Positions 1 through 37,475 of a stretch of DNA of 37,475 bases are shown one piece after another; position 1 is the first letter of the stretch, and each line of letters begins with the position of its first letter. Source of the stretch: a virus. The position numbers and the translations under genes were made by a program. The notes under the pieces were generated by a model. That model worked only from the letters and a program-made list of their open reading frames with translations, made no database searches and had not been told where the DNA came from. The stretch is from IMG/VR virus record IMGVR_UViG_3300005529_000071, positions 1 to 37,475 of that record, one strand, 5' to 3'.

Positions 1-180
1 TGCGAGTCGAGCTGCGAGCCGAGCTGCGAGTCGAGCTGCGAGCGGAGCTGCGAGCCGAGCTGCGAGCCGAGCTGCGAGTCGAGCTGCGAGCCGAGCTGCG
101 AGCGGAGCTGCGAGCCGAGCTGCGAGTCGAGCTGCGAGCCGAGCTGCGAGCCGAGCTGCGAGTCGAGCTGCGAGCCGAGC
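1..180. repeat. 12-bp tandem repeat, 15 copies reaching the window edge
   Basis: Fifteen head-to-tail copies of a 12-bp unit, TGCGAGYCGAGC on the plus strand, begin at base 1 and stop at base 180. Copies differ only at bases 7-9 (tcg, ccg or cgg), which on the minus strand turns one codon into GAC, GGC or CGC while the other three codons stay identical. The array is an in-frame coding repeat encoding x-S-Q-L units. It may continue beyond the window. Copies this uniform suggest recent expansion by slippage or unequal recombination, and copy number could be mis-assembled from short reads. Confidence 0.95.
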
Positions 181-416
181 TCGATGATCAGCTTGGCGAT
201 GGCGACCTCGAGGATTGCGAGCGAGCAGACGGCTGGCGAGCTGAACCAGAGCACCGGCCGCATCGGCTGCTCGACCTCGGCGCACATCTCGCGCCACGCC
301 CTCTCCGCGGCGGGGCGGTCAGCGGGTCGGGAGTCGAGGCCGACCTGGAGCATCTCCTCTCGGTACGCGACGAGGTCGCGCTCCTGCGCCGGCGTCAGCT
401 TGCTGATCCGCTTCAC
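1..416 (-). CDS. Tetrapeptide-repeat protein, DUF6745-like N-terminus (3' end outside window)
   Basis: The GTG start (416-414) overlaps the TGA of the upstream gene as GTGA. The first ~75 residues are ordinary globular sequence: an early LTPAQE motif, then RPADRPAAERAW and a hydrophobic WFSSPAVCSLAIL stretch. From about residue 79 the protein becomes a strict four-residue repeat, x-S-Q-L, where x is only Gly, Asp or Arg, and it runs off the window edge. I recall this pattern (an LTPEQE/PADRPAAE start, then long SQL or ASV repeats) from actinobacterial and phage proteins annotated DUF6745; that link is from memory. Function is unknown. The four-residue period with Leu at every fourth position could form a helix or a solenoid. 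The true length cannot be judged here. Confidence 0.7.
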   Translation of the reverse strand, partial: MKRISKLTPAQERDLVAYREEMLQVGLDSRPADRPAAERAWREMCAEVEQPMRPVLWFSSPAVCSLAILEVAIAKLIIELGSQLDSQLGSQLGSQLDSQLGSQLRSQLGSQLDSQLGSQLGSQLRSQLDSQLGSQLDS

Positions 417-646
417 GGAGTGAGCCTGTCGCGGGGGATTTCGCAGCGGAGGCCGCGGTGGCCGAGCAACCTGTCGAGCACGCGCAGCTGCTCGTCGATG
501 CGGTGCGCGCGGTCGGCGCCGACGACGTCAAGGGAGAACGTCCGCAGCTTCCGGAGCGTCTCCCTGACGTCGACGAACACGTTGATGTCGCTGTCGAGCA
601 GCGTCCAGGTGACGAGATCGAGCCTGATCGCCCCCGGCTGCGACAT
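413..646 (-). CDS. Hypothetical phage protein, 77 aa
   Basis: This 77-residue protein has an ATG start (646-644) that overlaps the preceding stop as ATGA, and its own stop overlaps the next start as GTGA. Coupling on both sides supports it as a real member of the leftward operon. The N-terminal half is mixed strand (RLDLVTWTLLDSDINVFVDV). The second half is charged and helical, ending with RCEIPRDRLTP. There is no signal peptide, membrane segment or metal-binding motif, and I do not recognise the family. It lies downstream of the Ku/RusA genes, so a role in DNA metabolism or host takeover is possible but unsupported. Confidence 0.7.
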   Translation of the reverse strand: MSQPGAIRLDLVTWTLLDSDINVFVDVRETLRKLRTFSLDVVGADRAHRIDEQLRVLDRLLGHRGLRCEIPRDRLTP

Positions 647-996
647 CAGTCAGCTACCTGGCGGATCTCGTCCGGTGCGTACTCCCGCTGCCGAACCGCG
701 CGGTAATTCCCCGGCGGAACGCTCAGCGTCGTGTGCTCATCGTGCGCGAGCTCGACGCCGGCTTCGGCCTCGACACGCAGGAACCGCTCCCGCATCTCGG
801 CGACGTCACCGGGCGTGACGAGCTCGTACAGGTCGGCGCCACGATCGGCGATCGCGTGCGCGTGACCGGTCGTCTCCCCCTCCGCGAGCACGATCCGCCC
901 GCCGTGGCGCTTCACCTTGGTCAGGCCCTCGGGGAGCTCGTCGACCTGGACGAGCAGCACGTCTCCCTGCCTGATCAGCAGACGCTTCTTCTTCAC
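646..996 (-). CDS. Conserved phage protein with RQGDVLL and GETTGHAHAI motifs
   Basis: I chose the GTG at 996-994 because a strong Shine-Dalgarno sequence (AAAGGAGG) lies just upstream and the codon overlaps the upstream stop as GTGA. The 116-residue protein starts VKKKRLLIRQGDVLLVQV and carries an LAEGETTGHAHAI motif near residue 42. Small proteins pairing an RQGDVLL opening with a GE-x-TGHAH motif are common in actinobacterial phages, but I know of no assigned biochemical role. The profile is compact and strand-rich, with two closely spaced His residues that could bind metal (inference). It ends with REYAPDEIRQVAD. Confidence 0.8.
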   Translation of the reverse strand: MKKKRLLIRQGDVLLVQVDELPEGLTKVKRHGGRIVLAEGETTGHAHAIADRGADLYELVTPGDVAEMRERFLRVEAEAGVELAHDEHTTLSVPPGNYRAVRQREYAPDEIRQVAD

Positions 997-1265
997 CGTT
1001 CCTCCTTTCTGTTGACACGACCGCCGAACCAGCGGCCGACGTTGACAGCGACCCCACCAGCCAGGAGCAGCTCGACCGGCATCAGCTCCGCCGGGTGCGG
1101 CCTCCGACAGTGCCGGCAGATCCGGAAGCGAGGGGCGCCCGACGAACGCGAGACCGGAGCCGCATCCGTCCCGCGTTCGTCCGAAGCCCACCCGCGCGCA
1201 GACAGCAGGTCGGTGACGACGATCGGAAGAGCGACAACGATCGCGATCCCCAAGACGACGCTCAC
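993..1265 (-). CDS. Small membrane protein with CxxC motif
   Basis: The GTG start at 1265-1263 overlaps the upstream stop (GTGA), and the stop overlaps the next start the same way. The 90-residue product opens with one hydrophobic segment (VVLGIAIVVALPIVVTDLL, about residues 3-21) that looks like a membrane anchor. A C-R-H-C pair follows near the middle (RICRHCRRPHPAEL), then a second hydrophobic patch (VELLLAGGVAVNVG) and a basic tail (RVNRKEER). The CxxC with nearby His residues could hold zinc. I do not recognise the family. A longer in-frame extension to 1547 is rejected because it overlaps two other coupled genes. Confidence 0.65.
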   Translation of the reverse strand: MSVVLGIAIVVALPIVVTDLLSARGWASDERGTDAAPVSRSSGAPRFRICRHCRRPHPAELMPVELLLAGGVAVNVGRWFGGRVNRKEER

Positions 1266-1492
1266 TCCGCCCTCCGCACCCGGATCGGGTCGATCTGGAT
1301 CCGGAACACGTCCTCGCCGAGGCGCAGCCGGAGGATCGCGCCGACGCCGCGCCGATCGAGGTACTCGACCGTCACGCCGGGGAGCGCGGTGATCCGGCCG
1401 GCGAGCTCCATGCACCGGTAGCTGAGCTGGTCGAGCCCCGGGTCGGGTCGACGAGACGAGGCGACCGCCTCTTCGCGGCTCCTGGCAACCAC
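1262..1492 (-). CDS. Hypothetical protein, 76 aa
   Basis: The start codon is GTG (1492-1490), directly after the stop of the RusA gene, and the end overlaps the next gene as GTGA. The protein begins with a charged helical stretch (VARSREEAVASSRR). It continues with a strand-rich half containing TALPGVTVEYLDRRGVGAIL and RLGEDVFRIQIDPIRVRR. There are no Cys residues beyond a single one and no membrane segment. The alternating hydrophobic pattern suggests a small alpha/beta fold. The family is not recognised; the case for it rests on reading-frame quality and tight operon spacing. Confidence 0.65.
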   Translation of the reverse strand: MVARSREEAVASSRRPDPGLDQLSYRCMELAGRITALPGVTVEYLDRRGVGAILRLRLGEDVFRIQIDPIRVRRAE

Positions 1493-1975
1493 CTAGCGCC
1501 CCTCTCGCCCGGCCTTCTCGACTCGAACCTCGGCCGGCCCGACCCACACCTCGACCCGGGCGGGCTCCCCGTAGCGCTTCTCGAGGAGCTCCTCGACGAT
1601 CTGCGCGTCATCGCGGTAGACGACACCGGTCAGCGCGTCCTCGACCGCCCGCGCGAGCTTCAGCAGGTCCGGACGCGACGCCGGCAACACCGGGGCGCTC
1701 GAGAGCAACCCGTACGCGCCATAGTGCTTCTTCGGCCGCGCGACGTGGAACGTCATCGTCGCCGCGAGCGGCCCGTCGAGCAGCTCCCGCTCGCCGATCG
1801 CCTCACCGGCGACCTGCGCGACCTGCTGACGCCAAGGCGCCGAACGCCGCCCCGCCTCGCGGACCCACACACGACCCGCCGGGCCGCGACCGATCGTCTT
1901 CGACCCCGCCGGCTGCGCCGGCCCGAACACCGTGAACCGCACCCCGGTGACAGCCCGCTCGGCGACCGCGCTCAC
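1493..1975 (-). CDS. rusA: RusA-family Holliday junction resolvase
   Basis: This 160-residue protein matches the RusA endonuclease family, which cuts four-way junctions and branched DNA during phage recombination and before packaging. The signature lies at residues 101-133: RPDLLKLARAVEDAL, then VVYRDDAQIVEEL and a Lys. It corresponds to the acidic cluster (here Asp103, Asp113, Asp122/Asp123) and a following basic residue. An N-terminal FTVFGPAQPAGSK motif near residue 14 is also typical. The length fits the family (about 120-160). The start is GTG, overlapping the Ku stop as GTGA, so it is probably translated together with Ku, and the two may act in one recombination and end-processing module. 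Confidence 0.9.
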   Translation of the reverse strand: MSAVAERAVTGVRFTVFGPAQPAGSKTIGRGPAGRVWVREAGRRSAPWRQQVAQVAGEAIGERELLDGPLAATMTFHVARPKKHYGAYGLLSSAPVLPASRPDLLKLARAVEDALTGVVYRDDAQIVEELLEKRYGEPARVEVWVGPAEVRVEKAGREGR

Positions 1976-2790
1976 TTCGACCCCCGCTTCCTCGCCGCCA
2001 GCTTGAGGCTCTCCCGGAGAGCCTTCTCGAGATCGAGCGGCGACGCCCCCGGCGCCTCGACCAGGCCGCGGCCGTCGCGCACCTTCCCCTCGATCAACGC
2101 GCGGATCCGCTTCCCGTGGCCGCTCCGCAACAGCTTCGGGTTGAACTCGCGGCTCTGGCCGGCCACGAACTTCCGCGCCAGCAGCAGCTCACGCTCCGGA
2201 GCAGCCTTGAGCGCCCGTCGGATCGGCACGGTTGAGCGCACATCCGCGCTCAGAAAGAGCGTGGAGAGGCAGAGCACCCCGGCGAGCGGGTACACCGCGC
2301 ACGCGTACTCCCGGCCGTACATCACGATCGCGCCCAACCCAGCGAGCTGCTCCGACCCCAGCGCCGCGAGCAGCAGCGCGTAGGCAGCAGCGTCCCCCTC
2401 GCCCCCGCGGGGGGCGAGGTAGTAGGTGCTGTCCACGTGCAGCAGCAGCCGCTCGTCCGGGGGGACGAACCGGTCGAGCAGGATCGTCTTCGCCTCGTCG
2501 CCGCTCGCGAGGTCGGAATCCTCGATCTCCACGTAGTGTCCGGTCGCGAACTCGAACCCCTTCACGATCTCGGAGGGCTTCACCGACCGGTTGTGCCTCG
2601 AGCAGCGCTTCGGCTGCACGATCCGCGCGCCACACCCGCGGTGCAGCAGCACGAACGAGACATCCTCCCGCTGACGGGCGACCTGCACCGACACCGGCAC
2701 CGCCACCTCGCCGAACACGACCGAGCCGTTCCACAACGCGCGAGGCTGCTTCTTCTTCGCCGACCGCGCCTTCGTCGCGGCCGCGGTCAC
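1972..2790 (-). CDS. ku: Bacterial-type Ku, DNA end-binding protein of NHEJ
   Basis: The 272-residue product is a bacterial/phage Ku. Family hallmarks in order are: ALWNGSVVFGEVAVPVSVQ near residue 18, DVSFVLLHRGCGARI near 43, a basic CSRHNRSV segment, EIVKGFEFATGHYVEIEDSD near 73, ILLDRFVPPDE, a YYLAPRGG motif, YALLLAALG, the beta-barrel strand IVMYGREYACAVYPLAGVLCL, and a C-terminal helix. Ku homodimers encircle broken DNA ends and recruit LigD for non-homologous end joining. The length is near the usual 260-300, but the lysine-rich C-terminal tail of some host Ku proteins is almost missing. The GTG start overlaps the RHH gene stop. Phage Ku is known from mycobacteriophages Omega and Corndog. 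No LigD is present here, so host LigD would be needed. Confidence 0.93.
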   Translation of the reverse strand: MTAAATKARSAKKKQPRALWNGSVVFGEVAVPVSVQVARQREDVSFVLLHRGCGARIVQPKRCSRHNRSVKPSEIVKGFEFATGHYVEIEDSDLASGDEAKTILLDRFVPPDERLLLHVDSTYYLAPRGGEGDAAAYALLLAALGSEQLAGLGAIVMYGREYACAVYPLAGVLCLSTLFLSADVRSTVPIRRALKAAPERELLLARKFVAGQSREFNPKLLRSGHGKRIRALIEGKVRDGRGLVEAPGASPLDLEKALRESLKLAARKRGSK

Positions 2791-2954
2791 GACGCCGCCT
2801 CTCTCAGGACGCGATCGAGGTACTCGCGCAACGCCTGCCGCGTCTCCGCGCTCTTCGACCGATCGTTCGCGGCGGCGACCTTCTTCAGGTCGTCGTGGAG
2901 GTCCCGCGGCAGACGGATCGTTAAGAAGACTTCCTTTTCAGTCGACACGGCCAT
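2787..2954 (-). CDS. Ribbon-helix-helix (Arc/CopG-type) DNA-binding protein
   Basis: The 55-residue protein starts at ATG 2954-2952; a GTG at 2978 would add eight residues. It has the short ribbon-helix-helix layout: a strand (EVFLTIRLPRDL), helix one (HDDLKKVAAANDRS) and helix two (SAETRQALREYLDRVL). Such proteins dimerise and bind operators as repressors, often of their own operon or as antitoxins. It is the first gene of the leftward Ku/RusA operon and faces the XRE gene across about 120 bp holding inverted repeats, so control of this operon is likely. No toxin-like gene follows (Ku does), so a toxin-antitoxin role is less likely. Neither start has a clear Shine-Dalgarno, so a leaderless transcript is possible. 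Confidence 0.8.
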   Translation of the reverse strand: MAVSTEKEVFLTIRLPRDLHDDLKKVAAANDRSKSAETRQALREYLDRVLREAAS

Positions 2955-2957
2955 TCG

Positions 2958-3006
2958 ATGTGTGAGACGGTAACACACATGTCGGACACACCGATACCGT
3001 CACACA
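2958..3006. promoter_or_regulatory. Inverted-repeat operator candidate between divergent regulators
   Basis: Two overlapping dyads lie between the leftward RHH gene and the rightward XRE gene. The first has 12-base arms, TGTGAGACGGTA at 2961-2972 and TACCGTCACACA at 2995-3006, complementary at 11 of 12 positions. The second, at 2958-2980, pairs ATGTGTGA with ACACACAT at 7 of 8 positions. The repeated half-site (TGTGNGACGGTA) in both orientations is what a repressor dimer site looks like. The dyads overlap the likely transcription start of the leftward operon. Which protein binds, and where the promoters lie, is inference; I could not place convincing -35/-10 boxes. Confidence 0.5.
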
Positions 3007-3074
3007 GAGAGCCCTCGGCGACAAGTTCCCGCAACGTCCGTACGTTTCGTGGCGGTGCATACGTCGCACGACTG

Positions 3075-3608
3075 ATGGCCGAACTTGACCGGGCCGCTAT
3101 CAGCCTTCGGATCGCGGAGGCTCGCAAGCAGCGGGCAGGGCTTACGCAGCCCGAGCTCGCGGAGCTCCTTGAGCCGCCTGTCCATTGGCGGACGGTTCAG
3201 GAGTGGGAAGCGCCGAACGGTACGGTGCCATGGGACCGGCTAGATCAGATCGGCCGCATCACTGGGGTGACGAAGGAGTGGCTTCTTCACGGAGAAGCAC
3301 AAGTCGCAGCCGGCGTTTTCGAGGAACGGCTGGAGCGGATAGAGCGAGTGCTCGAAGAGCTAGTTGCTCGACTCGAGCCACCCGCTCAGACAGACCAAGC
3401 AGAAATCGATCTGGACGAGAAGCTCTCCGACCTCGACGAGAAGGTCATTTGGATCGCCGACGCGTGGGCGGACTGGGTGACGGCCGGGATTTCTCAGCTC
3501 GTTCGCGCCACGGACGCGGAGGGAGTTCCGGGATTCCTGGAGGCTGCGCCAGGCGCACCCGACTGGGTCCGGCACCCAGCCGGTTCTCGAGACGAACGAA
3601 GTCCCTGA
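3075..3608 (+). CDS. XRE-family (CI-like) transcriptional repressor with coiled coil
   Basis: From the ATG at 3075 the 177-residue protein opens with a lambda-repressor-type helix-turn-helix, about residues 9-72: LRIAEARKQRAGLTQPELAELL, then VQEWEAPNGTVPWDRL and ITGVTKEWLLHGE, the usual end of an XRE domain. A heptad-like acidic helix follows (FEERLERIERVLEELVARLE and a DEKLSDLDEKV repeat), probably for oligomerisation. There is no RecA-type S24 peptidase domain. A longer reading from 2958 is in frame but would cross the inverted repeats. It is one of only two supported rightward genes, which fits an immunity repressor. The last ~50 residues overlap an opposing reading frame and read less like protein. 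Confidence 0.85.
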   Translation: MAELDRAAISLRIAEARKQRAGLTQPELAELLEPPVHWRTVQEWEAPNGTVPWDRLDQIGRITGVTKEWLLHGEAQVAAGVFEERLERIERVLEELVARLEPPAQTDQAEIDLDEKLSDLDEKVIWIADAWADWVTAGISQLVRATDAEGVPGFLEAAPGAPDWVRHPAGSRDERSP

Positions 3609-3762
3609 TCACGCTCGCGAGGCGCGCGTGGATGGAGTCAAGAGTCTCGTCGAGGTCGCGCTGGCGGCGGTCAAGTTCGTCGACGACAGCGGCGGCAATC
3701 CGCCGGATAAGCTCGTCGTCCTCGTTCCCGGGAGGCGCCTGGTCGACCCCGGCGGTGCTCAT
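3445..3762 (-). CDS. Possible small coiled-coil protein, antisense overlap with repressor 3' end
   Basis: The first ~65 residues of this 105-residue frame look like real protein: an acidic start (GNEDDELIRRIAAAVVDELD) and a helical DLDETLDSIHARLASVIRDF stretch. The last 40, antisense to the repressor end, are Pro/Arg/Ser-rich and may be a shadow. An AGGA lies close to the ATG. Convergent genes overlapping by about 160 bp are unusual, so either this gene or the tail of the repressor may be mis-framed. No family is recognised. A competing plus-strand frame (3628-3876) has no good start signal. Confidence 0.4.
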   Translation of the reverse strand: MSTAGVDQAPPGNEDDELIRRIAAAVVDELDRRQRDLDETLDSIHARLASVIRDFVRLENRLGAGPSRVRLAQPPGIPELPPRPWRERAEKSRPSPSPPTRRRSK

Positions 3763-3863
3763 TCCTGCTGCCTAGAGTACGCGCAGATGTCGGCCGACTG
3801 GTGTATCCCTCCAACGAGGGATTGTCCCCGTTGCTTCTCGGGCGGGCCGAGAGGGACGGTCAG

Positions 3864-4121
3864 GTGTCGGAAGTGAGCTTTGGGTTTCTCACTTCAGGCA
3901 AGGTCTGGGGCGCCGCTGTCGGCGTCTACGTGGTGTTCTGGGCCGGCGGGAACTGGTCGTTCGGATACACCCATAGATGCGTCCGCTCCCACGTCGAGCA
4001 GGCCTACGATCCGGCCGTGGATGACCTGAGAGATCGGCGCGTCTGCGACTGGTACACCGCCAACGACAAGCGCTGGACGCTCCTTGACCCGTTGCGCGCC
4101 GTTATCGGCTGGGACTTCTAG
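3864..4121 (+). CDS. Small membrane protein downstream of the repressor
   Basis: I prefer the GTG at 3864 (85 residues), with GAGGG eight bases upstream; an in-frame GTG at 3801 would add 21 residues. The N-terminal part has one hydrophobic segment (VWGAAVGVYVVFWAGG) followed by a hydrophilic domain with two Cys residues (HRCVRSHVEQAYD and RRVCDWYTANDKRW). Its position beside the repressor and in the same direction would suit expression in the lysogen, where superinfection-exclusion proteins are often found, but there is no sequence proof. Its TAG shares the palindromic CTAG with the stop of the opposing gene at 4118. Confidence 0.55.
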   Translation: MSEVSFGFLTSGKVWGAAVGVYVVFWAGGNWSFGYTHRCVRSHVEQAYDPAVDDLRDRRVCDWYTANDKRWTLLDPLRAVIGWDF

Positions 4122-4315
4122 CGAAGGATCCGAGCCGCGGTGTGTGGTGGGCAGCCGCGCTCGAGGAGCTGGACGGCTTGGTGGAGGTCGACTCGGGGGT
4201 CGTTGGCGAGCTCGATCGCGGTCTCGCCGGGGTAGCCGGCGTCGACGAGCACCTTCCGCCGCCAGCGCTCGACCTTGGCGTCTTCGGTCTCGATCTCGTA
4301 GTCGTCGAGGATCAT
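4118..4315 (-). CDS. Conserved small phage protein, 65 aa
   Basis: The 65-residue protein is acidic and helical: ILDDYEIETEDAKVERWRR, then VLVDAGYPGETAIELANDP, and it ends with VDLHQAVQLLERGCPPHTAARILR. The AGYP...A.ELA...VDLHQAV.LLERGCPP pattern is one I know from small proteins of actinobacterial phages near lysis or late genes. They have no assigned function. It is the last gene of the long leftward late operon and meets the rightward gene at a shared CTAG. The ATG at 4315-4313 follows 15 bases after the upstream stop. Confidence 0.8.
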   Translation of the reverse strand: MILDDYEIETEDAKVERWRRKVLVDAGYPGETAIELANDPRVDLHQAVQLLERGCPPHTAARILR

Positions 4316-4330
4316 CCGTTCACCTCGGAC

Positions 4331-5299
4331 TTAGGGGATGGCGCTCCAGCTGGCGTCGTTCATCGTCTCTGCCAGGTAGAGAGAGATGAGCGGCCAGGCG
4401 CCGGCGGGCGTGTTCGGCTTGTAGTCGGGGAGCTGGTAGGGGGTGCGGCCCCAGCCGACGCCGGGGCAGAGGCTCGAGACGGGGACGCCGCCGGCGGATG
4501 AGGCTGCCGGCCAGGGGTCGCCCTCGTTCGTGTAGGTCTCGAAGATGAACGCGAGCTGGCCGGCGTTGATCCGGCTGGTCGCGTCGGCGCGCTGGGCGGC
4601 GGTCATCGAGTTCGGGTTGCCGATGATCACGTGCGCACCGGCGGCGATCGCGTCGTCGTACTCGTAGGAGGTCTCGGCTTGGAAGATCAGGTAGTCGGCG
4701 CCGACCTGGGCGCCGAAGTCGCGGATCCGCTGCGCGCCGATCTGGCTCTGGTTGCCCCAGACGGCGAGGAGGTGCCCTTGCGCCTTGATCGTGGATGCGG
4801 CCGCTCTCGCGGCCGCATCGAAGGACGGGTCGGCTGATACTGCGATCCGCCACTTGGGTGGGGCGCGCAGGGCGGCGTTCGGGTTCCAGGCGGTGAAGAT
4901 GACGTTCTGCGCGAGCGGCGCGTACGCGCTGCTCGGCGCTGGGGCGGGGATGGTGACGCTCTGCTTCGGCTCGATCTGGATGACGGCGACCGAGTACGTG
5001 TGCGGTCTCGCGTCGGGCTTGCCGAACTTGACCGAGGTGCGTGTCCCGTCGAGCGTGTGCGAGAGACGTCGGCTGTCCCGGTAGAACGCGAACCCGTCCG
5101 CAGCCGCGACCGGGTCCCAGCTGAGCGTCACCGACGCGGCCGTCTCGCCGGCGACGCGGATGCTGACCGTGGTCGAGAGGGCGCCCTGGTGGACGGAGGA
5201 GGTGACGCCGAAGGTGATCAGCCCGCCGGCGAGAACCGGCGTTGCGAGGCGCGCTAGCGGCGCGGCGAACCGGAGGAGGAGGGGTGCGAGGCGGGACAC
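4331..5299 (-). CDS. Membrane-anchored FN3 protein with C-terminal TIM-barrel-like domain
   Basis: The 322-residue product (GTG start) has an N-terminal hydrophobic stretch, about residues 13-35, that should act as a signal anchor. It is followed by a fibronectin type III-like domain (residues ~50-108: ASVTLSWDPVAAADGFAFYR, then HTYSVAVIQI). The C-terminal ~190 residues contain WRIAVSADPSFDAAAR, an internal HLLAVWGNQSQ strand, GADYLIFQAETSYEY and HVIIGNPNSM. This reads like alternating strands and helices of a barrel. It sits directly downstream of the endolysin, so a role in lysis, cell-surface binding or superinfection is plausible. No catalytic pair is clear. I cannot name the family of the C-terminal domain. 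Confidence 0.75.
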   Translation of the reverse strand: MSRLAPLLLRFAAPLARLATPVLAGGLITFGVTSSVHQGALSTTVSIRVAGETAASVTLSWDPVAAADGFAFYRDSRRLSHTLDGTRTSVKFGKPDARPHTYSVAVIQIEPKQSVTIPAPAPSSAYAPLAQNVIFTAWNPNAALRAPPKWRIAVSADPSFDAAARAAASTIKAQGHLLAVWGNQSQIGAQRIRDFGAQVGADYLIFQAETSYEYDDAIAAGAHVIIGNPNSMTAAQRADATSRINAGQLAFIFETYTNEGDPWPAASSAGGVPVSSLCPGVGWGRTPYQLPDYKPNTPAGAWPLISLYLAETMNDASWSAIP

Positions 5300-5305
5300 A
5301 CGCGT

Positions 5306-6223
5306 CTATCCGCCTGCGCAGCCGGGGACGCGGACGAAGACCATCGGCCGGCGGCCGAACGGGTGGAACCGCTCGCGGACCGCGTCCGAGGCGTTCCCCT
5401 CGAGACTGGTGATCCCGCTCTTCGAGACCCGCTCGACGAGGCCGACGTGGCCGAGCCGATCCACGAACGCGACCAGGTAGCCGGGTTTCGGCAGGGCGCG
5501 GAGCCAGCCGTGCGAGCGTGCCCAGCCGACGATGTAGAAGACGCCGGCGGAGTTGTCCGCGATCGCGCCCGACCACGCGGTCTTCGGGAACGCGAGCCGC
5601 GCGAGCTTGAGCGCCCACATCTGGAACGACGCGCACCAGGGCGCGTGGAAGGCGCCGGTGACCGCCTGGTAGACGCGTACGCGGGCGCCGTCGTTCGATC
5701 CCCACGGCTGCTCGTGGACGCCGAGCTCGCCACGCTCGAGCGCGATCAGCCGCTTCGCGCACGCCGTCGACGCCCGGTCGGCCCGGATCTGCTTGTCAGC
5801 GGCGAGCCGCGCGGTTGCGCGACGGAGGTAGCCGATCGGCCGCGCGCGCTTGCCCGTGAGGATGTCGACGACGTCGTCGCCGGCGACAGGCTTCAGCTCG
5901 TCGGCGGGCCAGCCGAGCCGACGTTTCATCTCCACGACCGCTGAGGCGGTGCGTTTCCCGAAGAGCCCGTTGGGCTTGTGCGGGAACGTCGCGATCCGGA
6001 ACTTCGACGGTCGGTGCCCGCCGAGGAGCCACTGCAGCCCGCGGACGCGTTCCCCCCGCGAGCCTTGGTGGAGCAGCCGCGGATCCACCGGTGGCGGGCT
6101 CGGCCGCGACGGGATCAGCGTGACCGACGCAGCGTGCAGGCTCGCGCGCGCCGGCACGACGCAGAGGAGGACGCTGGTTAGGAGCATCGGGAGCGCGGCG
6201 AGCCGCGCGTACGGGTGACGCAT
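5306..6223 (-). CDS. Secreted endolysin: signal peptide, PG-binding domain, CHAP domain
   Basis: A signal peptide (residues 1-27: hydrophobic core, then VVPARA cleavage-type ending) is followed by a peptidoglycan-binding type 1 domain (about 50-105: LHQGSRGERVRGLQWLLGG, then NGLFGKRTASAVVEMKRRL). The C-terminal CHAP amidase/endopeptidase domain has the catalytic Cys197 in APWCASFQMW, His259 in LGHVGLVE and the supporting EGN at 275-277. CHAP enzymes cut peptidoglycan peptide bonds. Export through the host Sec system means the holin-like genes just upstream may only trigger or time lysis. The start is ATG with GGAG ten bases upstream. Confidence 0.93.
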   Translation of the reverse strand: MRHPYARLAALPMLLTSVLLCVVPARASLHAASVTLIPSRPSPPPVDPRLLHQGSRGERVRGLQWLLGGHRPSKFRIATFPHKPNGLFGKRTASAVVEMKRRLGWPADELKPVAGDDVVDILTGKRARPIGYLRRATARLAADKQIRADRASTACAKRLIALERGELGVHEQPWGSNDGARVRVYQAVTGAFHAPWCASFQMWALKLARLAFPKTAWSGAIADNSAGVFYIVGWARSHGWLRALPKPGYLVAFVDRLGHVGLVERVSKSGITSLEGNASDAVRERFHPFGRRPMVFVRVPGCAGG

Positions 6224-6250
6224 CCAAGACTGGCTCCATGCGGGTAGGCG

Positions 6251-6364
6251 TTACCGGGTGCGGTGCTTGCGGATGAGCTCGACCACGGTTGTGCGCGGGT
6301 GGGCGAGCGCGTAGAGGAGAGTGACGAACCGGCCGGTGACGGCCGAACGGACGCGGTAGAGCAT
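6251..6364 (-). CDS. Very small conserved phage protein (37 aa) in lysis cassette
   Basis: A 37-codon gene starts at ATG 6364-6362 after a GGGAG Shine-Dalgarno and ends with TAA. The product reads MLYRVRSAVTGRFVTLLYAL and then AHPRTTVVELIRKHRTR. Peptides of this form (RVRSAVTGRFV...HPRTTV) recur in actinobacterial phages next to holins and endolysins, to my recollection. It is amphipathic and basic, with a short hydrophobic centre, so membrane association is possible. It sits between the coiled-coil/TM protein and the endolysin, which supports a lysis role by position only. Confidence 0.7.
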   Translation of the reverse strand: MLYRVRSAVTGRFVTLLYALAHPRTTVVELIRKHRTR

Positions 6365-6375
6365 GGCGTCTCCCT

Positions 6376-6687
6376 TTAGCGGCGGAAGAGGAAGTAGGCG
6401 CCGATGAGCGCGATCCCGAGCTCGACGAAACGGAGCATCTCCCCGCGCCAGGTGCGCGCGCGGATCGCGTTCTGCTCGAGCATCGCGGTCACTGTCTTCT
6501 GCGCGACGCGCTCCGCGATCTCCTCCATGTTCTCGACGAGCGTCTTCATCTGCTCGACAACCATCCGCAGCGTCGCCCGGTCGCTCTCGAGCTTGTGCAG
6601 ACGAACGCGGGTGCGCTCGTTCTCGTCCTTCAGCTCACCAACGCGGTACTCGATCACAGCCATACGGTTCTCCAGATCGTGAGTCAC
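6376..6687 (-). CDS. Holin-like protein: coiled coil with C-terminal membrane segment
   Basis: The 103-residue protein (GTG 6687; an ATG at 6663 with GGAG seven bases upstream is an equally good start) is a long charged coiled coil (MAVIEYRVGELKDENERTRV, then LHKLESDRATLRMVVEQMK). It ends in one membrane segment, FVELGIALIGAYFLF, and two Arg. This topology resembles XhlA-type lysis proteins and class III-like holins of Gram-positive phages. It lies two genes upstream of the endolysin. A structural or anchoring role is also possible, because coiled-coil tail-anchored proteins are not always holins. Confidence 0.7.
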   Translation of the reverse strand: MTHDLENRMAVIEYRVGELKDENERTRVRLHKLESDRATLRMVVEQMKTLVENMEEIAERVAQKTVTAMLEQNAIRARTWRGEMLRFVELGIALIGAYFLFRR

Positions 6688-6719
6688 TAGACCCCTCGGT
6701 GGAAGGCGAAGGACAGCTA

Positions 6720-7025
6720 TTAGGGGCGGTAGTAGCGGGCCTGCTGGTCGTGCAGCATCCGCGCGTACGAATCCGCGAGCTGCTCGTTGCGGAACACCCC
6801 GAGGTTCTGCCCAGTCCGCCGCCAGTGCTGGATCGCCTGATTGTTCGAGACGACGCGGTTCCCGACGACGGTGGGGAGCAGGATCACGCGCCCTTGCTCG
6901 TCGGTCACGGAGATGCTGCGCACCGTGCTGATCGATCCATCCGGGTTGCGAACAACCGGCCTGCCGAGCAGGTCGATGTTCCCCCTCCTGATCAACCCGC
7001 GAACGCGTCCGGGCAGGACGTACAT
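6720..7025 (-). CDS. Conserved phage virion-associated small domain protein
   Basis: The domain contains RRGNIDLLGRPVVRNPDGSI, STVRSISVTDEQGRVILLPT, then VVSNNQAIQHWRRTGQNLG and VFRNEQLADSYARMLHDQQA. This N-P-D-G-S-x-S-T-V-R-S pattern is a widespread phage module, found alone or attached to internal virion proteins. Its function is unproven. I prefer ATG 7025 (101 residues) because family members usually begin shortly before the GNIDL motif; a TTG at 7064 would give 114 residues. It directly follows the giant internal protein gene, so it may be packaged with it. Confidence 0.8.
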   Translation of the reverse strand: MYVLPGRVRGLIRRGNIDLLGRPVVRNPDGSISTVRSISVTDEQGRVILLPTVVGNRVVSNNQAIQHWRRTGQNLGVFRNEQLADSYARMLHDQQARYYRP

Positions 7026-7095
7026 CGGCTCATGCGCTTTCAGCTTCAGCGCCGAGGCCGACAAGCGTGTCGATCAGCTGGTGAAGGGGGTTCAC

Positions 7096-10000
7096 CTAGC
7101 GGCCTTCCCTGTGGAGCTCTCTGGCGCGCCGCCGGTTGAGCGTCTTGACGCCGCCGCCGAGGAACGCGAATACATCGTCGAGAGCGGAGGGTTCGTACAG
7201 CTTGGACGGCTTGGGGCCGAAGAGAAGGCTGCGCCCGACGGTGACCTCGGGAAGGTCGGTGCCGATCCCCATCAGCAGGTCGACGGCGAGGCCATGCTTG
7301 GTGCGCTCGCGGCCAAACAGCATCCCCCCGCCGGCCTGGATGAACGGATTGGTGATCCCGGCGAGCTGGTTCGTCGCCGCTCCCGGGACGAAGGGGACCG
7401 CGGCGGCGCGGCCTAGCTGCGGGATCGTCGCGAACGGGTTGAGTGGTTGTGTCTTCAGCAGCCGGTTCTCGCCGAGCGGGACGGCGCCGTGGAGGAAGGA
7501 GGGGAGCTCGCCGAGCTCCTGGTCGGTCCAGTCGTTTCCGACGTCGGCGATCTTCTGCAAGGCGTCGGTGCGGCCGGGTGTGTTGAGGACGAGCTTCCCG
7601 GTGATCGTGGTAATCGCTCGGTACCAGGCCCAGAACGGCATCAGCTGGCGGAGGTAGCGCCGCTCGAACGGGCTGAGGGAGAGGTAGTCGCCGAGCGCGT
7701 CGTTCACCTTCTGGGAGACCTCGCGGGCGAGCTGCGGGTTGTGGGCGAGCTCCTGGCGGGCGGCCTCACGGAACGACCTTGTCTCTTTCGGCATCGCTTT
7801 GCGGCGTGCGCGCACTTCTGGGGAGCGGCGCAGCTCGGTCTCGGCGGCGGCGCGGCGGAGCATCCCCTCGTTCGCCCGGTTCGCCTCCGAGAGGCCCCGG
7901 TAGGCGCGTGTCACTCGGCCGGCGCGGGCGGATCGTGGCGCCTGCGTCCCGATGAACGTGCCTGTTGCCTGCTCCGGCAGGAGCTCGGCGACGTCTTCGG
8001 CGGTGAGCGCGTCCGGGTGCTTGATCCGGAGGAGATCGCGGACGGTGCTCGGTCCCTTCGCGGTGCGGACGGCGTTTAGGTACGCCTTCAGCCCGCGCGG
8101 CCCGGAGTATTTGAGCGCGTAGAGGAGGTGGTTGCCGACCACGTTGTTGACGAGCCAGGCGACGCGGAGGTTGAGGACGAGTGCGCGCCAGACGGTGGTA
8201 CTGCGCTGGAAGAACTTCGAGACGACGTTGCTCGAGCGGGCGAACTCCGCTTCGACCTGGCGGGCGAGCCGGACCGGGACGACGAACCGCTGCGCGCTCG
8301 GCCCGCGGCCGCTCTTGTACGCCTCCGCAGCGTCGCTCGTGGTCAGGCCACTCTGGGAGATCCCCTCCTCGAGCTTCTCGAGCAGCCTCGGGTTCTCGAC
8401 CAGCGTGTCCAGGTCGGGGAGCTTCTCGAGGCCGGTCGGCCACTTCACGAACACCTCGTCGGGGCGCGGCTTGTAGGGGCCGCGGACGCTGCGGGCGGAG
8501 TCGAGCAGGAGGTCGTGTAGGTCGCGGTAGAGGCTGAACTGGACGACGCGGAGGAAGTTCGGGCCGAGCACGTCCGGGTCGATCGCCAACCGGCCGGTGG
8601 TGAAGAGGACGCCTTCGCTTTGCCTGGCCGGGTTGCTGTATGTGAACGCTGCGCCGCCCTTCCGCGGCTTCGCCTCCGGGTTCGCCTCGACGTCGGGCAT
8701 GTAGATCGGCTCCGGCCGGCCGGCCGCCTCCAACTGGGCGCGGAGCTCGTCGACGTCGGGGCCGCCGACGATGCCGGGGTGGATCTCCTCGCGGCGGGTG
8801 GTGAGCTCCTGCTCGAGCGCGTGCAGCCGGTCGAGCTCGGCGCGGCCGGCGGTGAGCCTGCTCGCGATGTCCGCGCGGGCCTGGCGGAGCATTTCCTCCT
8901 CGGTGATCCGGCGGGCCTGGACGGCGGCGCCGAGATCGTGCCGGGTGAGCTGCTCCGCGCGCGCGGTGATGTTCTCCTGCTGTGCGAGGCCGCCCCAGGG
9001 GAGCTTCTGCCGGCGCTTCTCCCACTCGGCGAGGAACTCCGCCGCGGCCTGCCTGCTTTTCGCGGCGCGACTTCCCATCGTCGCGGTTCGGCCGGCGTAC
9101 CGGCTGACCGCGCGCGACTCAGGGGTGCCGCGCTCGAGCAGCCGGCCGAGGAGCCGATCGACCGTCTGCTGGTCGCGCTGCAGTCCGCGGATCTGGGTGC
9201 TGATCTGCCGGCGGGCGCTTTTCGCGTGGCCGGGGGTGTAGACGTCGGCGCCGGCGGCGATCCGCGTGTGCCGGTACCGCGCCGACTCCGCCTCCGCCCT
9301 GGTGAGCACGCCGAGCCGCTGGAGGTTGGCGGCGGCCTTCTCGCCGAGCTTCGCTGCTTCCTCGTGCGCACGCAGCATCTTGTCCGTCGGGTTGCGGTAG
9401 TGCTCGAGCACCTTCGGGTCGTTCAGCGTCTCCAGCAGCCGCGCGGCGTCCTCCCCGCCCATTTCGGCGTCGTGGGCGAGCATCTGCTTCCACGCGTCCA
9501 GGTGCTCCTCGAGCGGAACGCGGGAGAGGACCCCGAACGCCTGCCGCTCCTCCTTCGACAACCTGCCGTAGGCGGCGAGGTAGGGGCCGGACTGCTGCCG
9601 CAGTACGGCGGCGGCGGCGACCGGGTCGCGGCGGGCGGCCCGCCAAAACCGGGCGTCCTCCCCGACGATTGGCGCCTCCGCCGGGAGCCGCTTCAGCAAC
9701 TTGTCGGTGCCCTGCTGCCGCGCACGGATCAGCGGGTTCGGCGAGGTGCGCTTGGTGACGTCCGCGCCGACTTCGGGGAGCTCGGGCATCCCACCCGGAC
9801 GCGGCTGCGCCTCACGGGCGAGCCGTTCGCTCTGCCGCGCGGCGGGGCTCCGCAGAACGATCTCGCCTGGTTCGCCGAGGCGAGCGAGACGGCTGTCCTT
9901 CGAGACCGCTCCCACCTTCGAGAGCACCTTCCCGGCCTTCGCGACCCCGCCGGCGCCGGCGGTCGCAACCGTCAACGCGTCCAGGATCGGCCCGAGCGGA

Positions 10001-10461
10001 TGCTCGTACAGGTTCCGGCCGAACTGCCGGACATCGCCGCGGAACAGCGGCCCGTACGTCTCCGCGTACGACTTCGCGACCGGCTTCACGACCTTCTTGT
10101 AAGTCTCGGACTTCCCGCCTTTCGTGATGATCAGCCCCTGCACGGCGGTGACCGGGCTGATCGCGGCGAGCGCGTGCTCCGGATGCTTCGCGACGTCGCG
10201 GGCGATCGACGCCGCGTCCGCGCCGACAGCCTTGCCGGCCTGGACGAGGCCGGGGCCGATTCCAACAGCCGCGTCCTCGACATCACCAGCGAGGTTCTTC
10301 ACGAACCCGCCGACGCCGCCGAAGATCCCGCCGCTCTTCTTCCGGCGTCGCCGGCGGCGGCCGCCAGCGGCGGCCGGGCCGAGCTCGCGAACGCCGAGCG
10401 TTGGCGTTGTGATCTGCCGGCGCTCTGCCACCGGCCGGCCGGCTGGGATCTCGACGGGCAT
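7096..10461 (-). CDS. Large internal virion (ejection-type) protein, 1121 aa
   Basis: This is the longest gene. The N-terminus is basic (GRRRRRRKKSGGIFGG), followed by Gly/Ala-rich, weakly hydrophobic helices (ALTVATAGAGGVAKAGKVL). A very long helical middle (residues ~280-560, many Arg/Glu/Ala) comes next. The C-terminal third has a conserved-looking YLSLSPFERRYLRQLMPFWA stretch, then YRAITTITGKLVLNTPGR, which I know from large structural proteins of short-tailed and other phages. Its place between capsid-tail genes and lysis genes, with no tape-measure gene elsewhere, fits an internal core or ejected protein. No enzymatic motif is visible. The first codon overlaps the stop of the upstream gene. 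Confidence 0.75.
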   Translation of the reverse strand: MPVEIPAGRPVAERRQITTPTLGVRELGPAAAGGRRRRRRKKSGGIFGGVGGFVKNLAGDVEDAAVGIGPGLVQAGKAVGADAASIARDVAKHPEHALAAISPVTAVQGLIITKGGKSETYKKVVKPVAKSYAETYGPLFRGDVRQFGRNLYEHPLGPILDALTVATAGAGGVAKAGKVLSKVGAVSKDSRLARLGEPGEIVLRSPAARQSERLAREAQPRPGGMPELPEVGADVTKRTSPNPLIRARQQGTDKLLKRLPAEAPIVGEDARFWRAARRDPVAAAAVLRQQSGPYLAAYGRLSKEERQAFGVLSRVPLEEHLDAWKQMLAHDAEMGGEDAARLLETLNDPKVLEHYRNPTDKMLRAHEEAAKLGEKAAANLQRLGVLTRAEAESARYRHTRIAAGADVYTPGHAKSARRQISTQIRGLQRDQQTVDRLLGRLLERGTPESRAVSRYAGRTATMGSRAAKSRQAAAEFLAEWEKRRQKLPWGGLAQQENITARAEQLTRHDLGAAVQARRITEEEMLRQARADIASRLTAGRAELDRLHALEQELTTRREEIHPGIVGGPDVDELRAQLEAAGRPEPIYMPDVEANPEAKPRKGGAAFTYSNPARQSEGVLFTTGRLAIDPDVLGPNFLRVVQFSLYRDLHDLLLDSARSVRGPYKPRPDEVFVKWPTGLEKLPDLDTLVENPRLLEKLEEGISQSGLTTSDAAEAYKSGRGPSAQRFVVPVRLARQVEAEFARSSNVVSKFFQRSTTVWRALVLNLRVAWLVNNVVGNHLLYALKYSGPRGLKAYLNAVRTAKGPSTVRDLLRIKHPDALTAEDVAELLPEQATGTFIGTQAPRSARAGRVTRAYRGLSEANRANEGMLRRAAAETELRRSPEVRARRKAMPKETRSFREAARQELAHNPQLAREVSQKVNDALGDYLSLSPFERRYLRQLMPFWAWYRAITTITGKLVLNTPGRTDALQKIADVGNDWTDQELGELPSFLHGAVPLGENRLLKTQPLNPFATIPQLGRAAAVPFVPGAATNQLAGITNPFIQAGGGMLFGRERTKHGLAVDLLMGIGTDLPEVTVGRSLLFGPKPSKLYEPSALDDVFAFLGGGVKTLNRRRARELHREGR

Positions 10462-12932
10462 CAGTACGGGAACGTGTAGGAGTTACCGGACCAGCGGAGG
10501 AAGTCACGGGCGACACCCGGGTACTTCGCCGAGATCCGGCCTGTGCGCAGCATCGCGACGATCCCCCTGTAGTTGCGGAGCGTCCGCAGCGTCGCCCGCA
10601 GGCCCGAGTTCCAGTCCGGGAACGCCTGCACGCCGACGCTGTTCATGGACGACGATCCGGTCTGGCGCTGGGTGGTGTTGAGCGGGTTCCAGTAGGCGGT
10701 GTTCGCGGTCGCGCCGCCCTCGCGCCGCTGCCACGCGTTCAGGAACGCGACGTTCTCGGCGGTGACGGGCGCGCCGATCCCGGTGAGCACGTCGACCGCC
10801 CACGTCTCCGGGAGCGTCGCGGAGCTCGCGCCGCGGCGCTGGATCGGTGGCACCCCCTCCTGCTGCTGGGAGCCGCCTCCGCCGGTCGCCCACCGGTAGT
10901 ACGCGGCCATCTGCTCGGGGGTGCCGGAGACGTCGATCGCCTCGCCGAGCTTCCGCCCGTTGAACTTCCCCGGGAAGGTCTTGTAGTGGAAGCTGCCGTT
11001 CACGTGGACCGGGTCGACCTTGTCCACGTACGGGTTCTCACCGACCCGGAGGCCCATGGATTGCGCGACCTGGATCGCGGTGAGCATCGTCTGCGGGTTG
11101 GTGATCGAGAGGTGGACGTGGTCCGAGTGGTTGCCGATCGCGCCGCCGAACTTGCCGTTGTCCCATGAGCCGAGCGGGTCGTAGAACGCCTCGGCTAGGC
11201 CGGCGTCGCGGAGTCCGGCCCCGGTCCCGGCCGGGGCGTCAGCTTTTGGGCGGTAGTAGCCCTGCCCCCACGTCGGGTAGTAGCGGCGCACCATCTGCCA
11301 TGCCCGCCTCGAGGGGATCCCGATATCGCGAACGAGGTGCAGGTAGAGCTCCTGCGGCTCCGCCTGGTAGTTCCCGATCCCGATGTCGGCGCGCTCCTGT
11401 GCCGTCAGCTTCGGGAGATCGGCGAGCGTGACGGTGTCGCCGGTCGCCTTGTTGTAGTCGCCGATGATCCCGCGGAGCTGGTCGTTCGTGAGCGGCGTCG
11501 ACGGGTCCGAGCGAAGCGCCCAGTACGGCTTGCGGCCCTGGTTCAGCGCCTGCCAGCCCTTGCTGATCGTCGCCTGCGTCACTCCGCGCGCGGGCGAGTT
11601 CTTCGGCACCGTCGGCTGTCCGGTCTGCGGGTCGTAGAAGGTGCCTGAGTCGGGGTCGAAGACGTAGGTGCGGCCGCCGACCTCGACGTGCTGGAACGCG
11701 GACGGTTCGTTCGTGTCCTGGTTACGTGGGCCGATCGGGACGAGCTGCCAGCCGCCCTTCGTCTGCTTCCAGCTGTACAGGCCGTCCGGCCCGCTGACGG
11801 TGTCAGGGGGCTTCGCGGTGGTCGGCTTCGGGCCGGTGATCGGCTGCGCCCGCCAGTTCCCCTGCTTGTCGGTGCCCCATGCGTAGACGGCGCCGTCCGG
11901 CCCGGTGAAGGTCTTCGGCGGGCCGGTGTCGTCGCTGCCGCCGTCGTAGATGACGGTGGGGCGGCCGGTGCGCGGGTCGAGCGAGAGGAGCTTGTTGCCG
12001 ACGGTGCGGATCTCCGGCGCGGCCGCGGTCAGCTGATCCTTTGTCCGCGGCTGGTAGCGGCCGGGGTTCGGGAGCCCGAGCCGCTGGGCGAGCTCCCGCT
12101 GGGTGAGCAGGCCGGCGTCGTAGAGGCCCATCGCTTCGTTCTTCCTCGCGGCCTGGGTGTTCTCGTAGTCGGCGCGGTCCTGCCGCTCCATCCCGTACAG
12201 CTCGTCGAGGTACTGGGCGACGACGAGCGGGTTCTGCTTGGCGAGGTCGGACAACGCGTCCGCGAACCCGCGGGTGGACTCGGACAGCTGGCTTCGCGCG
12301 GTGAGCTCGTCGAGGAGCCTTTGCGCGTCGGTGTCGGCGTCGAAGCGGCCGAACCCCTGCTGCCAGGCGGCGCCCTCCTTCCGGAACGCCTTCGCGGGGA
12401 TCCCGCCGCCGACGGCGGCGAGCACGGTCGCGGAGTCCTTCGCCTGCGACCCGGGGATCTTCTGCGCATCGGGGGCGTCCGCGAGCTTGGTCATGTCCGC
12501 GTTCGCCGCATCGGCGGACTTCTGCGCGAGGATCTGCAGCCCGTGAGCGTACCCGGTCCCGAACGCCTCCTGCCGCCTCGCCGATGCCTGGTAGGGGCCT
12601 TTGATGTCGAAGCCGCCGAGGAACGAGTGCAGCGCGCTCGCGAGCTGGTTCGCCCGGTCGATCTGCGCGCCGTAGCGCTCGTTCGCGTACGCCTGCTCGC
12701 GCCCGATCTGGTCGTAGGCGGGCTGCAGCTGGATCGACGCGAGCTGCCGGGCGAGCGCGAGCAGCTCCTCGGGGGTGCGCGGCTCGAACCCCGGCTCAGG
12801 AGGCGCCACCGCGCCTGCCCCGTCGAGGGGAGCGTTCACCAGGCGCGGCGGCCGCGGCGGCGGCACCCGCCGGGCGGCGGGCATCGTCCCGACACCGGGC
12901 GAGTGAACATACGGGGCGCCGAAGTAGCTCAC
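10461..12932 (-). CDS. Virion-associated peptidoglycan hydrolase: M15-like and lysozyme-like domains
   Basis: The 823-residue product has a Pro-rich start, a helical region (~50-310), two short YAW/YSW beta repeats (~340-430) and two C-terminal enzyme-like domains. Residues ~585-685 carry HSDHVHLSI (His605, His607), then GSFHYK (His649) and GEAIDVSG (Asp667). These are the metal ligands of M15/Hedgehog-type peptidases, but in permuted order. Residues ~710-820 look like a lysozyme fold: FLNAWQRREGG with Glu738 as possible acid, NPLNTTQ, FPDWNSGLRATLRTLRNYRG. Such proteins drill through the wall during DNA entry. It precedes the 1121-aa internal protein in the operon. Confidence 0.8.
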   Translation of the reverse strand: MSYFGAPYVHSPGVGTMPAARRVPPPRPPRLVNAPLDGAGAVAPPEPGFEPRTPEELLALARQLASIQLQPAYDQIGREQAYANERYGAQIDRANQLASALHSFLGGFDIKGPYQASARRQEAFGTGYAHGLQILAQKSADAANADMTKLADAPDAQKIPGSQAKDSATVLAAVGGGIPAKAFRKEGAAWQQGFGRFDADTDAQRLLDELTARSQLSESTRGFADALSDLAKQNPLVVAQYLDELYGMERQDRADYENTQAARKNEAMGLYDAGLLTQRELAQRLGLPNPGRYQPRTKDQLTAAAPEIRTVGNKLLSLDPRTGRPTVIYDGGSDDTGPPKTFTGPDGAVYAWGTDKQGNWRAQPITGPKPTTAKPPDTVSGPDGLYSWKQTKGGWQLVPIGPRNQDTNEPSAFQHVEVGGRTYVFDPDSGTFYDPQTGQPTVPKNSPARGVTQATISKGWQALNQGRKPYWALRSDPSTPLTNDQLRGIIGDYNKATGDTVTLADLPKLTAQERADIGIGNYQAEPQELYLHLVRDIGIPSRRAWQMVRRYYPTWGQGYYRPKADAPAGTGAGLRDAGLAEAFYDPLGSWDNGKFGGAIGNHSDHVHLSITNPQTMLTAIQVAQSMGLRVGENPYVDKVDPVHVNGSFHYKTFPGKFNGRKLGEAIDVSGTPEQMAAYYRWATGGGGSQQQEGVPPIQRRGASSATLPETWAVDVLTGIGAPVTAENVAFLNAWQRREGGATANTAYWNPLNTTQRQTGSSSMNSVGVQAFPDWNSGLRATLRTLRNYRGIVAMLRTGRISAKYPGVARDFLRWSGNSYTFPY

Positions 12933-12942
12933 CGGGGCCGCC

Positions 12943-13818
12943 TTACAGGCCTGCTGTCCAAGGGATGCTCGACCCGTAGCCGAGGTTCCGCTTCGCCTGG
13001 TTCACGTCGAAGTAGCCGCCGGCGCTTGGCGCCGCGGCGGGCGATGCGGCCGGCGCGGCGCCGGTGTCGTCCTGCCCTCCGGGGTAGCCGTAGGGGGCGT
13101 AGCCGGGGAAGACGGGGATGCTCGCGGCGGCGCTCATCGCCGCCTGGGCGAGTGCCCACGACTGCGCCCGCTCCGCTTCGTTGAACGCGGACTGGAGGCC
13201 GGCGAGGTAGTCGAGCAGCTGGTTGCGCGCGTCGAACTGCGACCGCACGTAGGCGGTCTGCTCGCGTTCGTTCTGGTTTCCGAGCTCGCCGGAGGAGAGG
13301 ATCCCGCGGGCGGCGAGCGCGTTCTTGATCCCCGCGATCGCATCGTTGTGCGCCTCGTTCAGCCGGGCGACGGTGGAGAGGTTCGCGCTCGTGTTCTTCT
13401 GGGCGAGCCCGCGCGTGTCGCTGGAGAGGAGGTCGCTGACCTGCTTGTCGATCCCTTCGGGGACCTCGCCGAACTGGATGATTGCCCGCTGCGCGGAGGC
13501 GCCCATGTCCGCGCGCCGCGCGGCAGTCGCAGCCGCCGCCTCCCTCCGCAGCCCGGCGAGCATCCGGTCGACCAAACCCTGGTAGTCAGCCGGGTCGCCG
13601 CCGGAATACGCCGGCATCACGGGCACGGGCAGAGCACGCGCGGCGCCGGGGCTGCCGTAGCCGGGGATGGCGCCGGCGTTTGGCATTGGAACGTTGATCG
13701 GCCCCGGTGTCGAGTCGGAGTCGGGCCTCGTCGAGCCAATGACGGCGGCGCCGAGGTTCGGCGACCAGGTGATTCGGCGTCTCGGGGCGTATGGGTTGTC
13801 GTCTTCGAAGAAAGCCAC
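12943..13818 (-). CDS. Probable internal or minor structural protein, 291 aa
   Basis: I start it at GTG 13818 (AGGAGC lies upstream), since the in-frame extension to 14046 overlaps a better gene. The N-terminal third is Pro/Gly-rich (TPGPINVPMPNAGAIPGYG). The centre is helical and charged (YQGLVDRMLAGLRREAAAA, VARLNEAHNDAIAGIKNALA, NEREQTAYVRSQFDARNQLL). The C-terminal part is Ala/Pro/Gly-rich with a FPGYAPYGYPGG stretch. This composition is typical of small internal or scaffold-like virion components. Ten bases separate it from the hydrolase gene downstream. I do not recognise a named family. Confidence 0.7.
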   Translation of the reverse strand: MAFFEDDNPYAPRRRITWSPNLGAAVIGSTRPDSDSTPGPINVPMPNAGAIPGYGSPGAARALPVPVMPAYSGGDPADYQGLVDRMLAGLRREAAAATAARRADMGASAQRAIIQFGEVPEGIDKQVSDLLSSDTRGLAQKNTSANLSTVARLNEAHNDAIAGIKNALAARGILSSGELGNQNEREQTAYVRSQFDARNQLLDYLAGLQSAFNEAERAQSWALAQAAMSAAASIPVFPGYAPYGYPGGQDDTGAAPAASPAAAPSAGGYFDVNQAKRNLGYGSSIPWTAGL

Positions 13819-13832
13819 GGCGGGCGTTGCTC

Positions 13833-14381
13833 CTATGCGTTGGCGACTTTGAGGGCGATCAGGAACCGGCTGCCGAAGCTCCCGGTCCCGCCTTGTGCCC
13901 GGTATTTGCAGGTGATCGTGTTCTCGTTGCCGTTCTGGAGCGTCTTCACGACGGCGGTCATGACGCTGATGTCGTGGTCGTAGCCCTGCTGGCAGGAGTC
14001 GGCGTCCTGGGCGGCGGAGCCGTTGACGCTGATCGACTGGTAGCACTGCTGCCCGGCGACGCTCGGCGAGCCGACGTACCCGTGGAGGACGAGGTAGACG
14101 CCGTCGGCGAGGCTCGTGAGCTGCGGGCCGACCGTGCCGAGATCGTTGTAGGCGGTGGACGAGGTCGACTGGCGGGCGGCGACGCTGGCGCTATTCGCGA
14201 GGAACTGGGAGAACCCGGTGATCTGCGAGATTGGAAGCAGCGGCGGGTTCGCCTCGATGTAGGCGACGAGCCAGGAGCGGAAGATCTGCGGGAGCTCGGT
14301 CGGGTCGCCGAGCAGCCGCTGGACGAGCTTCCGTTCATTCTCGGTGAGTGGGCTCGCGGAGGGGATGCTCGGGCTAGGCAC
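13833..14381 (-). CDS. Phage tail-appendage structural protein, 182 aa
   Basis: The N-terminal ~70 residues are helical (LTENERKLVQRLLGDPTELP, then QIFRSWLVAYIEANPPLLPI) and probably attach to the virion. From residue ~75 the protein is strand-rich, with LGTVGPQLTSLADGVYLVLH, VNGSAAQDADSCQQGYDHD, and a C-terminal NTITCKYRAQGGTGSFGSRF. I know this two-part layout (NPPLLPISQI... then an LTxLxDGxYLVL jelly-roll-like domain) from actinobacterial phage tail or appendage proteins. The start is GTG and overlaps the nozzle gene end by eight bases. Receptor contact is plausible but unproven. Confidence 0.7.
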   Translation of the reverse strand: MPSPSIPSASPLTENERKLVQRLLGDPTELPQIFRSWLVAYIEANPPLLPISQITGFSQFLANSASVAARQSTSSTAYNDLGTVGPQLTSLADGVYLVLHGYVGSPSVAGQQCYQSISVNGSAAQDADSCQQGYDHDISVMTAVVKTLQNGNENTITCKYRAQGGTGSFGSRFLIALKVANA

Positions 14382-15819
14382 GGCGGCTCTTCTCGAGGTC
14401 GTGCCCCTCGAGCTCGACCCCGTACAGGAGCGTCGTCGCCGACGGGCCGCTCTGGGTGACCTTGAACCCGAACCCGCCGGCGCGTTGCCGCACGGCCGCC
14501 CGCGCCCGTTTGTACCCGGTCGTCGCCCCGAAGGTGTCGTCGAGGGTTGTGTACGCGGCGCCAGCGGGGCTTGTGAGGTAGCCGATCGAGAGGGTCGGCC
14601 GGTCGGCGGCCGCGTCGGCGAGCTCGTAGCCGAGGTAGGCGTAGCGCACCCGCAGCAGCCCCTGCACCGGGGTGAACGGTGTCTCCATGATCGGCGTGAC
14701 CGCGCTGCCGTCGGCGTCCTCCTTCACCCCGGCGGCGGGGGAGAACACGCTCGAGAACGAGCAGACACGCGCGGAGGCGCGGTCACCGAAGTAGAGCTCG
14801 GCGGCGGCGCCGACCGCGGGGGCAAACGTGAGCGCGCGGATGTTCGCGAGCCGGAACCAGACACGACGGTCGAGGTCGCAGACGAGGCAGTCCTTGAACG
14901 AGGGGCCGTCGGCGATCGAGAGGACGTAGTAGCCGCGGTAGACGCCCGCGGAGAGCGTCCAGCTGCTCGTGTACCCGGAGAGGAGCGTCTGCCAGTAGTG
15001 GCTCATCCCGCCGGCCTCGGTGAGGTCGATGATCGTCGCTGCGTCGGTGAGGAACACACCGGTTTGGTTCGCCCAGATCACGAAGTCGCCGTAGGAGGCG
15101 ACCGAGCGGGCGTCGAGGCAGCCCTGGTCGAAGAGCGGCTCTAGCACCATGTCGGTGTTCGGGGGCGGGGTGGCGCCGCGGATCCGCTCGGTGCGGCCGT
15201 CCGACCAGACGAGCACCGCGGAGCGGAGCGCGGCGATCGCGCGGATCGGCGCGGACACGTCGATGTACCCGGCCGCCGGCCACGACTGCGGGTCGCCGGG
15301 CCCGGAGAAGCTCAACCGTTGCGGCTCCGCGTTCGTGTTCCCGAGCAGCGTCCGGTCCTTGTAGACGGCGGCGTACTGGGCGGCCGGCGGTGACCCGCCG
15401 AGGGTGGTGAGCGTGGAGCCGTCGTAGCTCTTCGGCGTGGAGACACCGTCGCCGGCGGGGATGATCAGCCGGTTGCGGTGGAAGACGGGCACCTGCAGCG
15501 GCGCGACCGCGGCACCGATGTGCGAAGCGCTCGACGGTGAGGCGACCGTGTACAGCTCGCCGTCCTCGTCGAGCGCGCAGAGCTTCGCCCCGGCCTCGAA
15601 CGGCGCGTGGGCGACCGCCTGTACGTAGCTGGCTGAGGGGTGGACGGTGGCGAGGTCGGGGGAGGCGTACTCCCAGCCGCCGCGTTTCGCGAGCGGGCCG
15701 CCGAACTGGGGCAGGTAGTCGACGAGGTTCCAGGCGGCGCCGGCGACCATCTGCTCGCGAGGCTCGTCTTGGCGCATCCCACGGTTGAACTGGAACGCGA
15801 GCGGGCGCGGCTGGGCCAC
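14374..15819 (-). CDS. Tail nozzle / tail tubular B-like protein
   Basis: The 481-residue protein starts (GTG) with QFNRGMRQDEPREQMVAGAA, then NLVDYLPQFGGPLAKRGGWE, the opening I associate with podovirus nozzle or tail-hub proteins. The middle is a chain of short strands with repeated patterns (KLCALDEDGELYTV; NRLIIPAGDGVSTPKSYDGS; SFSGPGDPQSWPAAGYIDV; SAVLVWSDGRTERI; DFVIWANQTGVFL). This fits a beta-propeller-like domain. It lies downstream of the adaptor and fibre genes and before internal proteins, as in many short-tailed phages. The assignment rests on motif layout and context, not on a computed match. Confidence 0.75.
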   Translation of the reverse strand: MAQPRPLAFQFNRGMRQDEPREQMVAGAAWNLVDYLPQFGGPLAKRGGWEYASPDLATVHPSASYVQAVAHAPFEAGAKLCALDEDGELYTVASPSSASHIGAAVAPLQVPVFHRNRLIIPAGDGVSTPKSYDGSTLTTLGGSPPAAQYAAVYKDRTLLGNTNAEPQRLSFSGPGDPQSWPAAGYIDVSAPIRAIAALRSAVLVWSDGRTERIRGATPPPNTDMVLEPLFDQGCLDARSVASYGDFVIWANQTGVFLTDAATIIDLTEAGGMSHYWQTLLSGYTSSWTLSAGVYRGYYVLSIADGPSFKDCLVCDLDRRVWFRLANIRALTFAPAVGAAAELYFGDRASARVCSFSSVFSPAAGVKEDADGSAVTPIMETPFTPVQGLLRVRYAYLGYELADAAADRPTLSIGYLTSPAGAAYTTLDDTFGATTGYKRARAAVRQRAGGFGFKVTQSGPSATTLLYGVELEGHDLEKSRRA

Positions 15820-15838
15820 ACGTGGCTGGCTCCCCGGG

Positions 15839-16717
15839 CTAGAGGGTGGTTTCGTCGCGGAGCGTGAGCGAGCCGCCGCCTTCTTCCTCGAGGAGGAGCG
15901 GCTGCCGGCGGCGGAGACTCCCGAAGAAGCGGAGCGACCCGCCGAGCATCTTCATCGCCTGCTTTGTGAGCGCCCCCGTCGGGGTGATCGCGCCCGATAG
16001 TGGGAGCGGGATCACGTTCGAGCCGTGTCCGGCGAGAACGACGCCGTGGCCTTGCTCGGTCGGTGTCCAGAGCGGGACGCTCGCGGCGGTCACCGTTGTC
16101 CCCGCGATCGCGGACTGGTTGGAGCCGTTTCCGCTTAGATCTGGGATTGCTTGGGTGACGGCGGCCTGATCGAGGACGAGCAGCGCTTTCGGTTGGCCCG
16201 GGGTGAGCCAGGGGCCGATCCCGAACGGGAGCGACTCGACCTGGGCGTCGGTGAGCGCCACGTCCCACTCGGCGAGCACCCCGATGTCGCCGGCGTAGAA
16301 CCCGGTGTGGTCGATGTCGCAGCCGATCTTCGCCTCGGTGATGGGGACGCTCGAGTTCGCGATCGCGCTCCCGCTGTCCTGGTGCGTCCAGGTGTTCGCG
16401 GCGATGTCGTAGAAGTGGAAGCGCGGCGCGACCGACCCGGAGGCCTTCGTGACCGCGACGAGGTACCACCTGGCGGTCGCGACCGTCGCGGCGCTGTCGG
16501 CGGTGTTCCCGTCGCACGCGAGCCGGAGCACGCCGGTGCTCATCACGCTGAACCGGTGGCGTGCGCCGCTCGAGACGCCGACGCTGAACAGGTGCCTGTT
16601 TGAGGCGAGCGACGACACCCGGAGGAGCGCGGCGATCGTGCCTGGGCCGAACGCGAACCCGAGCGCGCCGAGGCGGAGCGTGATCTTGTCGCTGGTGCCG
16701 TTGAACGTCCGCGCCAC
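15839..16717 (-). CDS. LamG/concanavalin A-like tail fibre protein (copy 1)
   Basis: The 292-residue product (GTG start) begins ARTFNGTSDKITLRLGAL. It has LamG-like features: FGPGTIAALLRVSSL, GVLRLACDGN, WYLVAVTKASGSVAPRFHFY, GDIGVLAEWDVALTDAQVES, then LLVLDQAAVTQAIPDLSGNG. These jelly-roll domains usually bind carbohydrate or build fibres. The C-terminal ~50 residues are basic and Ala/Thr/Leu-rich. The protein at 21374-22114 starts with the same motif, so the two are paralogues. The gene follows 18 bases after the 16736-17257 gene, the same order as in the other copy. Confidence 0.8.
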   Translation of the reverse strand: MARTFNGTSDKITLRLGALGFAFGPGTIAALLRVSSLASNRHLFSVGVSSGARHRFSVMSTGVLRLACDGNTADSAATVATARWYLVAVTKASGSVAPRFHFYDIAANTWTHQDSGSAIANSSVPITEAKIGCDIDHTGFYAGDIGVLAEWDVALTDAQVESLPFGIGPWLTPGQPKALLVLDQAAVTQAIPDLSGNGSNQSAIAGTTVTAASVPLWTPTEQGHGVVLAGHGSNVIPLPLSGAITPTGALTKQAMKMLGGSLRFFGSLRRRQPLLLEEEGGGSLTLRDETTL

Positions 16718-16735
16718 CGGGTCTCGGCGCTCCCG

Positions 16736-17257
16736 TTAGGAGGTGTACTCGAGGGTGGCGGCGAGCAGCTCGGCGTCCTGGGTGGCGGTGTCCGCTCCGT
16801 CGGCGGAGTCGCGGAAGATGCAGAGAAAGACGAGGTCGCCGGCGGCGATCCCGTCCAGGTTCGCGAGCGTGATCGACGTCTCGGTGAGACGGCCAGCCTC
16901 GGTGGTGTTCACGTTCGTCGTGGTCGCCGAGGCGGCCGCGGAGGCGTGCTCGGCGGGGGTGTCCGCGTCGTTCGGTGTGACGGCCCCGATCGTCGCCTGC
17001 CACTTGACCGCGTTCGCTGTTCCGTTCAGCCGCCACTGGATCTTCACCGCGCCGCCGGAGAGGTAGTCGGCGGGCATCCGGAACGTCCACCAGGCGAGCT
17101 CCTTCCCGCCGGCGCCGTCGAAGGCGAGCGCGAGCAGGTGCTTCTTCGGGTTCGCCTCCGAGCCCTGGACGCGGATCAGCGCCGGCGCGAGGTTCCCGGT
17201 GGAGCCGTCGGGGAGGGTGGCGCCGCCGGGGAGGAGTAGGACGCTCGAGGTTGGCAT
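16736..17257 (-). CDS. Beta-rich fibre/receptor-binding accessory protein (copy 1)
   Basis: I start at ATG 17257-17255 (173 residues); the in-frame extension runs through the upstream gene. The product contains RVQGSEANPKKHLLALAFDG, a WWTFRMPADYLSGGAVKIQW segment and a final DAELLAATLEYTS. The pattern (WW, P-x-x-YxSGG, ending EYTS) also occurs in the gene at 22116-22595, so they are paralogues. Such all-beta single-domain proteins are frequent beside phage fibres and resemble carbohydrate-binding modules, which is inference. Stop and next start are 18 bases apart. Confidence 0.75.
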   Translation of the reverse strand: MPTSSVLLLPGGATLPDGSTGNLAPALIRVQGSEANPKKHLLALAFDGAGGKELAWWTFRMPADYLSGGAVKIQWRLNGTANAVKWQATIGAVTPNDADTPAEHASAAASATTTNVNTTEAGRLTETSITLANLDGIAAGDLVFLCIFRDSADGADTATQDAELLAATLEYTS

Positions 17258-17261
17258 CGGC

Positions 17262-17966
17262 TCAGCCTCCGCTGACGAGGGTGAGGTCGTAGATCGCCTG
17301 CAGCGTGTCCCCGACTGCGTTGACGGTGACCGGTGCGAACTTCGACCGGTCGAGGAGCGACCCGCCGCCGGTTGGCGCCTGCGAGAACACGCCGTGCTCG
17401 GTGATCGCAACCGTCGAGTCGGGGTCGAGGCTTCCGACCGTCCGGTAGACGTTCGAGGACGCGCCCTCGGTTGTGGTTCCGGTCGGTCTGGTGTTGTCGA
17501 TCGGGTACTCGGTGGTGAGCTCGGTTTGCAGCGCCGTGTCGCTCGCCGCCTCTGCGTTGGTGCCCGTGCCGAACCCGTGGTATTTCAGGTTCTCCGGCTC
17601 GACGAGCCCCTGGCAGGCGTCGACGAGGTAGGCGACCCCCGCGTCGGTGACGACGCGCAGCGAGGCGAGGCCGTAGTCGAGGACGACACCGTCGGCGCGG
17701 CGCACGCGCAGGAAAAGCTGACCGTAGTGGGTCGGGATCCGGAACAGCCGTGCGAGCGCCACCTGGCGCAGACCGCGGATCAGGTTCGGCAGGTTCCGCA
17801 CCCGCCACAGGACGACCTCCCATTCGAGGCCGGGGCGCGGGAAGCCGTGGTAGAGGATCTCGAGCACGCTCAGCGGCTTCGCCGGTGGCGTCGAGACGAC
17901 GCGGAGGCGCACGCGGCCGCGCGGGCGCAGACGAGTCTCCCCGCCGGCGTGGAGGGCGTTCGGCAC
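17262..17966 (-). CDS. Conserved phage structural protein, 234 aa
   Basis: The GTG at 17966 gives 234 residues, preceded by GGGAGC; the in-frame extension to 18095 is antisense-like Arg/Pro sequence. Motifs include LEILYHGFPRPGLEWEVVLW, DAGVAYLVDACQGLVEPENL, KYHGFGTGTNAEAASDTALQ, then NVYRTVGSLDPDSTVAITEH and DRSKFAPVTVNAVGDTLQAI, ending YDLTLVSGG. The YHG.GTGT.AEA..DTAL.TE.TTEY core is a common phage structural family (often called tail fibre or virion protein) without a firmly known role. It lies between the adaptor and the fibre proteins, as expected for a virion component. Confidence 0.8.
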   Translation of the reverse strand: MPNALHAGGETRLRPRGRVRLRVVSTPPAKPLSVLEILYHGFPRPGLEWEVVLWRVRNLPNLIRGLRQVALARLFRIPTHYGQLFLRVRRADGVVLDYGLASLRVVTDAGVAYLVDACQGLVEPENLKYHGFGTGTNAEAASDTALQTELTTEYPIDNTRPTGTTTEGASSNVYRTVGSLDPDSTVAITEHGVFSQAPTGGGSLLDRSKFAPVTVNAVGDTLQAIYDLTLVSGG

Positions 17967-17986
17967 GACTGGTCTTGCTCCCGTGG

Positions 17987-18667
17987 CTAGATGTCTTGGG
18001 AGGGGACGGTCGGGAAGCGGCCGCGCCGGCCGACCCGGGCGGGGCTCATCGTCCGAGCGCCACGGTGGCGCAACGCCCGGCGGATCTTCCTGCACTCCGC
18101 CTCGAACAGCTTCCTGTAGCCGTCCCCCTGGTCCTTGGCGCGGTTCTCGTCGTAGTCGGCGCCCTCGGCGAGCATCCAGTACTCGATCGCCTTGTGATGC
18201 TCCGCCGGGATCCCGCCGAAGTCCGGCTGGGAAGGGTCGTCGCCGCCGCTCTCGAGCGCGGTCGGGCGGGGGACGTGGTAGAGGGTGAGCGTGTCCGCGG
18301 CGGCCGGGGTCGGCCAGACCATCAGCAGGTTGGCGCCGTCGACGGCGTACCGGTAGACGCTCGAGGGGGCGGAGGCGCTCGCCCTGCGCAGGTCGTAGAT
18401 CGCCTCCGGGCTGACCCGCTCAAGCGGCTCGCCGCTCGCGTTGATCACCTTGTTGATCGCGATGATCCCGGTCGGGAGCTCGTAGTCCTTCACGCCGGCG
18501 ATCAGCGACACGGTCGCGAGCGTGACCCGGCAGTGCGTCGCGAGCAGGATCTGCAGCACCGCCTCGGACGCCCACCCGTCCATCAGCAGCTGCTCGTCGC
18601 TACCGTCGGTGTTGTCCAACCCGAGCTTGCCGCTGACGACGCGGCGGAGATCAGCGAGAGTCGCCAC
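17987..18667 (-). CDS. Head-tail adaptor-like protein (podovirus gatekeeper/adaptor)
   Basis: The 226-residue product is mostly helical at the N-terminus (TLADLRRVVSGKLGL, EQLLMDGWASEAVLQILLAT). It has a strand region typical of phage adaptors (VSLIAGVKDYELPTGIIAIN, SVYRYAVDGANLLMVWPTP, LTLYHVPRPTAL) and a helical end (HHKAIEYWMLAEGADYDENR, RKLFEAECRKIRRAL). The mix of an ELP...I.I strand, a W.TP strand and a final helix bearing E, D and R residues is what I know from podovirus adaptors that bind beneath the portal. The GTG start directly abuts the stop of the preceding small gene. Confidence 0.75.
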   Translation of the reverse strand: MATLADLRRVVSGKLGLDNTDGSDEQLLMDGWASEAVLQILLATHCRVTLATVSLIAGVKDYELPTGIIAINKVINASGEPLERVSPEAIYDLRRASASAPSSVYRYAVDGANLLMVWPTPAAADTLTLYHVPRPTALESGGDDPSQPDFGGIPAEHHKAIEYWMLAEGADYDENRAKDQGDGYRKLFEAECRKIRRALRHRGARTMSPARVGRRGRFPTVPSQDI

Positions 18668-18802
18668 CTAGGGCTTGCTCCTACGACGGCTCGTCACGCG
18701 GCCCTGAGGCCGCCCGCGGTCCTCCCACGACTGGCGGTTGCGGCCGCGACGTTTGCGCTGGGCGCGGCTCCGCCGGTAGCGGGAGCCGTCGTGTCTGGGC
18801 AC
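18668..18802 (-). CDS. Very short arginine-rich peptide gene (44 aa)
   Basis: A 45-codon frame runs from GTG 18802 to a TAG that directly abuts the adaptor start. The peptide is extremely basic: PRHDGSRYRRSRAQRKRRGR, then NRQSWEDRGRPQGRVTSRRR, ending SKP. It fills the space between two supported genes, and an AGGA lies a few bases upstream. It could bind DNA or RNA, or act as a virion-associated basic peptide. Arg-rich frames arise easily by chance in such G+C-rich DNA, so the main support is the exact fit between neighbours. Confidence 0.4.
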   Translation of the reverse strand: MPRHDGSRYRRSRAQRKRRGRNRQSWEDRGRPQGRVTSRRRSKP

Positions 18803-18807
18803 CCGTC

Positions 18808-19158
18808 CTACCCGTAGACACCCGGGAGCGACATGCGCCCGTCGCGGTTTTGTGCCGGCGGGCCGAGAAACCGGAGGATGGCGGCGGCGCGGGGCGGAGC
18901 TGTTCCTGCGGGCGCAGCGCCCGTTTGCGCTCCGATCGTGGCGAGTAGCTGCCGCATCAACGCGTCTACCTGGCGTGCTGCGCGGCCGCTCGTTGGCGGC
19001 CGCCGGAGAGAAGACCTGACCGAGGGGAACGCGCCGATCGCGCCTGACTCGTTCGGTGTCCAGCCCCAGGCGCTGTTCGACGCGCGGCCGCTCGCAGTGG
19101 AGTCTGCGATTTCGGCGCCGTATCCGCCGTCGCCGTATCCGCCGTCGCCGTAACCCAT
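18808..19158 (-). CDS. Gly/Tyr-repeat small structural-type protein, 116 aa
   Basis: An excellent AAGGAGAG Shine-Dalgarno precedes the ATG (19158). The N-terminus is GYGDGGYGDGGYGAE, three copies of a short Gly-Tyr-Asp unit made by a small DNA repeat. A Ser/Ala-rich segment (NSAWGWTPNESGAIGAF), a basic patch (RRPPTSGRAARQVDALMRQL) and an Ala/Pro-rich end follow. The plus-strand frame over the same DNA encodes simple YPPSP repeats and is rejected. There is no family match. A virion or fibre-tip linker is possible because the gene sits between the tail glycosidase and the adaptor. Confidence 0.65.
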   Translation of the reverse strand: MGYGDGGYGDGGYGAEIADSTASGRASNSAWGWTPNESGAIGAFPSVRSSLRRPPTSGRAARQVDALMRQLLATIGAQTGAAPAGTAPPRAAAILRFLGPPAQNRDGRMSLPGVYG

Positions 19159-19169
19159 AGCTCTCCTTC

Positions 19170-20915
19170 TCAGATCGAGATGCCGCCGACGCGTTCGCCG
19201 ATCGTGACGCTGCGCATCAGCCGCGAATAGGTCGCCGCCGCTGCGCGCGCGGCCGGGTTGCTGCCGTCGGTTGGCATTGACGTGTACAAGCCGTCGGAAC
19301 CGGCGGACCAGTCAGGCCAGTCGATGAATGATGGGATGCCGAGGCCGCGCCACCGGTCACGCCACCTGAGCGCCGCCACCCTCGTCTTCGTGTCTTGGTC
19401 GGCCTGCGATACGGAGGCGTTCCAGCCGATCTCTGTGATCCACAACTCGGCTGTGCCGAACCCGAGCTCGCCCAACACGTCGATCGCGACGAGGGTGTCG
19501 TTGTAGGCATTCGACGAGTTCGAGTTGTCGTCCGGGCCAGCGCCACTCGAGGGGTAGGGGTGGATTCCGAACCTCGTGAACCCGGCGAGGTCTCCGGTGC
19601 CGAAAGCGGTGCGCCAGAACGTCTCCCCGGCGATGTCGCCGCCGCCGGGCGCAGACCATGAGTTGATGCCGCCGGTGACGATGATCCCGGCCGGGTCTGC
19701 CGCAGGGATGGTTGTGCCGCCGACGTTCTTGCAGTACCTGGCCCACTGAGTGGCGTCTGGCCCAGCGGCGCCGTTCTGCGTCTTCCACTCCGATTGGGAG
19801 TTAGGCTCGTTCCACAGCTCGTAGATCGGGGAGAGGCCGTTGGGGTTGCCGGCGCCGCCGGCCTTGTATCGGGCGGCGAGCGCGCCGATCGCGGTCTGCT
19901 GTAACCCGAGCCAGGTGTTGAAGGCCGAGTCGATCCCGGTGCCGGGGACGGCGAACCGGCCGGCGCTCGAGTTCATGTACGCGGCGGAGCCGTGGAGGAG
20001 CAGCCAGACGCGGATGCCTTTGGTGGCGCAGTCGGCGAAGACCGTATCGAGGCGAGCGAAGTCGTAGGTGCCGCTTCCGGTGTTCCACTGGTCGACGAGC
20101 GCGTCGGTGCGGGTGACGTTTCCGCCATCTCGGAGAAGGACGCGTGTCTGGTTCGCGCGGATCCCGGCGTCTGCCTGGTCGTCGAGGTTCGTGTGCGTCC
20201 CGATGTAGAAGCTGCGCGTGGGGACCGGGGTGACGTTCTCCGCGTTGAACGCCGCCTCGATCGTCTGGCAGTTCGCGTTCGAGAGGTAGGACGGCCACCA
20301 GGCGGTGTACTGGAGGACGAACCGGCCGAAGTTGTCACCGATCGTCGGCTGCGGCGCCCCGGAGAACGTGTACGCCTGGTTCGTCCACAGCACAGGGGTG
20401 GCGTCGACGCCGTCGATACGGATCGACCCGGCGGTGAGGTTGTTGACGCGGCAGATGACGAGATGCCAGAGGTGGGTGTCGCCGATATCGACGGTCGCGG
20501 CGTTCCCGAGGCCACCCCAACGGAGCGCGATCGTCGGCCGGTACGACTGGCCGGCGCCCGCTTCGAACCGGACCGCGGGCGTGTCAAAGACGCCATTCGT
20601 GTCCGCACACCAAACCGCCCCGCCAGGGTCTTCGAACCCCCAGCAACGGACGACGCAGACGTGCGTCCACGTATTCGAGTTCCACACCGCCCCCGCCAGT
20701 GGGAGAGCGAGGCAGCTCGAGCCTGCGCCCGGACACCGGTAGGCGGTGCCGGTTGTGCGGTCGTTCCCGAGCCCGAACGCCTTGAGTTTCGCGTTCGCCT
20801 GGTAGCTGCCGTGCCTGGCGTTCCCGGAGGAGTCCGTCATCGTCGCGAGCGCCGAGTCTGCGTGCTTGTAGAGCGCCGCCGGGGACAGCGCCTGAAGTGC
20901 GGAAAGAAGCGACAT
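19170..20915 (-). CDS. Tail protein with LamG-like N-terminus and clan GH-A glycoside hydrolase
   Basis: The 581-residue product has an N-terminal LamG-like domain (about 10-230: ALYKHADSALATMTDSSGNA, NTWTHVCVV, HLWHLVICRVNNLTAGSIRI). A TIM-barrel glycosidase follows (about 235-575). Catalytic signatures of clan GH-A are visible: Glu370 in IYELWNEPN (acid/base) and Glu495 in LWITEIGWNAS (nucleophile), about 125 residues apart, with IHPYP at 451-455 between. These belong to GH5/GH39-like enzymes that cut beta-linked sugar polymers. In a phage tail this would degrade capsule, teichoic acid-type glycan or other surface polysaccharide. The start is ATG directly after the TAG of the 153-aa gene. 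Confidence 0.88.
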   Translation of the reverse strand: MSLLSALQALSPAALYKHADSALATMTDSSGNARHGSYQANAKLKAFGLGNDRTTGTAYRCPGAGSSCLALPLAGAVWNSNTWTHVCVVRCWGFEDPGGAVWCADTNGVFDTPAVRFEAGAGQSYRPTIALRWGGLGNAATVDIGDTHLWHLVICRVNNLTAGSIRIDGVDATPVLWTNQAYTFSGAPQPTIGDNFGRFVLQYTAWWPSYLSNANCQTIEAAFNAENVTPVPTRSFYIGTHTNLDDQADAGIRANQTRVLLRDGGNVTRTDALVDQWNTGSGTYDFARLDTVFADCATKGIRVWLLLHGSAAYMNSSAGRFAVPGTGIDSAFNTWLGLQQTAIGALAARYKAGGAGNPNGLSPIYELWNEPNSQSEWKTQNGAAGPDATQWARYCKNVGGTTIPAADPAGIIVTGGINSWSAPGGGDIAGETFWRTAFGTGDLAGFTRFGIHPYPSSGAGPDDNSNSSNAYNDTLVAIDVLGELGFGTAELWITEIGWNASVSQADQDTKTRVAALRWRDRWRGLGIPSFIDWPDWSAGSDGLYTSMPTDGSNPAARAAAATYSRLMRSVTIGERVGGISI

Positions 20916-21377
20916 CTAGCTGTAGCGGTAGGCGATGATCACGACGAGGTCGGCCCCGGGGATCGTTGATCCGACCTGGTCGACGTCGACGGTGAGGTAG
21001 TCGCCCACAGCGAGGGAGGTGATGTCCGGTACGGCCGTGGAGCTCGCGAACGAAGACGCTGGGATTGTCGGGCGGTTGCCCTGGGTCGAGAAGATCGTCG
21101 TGCCGTTCTTGTTCACGTCGACGATCACTGAGGCTCCGGTGGGGGCGGTGCTGACAGCGGCGGTCACGCCGACGATCGTGGCGGCGGCGGGAAGCGTGAA
21201 CCTTCCCTTGCCGGTGTCAACCGCGAGCGTGCCGGCGCGCGAGAAGGGCGCCAGGAACGCCCCCTTAAGTGTGCCGTCCGGGTTGAACGCGACCTTCAGG
21301 AATCCACCGGAGGATTCCGGGGTGCCGAGGATCTCGTCCCAGTTCTCTTCGTCGGAGCGGGGGAGCCGTTCGGTCAC
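20916..21377 (-). CDS. Phage fibre domain protein, 153 aa
   Basis: The GTG start overlaps the LamG gene stop (GTGA). After an acidic leader (SDEENWDEILGTPESSGGFL) comes a beta-rich domain: GRFTLPAAATIVGVTAAVST, APTGASVIVDVNKNGTTIFS, TQGNRPTIPASSF, then GDYLTVDVDQVGSTIPGADL and a final IIAYRYS. The PTG.S.IVDVNKNGTTIF...GDYLTVDVDQVG module is widespread at the ends of phage fibres, where it forms trimeric tips. The gene lies between the LamG and glycosidase proteins, so it probably belongs to the same receptor-binding apparatus. Confidence 0.8.
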   Translation of the reverse strand: MTERLPRSDEENWDEILGTPESSGGFLKVAFNPDGTLKGAFLAPFSRAGTLAVDTGKGRFTLPAAATIVGVTAAVSTAPTGASVIVDVNKNGTTIFSTQGNRPTIPASSFASSTAVPDITSLAVGDYLTVDVDQVGSTIPGADLVVIIAYRYS

Positions 21378-22114
21378 CGCTCATCTCCGGTCAGCGCGAG
21401 CAACTCGTAGGCGAGCGGCGCGACGTTCTGCTGCGCGATCGCGGCGGCGACCGCCGCGGCGTCGGCGGCCTGGTCGAGAAAGATCGACGGTGGCAGCAGC
21501 GGCCAGGCGACTGGCGGCCCAGGGACGACGGAGGTGCCTGTGACGGTGCCATTGAGCTTGCGCCCGGAGTAGTCCGGCTCGGGCGAGTCCACACCGAAGA
21601 GCGGCCAGAATCCGATTAGCCCGCGCGGTGTGAAACCGTACCGCATCGCCTCGAGGATCTCCGCCTGGGTGAGAACGACGTTGTGGAGCGCGACGTAGGA
21701 GATGTGACTCGCCCCGGAGCTCTGCGTGCCGTCGGTCTTGTTGCCGATCCCGAAGGTGCAGGATGTCGTGGTCACGGCGCCCGATGGTGACCACGCCCCG
21801 CCGGCGACCGGCGTCCCGTTCCCGTAGAAGGTCGGAACGGCGCTGGTCCCGTCGTGCGTCCAGGCCATGTGGTTCAGGTTCGCGAGCGTCAGTCCGTGTG
21901 TTGCTGCGGAGCCGACGCTTCCCCCTGCAAAGTTCCGGTCGAAGATGATCGAGCCGGAGCCGTTGTGGTAGGTGCGGAGGAAGGAGATCTGGAAGTCCCA
22001 GATGATCCCGAACGACCCCGGGTTCTTGCACCACCAGAGGATCGAGATCGTCGCTGGCAGGTTCAGCGACGGTGTGACGACGCGGTCGGTTCCGCCCGTG
22101 AAGCTGCGAGCCAA
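21374..22114 (-). CDS. LamG-like tail fibre protein (copy 2), TTG start
   Basis: I start at TTG 22114-22112, one base after the upstream TGA, because the sequence then reads (M)ARSFTGGTDRVV and lines up with the GTG start of its paralogue (ARTFNGTSDKIT). LamG features follow: ATISILWWCKNPGSFG, TYHNGSGSIIFDR, LNHMAWTHDGTSAVPTFYGN, SHISYVALHNVVLTQAEILE, and GLIGFWPLFGVDSPEPDYSG. The C-terminus is Ala-rich and helical (DQAADAAAVAAAIAQQN). The product has 246 residues. It probably binds glycan or forms a fibre, like the copy at 15839-16717. Confidence 0.82.
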   Translation of the reverse strand: MARSFTGGTDRVVTPSLNLPATISILWWCKNPGSFGIIWDFQISFLRTYHNGSGSIIFDRNFAGGSVGSAATHGLTLANLNHMAWTHDGTSAVPTFYGNGTPVAGGAWSPSGAVTTTSCTFGIGNKTDGTQSSGASHISYVALHNVVLTQAEILEAMRYGFTPRGLIGFWPLFGVDSPEPDYSGRKLNGTVTGTSVVPGPPVAWPLLPPSIFLDQAADAAAVAAAIAQQNVAPLAYELLALTGDER

Positions 22115-22115
22115 C

Positions 22116-22595
22116 TCAGGTGCTCGTGTACTCGAACACGCACTGGAAGAGCAGCGTGTCCACGGCAAGCGTGTCGTTCGCGTGCGCGCCGTTGTGCGTG
22201 ATCTTGACGATCAGGTCTTTCCCTGCCGCCGGGGTCGTCGAGAGGGTGAAGGTGACGTCAGTCGGTCGGTAGGCGGTCGTGGACAGGGTGATGTCCTGCG
22301 CCGTCTCCGCGGTCAACGCCGCGGCGTCCCACCCCGCCGATGCGTCGCGGACGACGGTTGCGACGAGCATCCTCGAGACCTGCCCTGCGGTGGAGTTCGC
22401 GCCGATTCGACAGACGATCTTTCCGCCGGACGCGTAGTTCTGGGGGACGCGGACGATGCCCCACCAGTCGCCGTCGACATCCTTCACGAACGCCGGCACC
22501 AGCATGCGCACGTTCGTGCCGGCGACGAGCGCGGGGTAGCCGTTGCCGGAGGCGTCGGGGACGGCAAGCGGGACGGGAACCTGCACGGTCGCCAT
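22116..22595 (-). CDS. Beta-rich fibre accessory protein (copy 2)
   Basis: The 159-residue protein (ATG 22595) is nearly all strand: VRMLVPAFVKDVDGDWWGIV, VPQNYASGGKIVCRIGANST, ITLSTTAYRPTDVTFTLSTT, then KDLIVKITHNGAHANDTLAV and the end LLFQCVFEYTST. The WW, P-x-NYASGG and EYTS elements match the gene at 16736-17257. A perfect 12-bp palindrome (CTCCTCGAGGAG, 22606-22617) covers its GGAG Shine-Dalgarno, which could fold into a small hairpin and lower translation. The stop is one base before the TTG of the LamG gene. Confidence 0.8.
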   Translation of the reverse strand: MATVQVPVPLAVPDASGNGYPALVAGTNVRMLVPAFVKDVDGDWWGIVRVPQNYASGGKIVCRIGANSTAGQVSRMLVATVVRDASAGWDAAALTAETAQDITLSTTAYRPTDVTFTLSTTPAAGKDLIVKITHNGAHANDTLAVDTLLFQCVFEYTST

Positions 22596-22655
22596 TGCGC
22601 TTCTACTCCTCGAGGAGGGTCTTGGGCCCGGCGCAGACGCGGCCGCGCGGCCCTG

Positions 22656-22985
22656 TTACGGGGTCGTGTAGCCCTGCATGTTCGCCTCGCACGCGGCGGT
22701 GGAGGCGGAGATCTTGACGCGGACGGCTTGACCGACGGCGCCCTTGATCGGCGGGATGAACGCTTCGCTCATCGTGAACGCGCCGTTGAATCGCTTCTGC
22801 CACTTGACCGTTCCGGCTGGTGATTCGACGGTGACGACCGCGGCGCTGTCACCTGAGCATTGGATCGCCGTGACGACGTGGCGCTTGTTCGTGTCGGCTG
22901 GCGCTGCCTTGTCGACGTTCACTCCGGCGTTGGTGCCGGCGCCGGTGGCGTCGAAGGTGGTGGCGAAGTTGTCGGGACGTGCCAT
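22656..22985 (-). CDS. Small beta-rich virion protein, 109 aa
   Basis: The protein starts ARPDNFATTFDATGAGTNAG and continues KRHVVTAIQCSGDSAAVVTV, ESPAGTVKWQKRFNGAFTMS, then AVGQAVRVKISASTAACEAN and ends MQGYTTP. This is a compact single-domain beta protein of the kind found as capsid decorations or head/tail fibres (ATAIQCSGD...A.V.V ... F..GAFT...A...P). The start is ATG 22985-22983. It is 17 bases downstream of the zinc-ribbon gene and upstream of the fibre genes. Specific placement on the virion cannot be decided from sequence. Confidence 0.75.
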   Translation of the reverse strand: MARPDNFATTFDATGAGTNAGVNVDKAAPADTNKRHVVTAIQCSGDSAAVVTVESPAGTVKWQKRFNGAFTMSEAFIPPIKGAVGQAVRVKISASTAACEANMQGYTTP

Positions 22986-23002
22986 TTGAGGCTGCTCCTT
23001 GG

Positions 23003-23347
23003 TCAGTCCGGGGGAAGCCAGACGCCTTGGCCGCGGAGCTCGTCGCGCAGCTCCTCGTCGGTGCGGGTCGGCCAGAGCTCCTCGTCGCCGCGGTACTCGA
23101 ACTCGAGCTGGGCGAGCTGGTCGCGTCGCATCGGGTAGCGGCAGTAGGGCTCGACGCAGCGGTCGGGGAACGGCTCCGGCTGGGGGAAGTGGTGACAGGC
23201 GAGGCAGCGGTAGCCGGTGCGGTACTGCTCGAACGTCTCGGGGGAGACGGTGATGTTGATGCCGCGGGCAAGCCGGCTGTTGACCGCGTACAGCTCGTCT
23301 GTTGGGCGGACTACGGCTTCTGGCATTCCGTGGTCGCGGTCAGCCAT
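23003..23347 (-). CDS. Zinc-ribbon-like small protein, 114 aa
   Basis: The ATG 23347-23345 has a strong GGAGG six bases upstream, inside the 3' end of the glycosyltransferase gene (eight-base overlap). The protein has two Cys pairs, CLACHHF and DRCVEPYC, spaced like a zinc ribbon. Ahead of them lies LARGINITVSPETFEQYRTG. The C-terminus is acidic (LEFEYRGDEELWPTRTDEEL, ending QGVWLPPD). Its position directly after the glycosyltransferase suggests a partner, but no function is known. The in-frame extension to 23440 is antisense-like and rejected. Confidence 0.75.
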   Translation of the reverse strand: MADRDHGMPEAVVRPTDELYAVNSRLARGINITVSPETFEQYRTGYRCLACHHFPQPEPFPDRCVEPYCRYPMRRDQLAQLEFEYRGDEELWPTRTDEELRDELRGQGVWLPPD

Positions 23348-24986
23348 TGATCGCCTCCTGCCAGTGGTGGATCTGCGCCGCGGTTGTCCGCTCGGCGAGC
23401 ACGTACTCGCGCGCCGCAGCGGCGAGCTGGCGCGCCTCATCCGGGTGGCGGACGAGATGCTCGATCGCGCGGCGGAACTCCTTCGCGCCGCCGGCTTTCA
23501 GGCAGGTCTCGCCGTGCGTCCAGGTCTTGTACGGGGCGACGTCGGAGAGGACGGGGGTGCAGAGGCCCATCGCGTACTCGAGCGCCTTGACGTCGCTGCG
23601 GCCGAGCGCGAACGGGTGGTGCTTGATCGGCGCGACGCCGATGTCGAAGAACCGGAACGATTCCCGGTAGGCGTCGAGGTCGTCGAGCCAGGGAAGGTAG
23701 CCGTGCGGGAACCGCCAGCCCGGGTTGAAGCCGGCCGCGTACACCTGCACGCCCGGCTGGCGCGCCGCCCACTCGAACGCTGGTGTGACGAGCGGCGCGT
23801 CGGCCTGGTGGGAGAGCGAGGCGAACCAGACGATCCGCAGGATCCCGTCCTCCGGCTTCTCCGGCTCCGGCCAGTCCTGCGGGTCGACGGTGTTTGGGCA
23901 GACGTGAACGTTCGGGTTCAGCTCGCGGTACTGGTTCGCGAGCACCTCGGTGGTGACGATCACCCCGTCGGCGTCTTTCACGATCGCGGCGTGCCCTTGG
24001 ACGCTGTTCGCCTGCTCGCCGATCCGCTTTCCCCACTGGGCGCGCTCGCGGATCCCGCGGCCCGGGTCGACGAGGTAGTTGTCGTCGGACTCGACGAGGA
24101 CGCGGATCCCTTTCTCGCGCATCAGCAGCGCCATCAGCGCCCGCTCTTTGTCCGCGGCGAGCTGCAGAACGGCGGCCTTGCCGAAGTGCTCCGGGAACGC
24201 GAACTTGGTGTCGTTGTGGGCGACCGCGATCCCGGCGCGAACAACACCGGGCAGATGCCGCGCGGGAAGCTGGCAGCGGAGGTAGGTCGTTGCTGGCGTC
24301 GCCGCGTTGTAGAACGTCGCCTGCACCTCGTCGAGCGGGTCCGGGCCGACACGGCGGAACCGGGAGGAGAACCCGAAGCCTTTCCCGCGCACGATCCGGT
24401 CGCGATAGTCGGCGAGAATCTCCGGGGTTTTCACCTGGTCGTTGCGGGAGCCAGCGCGGAACCGGTAGAGCAGCTGCGCCTCCGGGCACGGTTTGAACCT
24501 GCAGCCGGCGCGGTGCATGCGCACCCAGAGATCCCAGTCCTCGAGCGCGTCCATCCGCCGGAACCCGCCGACGGCGAGCGCCTGCTCGCGGCGGATCAGC
24601 GACGCCGCCGGGATGTAGTTGTTCTCCTGCAGGCGGAGTCCGCAGAAGGCTTCCGCGGCGGAGAACCCGAGCTGCTCGTCGAGCGTCTCGTTGAGGATCC
24701 GCATCGACGGGTAGACGACGTCGGCGTTCCAGGCGGGGCCGAGCAGGTAGTCGATGAACATGGGTGCGACGAGATCGTCGGAGCCGAACGGCAACACGAA
24801 CTCCGTTTCCGCCTGGGCGAGTCCGCGGTTGAGCGCACCAGAGACGTCGCCGCGGTTCTCGAGTACGAGCTTCGGCGCCTCCTCGGGGAGCGAGCCGATC
24901 GCCTGGGCGAGCCACTCCCGGTTTCCCTTCCTCCGGTGGATCGGGATCAGGACGGTGACGTCGCTGATCTCGAGGCGTCTGCTCAT
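23340..24986 (-). CDS. Two-domain glycosyltransferase (GT2-like plus GT-B-like)
   Basis: The 548-residue protein begins SDVTVLIPIHRRKGN, the N-terminal strand of GT-A family 2 enzymes. It has the nucleotide-sugar motif GSDDL (Ser69-Asp70-Asp71) and the acceptor motif ALEDWDLWVRM (Glu149-Asp150). From about residue 235 a second, GT-B-like domain follows: GVVRAGIAVAH, GVIVTTEVLANQYRELNPNV, ILRIVWFASLSHQ, and DVKALEYAMGLCTPVLSDVA with Glu470 in the family-4-type position. Start ATG 24986 overlaps the upstream stop (ATGA). Placed among virion genes, it probably decorates capsid or fibre proteins with sugars; modification of host surface sugars is the alternative. Confidence 0.88.
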   Translation of the reverse strand: MSRRLEISDVTVLIPIHRRKGNREWLAQAIGSLPEEAPKLVLENRGDVSGALNRGLAQAETEFVLPFGSDDLVAPMFIDYLLGPAWNADVVYPSMRILNETLDEQLGFSAAEAFCGLRLQENNYIPAASLIRREQALAVGGFRRMDALEDWDLWVRMHRAGCRFKPCPEAQLLYRFRAGSRNDQVKTPEILADYRDRIVRGKGFGFSSRFRRVGPDPLDEVQATFYNAATPATTYLRCQLPARHLPGVVRAGIAVAHNDTKFAFPEHFGKAAVLQLAADKERALMALLMREKGIRVLVESDDNYLVDPGRGIRERAQWGKRIGEQANSVQGHAAIVKDADGVIVTTEVLANQYRELNPNVHVCPNTVDPQDWPEPEKPEDGILRIVWFASLSHQADAPLVTPAFEWAARQPGVQVYAAGFNPGWRFPHGYLPWLDDLDAYRESFRFFDIGVAPIKHHPFALGRSDVKALEYAMGLCTPVLSDVAPYKTWTHGETCLKAGGAKEFRRAIEHLVRHPDEARQLAAAAREYVLAERTTAAQIHHWQEAING

Positions 24987-25318
24987 CCGGCGACGGCGAC
25001 GTACGCGTCGTCGGTGAGCTCGGCGGGCACGATCCGCACCTGCACGCGGCCGTCTCCTTGGACGCGTCCGTCGTCCTCGAGCGACGCGTGGTACTGGTGA
25101 CCGTCGAGGGTGCAGCCGTTCGCGAGCACCCAGAGCGCCTCGCGCGGGTCGAGCGCGATCACGGCGATCCCGTGGCGTTCCGGGCGGAGCCGCCACACCG
25201 GGCGCACGTAGTCGGCGGGGATCCCGTCCTGCCGGTCCGCGACCGGCGGGTGCCACGTCTCGGAGAGCCTCAGCTGGTAGTAGTGGCAGCCCTCGTCGTG
25301 GCAGATCGGGCAGGTCAC
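24983..25318 (-). CDS. Small protein with N-terminal CPICHDEGC zinc motif
   Basis: The GTG start overlaps the upstream gene (GTGA), and the stop overlaps the glycosyltransferase start (ATGA). Residues 3-11 read CPICHDEGC, followed by a His, which could form one zinc site. The rest is strand-rich: ETWHPPVADRQDGIPADYVR, ERHGIAVIALDPREALWVLA, a DGHQYHASLEDDGRV segment and VRIVPAELTDDAYVAVAG. Tight coupling suggests that it works with, or is made in step with, the glycosyltransferase. The family is unknown. Confidence 0.75.
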   Translation of the reverse strand: MTCPICHDEGCHYYQLRLSETWHPPVADRQDGIPADYVRPVWRLRPERHGIAVIALDPREALWVLANGCTLDGHQYHASLEDDGRVQGDGRVQVRIVPAELTDDAYVAVAG

Positions 25319-25902
25319 GCCTCGACCAGCTCCTCCTCCACCAGGTGGTCGAGCTCGGCTTCGTCGACCGCCTCACCGGTGGTGAGCGGCTGCAGCGCCG
25401 CGATCACGGATTTGCGGGCGCGGTTTTCGAGCTCGTAGGCGAGGATCGCCGCCGCGTCGTAGCCGTCCTCCTCGACCCTGGTGAGGATCTTCTCGATCAC
25501 CTGCTTGTTGGTCAGCCCGCCCTTGGTCGCGACGAGCTCGTCGTACTTCGGCCACGGCGGCGTGAGCCGCGGCAGCTCGATCAGCACCGCCGCGTGGTGG
25601 TTGAGCAGCTTCTCCTCGATCGCCTGCCGCTCCTCGTCGCTCCACTCCATCTGCTTCTGATCCTCGATCGAGTCGTAGAACGCGACCCACTGGCCGGGTT
25701 CGACGCCCTGCTGAATCCTCCGGAACTCGAACCGCTTTTCGGCGATCTCGCGGGCGTGCGCGGGAGCGGTGCCGCGCTTGAACTTCGCGAACACTCGCCG
25801 GCGGGCGGGCGCCACCATCCGGCCGGCGGTGTCGTAGAGCGCCGGCGTCTCGTTCCGAACGACGACGTGAATCGGGTCTTCAGCGATGAACTGCACCTGC
25901 AT
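25315..25902 (-). CDS. Hypothetical protein downstream of the capsid gene, 195 aa
   Basis: A strong Shine-Dalgarno (AAAGGAGTGG then ATG) lies just downstream of the capsid-gene hairpin. The N-terminal half is strand-rich (QVQFIAEDPIHVVVRNETPA, RRRVFAKFKRGTAPAHAREI). A Trp-containing segment (GVEPGQWVAFYDSIEDQKQM) leads to helices, including NKQVIEKILTRVEEDGYDAA, and an acidic C-terminus (DEAELDHLVEEELVEA). Capsid-proximal position makes a head completion or decoration role thinkable, but no family is recognised. The end overlaps the next gene as GTGA. Confidence 0.7.
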   Translation of the reverse strand: MQVQFIAEDPIHVVVRNETPALYDTAGRMVAPARRRVFAKFKRGTAPAHAREIAEKRFEFRRIQQGVEPGQWVAFYDSIEDQKQMEWSDEERQAIEEKLLNHHAAVLIELPRLTPPWPKYDELVATKGGLTNKQVIEKILTRVEEDGYDAAAILAYELENRARKSVIAALQPLTTGEAVDEAELDHLVEEELVEA

Positions 25903-25943
25903 CCACTCCTTTCGAAAAAGGCTGCGCGAAGGTCGCAGGAAGG

Positions 25944-25970
25944 AGGGACAGACCGCTCGGGTCTGTCCCT
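25944..25970 (-). terminator. Perfect 11-bp hairpin after the major capsid gene
   Basis: AGGGACAGACC (25944-25954) and GGTCTGTCCCT (25960-25970) form a perfect 11-bp stem with a five-base loop, 20 bases beyond the capsid stop codon. There is no T-run on the minus strand after it, so it is not a classic intrinsic terminator. It may attenuate read-through, stabilise the capsid mRNA 3' end or be a processing site. The next gene has its own strong ribosome-binding site right after the hairpin. Confidence 0.6.
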
Positions 25971-25990
25971 CTATCCGAACGAGCTCCGGG

Positions 25991-27193
25991 CTAGCCGGTG
26001 ACCCCGCGCAGGATCGCGTGGGTCTTCTCGGCCTTGCACACCAGCGTGACCTCGGAGAGGTACTCCTCCGCGGTCTCGTCGGCGTCGTTGGCCTGACGCT
26101 TCGGGTACAGCGCCGCGAACCGCGGCCCCTGCGACGTCGCCGGCGCCTTCTTCAGCGCCACGTTCGTCATGTCGACGAGGTAGGCGCGAGAGCCGAGCTG
26201 CTTCGCCGTCCCCTCGCCGAACCGCTTCCAGTCGTTCTTCACGATCACCGGGATCCGGGCGCCGTGAACCGCCGAGATGACGGCGTCGACGCTCACACCC
26301 CAGACGGTCGTCTCGTGCGCGGACTCGGTGCGCACCCAGTTGTCCTGGAGGAACTCCGAGAGCACCTGGGCGACGATCGGACTGGCGAAAAGCACCTTGC
26401 GGTTGCGCTCGCCGTACTCGAGGCCGGAGCGGAGGAAGTCGTTCCACGCTCCCTTGTCGAGCGTCCCGCCGACGTCGGTGATGTTCGTCGAGATGTACTC
26501 GTCGAGCCCGCCGAACGTGCAGCGGGGCGCGTTCGTGCCGGCGGTGTACGAGCGGGCGCCGAAGAAAAGCTGGTCTTCGATGTCGCGCTTGTGCTCGATC
26601 GCGATCTTCCGCCGGTGGTAAGTGAGCGGGTTACCCGAGTACCACGTCTGCCACTCCGCCGTCGAGGTGAAGCGGTAGGCGTTGCGGATGATCTGCATAT
26701 AGTTCAGGTTGCTGGTCTTCTGCGTGACGATCGCCGTCGGCAGCGTCCCACCCTGCTCGTTCGAGCCGGCGAGGATGACGATCCCGCCCTGGCCGGTGCC
26801 GGAGGCGGCGGTTGCTGCGGAGACGGAACCGATCGCGCGGACGACCGTCCACGCCGAGGCGGCGACGGCGGTGATCCGGAACGCCTCGCCCGTCTGGACG
26901 AACTTCCCGGTGTCGCCGACCTTGGCGTAGGTGCCCTCGTTCGCGGTGACCGCGAGGTTCGTGTCACCCGCGGCGGCGGTGGCGGAGAGCGCCGTGTTGC
27001 GGGGGAGGAACACGTCCTCCTCCCACTGCTCCTGGAAGCTCTTCGCCGTCTCGACGGGGAGCTTCATCAGCATCGTTGCGAACTGCGAGGTGTCGCGATC
27101 GACGTTTGCCACCTGGCTGTCCATCGACACTGCGAGGTCGACGGCGAGCGGGTCGTCGGTCGCGACGAGGTCACGGTTGGTCGTGACCGCCAT
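25991..27193 (-). CDS. Major capsid protein, SU10/DUF5309-type HK97 fold
   Basis: The 400-residue product contains WEEDVFLPRNTALSATAAAG, a TYAKVGDTGKFVQTGEAFRI beta-loop, VVRAIGSVSAA, then NYMQIIRNAYRFTSTAEWQT and a KIAIEHKRDIEDQLFFGARS helix, ending with a domain (PVIVKNDWKRFGEG, KAEKTHAIL). This order (D.LLPR..L, V.TGE..RVTAV, NY.QI.R, EH.RDIE..FFG) matches the SU10 major capsid family (DUF5309). The start is ATG with GGAG upstream. It follows the scaffold gene and precedes a hairpin, consistent with high expression. Confidence 0.9.
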   Translation of the reverse strand: MAVTTNRDLVATDDPLAVDLAVSMDSQVANVDRDTSQFATMLMKLPVETAKSFQEQWEEDVFLPRNTALSATAAAGDTNLAVTANEGTYAKVGDTGKFVQTGEAFRITAVAASAWTVVRAIGSVSAATAASGTGQGGIVILAGSNEQGGTLPTAIVTQKTSNLNYMQIIRNAYRFTSTAEWQTWYSGNPLTYHRRKIAIEHKRDIEDQLFFGARSYTAGTNAPRCTFGGLDEYISTNITDVGGTLDKGAWNDFLRSGLEYGERNRKVLFASPIVAQVLSEFLQDNWVRTESAHETTVWGVSVDAVISAVHGARIPVIVKNDWKRFGEGTAKQLGSRAYLVDMTNVALKKAPATSQGPRFAALYPKRQANDADETAEEYLSEVTLVCKAEKTHAILRGVTG

Positions 27194-27302
27194 GACTGTC
27201 TGCTCCGTTGGTAGGGGGATTGCTGGTGGTGCGGTCTGCCAGCGGAGCGGGTGTCCCCAGGTCGGGGGCCGCGGGGGCTAGCTGTGCTGCAGCGGAGACG
27301 TT

Positions 27303-28328
27303 CTAGACGTTCCAGCCGTCCTCGCCGGGCGCGTAGGGGGCGTCGAGCGTGTCCCAATCGGCGGCGATGCGGGCGGCGATGTCGTCTCCTCGTCCTGCGG
27401 GTACCGCTGCCGCCGAGCTGGCGACAGCAGCCTTTTTGATCGCCTCTGTTGCTTCCTCTGCTTGCTCGCGGGCGATCTCGCGGGCGGTGGCGCGGAGGGT
27501 GTCAGCGCTCTGACCTCGCGCCTTCTCGTAGAGGAAATCGAGCACCTCGAGCTTCGACTGCGGGTCGCCGCTCTGCAGCACCTGGACGATCCCCGGGTAC
27601 TGCGGGGCGATCTCGCGCATCTTCGGTGCGAGCTGGTCGAGGTCGGGGTGATCCTGCGCGAACCGCTCGGCTGCCTCGTGCCAGGACGCGGCGAGCTGCT
27701 CACGGGAGGCGGCCTCCTGGTGGATCTCGGCGCGCACCCGCTGCGTGATCATCTCGGTCTCGAACGCGCTCGCCGCGCGGCTGTCGATCTCCTTCCACGC
27801 TGCGAGCGCCGCGTCGGCGAGCTGCTGGTTGCCAGCGTAGAACGCGTCGCGGGCGACGTCGGGGACGCGGGACGGGTTCTCGAAGAACCAGGTGTCGAGG
27901 GCGTCCTGGTCGAACTGCGGCTGAGCTGGAGCAGCTTCGGCGGCGAGGTGCTGCTCCGCCCACGCGCGCAGCTCGCCGAGCTCGCGCCCCTGGCGGCCGA
28001 GGAGCGCCTGAGCCTCCGTCGCCGCCTTCAGCGCCTTGACCGGGTCGCCGTCGTACTTCTCGAGGTACGCCTGCACCTCGGGGTCGTCGATCGACAGCGC
28101 GAGCGGCTGCTCGGCCGACTCCGCAGGCTCCCCAGGCTCGTCATCCTCCTCCGCCGCGGCGGCTTCGGATCCCTCGGAGGCTGCTGGTGCGCTGGGCTCG
28201 GCGGTGTCGCCTTCCGGTGCGGGTTCGAGGTCGGCGGGCATGTCGGCGCCCATCGCGGCGAGTCGCTGATCGTCGCCGGGAATCGAGAACTCGTCCTCGG
28301 CGGGGCCGTCGTCGAAGAGCTCGGGCAA
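27303..28328 (-). CDS. Scaffolding protein
   Basis: The 341-residue protein is very acidic at the N-terminus (FDDGPAEDEFSIPGDDQR, then a run of Glu/Pro/Ala to about 75) and almost wholly helical afterwards. Its segments include DDPEVQAYLEKYDGDPVKAL and ASWHEAAERFAQDHPDLDQL. The C-terminus has Ala/Glu/Lys helices (REIAREQAEEATEAIKKAAV). This composition, directly before the capsid gene and after the portal, is the standard scaffold position. The start codon is TTG (28328-28326), with AGGTGA upstream. The 109 bases to the capsid start hold an imperfect dyad (GCTCCGTTGG/CCAGCGGAGC) but no gene. Confidence 0.8.
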   Translation of the reverse strand: MPELFDDGPAEDEFSIPGDDQRLAAMGADMPADLEPAPEGDTAEPSAPAASEGSEAAAAEEDDEPGEPAESAEQPLALSIDDPEVQAYLEKYDGDPVKALKAATEAQALLGRQGRELGELRAWAEQHLAAEAAPAQPQFDQDALDTWFFENPSRVPDVARDAFYAGNQQLADAALAAWKEIDSRAASAFETEMITQRVRAEIHQEAASREQLAASWHEAAERFAQDHPDLDQLAPKMREIAPQYPGIVQVLQSGDPQSKLEVLDFLYEKARGQSADTLRATAREIAREQAEEATEAIKKAAVASSAAAVPAGRGDDIAARIAADWDTLDAPYAPGEDGWNV

Positions 28329-28330
28329 GG

Positions 28331-28747
28331 TCAGTCACCTTCTTCCTGTTCGAGAAGCCGCTTCAGTTTCTCGGCCTCGATCAACGGGTTGTCCAGGAGG
28401 AACTTCATCCCGGCGAACACGCCGCGCTGCCACTGCAGCTGGTCGTAGTCGGGGGCGATCGCGCGGCTCATGAACGCGCGGGTCAGCTGGCGGAAGTGGA
28501 CGTGCATCCGCTCGAGCGCGACCCGGCGGAGGATCTCCCATCCCGGCTGGTCCGCGAGCTGCGCGACGAGCTTCCGCTCGTGGTCGCCGACGTGCGGTGG
28601 CAGCTCGAGCTCCTGGACGCGGAACGTGTCGCTCCGCTCGCGGGCGGAGAGCCGCTCGATCGCGTCCTCCTCGCTCTCCGCACGGATGACGATCGCGCGG
28701 TCGTCGGTTTGCCAGAAGACGAAGTCTCTGGCGGGCTGGTCAGACAT
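28331..28747 (-). CDS. Hypothetical protein between portal and scaffold, 138 aa
   Basis: The ATG at 28747 overlaps the portal stop by eight bases, and two bases separate its end from the scaffold. The N-terminal part has strands (RDFVFWQTDDRAIVIRAESE) and a charged RSDTFRVQELELPPHVGDHE segment. The C-terminal half is helical (PGWEILRRVALERMHVHFRQ, AIAPDYDQLQWQRGVFAGMK, then FLLDNPLIEAEKLKRLLEQE). The pattern W-x-RG.F.GMKFLLDNP is one I associate with small phage head-region proteins lacking an assigned role. It may help portal or scaffold assembly. Confidence 0.75.
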   Translation of the reverse strand: MSDQPARDFVFWQTDDRAIVIRAESEEDAIERLSARERSDTFRVQELELPPHVGDHERKLVAQLADQPGWEILRRVALERMHVHFRQLTRAFMSRAIAPDYDQLQWQRGVFAGMKFLLDNPLIEAEKLKRLLEQEEGD

Positions 28748-30617
28748 TCGCCGGGCCGCCCCTCATCGTCCCTGTCCGTTGCAGCATCGTCTCCCCGGAG
28801 AGCGACCCCTGCGCCGAGGGGGACATCGCAGGGTCGATCGACTGCGGCGCGGTCACGCCGGCTGGGATCCCTTGCGGCGGCTCTGCGCCTGGCGGTGGCG
28901 GCTGCCCGGGCATCTGGGCTCCGGCCTGGTCGACGGGTTTCTTCGAGAAGTAGCGGTCGACGTCGGACTCGTCGTAGGACTGGAGCCAGTCGCGCATGAA
29001 CTCGTCGGCGTTCAGCGGGGTCGCGAGGCCGGCCTTCGCGAGCTGCAGGTACACCGTCCAGCACTGGGTGAACATCTGCAGTTTCGCGTTTGCCTCCGCT
29101 CGCCGTTCCGAGCGCATCAGGCTCTCGACCATCGGGGTGACGTCGAACAGGTAGTCGCCCTGGAGCAGGTAGGGGGCGATCCGGACGAACTCGGACTCGG
29201 AGTCGAGCCCGATCCGCTCGACCATGATGTCGGTGCGGAGGAACTGCTGGTTCAGCTCGGTGCGCTGCTGCCCGATCCGCCCGTACGCGTAGAAGAGCGC
29301 CTCCCTCAGCCGGACGGTCGCGCGCTCGGCGATGTTGGTCGCGAGCGCCGCCTCGGTCGCCGTGTCCGCGCCGACCGTGGTCGCCTCCGACGTCGAGGTG
29401 AACGGGTGGCCGCCGGCGATGTTCTGCATCATCTGCTCGAGGTTCGCGAGATGCGGGAGCGCGACCTGGGCGGGGAACGCCTGCGGCGTCCACGGCATCA
29501 CCATCTGGTTCGGGTCGCCCTCGACCGGCCAGCGGGCGCCGGGGTAGAACTCGAGCGCGTCCGGGTCGGTGACCTCGTCGCCGACGATGAAGATCGCGTT
29601 GTTGATCAGCCGGACGTTGTCGAGCATCTGGTTGGTCAGGTCCCAGTGCGCCTGCTGGATGTCCGCGATCCGCTCGACCTGGCTCTTCCCTGGGATCGAG
29701 AACAGATCGGGCCGGGTGGTACAGACAACGAACGGGTACTCGCCGTGCCAGAACGGGTTCTTCCGCGGCGGGCTGAGCTCGACCTTGCGCTCGCCGAGCG
29801 CGACGCTGTAGATCCCGTCCGGTTCGCGCCACCAGATCTCGAGCAGCTCGACCATGTCCTTCGAGCGGCTGGTGCCGTCGACGACGCGCTTCGCGTTCGG
29901 CCCTGACCCGCCGGCGTTCTTGATCTCGTCGACGTTCTGGTAGTAGCCGAGCTCTTCGAGCCGTTTCAGCTCCGAGTGGTGCATCCAGACCGCGTGCGCG
30001 ACCACCGGGCTCTTCTGCAGCTCGGTCGCCGCTTCGTGCCAGTAGAAGTCCTCGACGTTCACGACCTCGGTCGTGGGCCCGTCGTAGCGGAGGTCGACCG
30101 TCTCCTCCTCGACGAGCCTGGGGAGGAACACGCCCAGTTCGAGGCCGCGCTCGTCCGGGACCACCTTCAGCCGCGGCCGGATCCTGACGTCGCGGCACCA
30201 GTGGTTCTTCGCGACGGTGATCCCGGCGATCGCGTCCTGCAACGCGAACGGCTGCTGCCGCTCCGCGAACCGGTCGTCGGCGAGCTGCGCGTTGTGCAGG
30301 ATCTCGTGCGCCTGCGCGCCGAGCCGCGCCTGCTCGTACTCCTCGGGCTCGTAGAAGCGCGCGCGCGGCTTCACCCGGAACGTGAGCCGGCCGTCGACGA
30401 TCGCGGCGAGCGACGACTCGACGATGTGCTCGATCAGCGGTGGGTGAAGGTTCGACTGCCAGCTCTCCCGCCGCCGAGCGGCGGACTGCTCGAGCACCCC
30501 GTGGTAGGCGCTCATCCGCTCCTGCAGCTTCGACACGAACGTGGTGTGGCTGGAGACGCAGCCCTCCTCGAAGAGCCGCAGCGCCTTCTGCGCCGTCTCC
30601 GACAGCTCGACCGGCAC
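28740..30617 (-). CDS. Portal protein
   Basis: The GTG at 30617 gives 625 residues; it lies seven bases after the upstream TAG. The protein shows portal-type features: a long helical start (ETAQKALRLFEEGCVSSHTT), HPPLIEHIVESSLAAIVDGR, FRVKPRARFYEPEEYEQARL, a central wing (VEDFYWHEAATELQKSPVVA, LLEIWWREPDGIYSVALGER), and a stem/crown region. Motifs near the stem include ERIADIQQAHWDLTNQMLDN, VRLINNAIFIVGDEV and GGHPFTSTSEATTVGADTAT. The C-terminus is Pro/Gly/Gln-rich. The length fits podovirus portals, and it stands between the terminase and scaffold genes. Confidence 0.88.
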   Translation of the reverse strand: MPVELSETAQKALRLFEEGCVSSHTTFVSKLQERMSAYHGVLEQSAARRRESWQSNLHPPLIEHIVESSLAAIVDGRLTFRVKPRARFYEPEEYEQARLGAQAHEILHNAQLADDRFAERQQPFALQDAIAGITVAKNHWCRDVRIRPRLKVVPDERGLELGVFLPRLVEEETVDLRYDGPTTEVVNVEDFYWHEAATELQKSPVVAHAVWMHHSELKRLEELGYYQNVDEIKNAGGSGPNAKRVVDGTSRSKDMVELLEIWWREPDGIYSVALGERKVELSPPRKNPFWHGEYPFVVCTTRPDLFSIPGKSQVERIADIQQAHWDLTNQMLDNVRLINNAIFIVGDEVTDPDALEFYPGARWPVEGDPNQMVMPWTPQAFPAQVALPHLANLEQMMQNIAGGHPFTSTSEATTVGADTATEAALATNIAERATVRLREALFYAYGRIGQQRTELNQQFLRTDIMVERIGLDSESEFVRIAPYLLQGDYLFDVTPMVESLMRSERRAEANAKLQMFTQCWTVYLQLAKAGLATPLNADEFMRDWLQSYDESDVDRYFSKKPVDQAGAQMPGQPPPPGAEPPQGIPAGVTAPQSIDPAMSPSAQGSLSGETMLQRTGTMRGGPANV

Positions 30618-30624
30618 CGGTGCT

Positions 30625-30915
30625 CTACCCGGTGAGGCGGCGGATCGCGCGGGCGCCACCGCCCATCAGCCTGTCCTGGTCTGCCTGCTGGTTCGCGAGG
30701 ATCTGCTGGATCAGCGTTGTCACCCGCTCCATCCCGAGCAGATCCTGCGGGTCCTTCTCGACGTTCCGGTACAGGGTCGCGAGCTTCAGCATCGCGTCGA
30801 GGATCTGCTCCGGCGCGGTCAGGTCCCCGCCCGGCGGAGGACCGGCGTCGGTGTCCGCCGCCGGCGGGGGCGCGCCCATCTCGGGCGCGATCGGGAGCAT
30901 CCCGGCAGGCAGCAC
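30625..30915 (-). CDS. Hypothetical protein upstream of portal, 96 aa
   Basis: The GTG start (30915-30913) follows two bases after the Lys-rich gene. The first 35 residues are Pro/Gly/Ala-rich and disordered-looking (LPIAPEMGAPPPAADTDAG). The rest is helical: APEQILDAMLKLATLYRNVE, then ERVTTLIQQILANQQADQDR and a basic GGGARAIRRLTG end. Small helical proteins at this place in packaging operons may aid portal or terminase docking. There is no direct evidence and no recognised family. Confidence 0.65.
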   Translation of the reverse strand: MLPAGMLPIAPEMGAPPPAADTDAGPPPGGDLTAPEQILDAMLKLATLYRNVEKDPQDLLGMERVTTLIQQILANQQADQDRLMGGGARAIRRLTG

Positions 30916-30917
30916 AG

Positions 30918-31112
30918 CTACTTCTTCTTCGCGGCGGGCTTCTTCGCCGGCGCCTTCGGCTTCGCCGGCGCCTTCTTCGCGGCGGCCTTGTGGTCGTCGA
31001 CGGCGTTCCTCAGCTCGTCGTAGGCCTCGTGGTACTCGCGGAGCGAGTGGTCGCCCTCGAGCAGCGTGAGCAGCCGCTCAGCGGCGGCGAGGAGCCTCTT
31101 CAGCTTGCTCAT
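30918..31112 (-). CDS. Small protein with histone-H1-like Lys/Ala/Pro tail, 64 aa
   Basis: An AAGGAG sits upstream of ATG 31112. Residues 1-40 form a helical segment (LKRLLAAAERLLTLLEGDHS, EYHEAYDELRNAVDDHK). The final 25 residues consist of Ala, Lys and Pro (AAAKKAPAKPKAPAKKPAAK then KK), like the tail of histone H1 or bacterial HupB. Such tails bind DNA without sequence preference. Directly after the large terminase gene, it could assist packaging or condense DNA; that is inference. Codon use matches its neighbours. Confidence 0.75.
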   Translation of the reverse strand: MSKLKRLLAAAERLLTLLEGDHSLREYHEAYDELRNAVDDHKAAAKKAPAKPKAPAKKPAAKKK

Positions 31113-31127
31113 CAGGTGTCTCCTTTT

Positions 31128-32765
31128 TCAGACGGTGACGATCTGGCTCTTCTTCGGCCGTCGGTTCGGGTGGTGGCCCTTCTGCCGGTAGAGCTCGAGC
31201 GCGATCGCCGCGGCGAGAACGGCGTCGTCGTTGCACCCTTCCGCCGCGCGCGGGCTCGTGCCCTGGTCGTGGTGGACGAACGACCGGCACTCGAACAGCA
31301 GGTCGCTCGTCATCCAGGGGAGCTCCTGGTCGCGGATCGCTTTCGCGAGCAGCGAGAGAGCCCGCGGCCGGGTCTTCTCGCCGATCCGGAACCCTGGGTC
31401 TTTCGGGCGGCGGCCTGCGGGTCGTGCGGCGGGCCGGTGGTAGTAGAGGTTCGTGTACTTCGGCCGCCCCTCGCGCCCGTCGCGCAGCGGGACGATCACC
31501 GCTTCGCCGTGGCCGGTCGCGGTCTCGATCGCGATCAGCGCGTCGCGTTCGCAGCCTGAGCGGGTGCCGTACCAGCGGCCGAGGTAGTGGAGCTGGAAGG
31601 CGAGCTTGTCGACGTCGATCTTCGCGCGGATCTCGGCGCTCAGCGCCATCGAGGTGAAGTTGATGACGTAGACGGCGCTGTTGTCGCGGCCGCGGCCGGT
31701 GGCGACGTCGACGGCGATCCCGTAGGTCGCGTCACCGCGTGGCTCCTCGTACACGCGGATCAGCCCGTTCGCCCCGGTTTGCACCTTCTTCGCGACCCGC
31801 GGGTTGACCGGCTTGAACTCGCACCGGTAGAGCGGCTTGGCGACCTTCTCGCGCGCGTAGACGGCGAGCGCGTCCGGGTCGAAGTACGGCAGCCCCGCGG
31901 TCCCCTGGAAGCCCTCTTCCGGTGTGCGCGGATACTGCTCCGCCCGACCGACGGTGTCGAGGACCAGGTACTCGGGCGCGGTCTCGTACCAGCGCTCGTC
32001 ACGCAACGGGTGGAGGTCGGTGGGGAGGAACACCTTCGTGATCCCGCGCTCCTCGGCGGTGTTCCACAGGTGCGCGAAGTGGTTGCCTTCGCCGTCCTCA
32101 TTTGCGACGCCGTTCGCGGTCGAGACGAGGTCGACCTCGCCGAGGGTGCCGACGGTCGCCATCACCGCTTTCAGCACCTCGCGGAGCTTCTTGATCCGGG
32201 CGGCCTCGTCGAGGAGAACACCGGCGACGGTTTCGCCGTGGCCGGGCTCACCGGTCGGCGGGAGCGCTTTGATCGACGAGGTGACCCCGTTCCGGTGGAG
32301 CAGCTTGATCTCACCGTCGGGGAAGACGTCGTCCCGATCCAGGCCGCGGTGCGGGGTGATCACCTTCGTCCCGAAGCGGAGATGCTCGGGCAGCGAGCAG
32401 AGGAGCTGCCACTGCCGGTTGACGATCTCGAGGGCGTCCTCTTCCCGCTGTCGGAACACGAGGTAGCGGGTCCCGGGCAGGGTGAGCGCGCGGGCGAGCT
32501 GCCTGGCGGCGGCGATCCAGGTGATCCCGAGCTGGCGCGCCTTGTAGAACAGCCGGATCTGGGTGGTCGCCATCACGTCCCAGACGAGCGTCCGCTGCCA
32601 GTACCACGGCGAGTCGGGGTCGTTGAGGTAGAACCTGAACACCTCGCCGGTCTTCTCGTCGACCATCGACATCCGGTCGAGGAGAAGCGACAGGTCGTAG
32701 CGGACGCGCCGCCGCTCGAGCTCCCGCTCGGCGAGGATCCGCCTCGCCTCAGCCTGGAGGTTCAC
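31128..32765 (-). CDS. Terminase large subunit (packaging ATPase/nuclease)
   Basis: The GTG at 32765 overlaps the upstream stop (GTGA); the longer frame to 33056 is rejected. The 545-residue protein has an ATPase domain with a Walker A-like KARQLGIT (75-82), Walker B GVLLDEA (182-188) and coupling motif STANG (215-219). It also has an RNase H-like nuclease domain with acidic residues in GIAVDVATGRGRD, in LIAIETATGHGEA and in CNDDAVLAAAIAL near the C-terminus. The terminase cuts concatemers and pumps DNA through the portal. An EGNHFAHLW segment follows motif III, as in actinophage terminases. The C-terminus is basic. Confidence 0.93.
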   Translation of the reverse strand: MNLQAEARRILAERELERRRVRYDLSLLLDRMSMVDEKTGEVFRFYLNDPDSPWYWQRTLVWDVMATTQIRLFYKARQLGITWIAAARQLARALTLPGTRYLVFRQREEDALEIVNRQWQLLCSLPEHLRFGTKVITPHRGLDRDDVFPDGEIKLLHRNGVTSSIKALPPTGEPGHGETVAGVLLDEAARIKKLREVLKAVMATVGTLGEVDLVSTANGVANEDGEGNHFAHLWNTAEERGITKVFLPTDLHPLRDERWYETAPEYLVLDTVGRAEQYPRTPEEGFQGTAGLPYFDPDALAVYAREKVAKPLYRCEFKPVNPRVAKKVQTGANGLIRVYEEPRGDATYGIAVDVATGRGRDNSAVYVINFTSMALSAEIRAKIDVDKLAFQLHYLGRWYGTRSGCERDALIAIETATGHGEAVIVPLRDGREGRPKYTNLYYHRPAARPAGRRPKDPGFRIGEKTRPRALSLLAKAIRDQELPWMTSDLLFECRSFVHHDQGTSPRAAEGCNDDAVLAAAIALELYRQKGHHPNRRPKKSQIVTV

Positions 32766-33145
32766 GCCTCCTCGGCTGCGCCGCCGGCGAGCGCGAGCAG
32801 CTCCTCCTCGCTCGCCGCCTCGAGCTCCATCCTCGTCTGCGCCGCGAGGACGGACAGTTCGAGCTTCTTCGTCTCCGCCGGCCGCCCCTTCGCCTGCTCG
32901 AGCAGCATCGTCAGCGCCTTCGCGCGCTCCATCCAGTTCGCGATCGCGATCGTCACCCGGTACTTGCCGGGCCGGTTGCAGTGTTTGCACTCGACCGCGA
33001 CCCACATCTCGCGCTGCTTCTCGGCCGCGAATGCCGCTTCGAGGAGATCCCGCCACTTCCGATCGAGGTCCGGGATCGAGTCGAACACACGCTCGAGGGC
33101 CGCGCGCGCGTCGGTGGGGCTCGCCTTCTGCGTGCGCCCCGGCAT
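32762..33145 (-). CDS. Candidate terminase small subunit with CxxC motif
   Basis: The 127-residue gene directly precedes and overlaps the large terminase gene. The N-terminal part is helical (ARAALERVFDSIPDLDRKWR, then DLLEAAFAAEKQREMW). A VECKHCNRPGKYRV zinc-type knuckle follows near residue 52. The C-terminal helices (AIANWMERAKALTMLLEQAK, KKLELSVLAAQTRMELEAAS) and an Ala/Glu-rich end complete it. The small subunit binds the packaging site and is usually found here. No classical HTH is obvious, so the call depends on position and the helical layout. Confidence 0.6.
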   Translation of the reverse strand: MPGRTQKASPTDARAALERVFDSIPDLDRKWRDLLEAAFAAEKQREMWVAVECKHCNRPGKYRVTIAIANWMERAKALTMLLEQAKGRPAETKKLELSVLAAQTRMELEAASEEELLALAGGAAEEA

Positions 33146-33345
33146 CAGCCGCTGACCGTCTTTGTCTTCGTCGGGTACAGCAGCTCGAGCACGAGCGTTA
33201 ACGCGCCGAGCGCATCACCACCGGCCGCCTGCAACGCCTGCTCGGGGAACTCGTTCCAGCGAACCCCTCTGAGCTTGATCTCCTTGCGGAGCCGCTCCGA
33301 GCGCTCCCGGCGGATCAGCTCCCACGTCTCACGGTCAAGACCCAT
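33145..33345 (-). CDS. Small hypothetical protein, 66 aa, upstream of terminase
   Basis: The ATG at 33345 lies inside the end of the 56-aa gene, and its stop overlaps the next ATG by one base (TGATG). The protein is a charged helix (LDRETWELIRRERSERLRKE) followed by IKLRGVRWNEFPEQALQAAG and a final hydrophobic stretch (ALGALTLVLELLYPTKTKTV). The mix of a charged N-terminal helix and a C-terminal helix could be a DNA-binding or oligomerisation module for packaging. No family is recognised. Confidence 0.65.
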   Translation of the reverse strand: MGLDRETWELIRRERSERLRKEIKLRGVRWNEFPEQALQAAGGDALGALTLVLELLYPTKTKTVSG

Positions 33346-33505
33346 GGGCGAACCGGCCCTGCACCGTGCGGCGGTAGCTGCGCTTCTTCGGGGCGCGCTC
33401 CGGCAGCGTCGAGAAGTCGGTGGCCGCGTCGAACTCCGCCGTGAACTTGCGCAGCGTCGGATCGGCGTGGAACTTCCGCGCCTGCGCCTTCGACGCGTAG
33501 GGCAT
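33335..33505 (-). CDS. Small conserved phage protein, 56 aa (MPYASKAQARKFHA)
   Basis: The ATG at 33505-33503 overlaps the upstream TGA (TGATG). The product reads PYASKAQARKFHADPTLRKF, then DFSTLPERAPKKRSYRRTVQ and ends with GRFAHGS. A start of the form MPY.SKAQ..FFHA is common in tiny phage proteins of actinobacteria and other hosts, to my recollection, with no assigned function. It is basic and could bind DNA. The longer frame to 33679 is rejected because it crosses the small membrane gene. Confidence 0.7.
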   Translation of the reverse strand: MPYASKAQARKFHADPTLRKFTAEFDAATDFSTLPERAPKKRSYRRTVQGRFAHGS

Positions 33506-33588
33506 CAGCCCGGGTGGATCGTGCCCGTGAGGACGAGGATCAGTGCGAGGAACGCGGCGCCGAGCACGAACGCGAGCACGGGGTGCAT
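33505..33588 (-). CDS. Tiny single-pass membrane protein, 27 aa
   Basis: A 28-codon gene has a strong AGGAGG upstream of ATG 33588-33586. The product is one hydrophobic helix: HPVLAFVLGAAFLALILVLT, then GTIHPG. Its TGA overlaps the next ATG (TGATG). The clear ribosome-binding site and coupling argue that it is real despite its length. It could be a membrane regulator or a holin-like peptide. It is the first gene after the repeat-rich region at 33589-34143. Confidence 0.65.
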   Translation of the reverse strand: MHPVLAFVLGAAFLALILVLTGTIHPG

Positions 33589-33696
33589 AGCGGCCTCCTG
33601 GAGAGTGACGGCGCACCAAACCCTTGGGGGCGAGACGCGCAACTACCACGATGATGCGCGCCGCCGGGGCGTCGGCCAAGTCCTATTTCGGGTGGT

Positions 33697-33728
33697 CTTC
33701 GCGCGCGCGTGTGTGCGCGCGCGTGAAG
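33697..33728. repeat. Alternating CG inverted repeat (possible hairpin or Z-DNA)
   Basis: CTTCGCGCGCGCG (33697-33709) and CGCGCGCGTGAAG (33716-33728) pair at 12 of 13 positions around a TGTGTG loop (33710-33715). The purine-pyrimidine alternation from about 33700 to 33725 is the type that forms Z-DNA under supercoiling. No T-run follows on either strand, so it is not a standard terminator. Confidence 0.7.
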
Positions 33729-33776
33729 GTTGTATTCGCGCCGAGCAGTCTGCACTGGGGCCCCGCAGCGCGAACG

Positions 33777-33818
33777 CGCGCCGGCGGGGTGGGGTGGCAC
33801 CCCCCGCGCCGGCGGGGT
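33777..33818. repeat. 14-bp direct repeats flanking a palindrome
   Basis: CGCGCCGGCGGGGT occurs at 33777-33790 and again, identically, at 33805-33818. The 14 bases between them contain the 13-base dyad GGGGTGGCACCCC (33791-33803). Repeated terminase-binding sites next to a nicking palindrome are typical of cos or pac elements, and this one lies within 1.1 kb of the terminase genes. The functional reading is inference. Confidence 0.6.
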
Positions 33819-34143
33819 CTCGAACTCCAGCGGGATCACGCCTTCAGCAGCATCGGCGACCGACGGAACCACGGCGTCTCGATGCTCCCCCTGCCGGAGT
33901 TTCCATCGCGCGTCGCGAAGAGCGACCTCGGCCGGACGTTCAAGAGAGGCGGCGAGTGTGAGGTCCGCACGGGGGCCCTCGGCTCGGGCTCGCGCTTTCG
34001 CGTCGCCGGACGTGGCAACAGATCAGGCCGCCAGAGCCGCCTCGGGCGTCGAGCAGGGCGTCTCGACCTCGTGCGCCTGCGGCCCGCGATCCTCGGGCCG
34101 ACTCGGACGGCCTACTTGGAGCTCCCTGGCGGCTCAGAGAGAT

Positions 34144-35013
34144 TCAAGCTGATCTGGTGATGCGCGACACCTGGCTGACGTCGAGCCCGAACTCCACCGC
34201 CAGCTCGCCCAGCCGCGCGCCCTCGGCGCGGCGGCGGCGGATCTCAGCGTTGCGCCTGCCCTGCGCTCGAGCATCGACCCGGCACCCCTTCGCCCGAACG
34301 AGCGCAGCCTTCTGCTGCGCCGACATCCCGTCCAGCCAGCGAGGAGCTCGCAGCGTCGCCGGCAGCCTGGCGTGCAGCCGATCGACACCACGCTCCGACT
34401 GCGCCGTCGGCGGCTGCCCGTTCATCACGTACGTGAACACGATCAACGAGCTCAACCCCGGCGACAGCTCGCCGAGCGCCAACGCGATCGTCCGGTAGCA
34501 CGCAGTCCGGTCTCGCCGCTCGTGCTGCGCCTCCATCGCATCGAGAACGCGATCGCCGCTGCGCCTGCTCTCCTCGCGGAAGCCGCTGACCCGGCCGGAA
34601 AGCAGCGCCGGCACGCGGCCGCTGCCGCCGCACCGCGTGCAGAGACGCCGGCAGTGCCCGAGCGTCTGGCATGTTTGGGCTCCGCACGCAGTCGCGCAGC
34701 GGCCGCCTCGATACCCATCGCCACCGCAGCCGTCGCACTCGCTGAAGGTCTGGAGCAGCTCCTCGTAGGTCGCCTCCGCGGTCTTCACGAGCCGACCGAC
34801 GTACGCGTCCCCGATGATCGTCTTGTGCCCTCGGCAGAGCGGGCACGGCCGGCGCGGCGACCCGCCCGAGCCCTCGCACTGCGGACAGGTGATCCTCGAC
34901 GCCGCCGGGCCCGGCTCGGCCGCGCGCCGCTGCAGATTCCCTGTCCACGTCGTCGGCATCGGCACGAAGTCCTGCCACGCCCGCAGCACCGCGACGAGCT
35001 CGTCGCGCGTCAC
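34144..35013 (-). CDS. Zinc-cluster protein with C-terminal HTH, candidate late regulator
   Basis: I start at GTG 35013 (GTGA overlap with the upstream stop); 289 residues. The N-terminal half has several Cys clusters: TCPQCEGSGGSPRRPCPLCR (43-61), CDGCGGDGYRGGRCATACG (93-111) and CRRLCTRCGGSGR (121-133), like DnaJ-type CxxCxGxG zinc sites. Residues ~165-196 are helical (TACYRTIALALGELSP). The end holds a helix-turn-helix (EGARLGELAVEFGLDVSQVS then RITR). Zinc plus HTH, placed as the last gene before the late operon, suggests a transcription activator or Q-like antiterminator. This is inference; a host-takeover chaperone-like role is another option. Confidence 0.7.
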   Translation of the reverse strand: MTRDELVAVLRAWQDFVPMPTTWTGNLQRRAAEPGPAASRITCPQCEGSGGSPRRPCPLCRGHKTIIGDAYVGRLVKTAEATYEELLQTFSECDGCGGDGYRGGRCATACGAQTCQTLGHCRRLCTRCGGSGRVPALLSGRVSGFREESRRSGDRVLDAMEAQHERRDRTACYRTIALALGELSPGLSSLIVFTYVMNGQPPTAQSERGVDRLHARLPATLRAPRWLDGMSAQQKAALVRAKGCRVDARAQGRRNAEIRRRRAEGARLGELAVEFGLDVSQVSRITRSA

Positions 35014-35261
35014 TCCTCGTCGTCCTCGTCCTGGTCGGAGACGGCCGCGCGACTGGCGGCCTGGAAGAAGCCTGCTTGGATCCAGCGCCGTCGGTCGCTG
35101 CACCTGTAGCGGATGACGCAGTAACCTGGGCCGTCGTCGTCGGCGATGTCGATCTCGGCGACGATCGCGACCGTCCCGAGGGTTGCGTCCTGGCCGAAAT
35201 CTCGCTCGAGCGCGTCCATGAACTCGGCGGCGAGCTCGCCGAGCGCCTTAGGGTCGATCAC
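35010..35261 (-). CDS. Small conserved phage protein, 83 aa, acidic tail
   Basis: The GTG start overlaps the 44-aa gene, and the stop overlaps the zinc/HTH gene (GTGA both). The protein has a helix (LGELAAEFMDALERDFGQDA) and strands (TLGTVAIVAEIDIADDDGPG, YCVIRYRCSDRRRWIQAGFF). It ends in an acidic tail (SDQDEDDEE). The YRCSDRR.W.QAGFF motif recurs in small actinophage proteins of unknown function. Acidic tails often occur in DNA mimics or chaperone-like proteins, but nothing more can be said. Confidence 0.75.
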   Translation of the reverse strand: MIDPKALGELAAEFMDALERDFGQDATLGTVAIVAEIDIADDDGPGYCVIRYRCSDRRRWIQAGFFQAASRAAVSDQDEDDEE

Positions 35262-35392
35262 GCGTGGCGCCGCCAGGTCAGGTAGATGACGAACCAGCCC
35301 GGCGGCCGGTAGGCGAACTGGCAGCCGAACCCGCGAATCCGCAGACAGACGCTCCCGCCGCCGAGCGGGTCTCGCACTCGCCAGAGCTTCAC
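35258..35392 (-). CDS. Very small protein (44 aa) coupled to both neighbours
   Basis: A 45-codon frame from GTG 35392 to TGA 35258 overlaps the LuxR-HTH stop and the next gene's start, each as GTGA. The peptide reads VKLWRVRDPLGGGSVCLRIR, then GFGCQFAYRPPGWFVIYLTW and RRHA. It is aromatic- and Cys-containing, with short strands, and looks like a compact beta hairpin or a zinc-binding peptide. Coupling on both sides is the main evidence that it is expressed. Function is unknown. Confidence 0.6.
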   Translation of the reverse strand: MKLWRVRDPLGGGSVCLRIRGFGCQFAYRPPGWFVIYLTWRRHA

Positions 35393-35598
35393 GTGAGTAG
35401 TCCGGTGCGGAAGCCGATCGTGACGGCGTGGAAGCGGTTCTTCGCTCCGAGCTTCACGAGCAGCCGCTTCACGTACTGGTTGATGGTGTGCTCGGATAGG
35501 TAGAGGGTCTCGGCGATCGTCGCGTTCGTGTCGCCTTCGGCGATCCGGCGGAGCACCTCCAGCTCTCGCGCGGTCAACCGGCGCAGTGCGCTCAACAT
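35389..35598 (-). CDS. Stand-alone LuxR/GerE-type helix-turn-helix protein
   Basis: The 69-residue protein is just a LuxR-type DNA-binding domain: LTARELEVLRRIAEGDTNAT, then IAETLYLSEHTINQYVKRLL and a KLGAKNRFHAVTIGFRTGLL end. The T.RE.EVL..IA.G.tn..IA..L..S..TV..HV..ll.KLGa.nR..Av pattern is nearly complete. There is no sensor or receiver domain. The ATG has a strong AAAGGAG eight bases upstream. Small GerE proteins often act as transcription activators; here it may control early-to-late switching or host genes. Confidence 0.9.
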   Translation of the reverse strand: MLSALRRLTARELEVLRRIAEGDTNATIAETLYLSEHTINQYVKRLLVKLGAKNRFHAVTIGFRTGLLT

Positions 35599-35646
35599 CA
35601 GCTAGCTCCTTTCGAGCGTGCCTCTGGGGGATACACGGGAGCGGCC

Positions 35647-36402
35647 TCAGCGGCCATCGTTCGGGATCGGGCGCGGCCCGACGCCGTCAGCGGGCGGCGA
35701 GCTCGGCTTCGGCGGGATCGATATCCAGGCGACGATGCCATCCCGGATCCCGAGCGTGCCCTGGGTGATCTTGAAGACGTCAGCCCATTTGCGCGCGAGC
35801 GAGAGCGCCTGCGACCGGGTGACGCTGTGCTTGATGACGAGCAGGTAGTTCGCGACGCCGGCGATCGCCTGCTGGACATATCGGCCGGTCGCGACCCAGG
35901 CTTGCTCCGCCTTCGACCAGACCCACCACTCGCGGAACCACGCCCATCCGCTCGTGACCGCGACCCATGGGTGCCACATGCGGATCGTCGGCTTCCCGTC
36001 GCGGGTCCACGGAGAGATGAAGAGCTTGTGTGCCGCCTCGACGCTGTTTGCGAGCACCCGCTTCCAGACGGCCGGATCGAACGAGTCGGTGCGAAGGTCA
36101 GCTTCGGCCTGTGTCCCCACTTGCCGCGCGGGAATGTTGATCTCGTCGACGCCGCAGTCGCGGCTCTTCAGCACGCCGGCGAGGTCGTAGTTGTCGTGCC
36201 AGGCGCCGAGGTTCCAGTGGCTCTCCGCGCCTGCCTTCGCGACGTCCTTGACGAGGCCGACGCCGGAGTGGTACTTCGCCGCAGCCGCCGCGTATTCGCG
36301 CGGCATCAGCGTCTTCCCGGCGTAGCCCGCGCGCGCGGCGCTCGGGAAGATGACGAGCGTCGCGGCGGCCGCGAGGAGCGCTATGCGTCGGAGGTGGTTC
36401 AT
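35647..36402 (-). CDS. Secreted lysozyme/lytic transglycosylase-like protein
   Basis: The 251-residue product starts with a signal peptide (RRIALLAAAATLVIFPSAARA). It shows a goose-lysozyme/SLT-like pattern: DVAKAGAESHWNLGAWHDNY (Glu as putative acid), SRDCGVDEINIPARQVGTQA, DSFDPAVWKRVLANSVEAAH, and the familiar SPWTRDGKPTIRMWHPWVAV. The C-terminus contains another helical segment (SQALSLARKWADVFKITQGT). It is separate from the CHAP endolysin and lies in the regulatory block. Wall remodelling or a second lysis enzyme is possible. Start ATG overlaps the upstream gene's stop as ATGA. Confidence 0.78.
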   Translation of the reverse strand: MNHLRRIALLAAAATLVIFPSAARAGYAGKTLMPREYAAAAAKYHSGVGLVKDVAKAGAESHWNLGAWHDNYDLAGVLKSRDCGVDEINIPARQVGTQAEADLRTDSFDPAVWKRVLANSVEAAHKLFISPWTRDGKPTIRMWHPWVAVTSGWAWFREWWVWSKAEQAWVATGRYVQQAIAGVANYLLVIKHSVTRSQALSLARKWADVFKITQGTLGIRDGIVAWISIPPKPSSPPADGVGPRPIPNDGR

Positions 36403-36713
36403 GCGGCGACGAGCCGGCGGCCGTCGATCCGCTCGGCTTGCGGGGCGAGCTCCTTCAGCGCGTCGAGCGTGGTCTCGCCGATCGCGCGGAGCGTGTAGCC
36501 GTGCTTGTCGAGGCAGACCATCACCCCGACCGGCGCGTCCTCCGGGTTAGCGCCTTCGCTCGCGACCATGCCGCCGGCGAAGGGACGTGAGACGATCGCG
36601 GGGTTCCAGCCGGCGCGGGCGAATGCGTCGAGGAGGACGGCGACGGCGAGCTCGCCGATCCGCTCGGGCTCGTCCTGGCGGTCGTCCTCGAAGCTCAGCT
36701 GCTCGGCGGCGAT
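36399..36713 (-). CDS. Coding gene without canonical start codon, 104 aa
   Basis: The frame is clearly coding: IAAEQLSFEDDRQDEPERIG, ELAVAVLLDAFARAGWNPAI, then EDAPVGVMVCLDKHGYTLRA and ELAPQAERIDGRRLVAA. Yet between the in-frame TGA upstream and the first internal ATG (36566-36564) there is no ATG, GTG or TTG. A GGAGGAG Shine-Dalgarno lies seven bases before an ATC codon (36713-36711), a normal distance for a start. Either ATC is used, or one base is wrong or mutated (ATC for ATG). The stop overlaps the next start as ATGA, so expression is expected. Family unknown; starting at the internal ATG would discard half the conserved-looking sequence. Confidence 0.6.
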   Translation of the reverse strand: MAAEQLSFEDDRQDEPERIGELAVAVLLDAFARAGWNPAIVSRPFAGGMVASEGANPEDAPVGVMVCLDKHGYTLRAIGETTLDALKELAPQAERIDGRRLVAA

Positions 36714-36810
36714 TCGGACGCTCCTCCGTGGAGGGGAGACCTGCGCCCGCTCGCCGAGCCCGGCAAAGAGAGGACTGCTACACGGTGCCCGCCGGAGCGG
36801 ACGGAATCAA

Positions 36811-36840
36811 TAGGCCGACCGGCCTAGCCCAGTCGGGCTA
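36811..36840 (-). terminator. Two back-to-back perfect hairpins at a gene end
   Basis: TAGGCC-GACC-GGCCTA (36811-36826) and TAGCCC-AGTC-GGGCTA (36825-36840) are two perfect 6-bp stems with four-base loops that share two bases. The second overlaps the TAG stop of the leftward gene. On the minus strand the last stem is followed by TATTGATT, a modest T-rich run. A tandem terminator or mRNA end-stabiliser for the upstream transcript is likely. Confidence 0.65.
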
Positions 36841-37302
36841 CCCGGATGGAGGGACGCCCAGCGAGCCGCCCAGGACCCGCAGTTCCTCGCGGGAGATCGG
36901 GCCTCGCTTCCCGTACGCCTTCGCGTAGCGGCCGTTCGTGAAGTGCGCCTCGAGGACGAAGTGGCCGTCGTCGGCACCCAGCTTGTCGCCGAGCCGCGCG
37001 ATGATCGACTCGAGGTCCTCGACGACATCCGGCGGCAGCGTAGTTTCCTGCACGCTAGCGTCCATTTGCAGGGGATTCTGCCTGTTACAACCGGACGTTG
37101 ATCCTCTCGACTTGCCAGGCTTCACCGTCCAGCCGGCGCCGAGCGTCTCGAGCAGGCGACGGATGTGCTCGGGTGGTGGTTCCGGCAGCTCGATCGTGAG
37201 CGGCTCGCCGTAGAGCCGGGCTTGCAGCTCGATCTCGTTCTGCAGGAGCACAGCCCAGTTGTGGGCGTGCTCGCCGGTGCCGACGTTCGCCCGGCCGACC
37301 AT
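36838..37302 (-). CDS. Hypothetical protein, possibly two fused or frameshifted genes, 154 aa
   Basis: The frame from ATG 37302 has a helical/strand first part (WAVLLQNEIELQARLYGEPL, EHIRRLLETLGAGWTV) and a second part (LPPDVVEDLESIIARLGDKL, DGHFVLEAHFTNGRYAKAYG, KRGPISREELRVLGG) that resembles a common small phage protein. The join (KPGKSRGSTSGCNRQNPLQ) reads poorly. In another frame the same bases give DGEAWQVERINVRL and a TAA, a believable protein end. Thus the first gene may really end there by a frame change, and a second gene may start at ATG 37066. There is no strong ribosome-binding site at either start. Confidence 0.55.
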   Translation of the reverse strand: MVGRANVGTGEHAHNWAVLLQNEIELQARLYGEPLTIELPEPPPEHIRRLLETLGAGWTVKPGKSRGSTSGCNRQNPLQMDASVQETTLPPDVVEDLESIIARLGDKLGADDGHFVLEAHFTNGRYAKAYGKRGPISREELRVLGGSLGVPPSG

Positions 37303-37358
37303 GTGGGAGCGCCCGATTCCGGGCCGAGCTTGGGGTTCTGCGTCTACCGGATCGATAC

Positions 37359-37382
37359 AGCGGTTCGAATCCGCTCGGCGCC
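37359..37382 (+). other. tRNA-like T-arm and acceptor 3' end, possible attachment core
   Basis: AGCGG-TTCGAAT-CCGCT (37359-37375) is a perfect tRNA T-arm with a consensus T-loop, and CGGCGCC follows where an acceptor 3' strand would lie. Upstream, GCGCCCG (37309-37315) can pair with it only with a bulge, and I find no acceptable D-arm or anticodon arm. No CCA follows. It may be a decayed tRNA or the 3' tRNA fragment kept in a phage attP; chance is also possible. Confidence 0.4.
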
Positions 37383-37423
37383 TCCTCGACCTGGAGCCTG
37401 CCGCCGCGTTCGCTGCTTGAAAC

Positions 37424-37475
37424 TCAGGCCTCGGCCGCGTGACGTCGGCGGTAGGCGCGGGTCTTCGTCCGGTTG
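37424..37475 (-). CDS. 3' end of a CDS entering from the right edge
   Basis: The last ~16 codons of a leftward frame end with TGA at 37424-37426: NRTKTRAYRRRHAAEA. The basic, well-formed C-terminus is what is seen in many small phage DNA-binding or HNH-like proteins, but only a fragment is visible. The start and most of the gene lie outside the window. It is followed by about 120 bases without a gene that include the tRNA-like element. Confidence 0.35.
   Translation of the reverse strand, partial: NRTKTRAYRRRHAAEA

Follow-up and report, generated by a model that had tools for sequence, protein, structure and literature searches.

A virus record of 37,475 nucleotides (IMGVR_UViG_3300005529_000071 in IMG/VR; its whole length is the window analysed here) encodes an intact, full-length and very diverged bacterial-type Ku protein at positions 1972 to 2790 of the minus strand. 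The best explanation for this gene, to which we give a probability of roughly 0.4, is that Ku is made early in lytic growth, attaches to the ends of the phage's DNA and passes these on to the LigD of the host.

The Ku ORF starts with GTG and encodes 272 amino acids, with the core domain at approximately residues 17 to 245. It matched the Pfam Ku family (PF02735, E-value 2.1e-27, 96.7 bits against a cut-off of 25), the PHROGs family annotated as 'Ku-like DNA end binding' (phrog_4873, 4.7e-26) and the bacterial Ku model of NCBIfam (TIGR02772 Ku_bact, 5.7e-49, 166.9 bits against a curated cut-off of 150), the last over profile positions 1 to 259 of 259. A monomer structure prediction (mean pLDDT 80.9, pTM 0.65) was closest in Foldseek to the DNA-bound Ku structures of B. 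subtilis and M. tuberculosis. The B. subtilis Ku core 9vnq was matched with an E-value of 1.2e-18 and TM-scores of 0.67/0.79 (0.79 by target), and M. tuberculosis Ku 9i91 was also matched. The profile score above the TIGR02772 cut-off and the predicted fold thus bear out the initial annotation, which had called a full-length bacterial-type Ku from the letters alone. In an alignment with 20 other Ku proteins, 37 positions were conserved in 17 or more of the others; the window Ku keeps 31 of these positions, and its EIVKGFEF block is whole. Two residues conserved in other Ku proteins, D223 and Y225, are replaced by serine and histidine, which, judged from the alignment, counts against a role in end joining. 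A basic N-terminal extension of 16 residues, five of them basic (MTAAATKARSAKKKQP), lies ahead of the conserved R17. We favour the upstream GTG start because it overlaps the preceding gene and because R17 would be lost with the later TTG start. Codon composition is coding-like and the same as that of the neighbouring genes, and the third-position GC of 0.93, like that of the neighbours, argues against a recent arrival.

The C-terminus consists of a minimal helix (SPLDLEKALRESL) followed by a basic tail. The helix keeps L258 and S261, which are invariant across the Ku alignment, and the tail after S261 is LKLAARKRGSK, with 5 of 11 residues basic, in a family where tail length varies widely. The lysine-rich tail had been described as nearly absent; it is indeed short, but it is present. 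In M. tuberculosis Ku the extended C-terminus is only 14 residues long, and the minimal C-terminus is all that the Ku proteins of B. subtilis and P. aeruginosa need to interact with LigD (PMC9638933). The persistence of the L258/S261 motif despite such strong divergence suggests that LigD contact may be under selection.

The Ku gene lies between two genes on the same strand. Upstream is the first gene of the operon, which encodes a ribbon-helix-helix protein of CopG/Arc type (2787 to 2978, minus strand; 63 amino acids or shorter; PF01402, 6.5e-6), and downstream is a gene for a RusA-like resolvase (1493 to 1975, minus strand; 160 amino acids). Both the RHH/Ku and Ku/RusA junctions are 4-base GTGA overlaps. 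These overlaps, together with the PF05866 and PF01402 matches, confirm the earlier description of Ku as coupled to RusA and led by an RHH protein. Small genes on the same strand follow RusA (646 to 1492), among them a protein matching phrog_27831 (approximately 646 to 1014) and a 76-aa ORF (1262 to 1492). Divergent from the Ku operon, at 3075 to 3608 on the plus strand, is a gene for an HTH repressor-like protein (phrog_2328 transcriptional repressor, 3.1e-9), whose match to HTH_31 of Pfam was below the family cut-off. The divergent intergenic region at 2953 to 3006 contains imperfect inverted repeats (TGTGTGA at 2959 and TCACACA at 3000; GACGGTA at 2966 and TACCGTC at 2995), which are suggestive of a possible operator. 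Scanning the operon for promoters and terminators returned nothing, including no sigma-70-like promoter at 2953 to 3006. Oriented away from the repressor gene, RHH, Ku and RusA would form an early lytic operon, and Ku is probably switched on early in infection.

E. coli RusA has three conserved catalytic aspartates, D70, D72 and D91, which are essential. The window RusA belongs to this family by profile (PF05866, 4.6e-15, 56.8 bits against a cut-off of 22.8; phrog_140, 7.5e-27) and, in the alignment, does not have the full set of three. It reads PD-L-L instead of PD-x-D, with Leu105 in place of the second conserved aspartate, and the other acidic residues are kept. Across nine aligned RusA proteins, this position is leucine in the window, serine in Thermobifida phage P1312 and aspartate in the other seven; the window and P1312 proteins also have a glutamate just before the later conserved aspartate. 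The missing aspartate weakens the proposal that RusA clears branches, and the resolvase activity of this protein is putative. RusA was found beside Ku in none of 17 other viral records, making the window the sole carrier among 18 Ku-bearing viral records.

Close to the right edge of the window, 27 bases at 37359 to 37385 (plus strand) form an attachment-site-like 3' end of tRNA-Cys, from which the 5' part of the tRNA is absent. Of these bases, 26 are identical to the tRNA-Cys(GCA) of two of the 296 genomes searched from an actinobacterial phylum, for which the chance expectation is about 3e-9. In one of the two genomes (L108, G179:C188, 2312 to 8220), 5.9 kb separate an intact tRNA-Cys from a truncated 3' copy, and this span is likely an element inserted at the same kind of site. 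Beyond the tRNA-Cys end in the window, a 16-codon minus-strand frame ends near 37427 and runs off the contig; it may encode the C-terminus of an integrase. Together with the divergent repressor gene, the tRNA-Cys 3' end suggests that the phage is temperate. The same tRNA end suggests integration, for which the genome would have to circularise, so that the need for circularisation put forward initially finds support here. The matching genomes belong to a small actinobacterial class; of its 27 genomes, 26 have a LigD polymerase domain and the same number have a Ku of their own. The host possibly belongs to this class, an assignment made from a 27-base fragment, and the abundance of LigD in the class would support the use of host LigD that had been suggested.

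The phage appears to be of the short-tailed SU10 type, judging from its structural genes, all of which are on the minus strand. These encode a major capsid protein (25991 to 27193; PF17236, 1.5e-31), a portal protein (28740 to 30659; PF23899, 2.3e-29; phrog_1216) and an internal virion protein-like product (14374 to 15819; phrog_511, 2.6e-14), families that agree with the short tail proposed in the initial annotation. The large terminase subunit is T4 gp17-like (31128 to 33056, minus strand; phrog_2, 8.4e-19), and its tblastn matches were T4-like phages and podovirus MW202803. On the same strand are a CHAP-domain protein, likely the endolysin (5306 to 6223; PF05257, 5.1e-6), and a holin-like protein (6376 to 6687; phrog_1296, 5.8e-6). 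Scans of IMG/VR with the terminase and portal proteins revealed no close phage relatives. SU10-type capsid genes were present in 14 of 396 genomes searched from the actinobacterial phylum, and these were set aside as relatives because two showed 27–30% identity at best and the others no similarity to window proteins. Between the capsid and tail genes, a 678-aa protein (23340 to 25376) has two glycosyltransferase regions. A tRNA-Gln (TTG) was called at 20548 to 20620 (minus strand) inside the large ORF at 19170 to 20915 and may be real or a false call; an Rfam scan gave no matches. Upstream of the terminase are a gene whose product weakly matches a DnaJ-type zinc motif, at a score under the Pfam cut-off (34144 to 35103), and one for a small protein that by eye resembles a LuxR-type HTH (35389 to 35598); both products are possible late regulators.

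The genomes of SU10 and phiEco32 carry terminal repeats of 193 bp and replicate through concatemers (PMC4281155). By analogy, the SU10-type capsid and portal and the T4-like terminase suggest redundant ends, and short cohesive ends would not be expected, an end type taken from distant relatives for a contig without natural ends. This argues against the original proposal's short cohesive ends of the Omega and Corndog kind, and the terminal repeats of the relatives are an end type that the initial annotation itself had named as speaking against its reading. No terminal repeats were found at the contig ends. The record is linear, its completeness is unstated and it is a fragment, so replication genes, an integrase, a recombinase and a ligase may lie outside it. 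At positions 1 to 181, 15 tandem copies of a 12-base repeat encode (G/D/R)SQL units, in frame with a minus-strand gene that extends past the contig edge; on the left, the assembly thus broke off within a gene. The earlier statement that the window contains no ligase held, as there was no PF01068 match, but this absence weighs little because the record is a fragment.

In our preferred reading, in which Ku acts with host LigD, Ku would bind the ends of the phage DNA and pass them to LigD, and the sealed ends would yield circles able to integrate at tRNA-Cys or to replicate. The same joining would mend breaks in phage DNA, and by binding the ends Ku would also keep host exonucleases off them. We favour LigD-dependent joining because the LigD-contact helix is kept, a temperate phage would need to circularise and LigD is present in the likely hosts. 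Joining by a phage Ku has precedent in mycobacteriophages (PMC4351075, PMC3706429, PMC7719229). A more specific version, in which a temperate SU10-type podophage would use Ku and host LigD to close or mend a redundant-ended genome, instead of or beside homologous recombination and with the RusA variant co-translated, seems rather unlikely to us.

The main rival is that Ku mainly shields the phage DNA ends from nucleases, a possible but doubtful explanation. Redundant ends, as suggested by the T4-like terminase and SU10-type head, would be closable by homologous recombination, which speaks against joining. Shielding is also in line with the place of Ku in an early operon beside the recombination gene RusA, and it has a precedent in Gam (PMC1378119). 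However, the retained LigD-interaction helix would be superfluous for pure shielding, and the window showed no recognisable exonuclease or annealing protein. Timing bears on this as well. A Ku made only after entry would arrive late to circularise the incoming genome, unless the protein is packaged or host Ku acts first; this, like the head and terminase type, favours shielding or repair. Repair as the main job, with Ku and host LigD mending phage DNA cut by restriction, CRISPR or replication collapse, is an unlikely alternative that draws on the same Ku_bact score and fold match, on expression at a stage when breaks matter more than the first ends, and on the frequency of LigD in the best-matching host class.

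Two other explanations are far less probable. The phage Ku could interfere with that of the host, with mixed dimers or takeover of LigD blocking host end joining. The putative host class almost always has its own Ku and the phage Ku is strongly diverged, but no precedent is known to us and such interference would not require an intact core with the LigD-contact helix; we consider it very unlikely. Least probable of all is that Ku is lysogeny cargo benefiting the host cell and not phage replication, since, temperate as the phage appears, the Ku operon faces away from the repressor gene, on the usual lytic side, and bacteria of the candidate host class have a Ku and a LigD of their own.

We also determined how the window Ku is related to other Ku proteins. 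Its best identity to any Ku found was 36%, and in a tree of 33 Ku proteins it formed the longest branch (2.45) with no supported partner. AU tests rejected its grouping with an 11-member clade of soil-phage Ku proteins (p = 0.0096) and weakly rejected its grouping with the mycobacteriophage clade (p = 0.042), both tests being limited by long-branch effects. Kinship with either clade is therefore disfavoured, with trust limited by the long branches, and recent uptake from the candidate host class was not supported, as identity to its Ku is only 27–30%. These results suggest that the window Ku may represent a third, separate phage lineage besides mycobacteriophage and soil-phage Ku.

The soil-phage clade comprises 11 IMG/VR records (L002, L003, L004, L006, L007, L008, L009, L010, L042, L044 and L048) and is sister to Acidobacteriota Ku in the 33-protein tree, with 98/89 support for the viral clade. 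We know of no earlier description of it. Where examined, its contigs contained terminase, capsid or DNA methylase genes near Ku, and the terminases were GpA-type and HK97-type within a few kilobases of Ku, which fits cohesive-end phages. Like the window Ku, these proteins occur on contigs with terminase and capsid genes; unlike it, they join Acidobacteriota Ku and have no RusA. No ligase was found in nine other Ku-bearing viral records. In an annotated phage collection queried with a better-conserved Ku, 81 of 82 Ku records were mycobacteriophages, for the most part from clusters J and O, which are long-tailed, and the remaining one was an unannotated 5.5-kb contig. The literature searched contained no Ku in a podovirus.

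The Ku proteins of clusters J (Omega, Baka, Bobby) and O (Corndog, Firecracker) are likewise single-domain and bacterial-type, keep the LxxS motif and are thought to circularise the genome through host LigD. Identity between the window and cluster J Ku is approximately 31%. The phages of these clusters have long tails and genome ends with 4-base 3' overhangs, whereas the window phage has an SU10-type head and T4-like terminase. No RusA lies beside the three mycobacteriophage Ku genes viewed, in contrast to the window, and the C-terminus of cluster J Ku is an Lsr2-like stretch (PMC3706429) where the window Ku has its short basic tail. Chromosomal bacterial Ku that works with LigD (TIGR02772) shares the core and minimal C-terminus, but the window Ku differs in having no ligD neighbour in the window, a very long branch, a short tail and the basic N-terminal extension. 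Gam of phage Mu is a possible functional parallel, as it binds and protects phage ends and can promote joining with host ligase (PMC8136500), although the window had no match to the Gam family at an E-value of 0.001 in Pfam or PHROGs.

The window lineage and the soil-phage clade point to several separate acquisitions of Ku by phages. If the phage has redundant ends, the question arises what phages use end joining for besides short cohesive ends. If Ku and LigD close such ends, phages would have an end-joining module that differs from the cohesive-end system of Omega and Corndog.

What the first reader, a model, noticed from the sequence alone, without database searches (positions are those of the whole stretch)
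19170..20915. LamG-plus-GH-A tail enzyme as a host-surface depolymerase
Seen: catalytic Glu370 (LWNEPN) and Glu495 (TEIGW) of a clan GH-A barrel fused behind a LamG-like domain, in a cluster of fibre genes. Known: tail-associated glycosidases digest capsule or wall polymers, but GH5/GH39-like barrels are much rarer in phage tails than beta-helix depolymerases. Inference: the phage opens a specific host exopolysaccharide or wall glycan.
Basis: partly seen in the sequence, partly recalled or inferred. Interest (0 to 1): 0.6.

Follow-up and report, generated by a model that had tools for sequence, protein, structure and literature searches.

The report
Phage tail-region sugar-cutting enzyme
An uncultured virus of bacteria carries, among its virion genes, a probable sugar-chain-cutting enzyme that most likely digests the host's surface coat; this is an uncommon but already known kind of phage tool.

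Summary
The ORF lies on the minus strand (20915 to 19170, 581 aa). Residues ~236-570 are modelled as a (beta/alpha)8 barrel, the two Glu at the ends of strands 4 and 7. A profile of the window and five phage relatives has PslG and GH39-type xylosidases as its 13 best PDB rows. The two Glu align with PslG's acid/base Glu165 and nucleophile Glu276. The Pfam GH39 model does not match, so I call it GH39-like, clan GH-A.

The LamG half is weak: PF13385 does not match this N-terminus, and no model of it is confident. Two neighbouring ORFs are LamG-like.

The gene sits in the structural module. Homologues lie beside tail genes in other phages; cultured Caulobacter phage Cr30 has one, listed in a review as a phage xylanase.

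Best explanation: a virion-associated endo-beta-glycanase that opens a host surface polysaccharide. Host, substrate and virion attachment are not shown. A counter-signal: Cr30 is still impeded by its host's exopolysaccharide. New member of a known kind.

The parts
19170..20915 (-). GH39-like clan GH-A gene, 581 aa, ATG at 20915; starts right after the stop codon of the upstream ORF
19203..20210 (-). (beta/alpha)8 barrel, residues about 236-571
   Evidence: model, 65 matches
19806..19808 (-). codon of Glu370, putative acid/base (aligns with PslG Glu165)
   Evidence: position; alignment; role in PslG
19431..19433 (-). codon of Glu495, putative nucleophile (aligns with PslG Glu276)
   Evidence: position; alignment; role in PslG
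20208..20915 (-). N-terminal region 1-236, possible LamG-like beta-sandwich, unproven
20916..21377 (-). 153-aa protein with tail-fibre / minor-tail-like C-terminal domain, immediately upstream
   Evidence: phrog_27064 9.3e-15, phrog_2952 minor tail 0.0023; S-CRM01 tail fibre, 46% over 90 aa
21374..22168 (-). LamG-like protein, overlaps the next ORF by 4 bases; true start uncertain
   Evidence: E 1.5e-9 to home-made LamG profile
15839..16717 (-). LamG_3 (PF13385) protein in the same module
   Evidence: 6.4e-10, over cut-off
17987..18667 (-). phrog_399 structural protein, downstream
   Evidence: 4.9e-12
14374..15819 (-). phrog_511 internal virion protein-like
   Evidence: 2.6e-14
25991..27193 (-). 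major head protein
   Evidence: phrog_1328, 6.2e-16
23340..25376 (-). two-domain glycosyltransferase inside the structural module; start uncertain
   Evidence: phrog_7162, 3.3e-26

Best explanation
The gene makes a virion-associated, GH39-like (PslG-like) retaining endo-beta-glycanase. The N-terminal region, or the fibre-like protein encoded just upstream, would fix it to the tail. The barrel would cut a beta-linked polysaccharide of the host surface (capsule, exopolysaccharide or wall glycan) by the two-Glu double-displacement mechanism, with E370 as acid/base and E495 as nucleophile, so that the virion reaches its receptor. Shown here by computation: barrel, catalytic pair, place in the structural module, tail-side homologues. 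Inferred: activity, retaining chemistry, substrate, virion attachment, role in entry.
For: Barrel model with Glu at strands 4 and 7; Foldseek best match PslG; VIA best GH39 2bfg Z 25.6 and PslG Z 25.1 (GH1 enzymes within 1 Z); profile of the window and five phage relatives: 13 best PDB rows all PslG or GH39-type; both Glu align with PslG's, whose roles are in PMC11912335 (passages). Gene sits between capsid and internal virion protein genes and directly behind a fibre-like ORF. Tail genes flank homologues in L003 (collar, baseplate, sheath), L004 and L007. Cr30, found without motif patterns, has both Glu and passes Pfam's GH39 cut-off. Functional precedent: S6 gp095.
Against: No activity, host or virion data. 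PF01229 does not match the window protein. No virion-anchoring domain identified. Cr30 carries the cultured homologue yet EPS-producing Caulobacter adsorb fewer phage and survive better (PMC5749776 passages), so such an enzyme need not open the host's EPS. In Cr30 the gene pair is not next to annotated tail genes.
Confidence: 0.62

Rival explanations
1. A soluble enzyme released at lysis (not virion-bound) that frees progeny from the host's extracellular matrix, working like PslG itself, which acts on the Psl matrix polysaccharide.
For: Closest solved relative is a matrix-active endoglycosidase; no anchor domain found; a CHAP endolysin lies elsewhere, so wall lysis is separate.
Against: Gene sits in the structural module and directly behind a fibre-like ORF; phage relatives L003/L004/L007 are flanked by tail genes.
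Confidence: 0.14
2. An auxiliary metabolic gene that helps the host degrade environmental plant or algal polysaccharide, as argued for a viral GH39 from trench sediments.
For: That reading is in print for a viral GH39 (PMC8725595 passages); bacterial relatives are mostly from Chloroflexota genomes.
Against: No other metabolic gene was recognised beside it; location in the structural module.
Confidence: 0.07
3. A catalytically spent lectin-like receptor-binding domain that keeps the barrel only to bind glycan.
For: Long branch (3.43) in the tree, so much has diverged.
Against: Both Glu, WNEP and the H452/Y454 positions are kept, although the 36 other rows were picked with patterns mostly over the two Glu motifs; Cr30, not so picked, also keeps both Glu.
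Confidence: 0.09
4. Part of a surface-glycan remodelling set with the phage glycosyltransferase, changing or removing the receptor.
For: Glycosyltransferase at 23340-25376; glycosyltransferases beside the L007 homologue and an Acyl_transf_3 gene beside the L004 homologue.
Against: No functional link shown; the neighbours of the L002, L003, L008 and Cr30 homologues were not all tested for this.
Confidence: 0.06

Closest known systems
PslG of Pseudomonas aeruginosa (GH39 endo-beta-glucanase, PDB 5bx9/4zn2/9g17)
   Same: Best profile and Foldseek match; barrel and both catalytic Glu align.
   Different: A bacterial biofilm-matrix enzyme, not a phage protein; 16-18% identity.
Caulobacter phage Cr30 gp072 'beta-1,4 xylanase'
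   Same: Phage GH39-like enzyme with both Glu; preceded by a beta-rich ORF that abuts it; listed in a review as a phage xylanase.
   Different: No N-terminal extension; T4-like myophage; no direct BLAST match to the window protein at 1e-5.
Erwinia phage S6 gp095 (GH5 endoglucanase)
   Same: Podophage clan GH-A enzyme with an N-terminal non-catalytic part and two catalytic Glu (passages).
   Different: GH5; N-terminal choice-of-anchor D domains; activity on a carboxymethylcellulose-type substrate is measured there.
IMG/VR phage homologues L003, L004, L007
   Same: GH39-like enzyme beside tail genes.
   Different: About 400 aa without the window's N-terminal region; upstream partner is another family (phrog_16458).
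Beta-helix and propeller tail depolymerases
   Same: Proposed role.
   Different: Other folds; TIM barrels were 10 of 984 in DepoScope.

Membership tests
Clan GH-A (4/7 superfamily) | (beta/alpha)8 barrel | tested here: met
Clan GH-A (4/7 superfamily) | Catalytic Glu at the ends of strands 4 and 7 | tested here: met
Clan GH-A (4/7 superfamily) | Retaining hydrolysis | not testable with these tools
   needs enzyme assay
GH39 | Closer to GH39 members than to other GH-A families by profile | tested here: met
   13 best rows are PslG or xylosidase entries (several labelled GH39; 4ekj, 4m29 and 6uqj are GH39 from recall); cannot separate GH39 from GH1 by fold
GH39 | Match to Pfam PF01229 | tested here: not met
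   so it is called GH39-like, not filed as GH39
GH5 | PF00150 above gathering score | tested here: not met
   22.2 bits against 23.5
LamG-containing protein | PF13385 match in residues 1-236 | tested here: not met
LamG-containing protein | Concanavalin-like beta-sandwich | tested here: inconclusive
   models with pLDDT mostly under 50; weak profile signal
Phage polysaccharide depolymerase | Encoded in the structural/tail module | tested here: met
Phage polysaccharide depolymerase | Present in the virion and degrades a host surface polymer | not testable with these tools
   needs mass spectrometry and assay

The most novel reading that the evidence does not exclude
Phages with tail-side GH39-like enzymes pair them with their own surface-glycan-modifying genes (glycosyltransferase here and in L007, acyltransferase in L004): one enzyme clears the coat on entry, the others re-dress the infected cell so that sister virions no longer bind or cut it.
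Probability: 0.06. Interest if true: 0.6.

Novelty: new member of a known kind. Interest (0 to 1): 0.32.

Why it matters
Barrel-type depolymerases were left out of the training of a current predictor for want of examples (10 of 984; PMC11326577 passage). This sequence, the five IMG/VR homologues and Cr30 show a recurrent GH39-like lineage in phages, and they give concrete enzymes to test. If active, such enzymes would be PslG-like tools against exopolysaccharide matrices.

Tried and rejected
tRNA-Gln called at 20548-20620 lies inside this reading frame, has a G.G mismatch in its acceptor stem and is taken as a false call.

No phage relative by tblastn with the whole protein at 1e-5 or with its N-terminus at E 1, nor by pattern scan of IMG/VR with the N-terminus. 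Portal pattern scan found nothing; capsid scan found one distant contig, L057, which shares no other protein with the window at 1e-3 in the 19.4 kb held. Host therefore left open.

GH1, GH5 and GH10 enzymes also score highly by fold, so the family call rests on profiles, not on fold. Profile A2 holds 31 of the 48 bacterial loci, 5 viral loci and the window. All loci were picked with peptide patterns, mostly over WNEP and TEIG, so their keeping both Glu is partly circular; Cr30 is the exception.

The tree (36 rows beside the window, 30 of the 48 bacterial loci) did not place the window domain: branch 3.43, and the tool warned of long-branch attraction with L002. No claim of origin is made.

The first LamG profile wrongly included reverse-strand translations; it was rebuilt with 32 correctly read domains and the first result dropped. 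The N-terminal model alone (pLDDT 33) was not searched against structures.

Paper searches for a phage GH39 or barrel-type tail depolymerase; no paper describing this fusion was seen in the listings, in an open-licence library only. For all papers cited I saw passages (and search listings), not whole texts.

Full report
What is there. The ORF given as 19170-20915 is real but lies on the minus strand; the plus-strand reading has stops. It encodes 581 aa, starts with ATG at 20915 immediately after the stop codon of ORF 20916-21377, and has the G+C pattern of a coding frame (0.58, 0.57, 0.88 at codon positions 1-3). The record is an uncultured-virus contig of 37475 bases, 69.5% G+C and without exact terminal repeats of 10-199 bases.

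Barrel and catalytic pair. E370 and E495 are as stated. AlphaFold2 on an alignment of 37 sequences gives a barrel at about 236-570, with E370 after strand 4 and E495 on strand 7. Foldseek's first three chains are PslG. VIA gives GH39 xylosidase 2bfg Z 25.6 (rmsd 3.3, 306 aligned) and PslG 9g17 Z 25.1 (rmsd 3.6, 306 aligned), but a GH1 enzyme reaches 25.0, so fold alone does not name the family. Sequence profiles do: with only the window and five phage relatives, the 13 best PDB rows are PslG and entries of GH39 type, PslG at 1.6e-24, and the first other row is at 1.2e-7. The alignment puts the two Glu motifs opposite chain positions 139 and 250 of PslG; with an offset of 26, my count, these are Glu165 and Glu276, the acid/base and nucleophile named in PMC11912335 (passages read). 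The single sequence passes no Pfam cut-off.

N-terminus. A LamG domain is plausible but unproven. PF13385 finds ORF 15839-16717 in this record and not this ORF. A profile from 32 LamG domains gives ORF 21374-22168 E 1.5e-9, ORF 15839-16717 E 2.7e-6 and this N-terminus E 6.5e-4, the last with an 18-column profile alignment. The motif DSSGNARHGSY near residue 28 looks like the start of LamG_3 domains (recalled, not tested). None of the five IMG/VR homologues nor Cr30 has such an N-terminal part.

Surroundings. On the minus strand run terminase, portal, capsid, a glycosyltransferase, several small ORFs, a LamG-like ORF, a fibre-like ORF, the enzyme, a phrog_399 structural protein and a phrog_511 internal virion protein. 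This is the structural module of what is probably a podovirus (inference; no sheath or tail-tube match among the ORFs scanned, and one weak major-tail match, phrog_7440 at 0.0098 for ORF 4331-5299).

Relatives. Pattern scans of IMG/VR found five distinct contigs (L005 and L006 repeat L002 and L003). L003 has collar-fibre, baseplate and sheath genes nearby, L004 and L007 tail-fibre genes, L002 portal and capsid; L008's neighbours were not typed by PHROGs. In L003, L004 and L007 the enzyme follows a related beta-rich ORF (43-68% identity), and Cr30 gp071 shares 36-37% over about 120 residues with the L007 partner. Cr30 gp072 is annotated beta-1,4 xylanase, passes PF01229 and is cited as a phage xylanase in a 2017 review (passage of PMC5380687). 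Of 48 bacterial loci most are MAGs of Chloroflexota.

How it most likely works. The virion carries the enzyme; the barrel hydrolyses a beta-linked surface glycan by retaining chemistry; the path to the cell is opened. The barrel, the pair of Glu and the module are computed results; the rest is inference. Against a simple version stands Cr30: its host's EPS still lowers adsorption and killing (PMC5749776 passages). Its enzyme may act on another glycan, or not at entry.

Known or new. Barrel depolymerases are scarce, 10 of 984 (PMC11326577 passage), but S6 gp095 has measured activity on a carboxymethylcellulose-type substrate and cellulose serves that phage as first receptor (PMC9544554 passages). 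I file this as a new, diverged, GH39-like member of a known kind with an extra N-terminal region of unproven fold.

Noticed in passing
window 1972-2790 (-): Ku-family protein (PF02735, E 2.1e-27) next to a RusA resolvase (1493-1975, E 4.6e-15): a phage with a DNA end-joining protein.
   Followed up: no
window 23340-25376 (-): Two-domain glycosyltransferase within the structural module; tblastn matches in 137 phage records, all under 60% identity; the rows shown match its C-terminal half.
   Followed up: partly
window 5306-6223 (-): CHAP-domain endolysin or tail lysozyme.
   Followed up: no
L004 9128-10261 and L007 2732-4627: Surface-glycan-modifying genes (Acyl_transf_3; glycosyltransferases) beside the GH39-like gene.
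   Followed up: partly
L003 148-927, L004 6883-7842, L007 4990-5835, L098 6057-6968: A beta-rich ORF of unknown function just upstream of the enzyme in all four: a probable two-gene cassette.
   Followed up: partly
window 20548-20620 (-): ARAGORN tRNA-Gln call inside the enzyme gene, probably false.
   Followed up: partly
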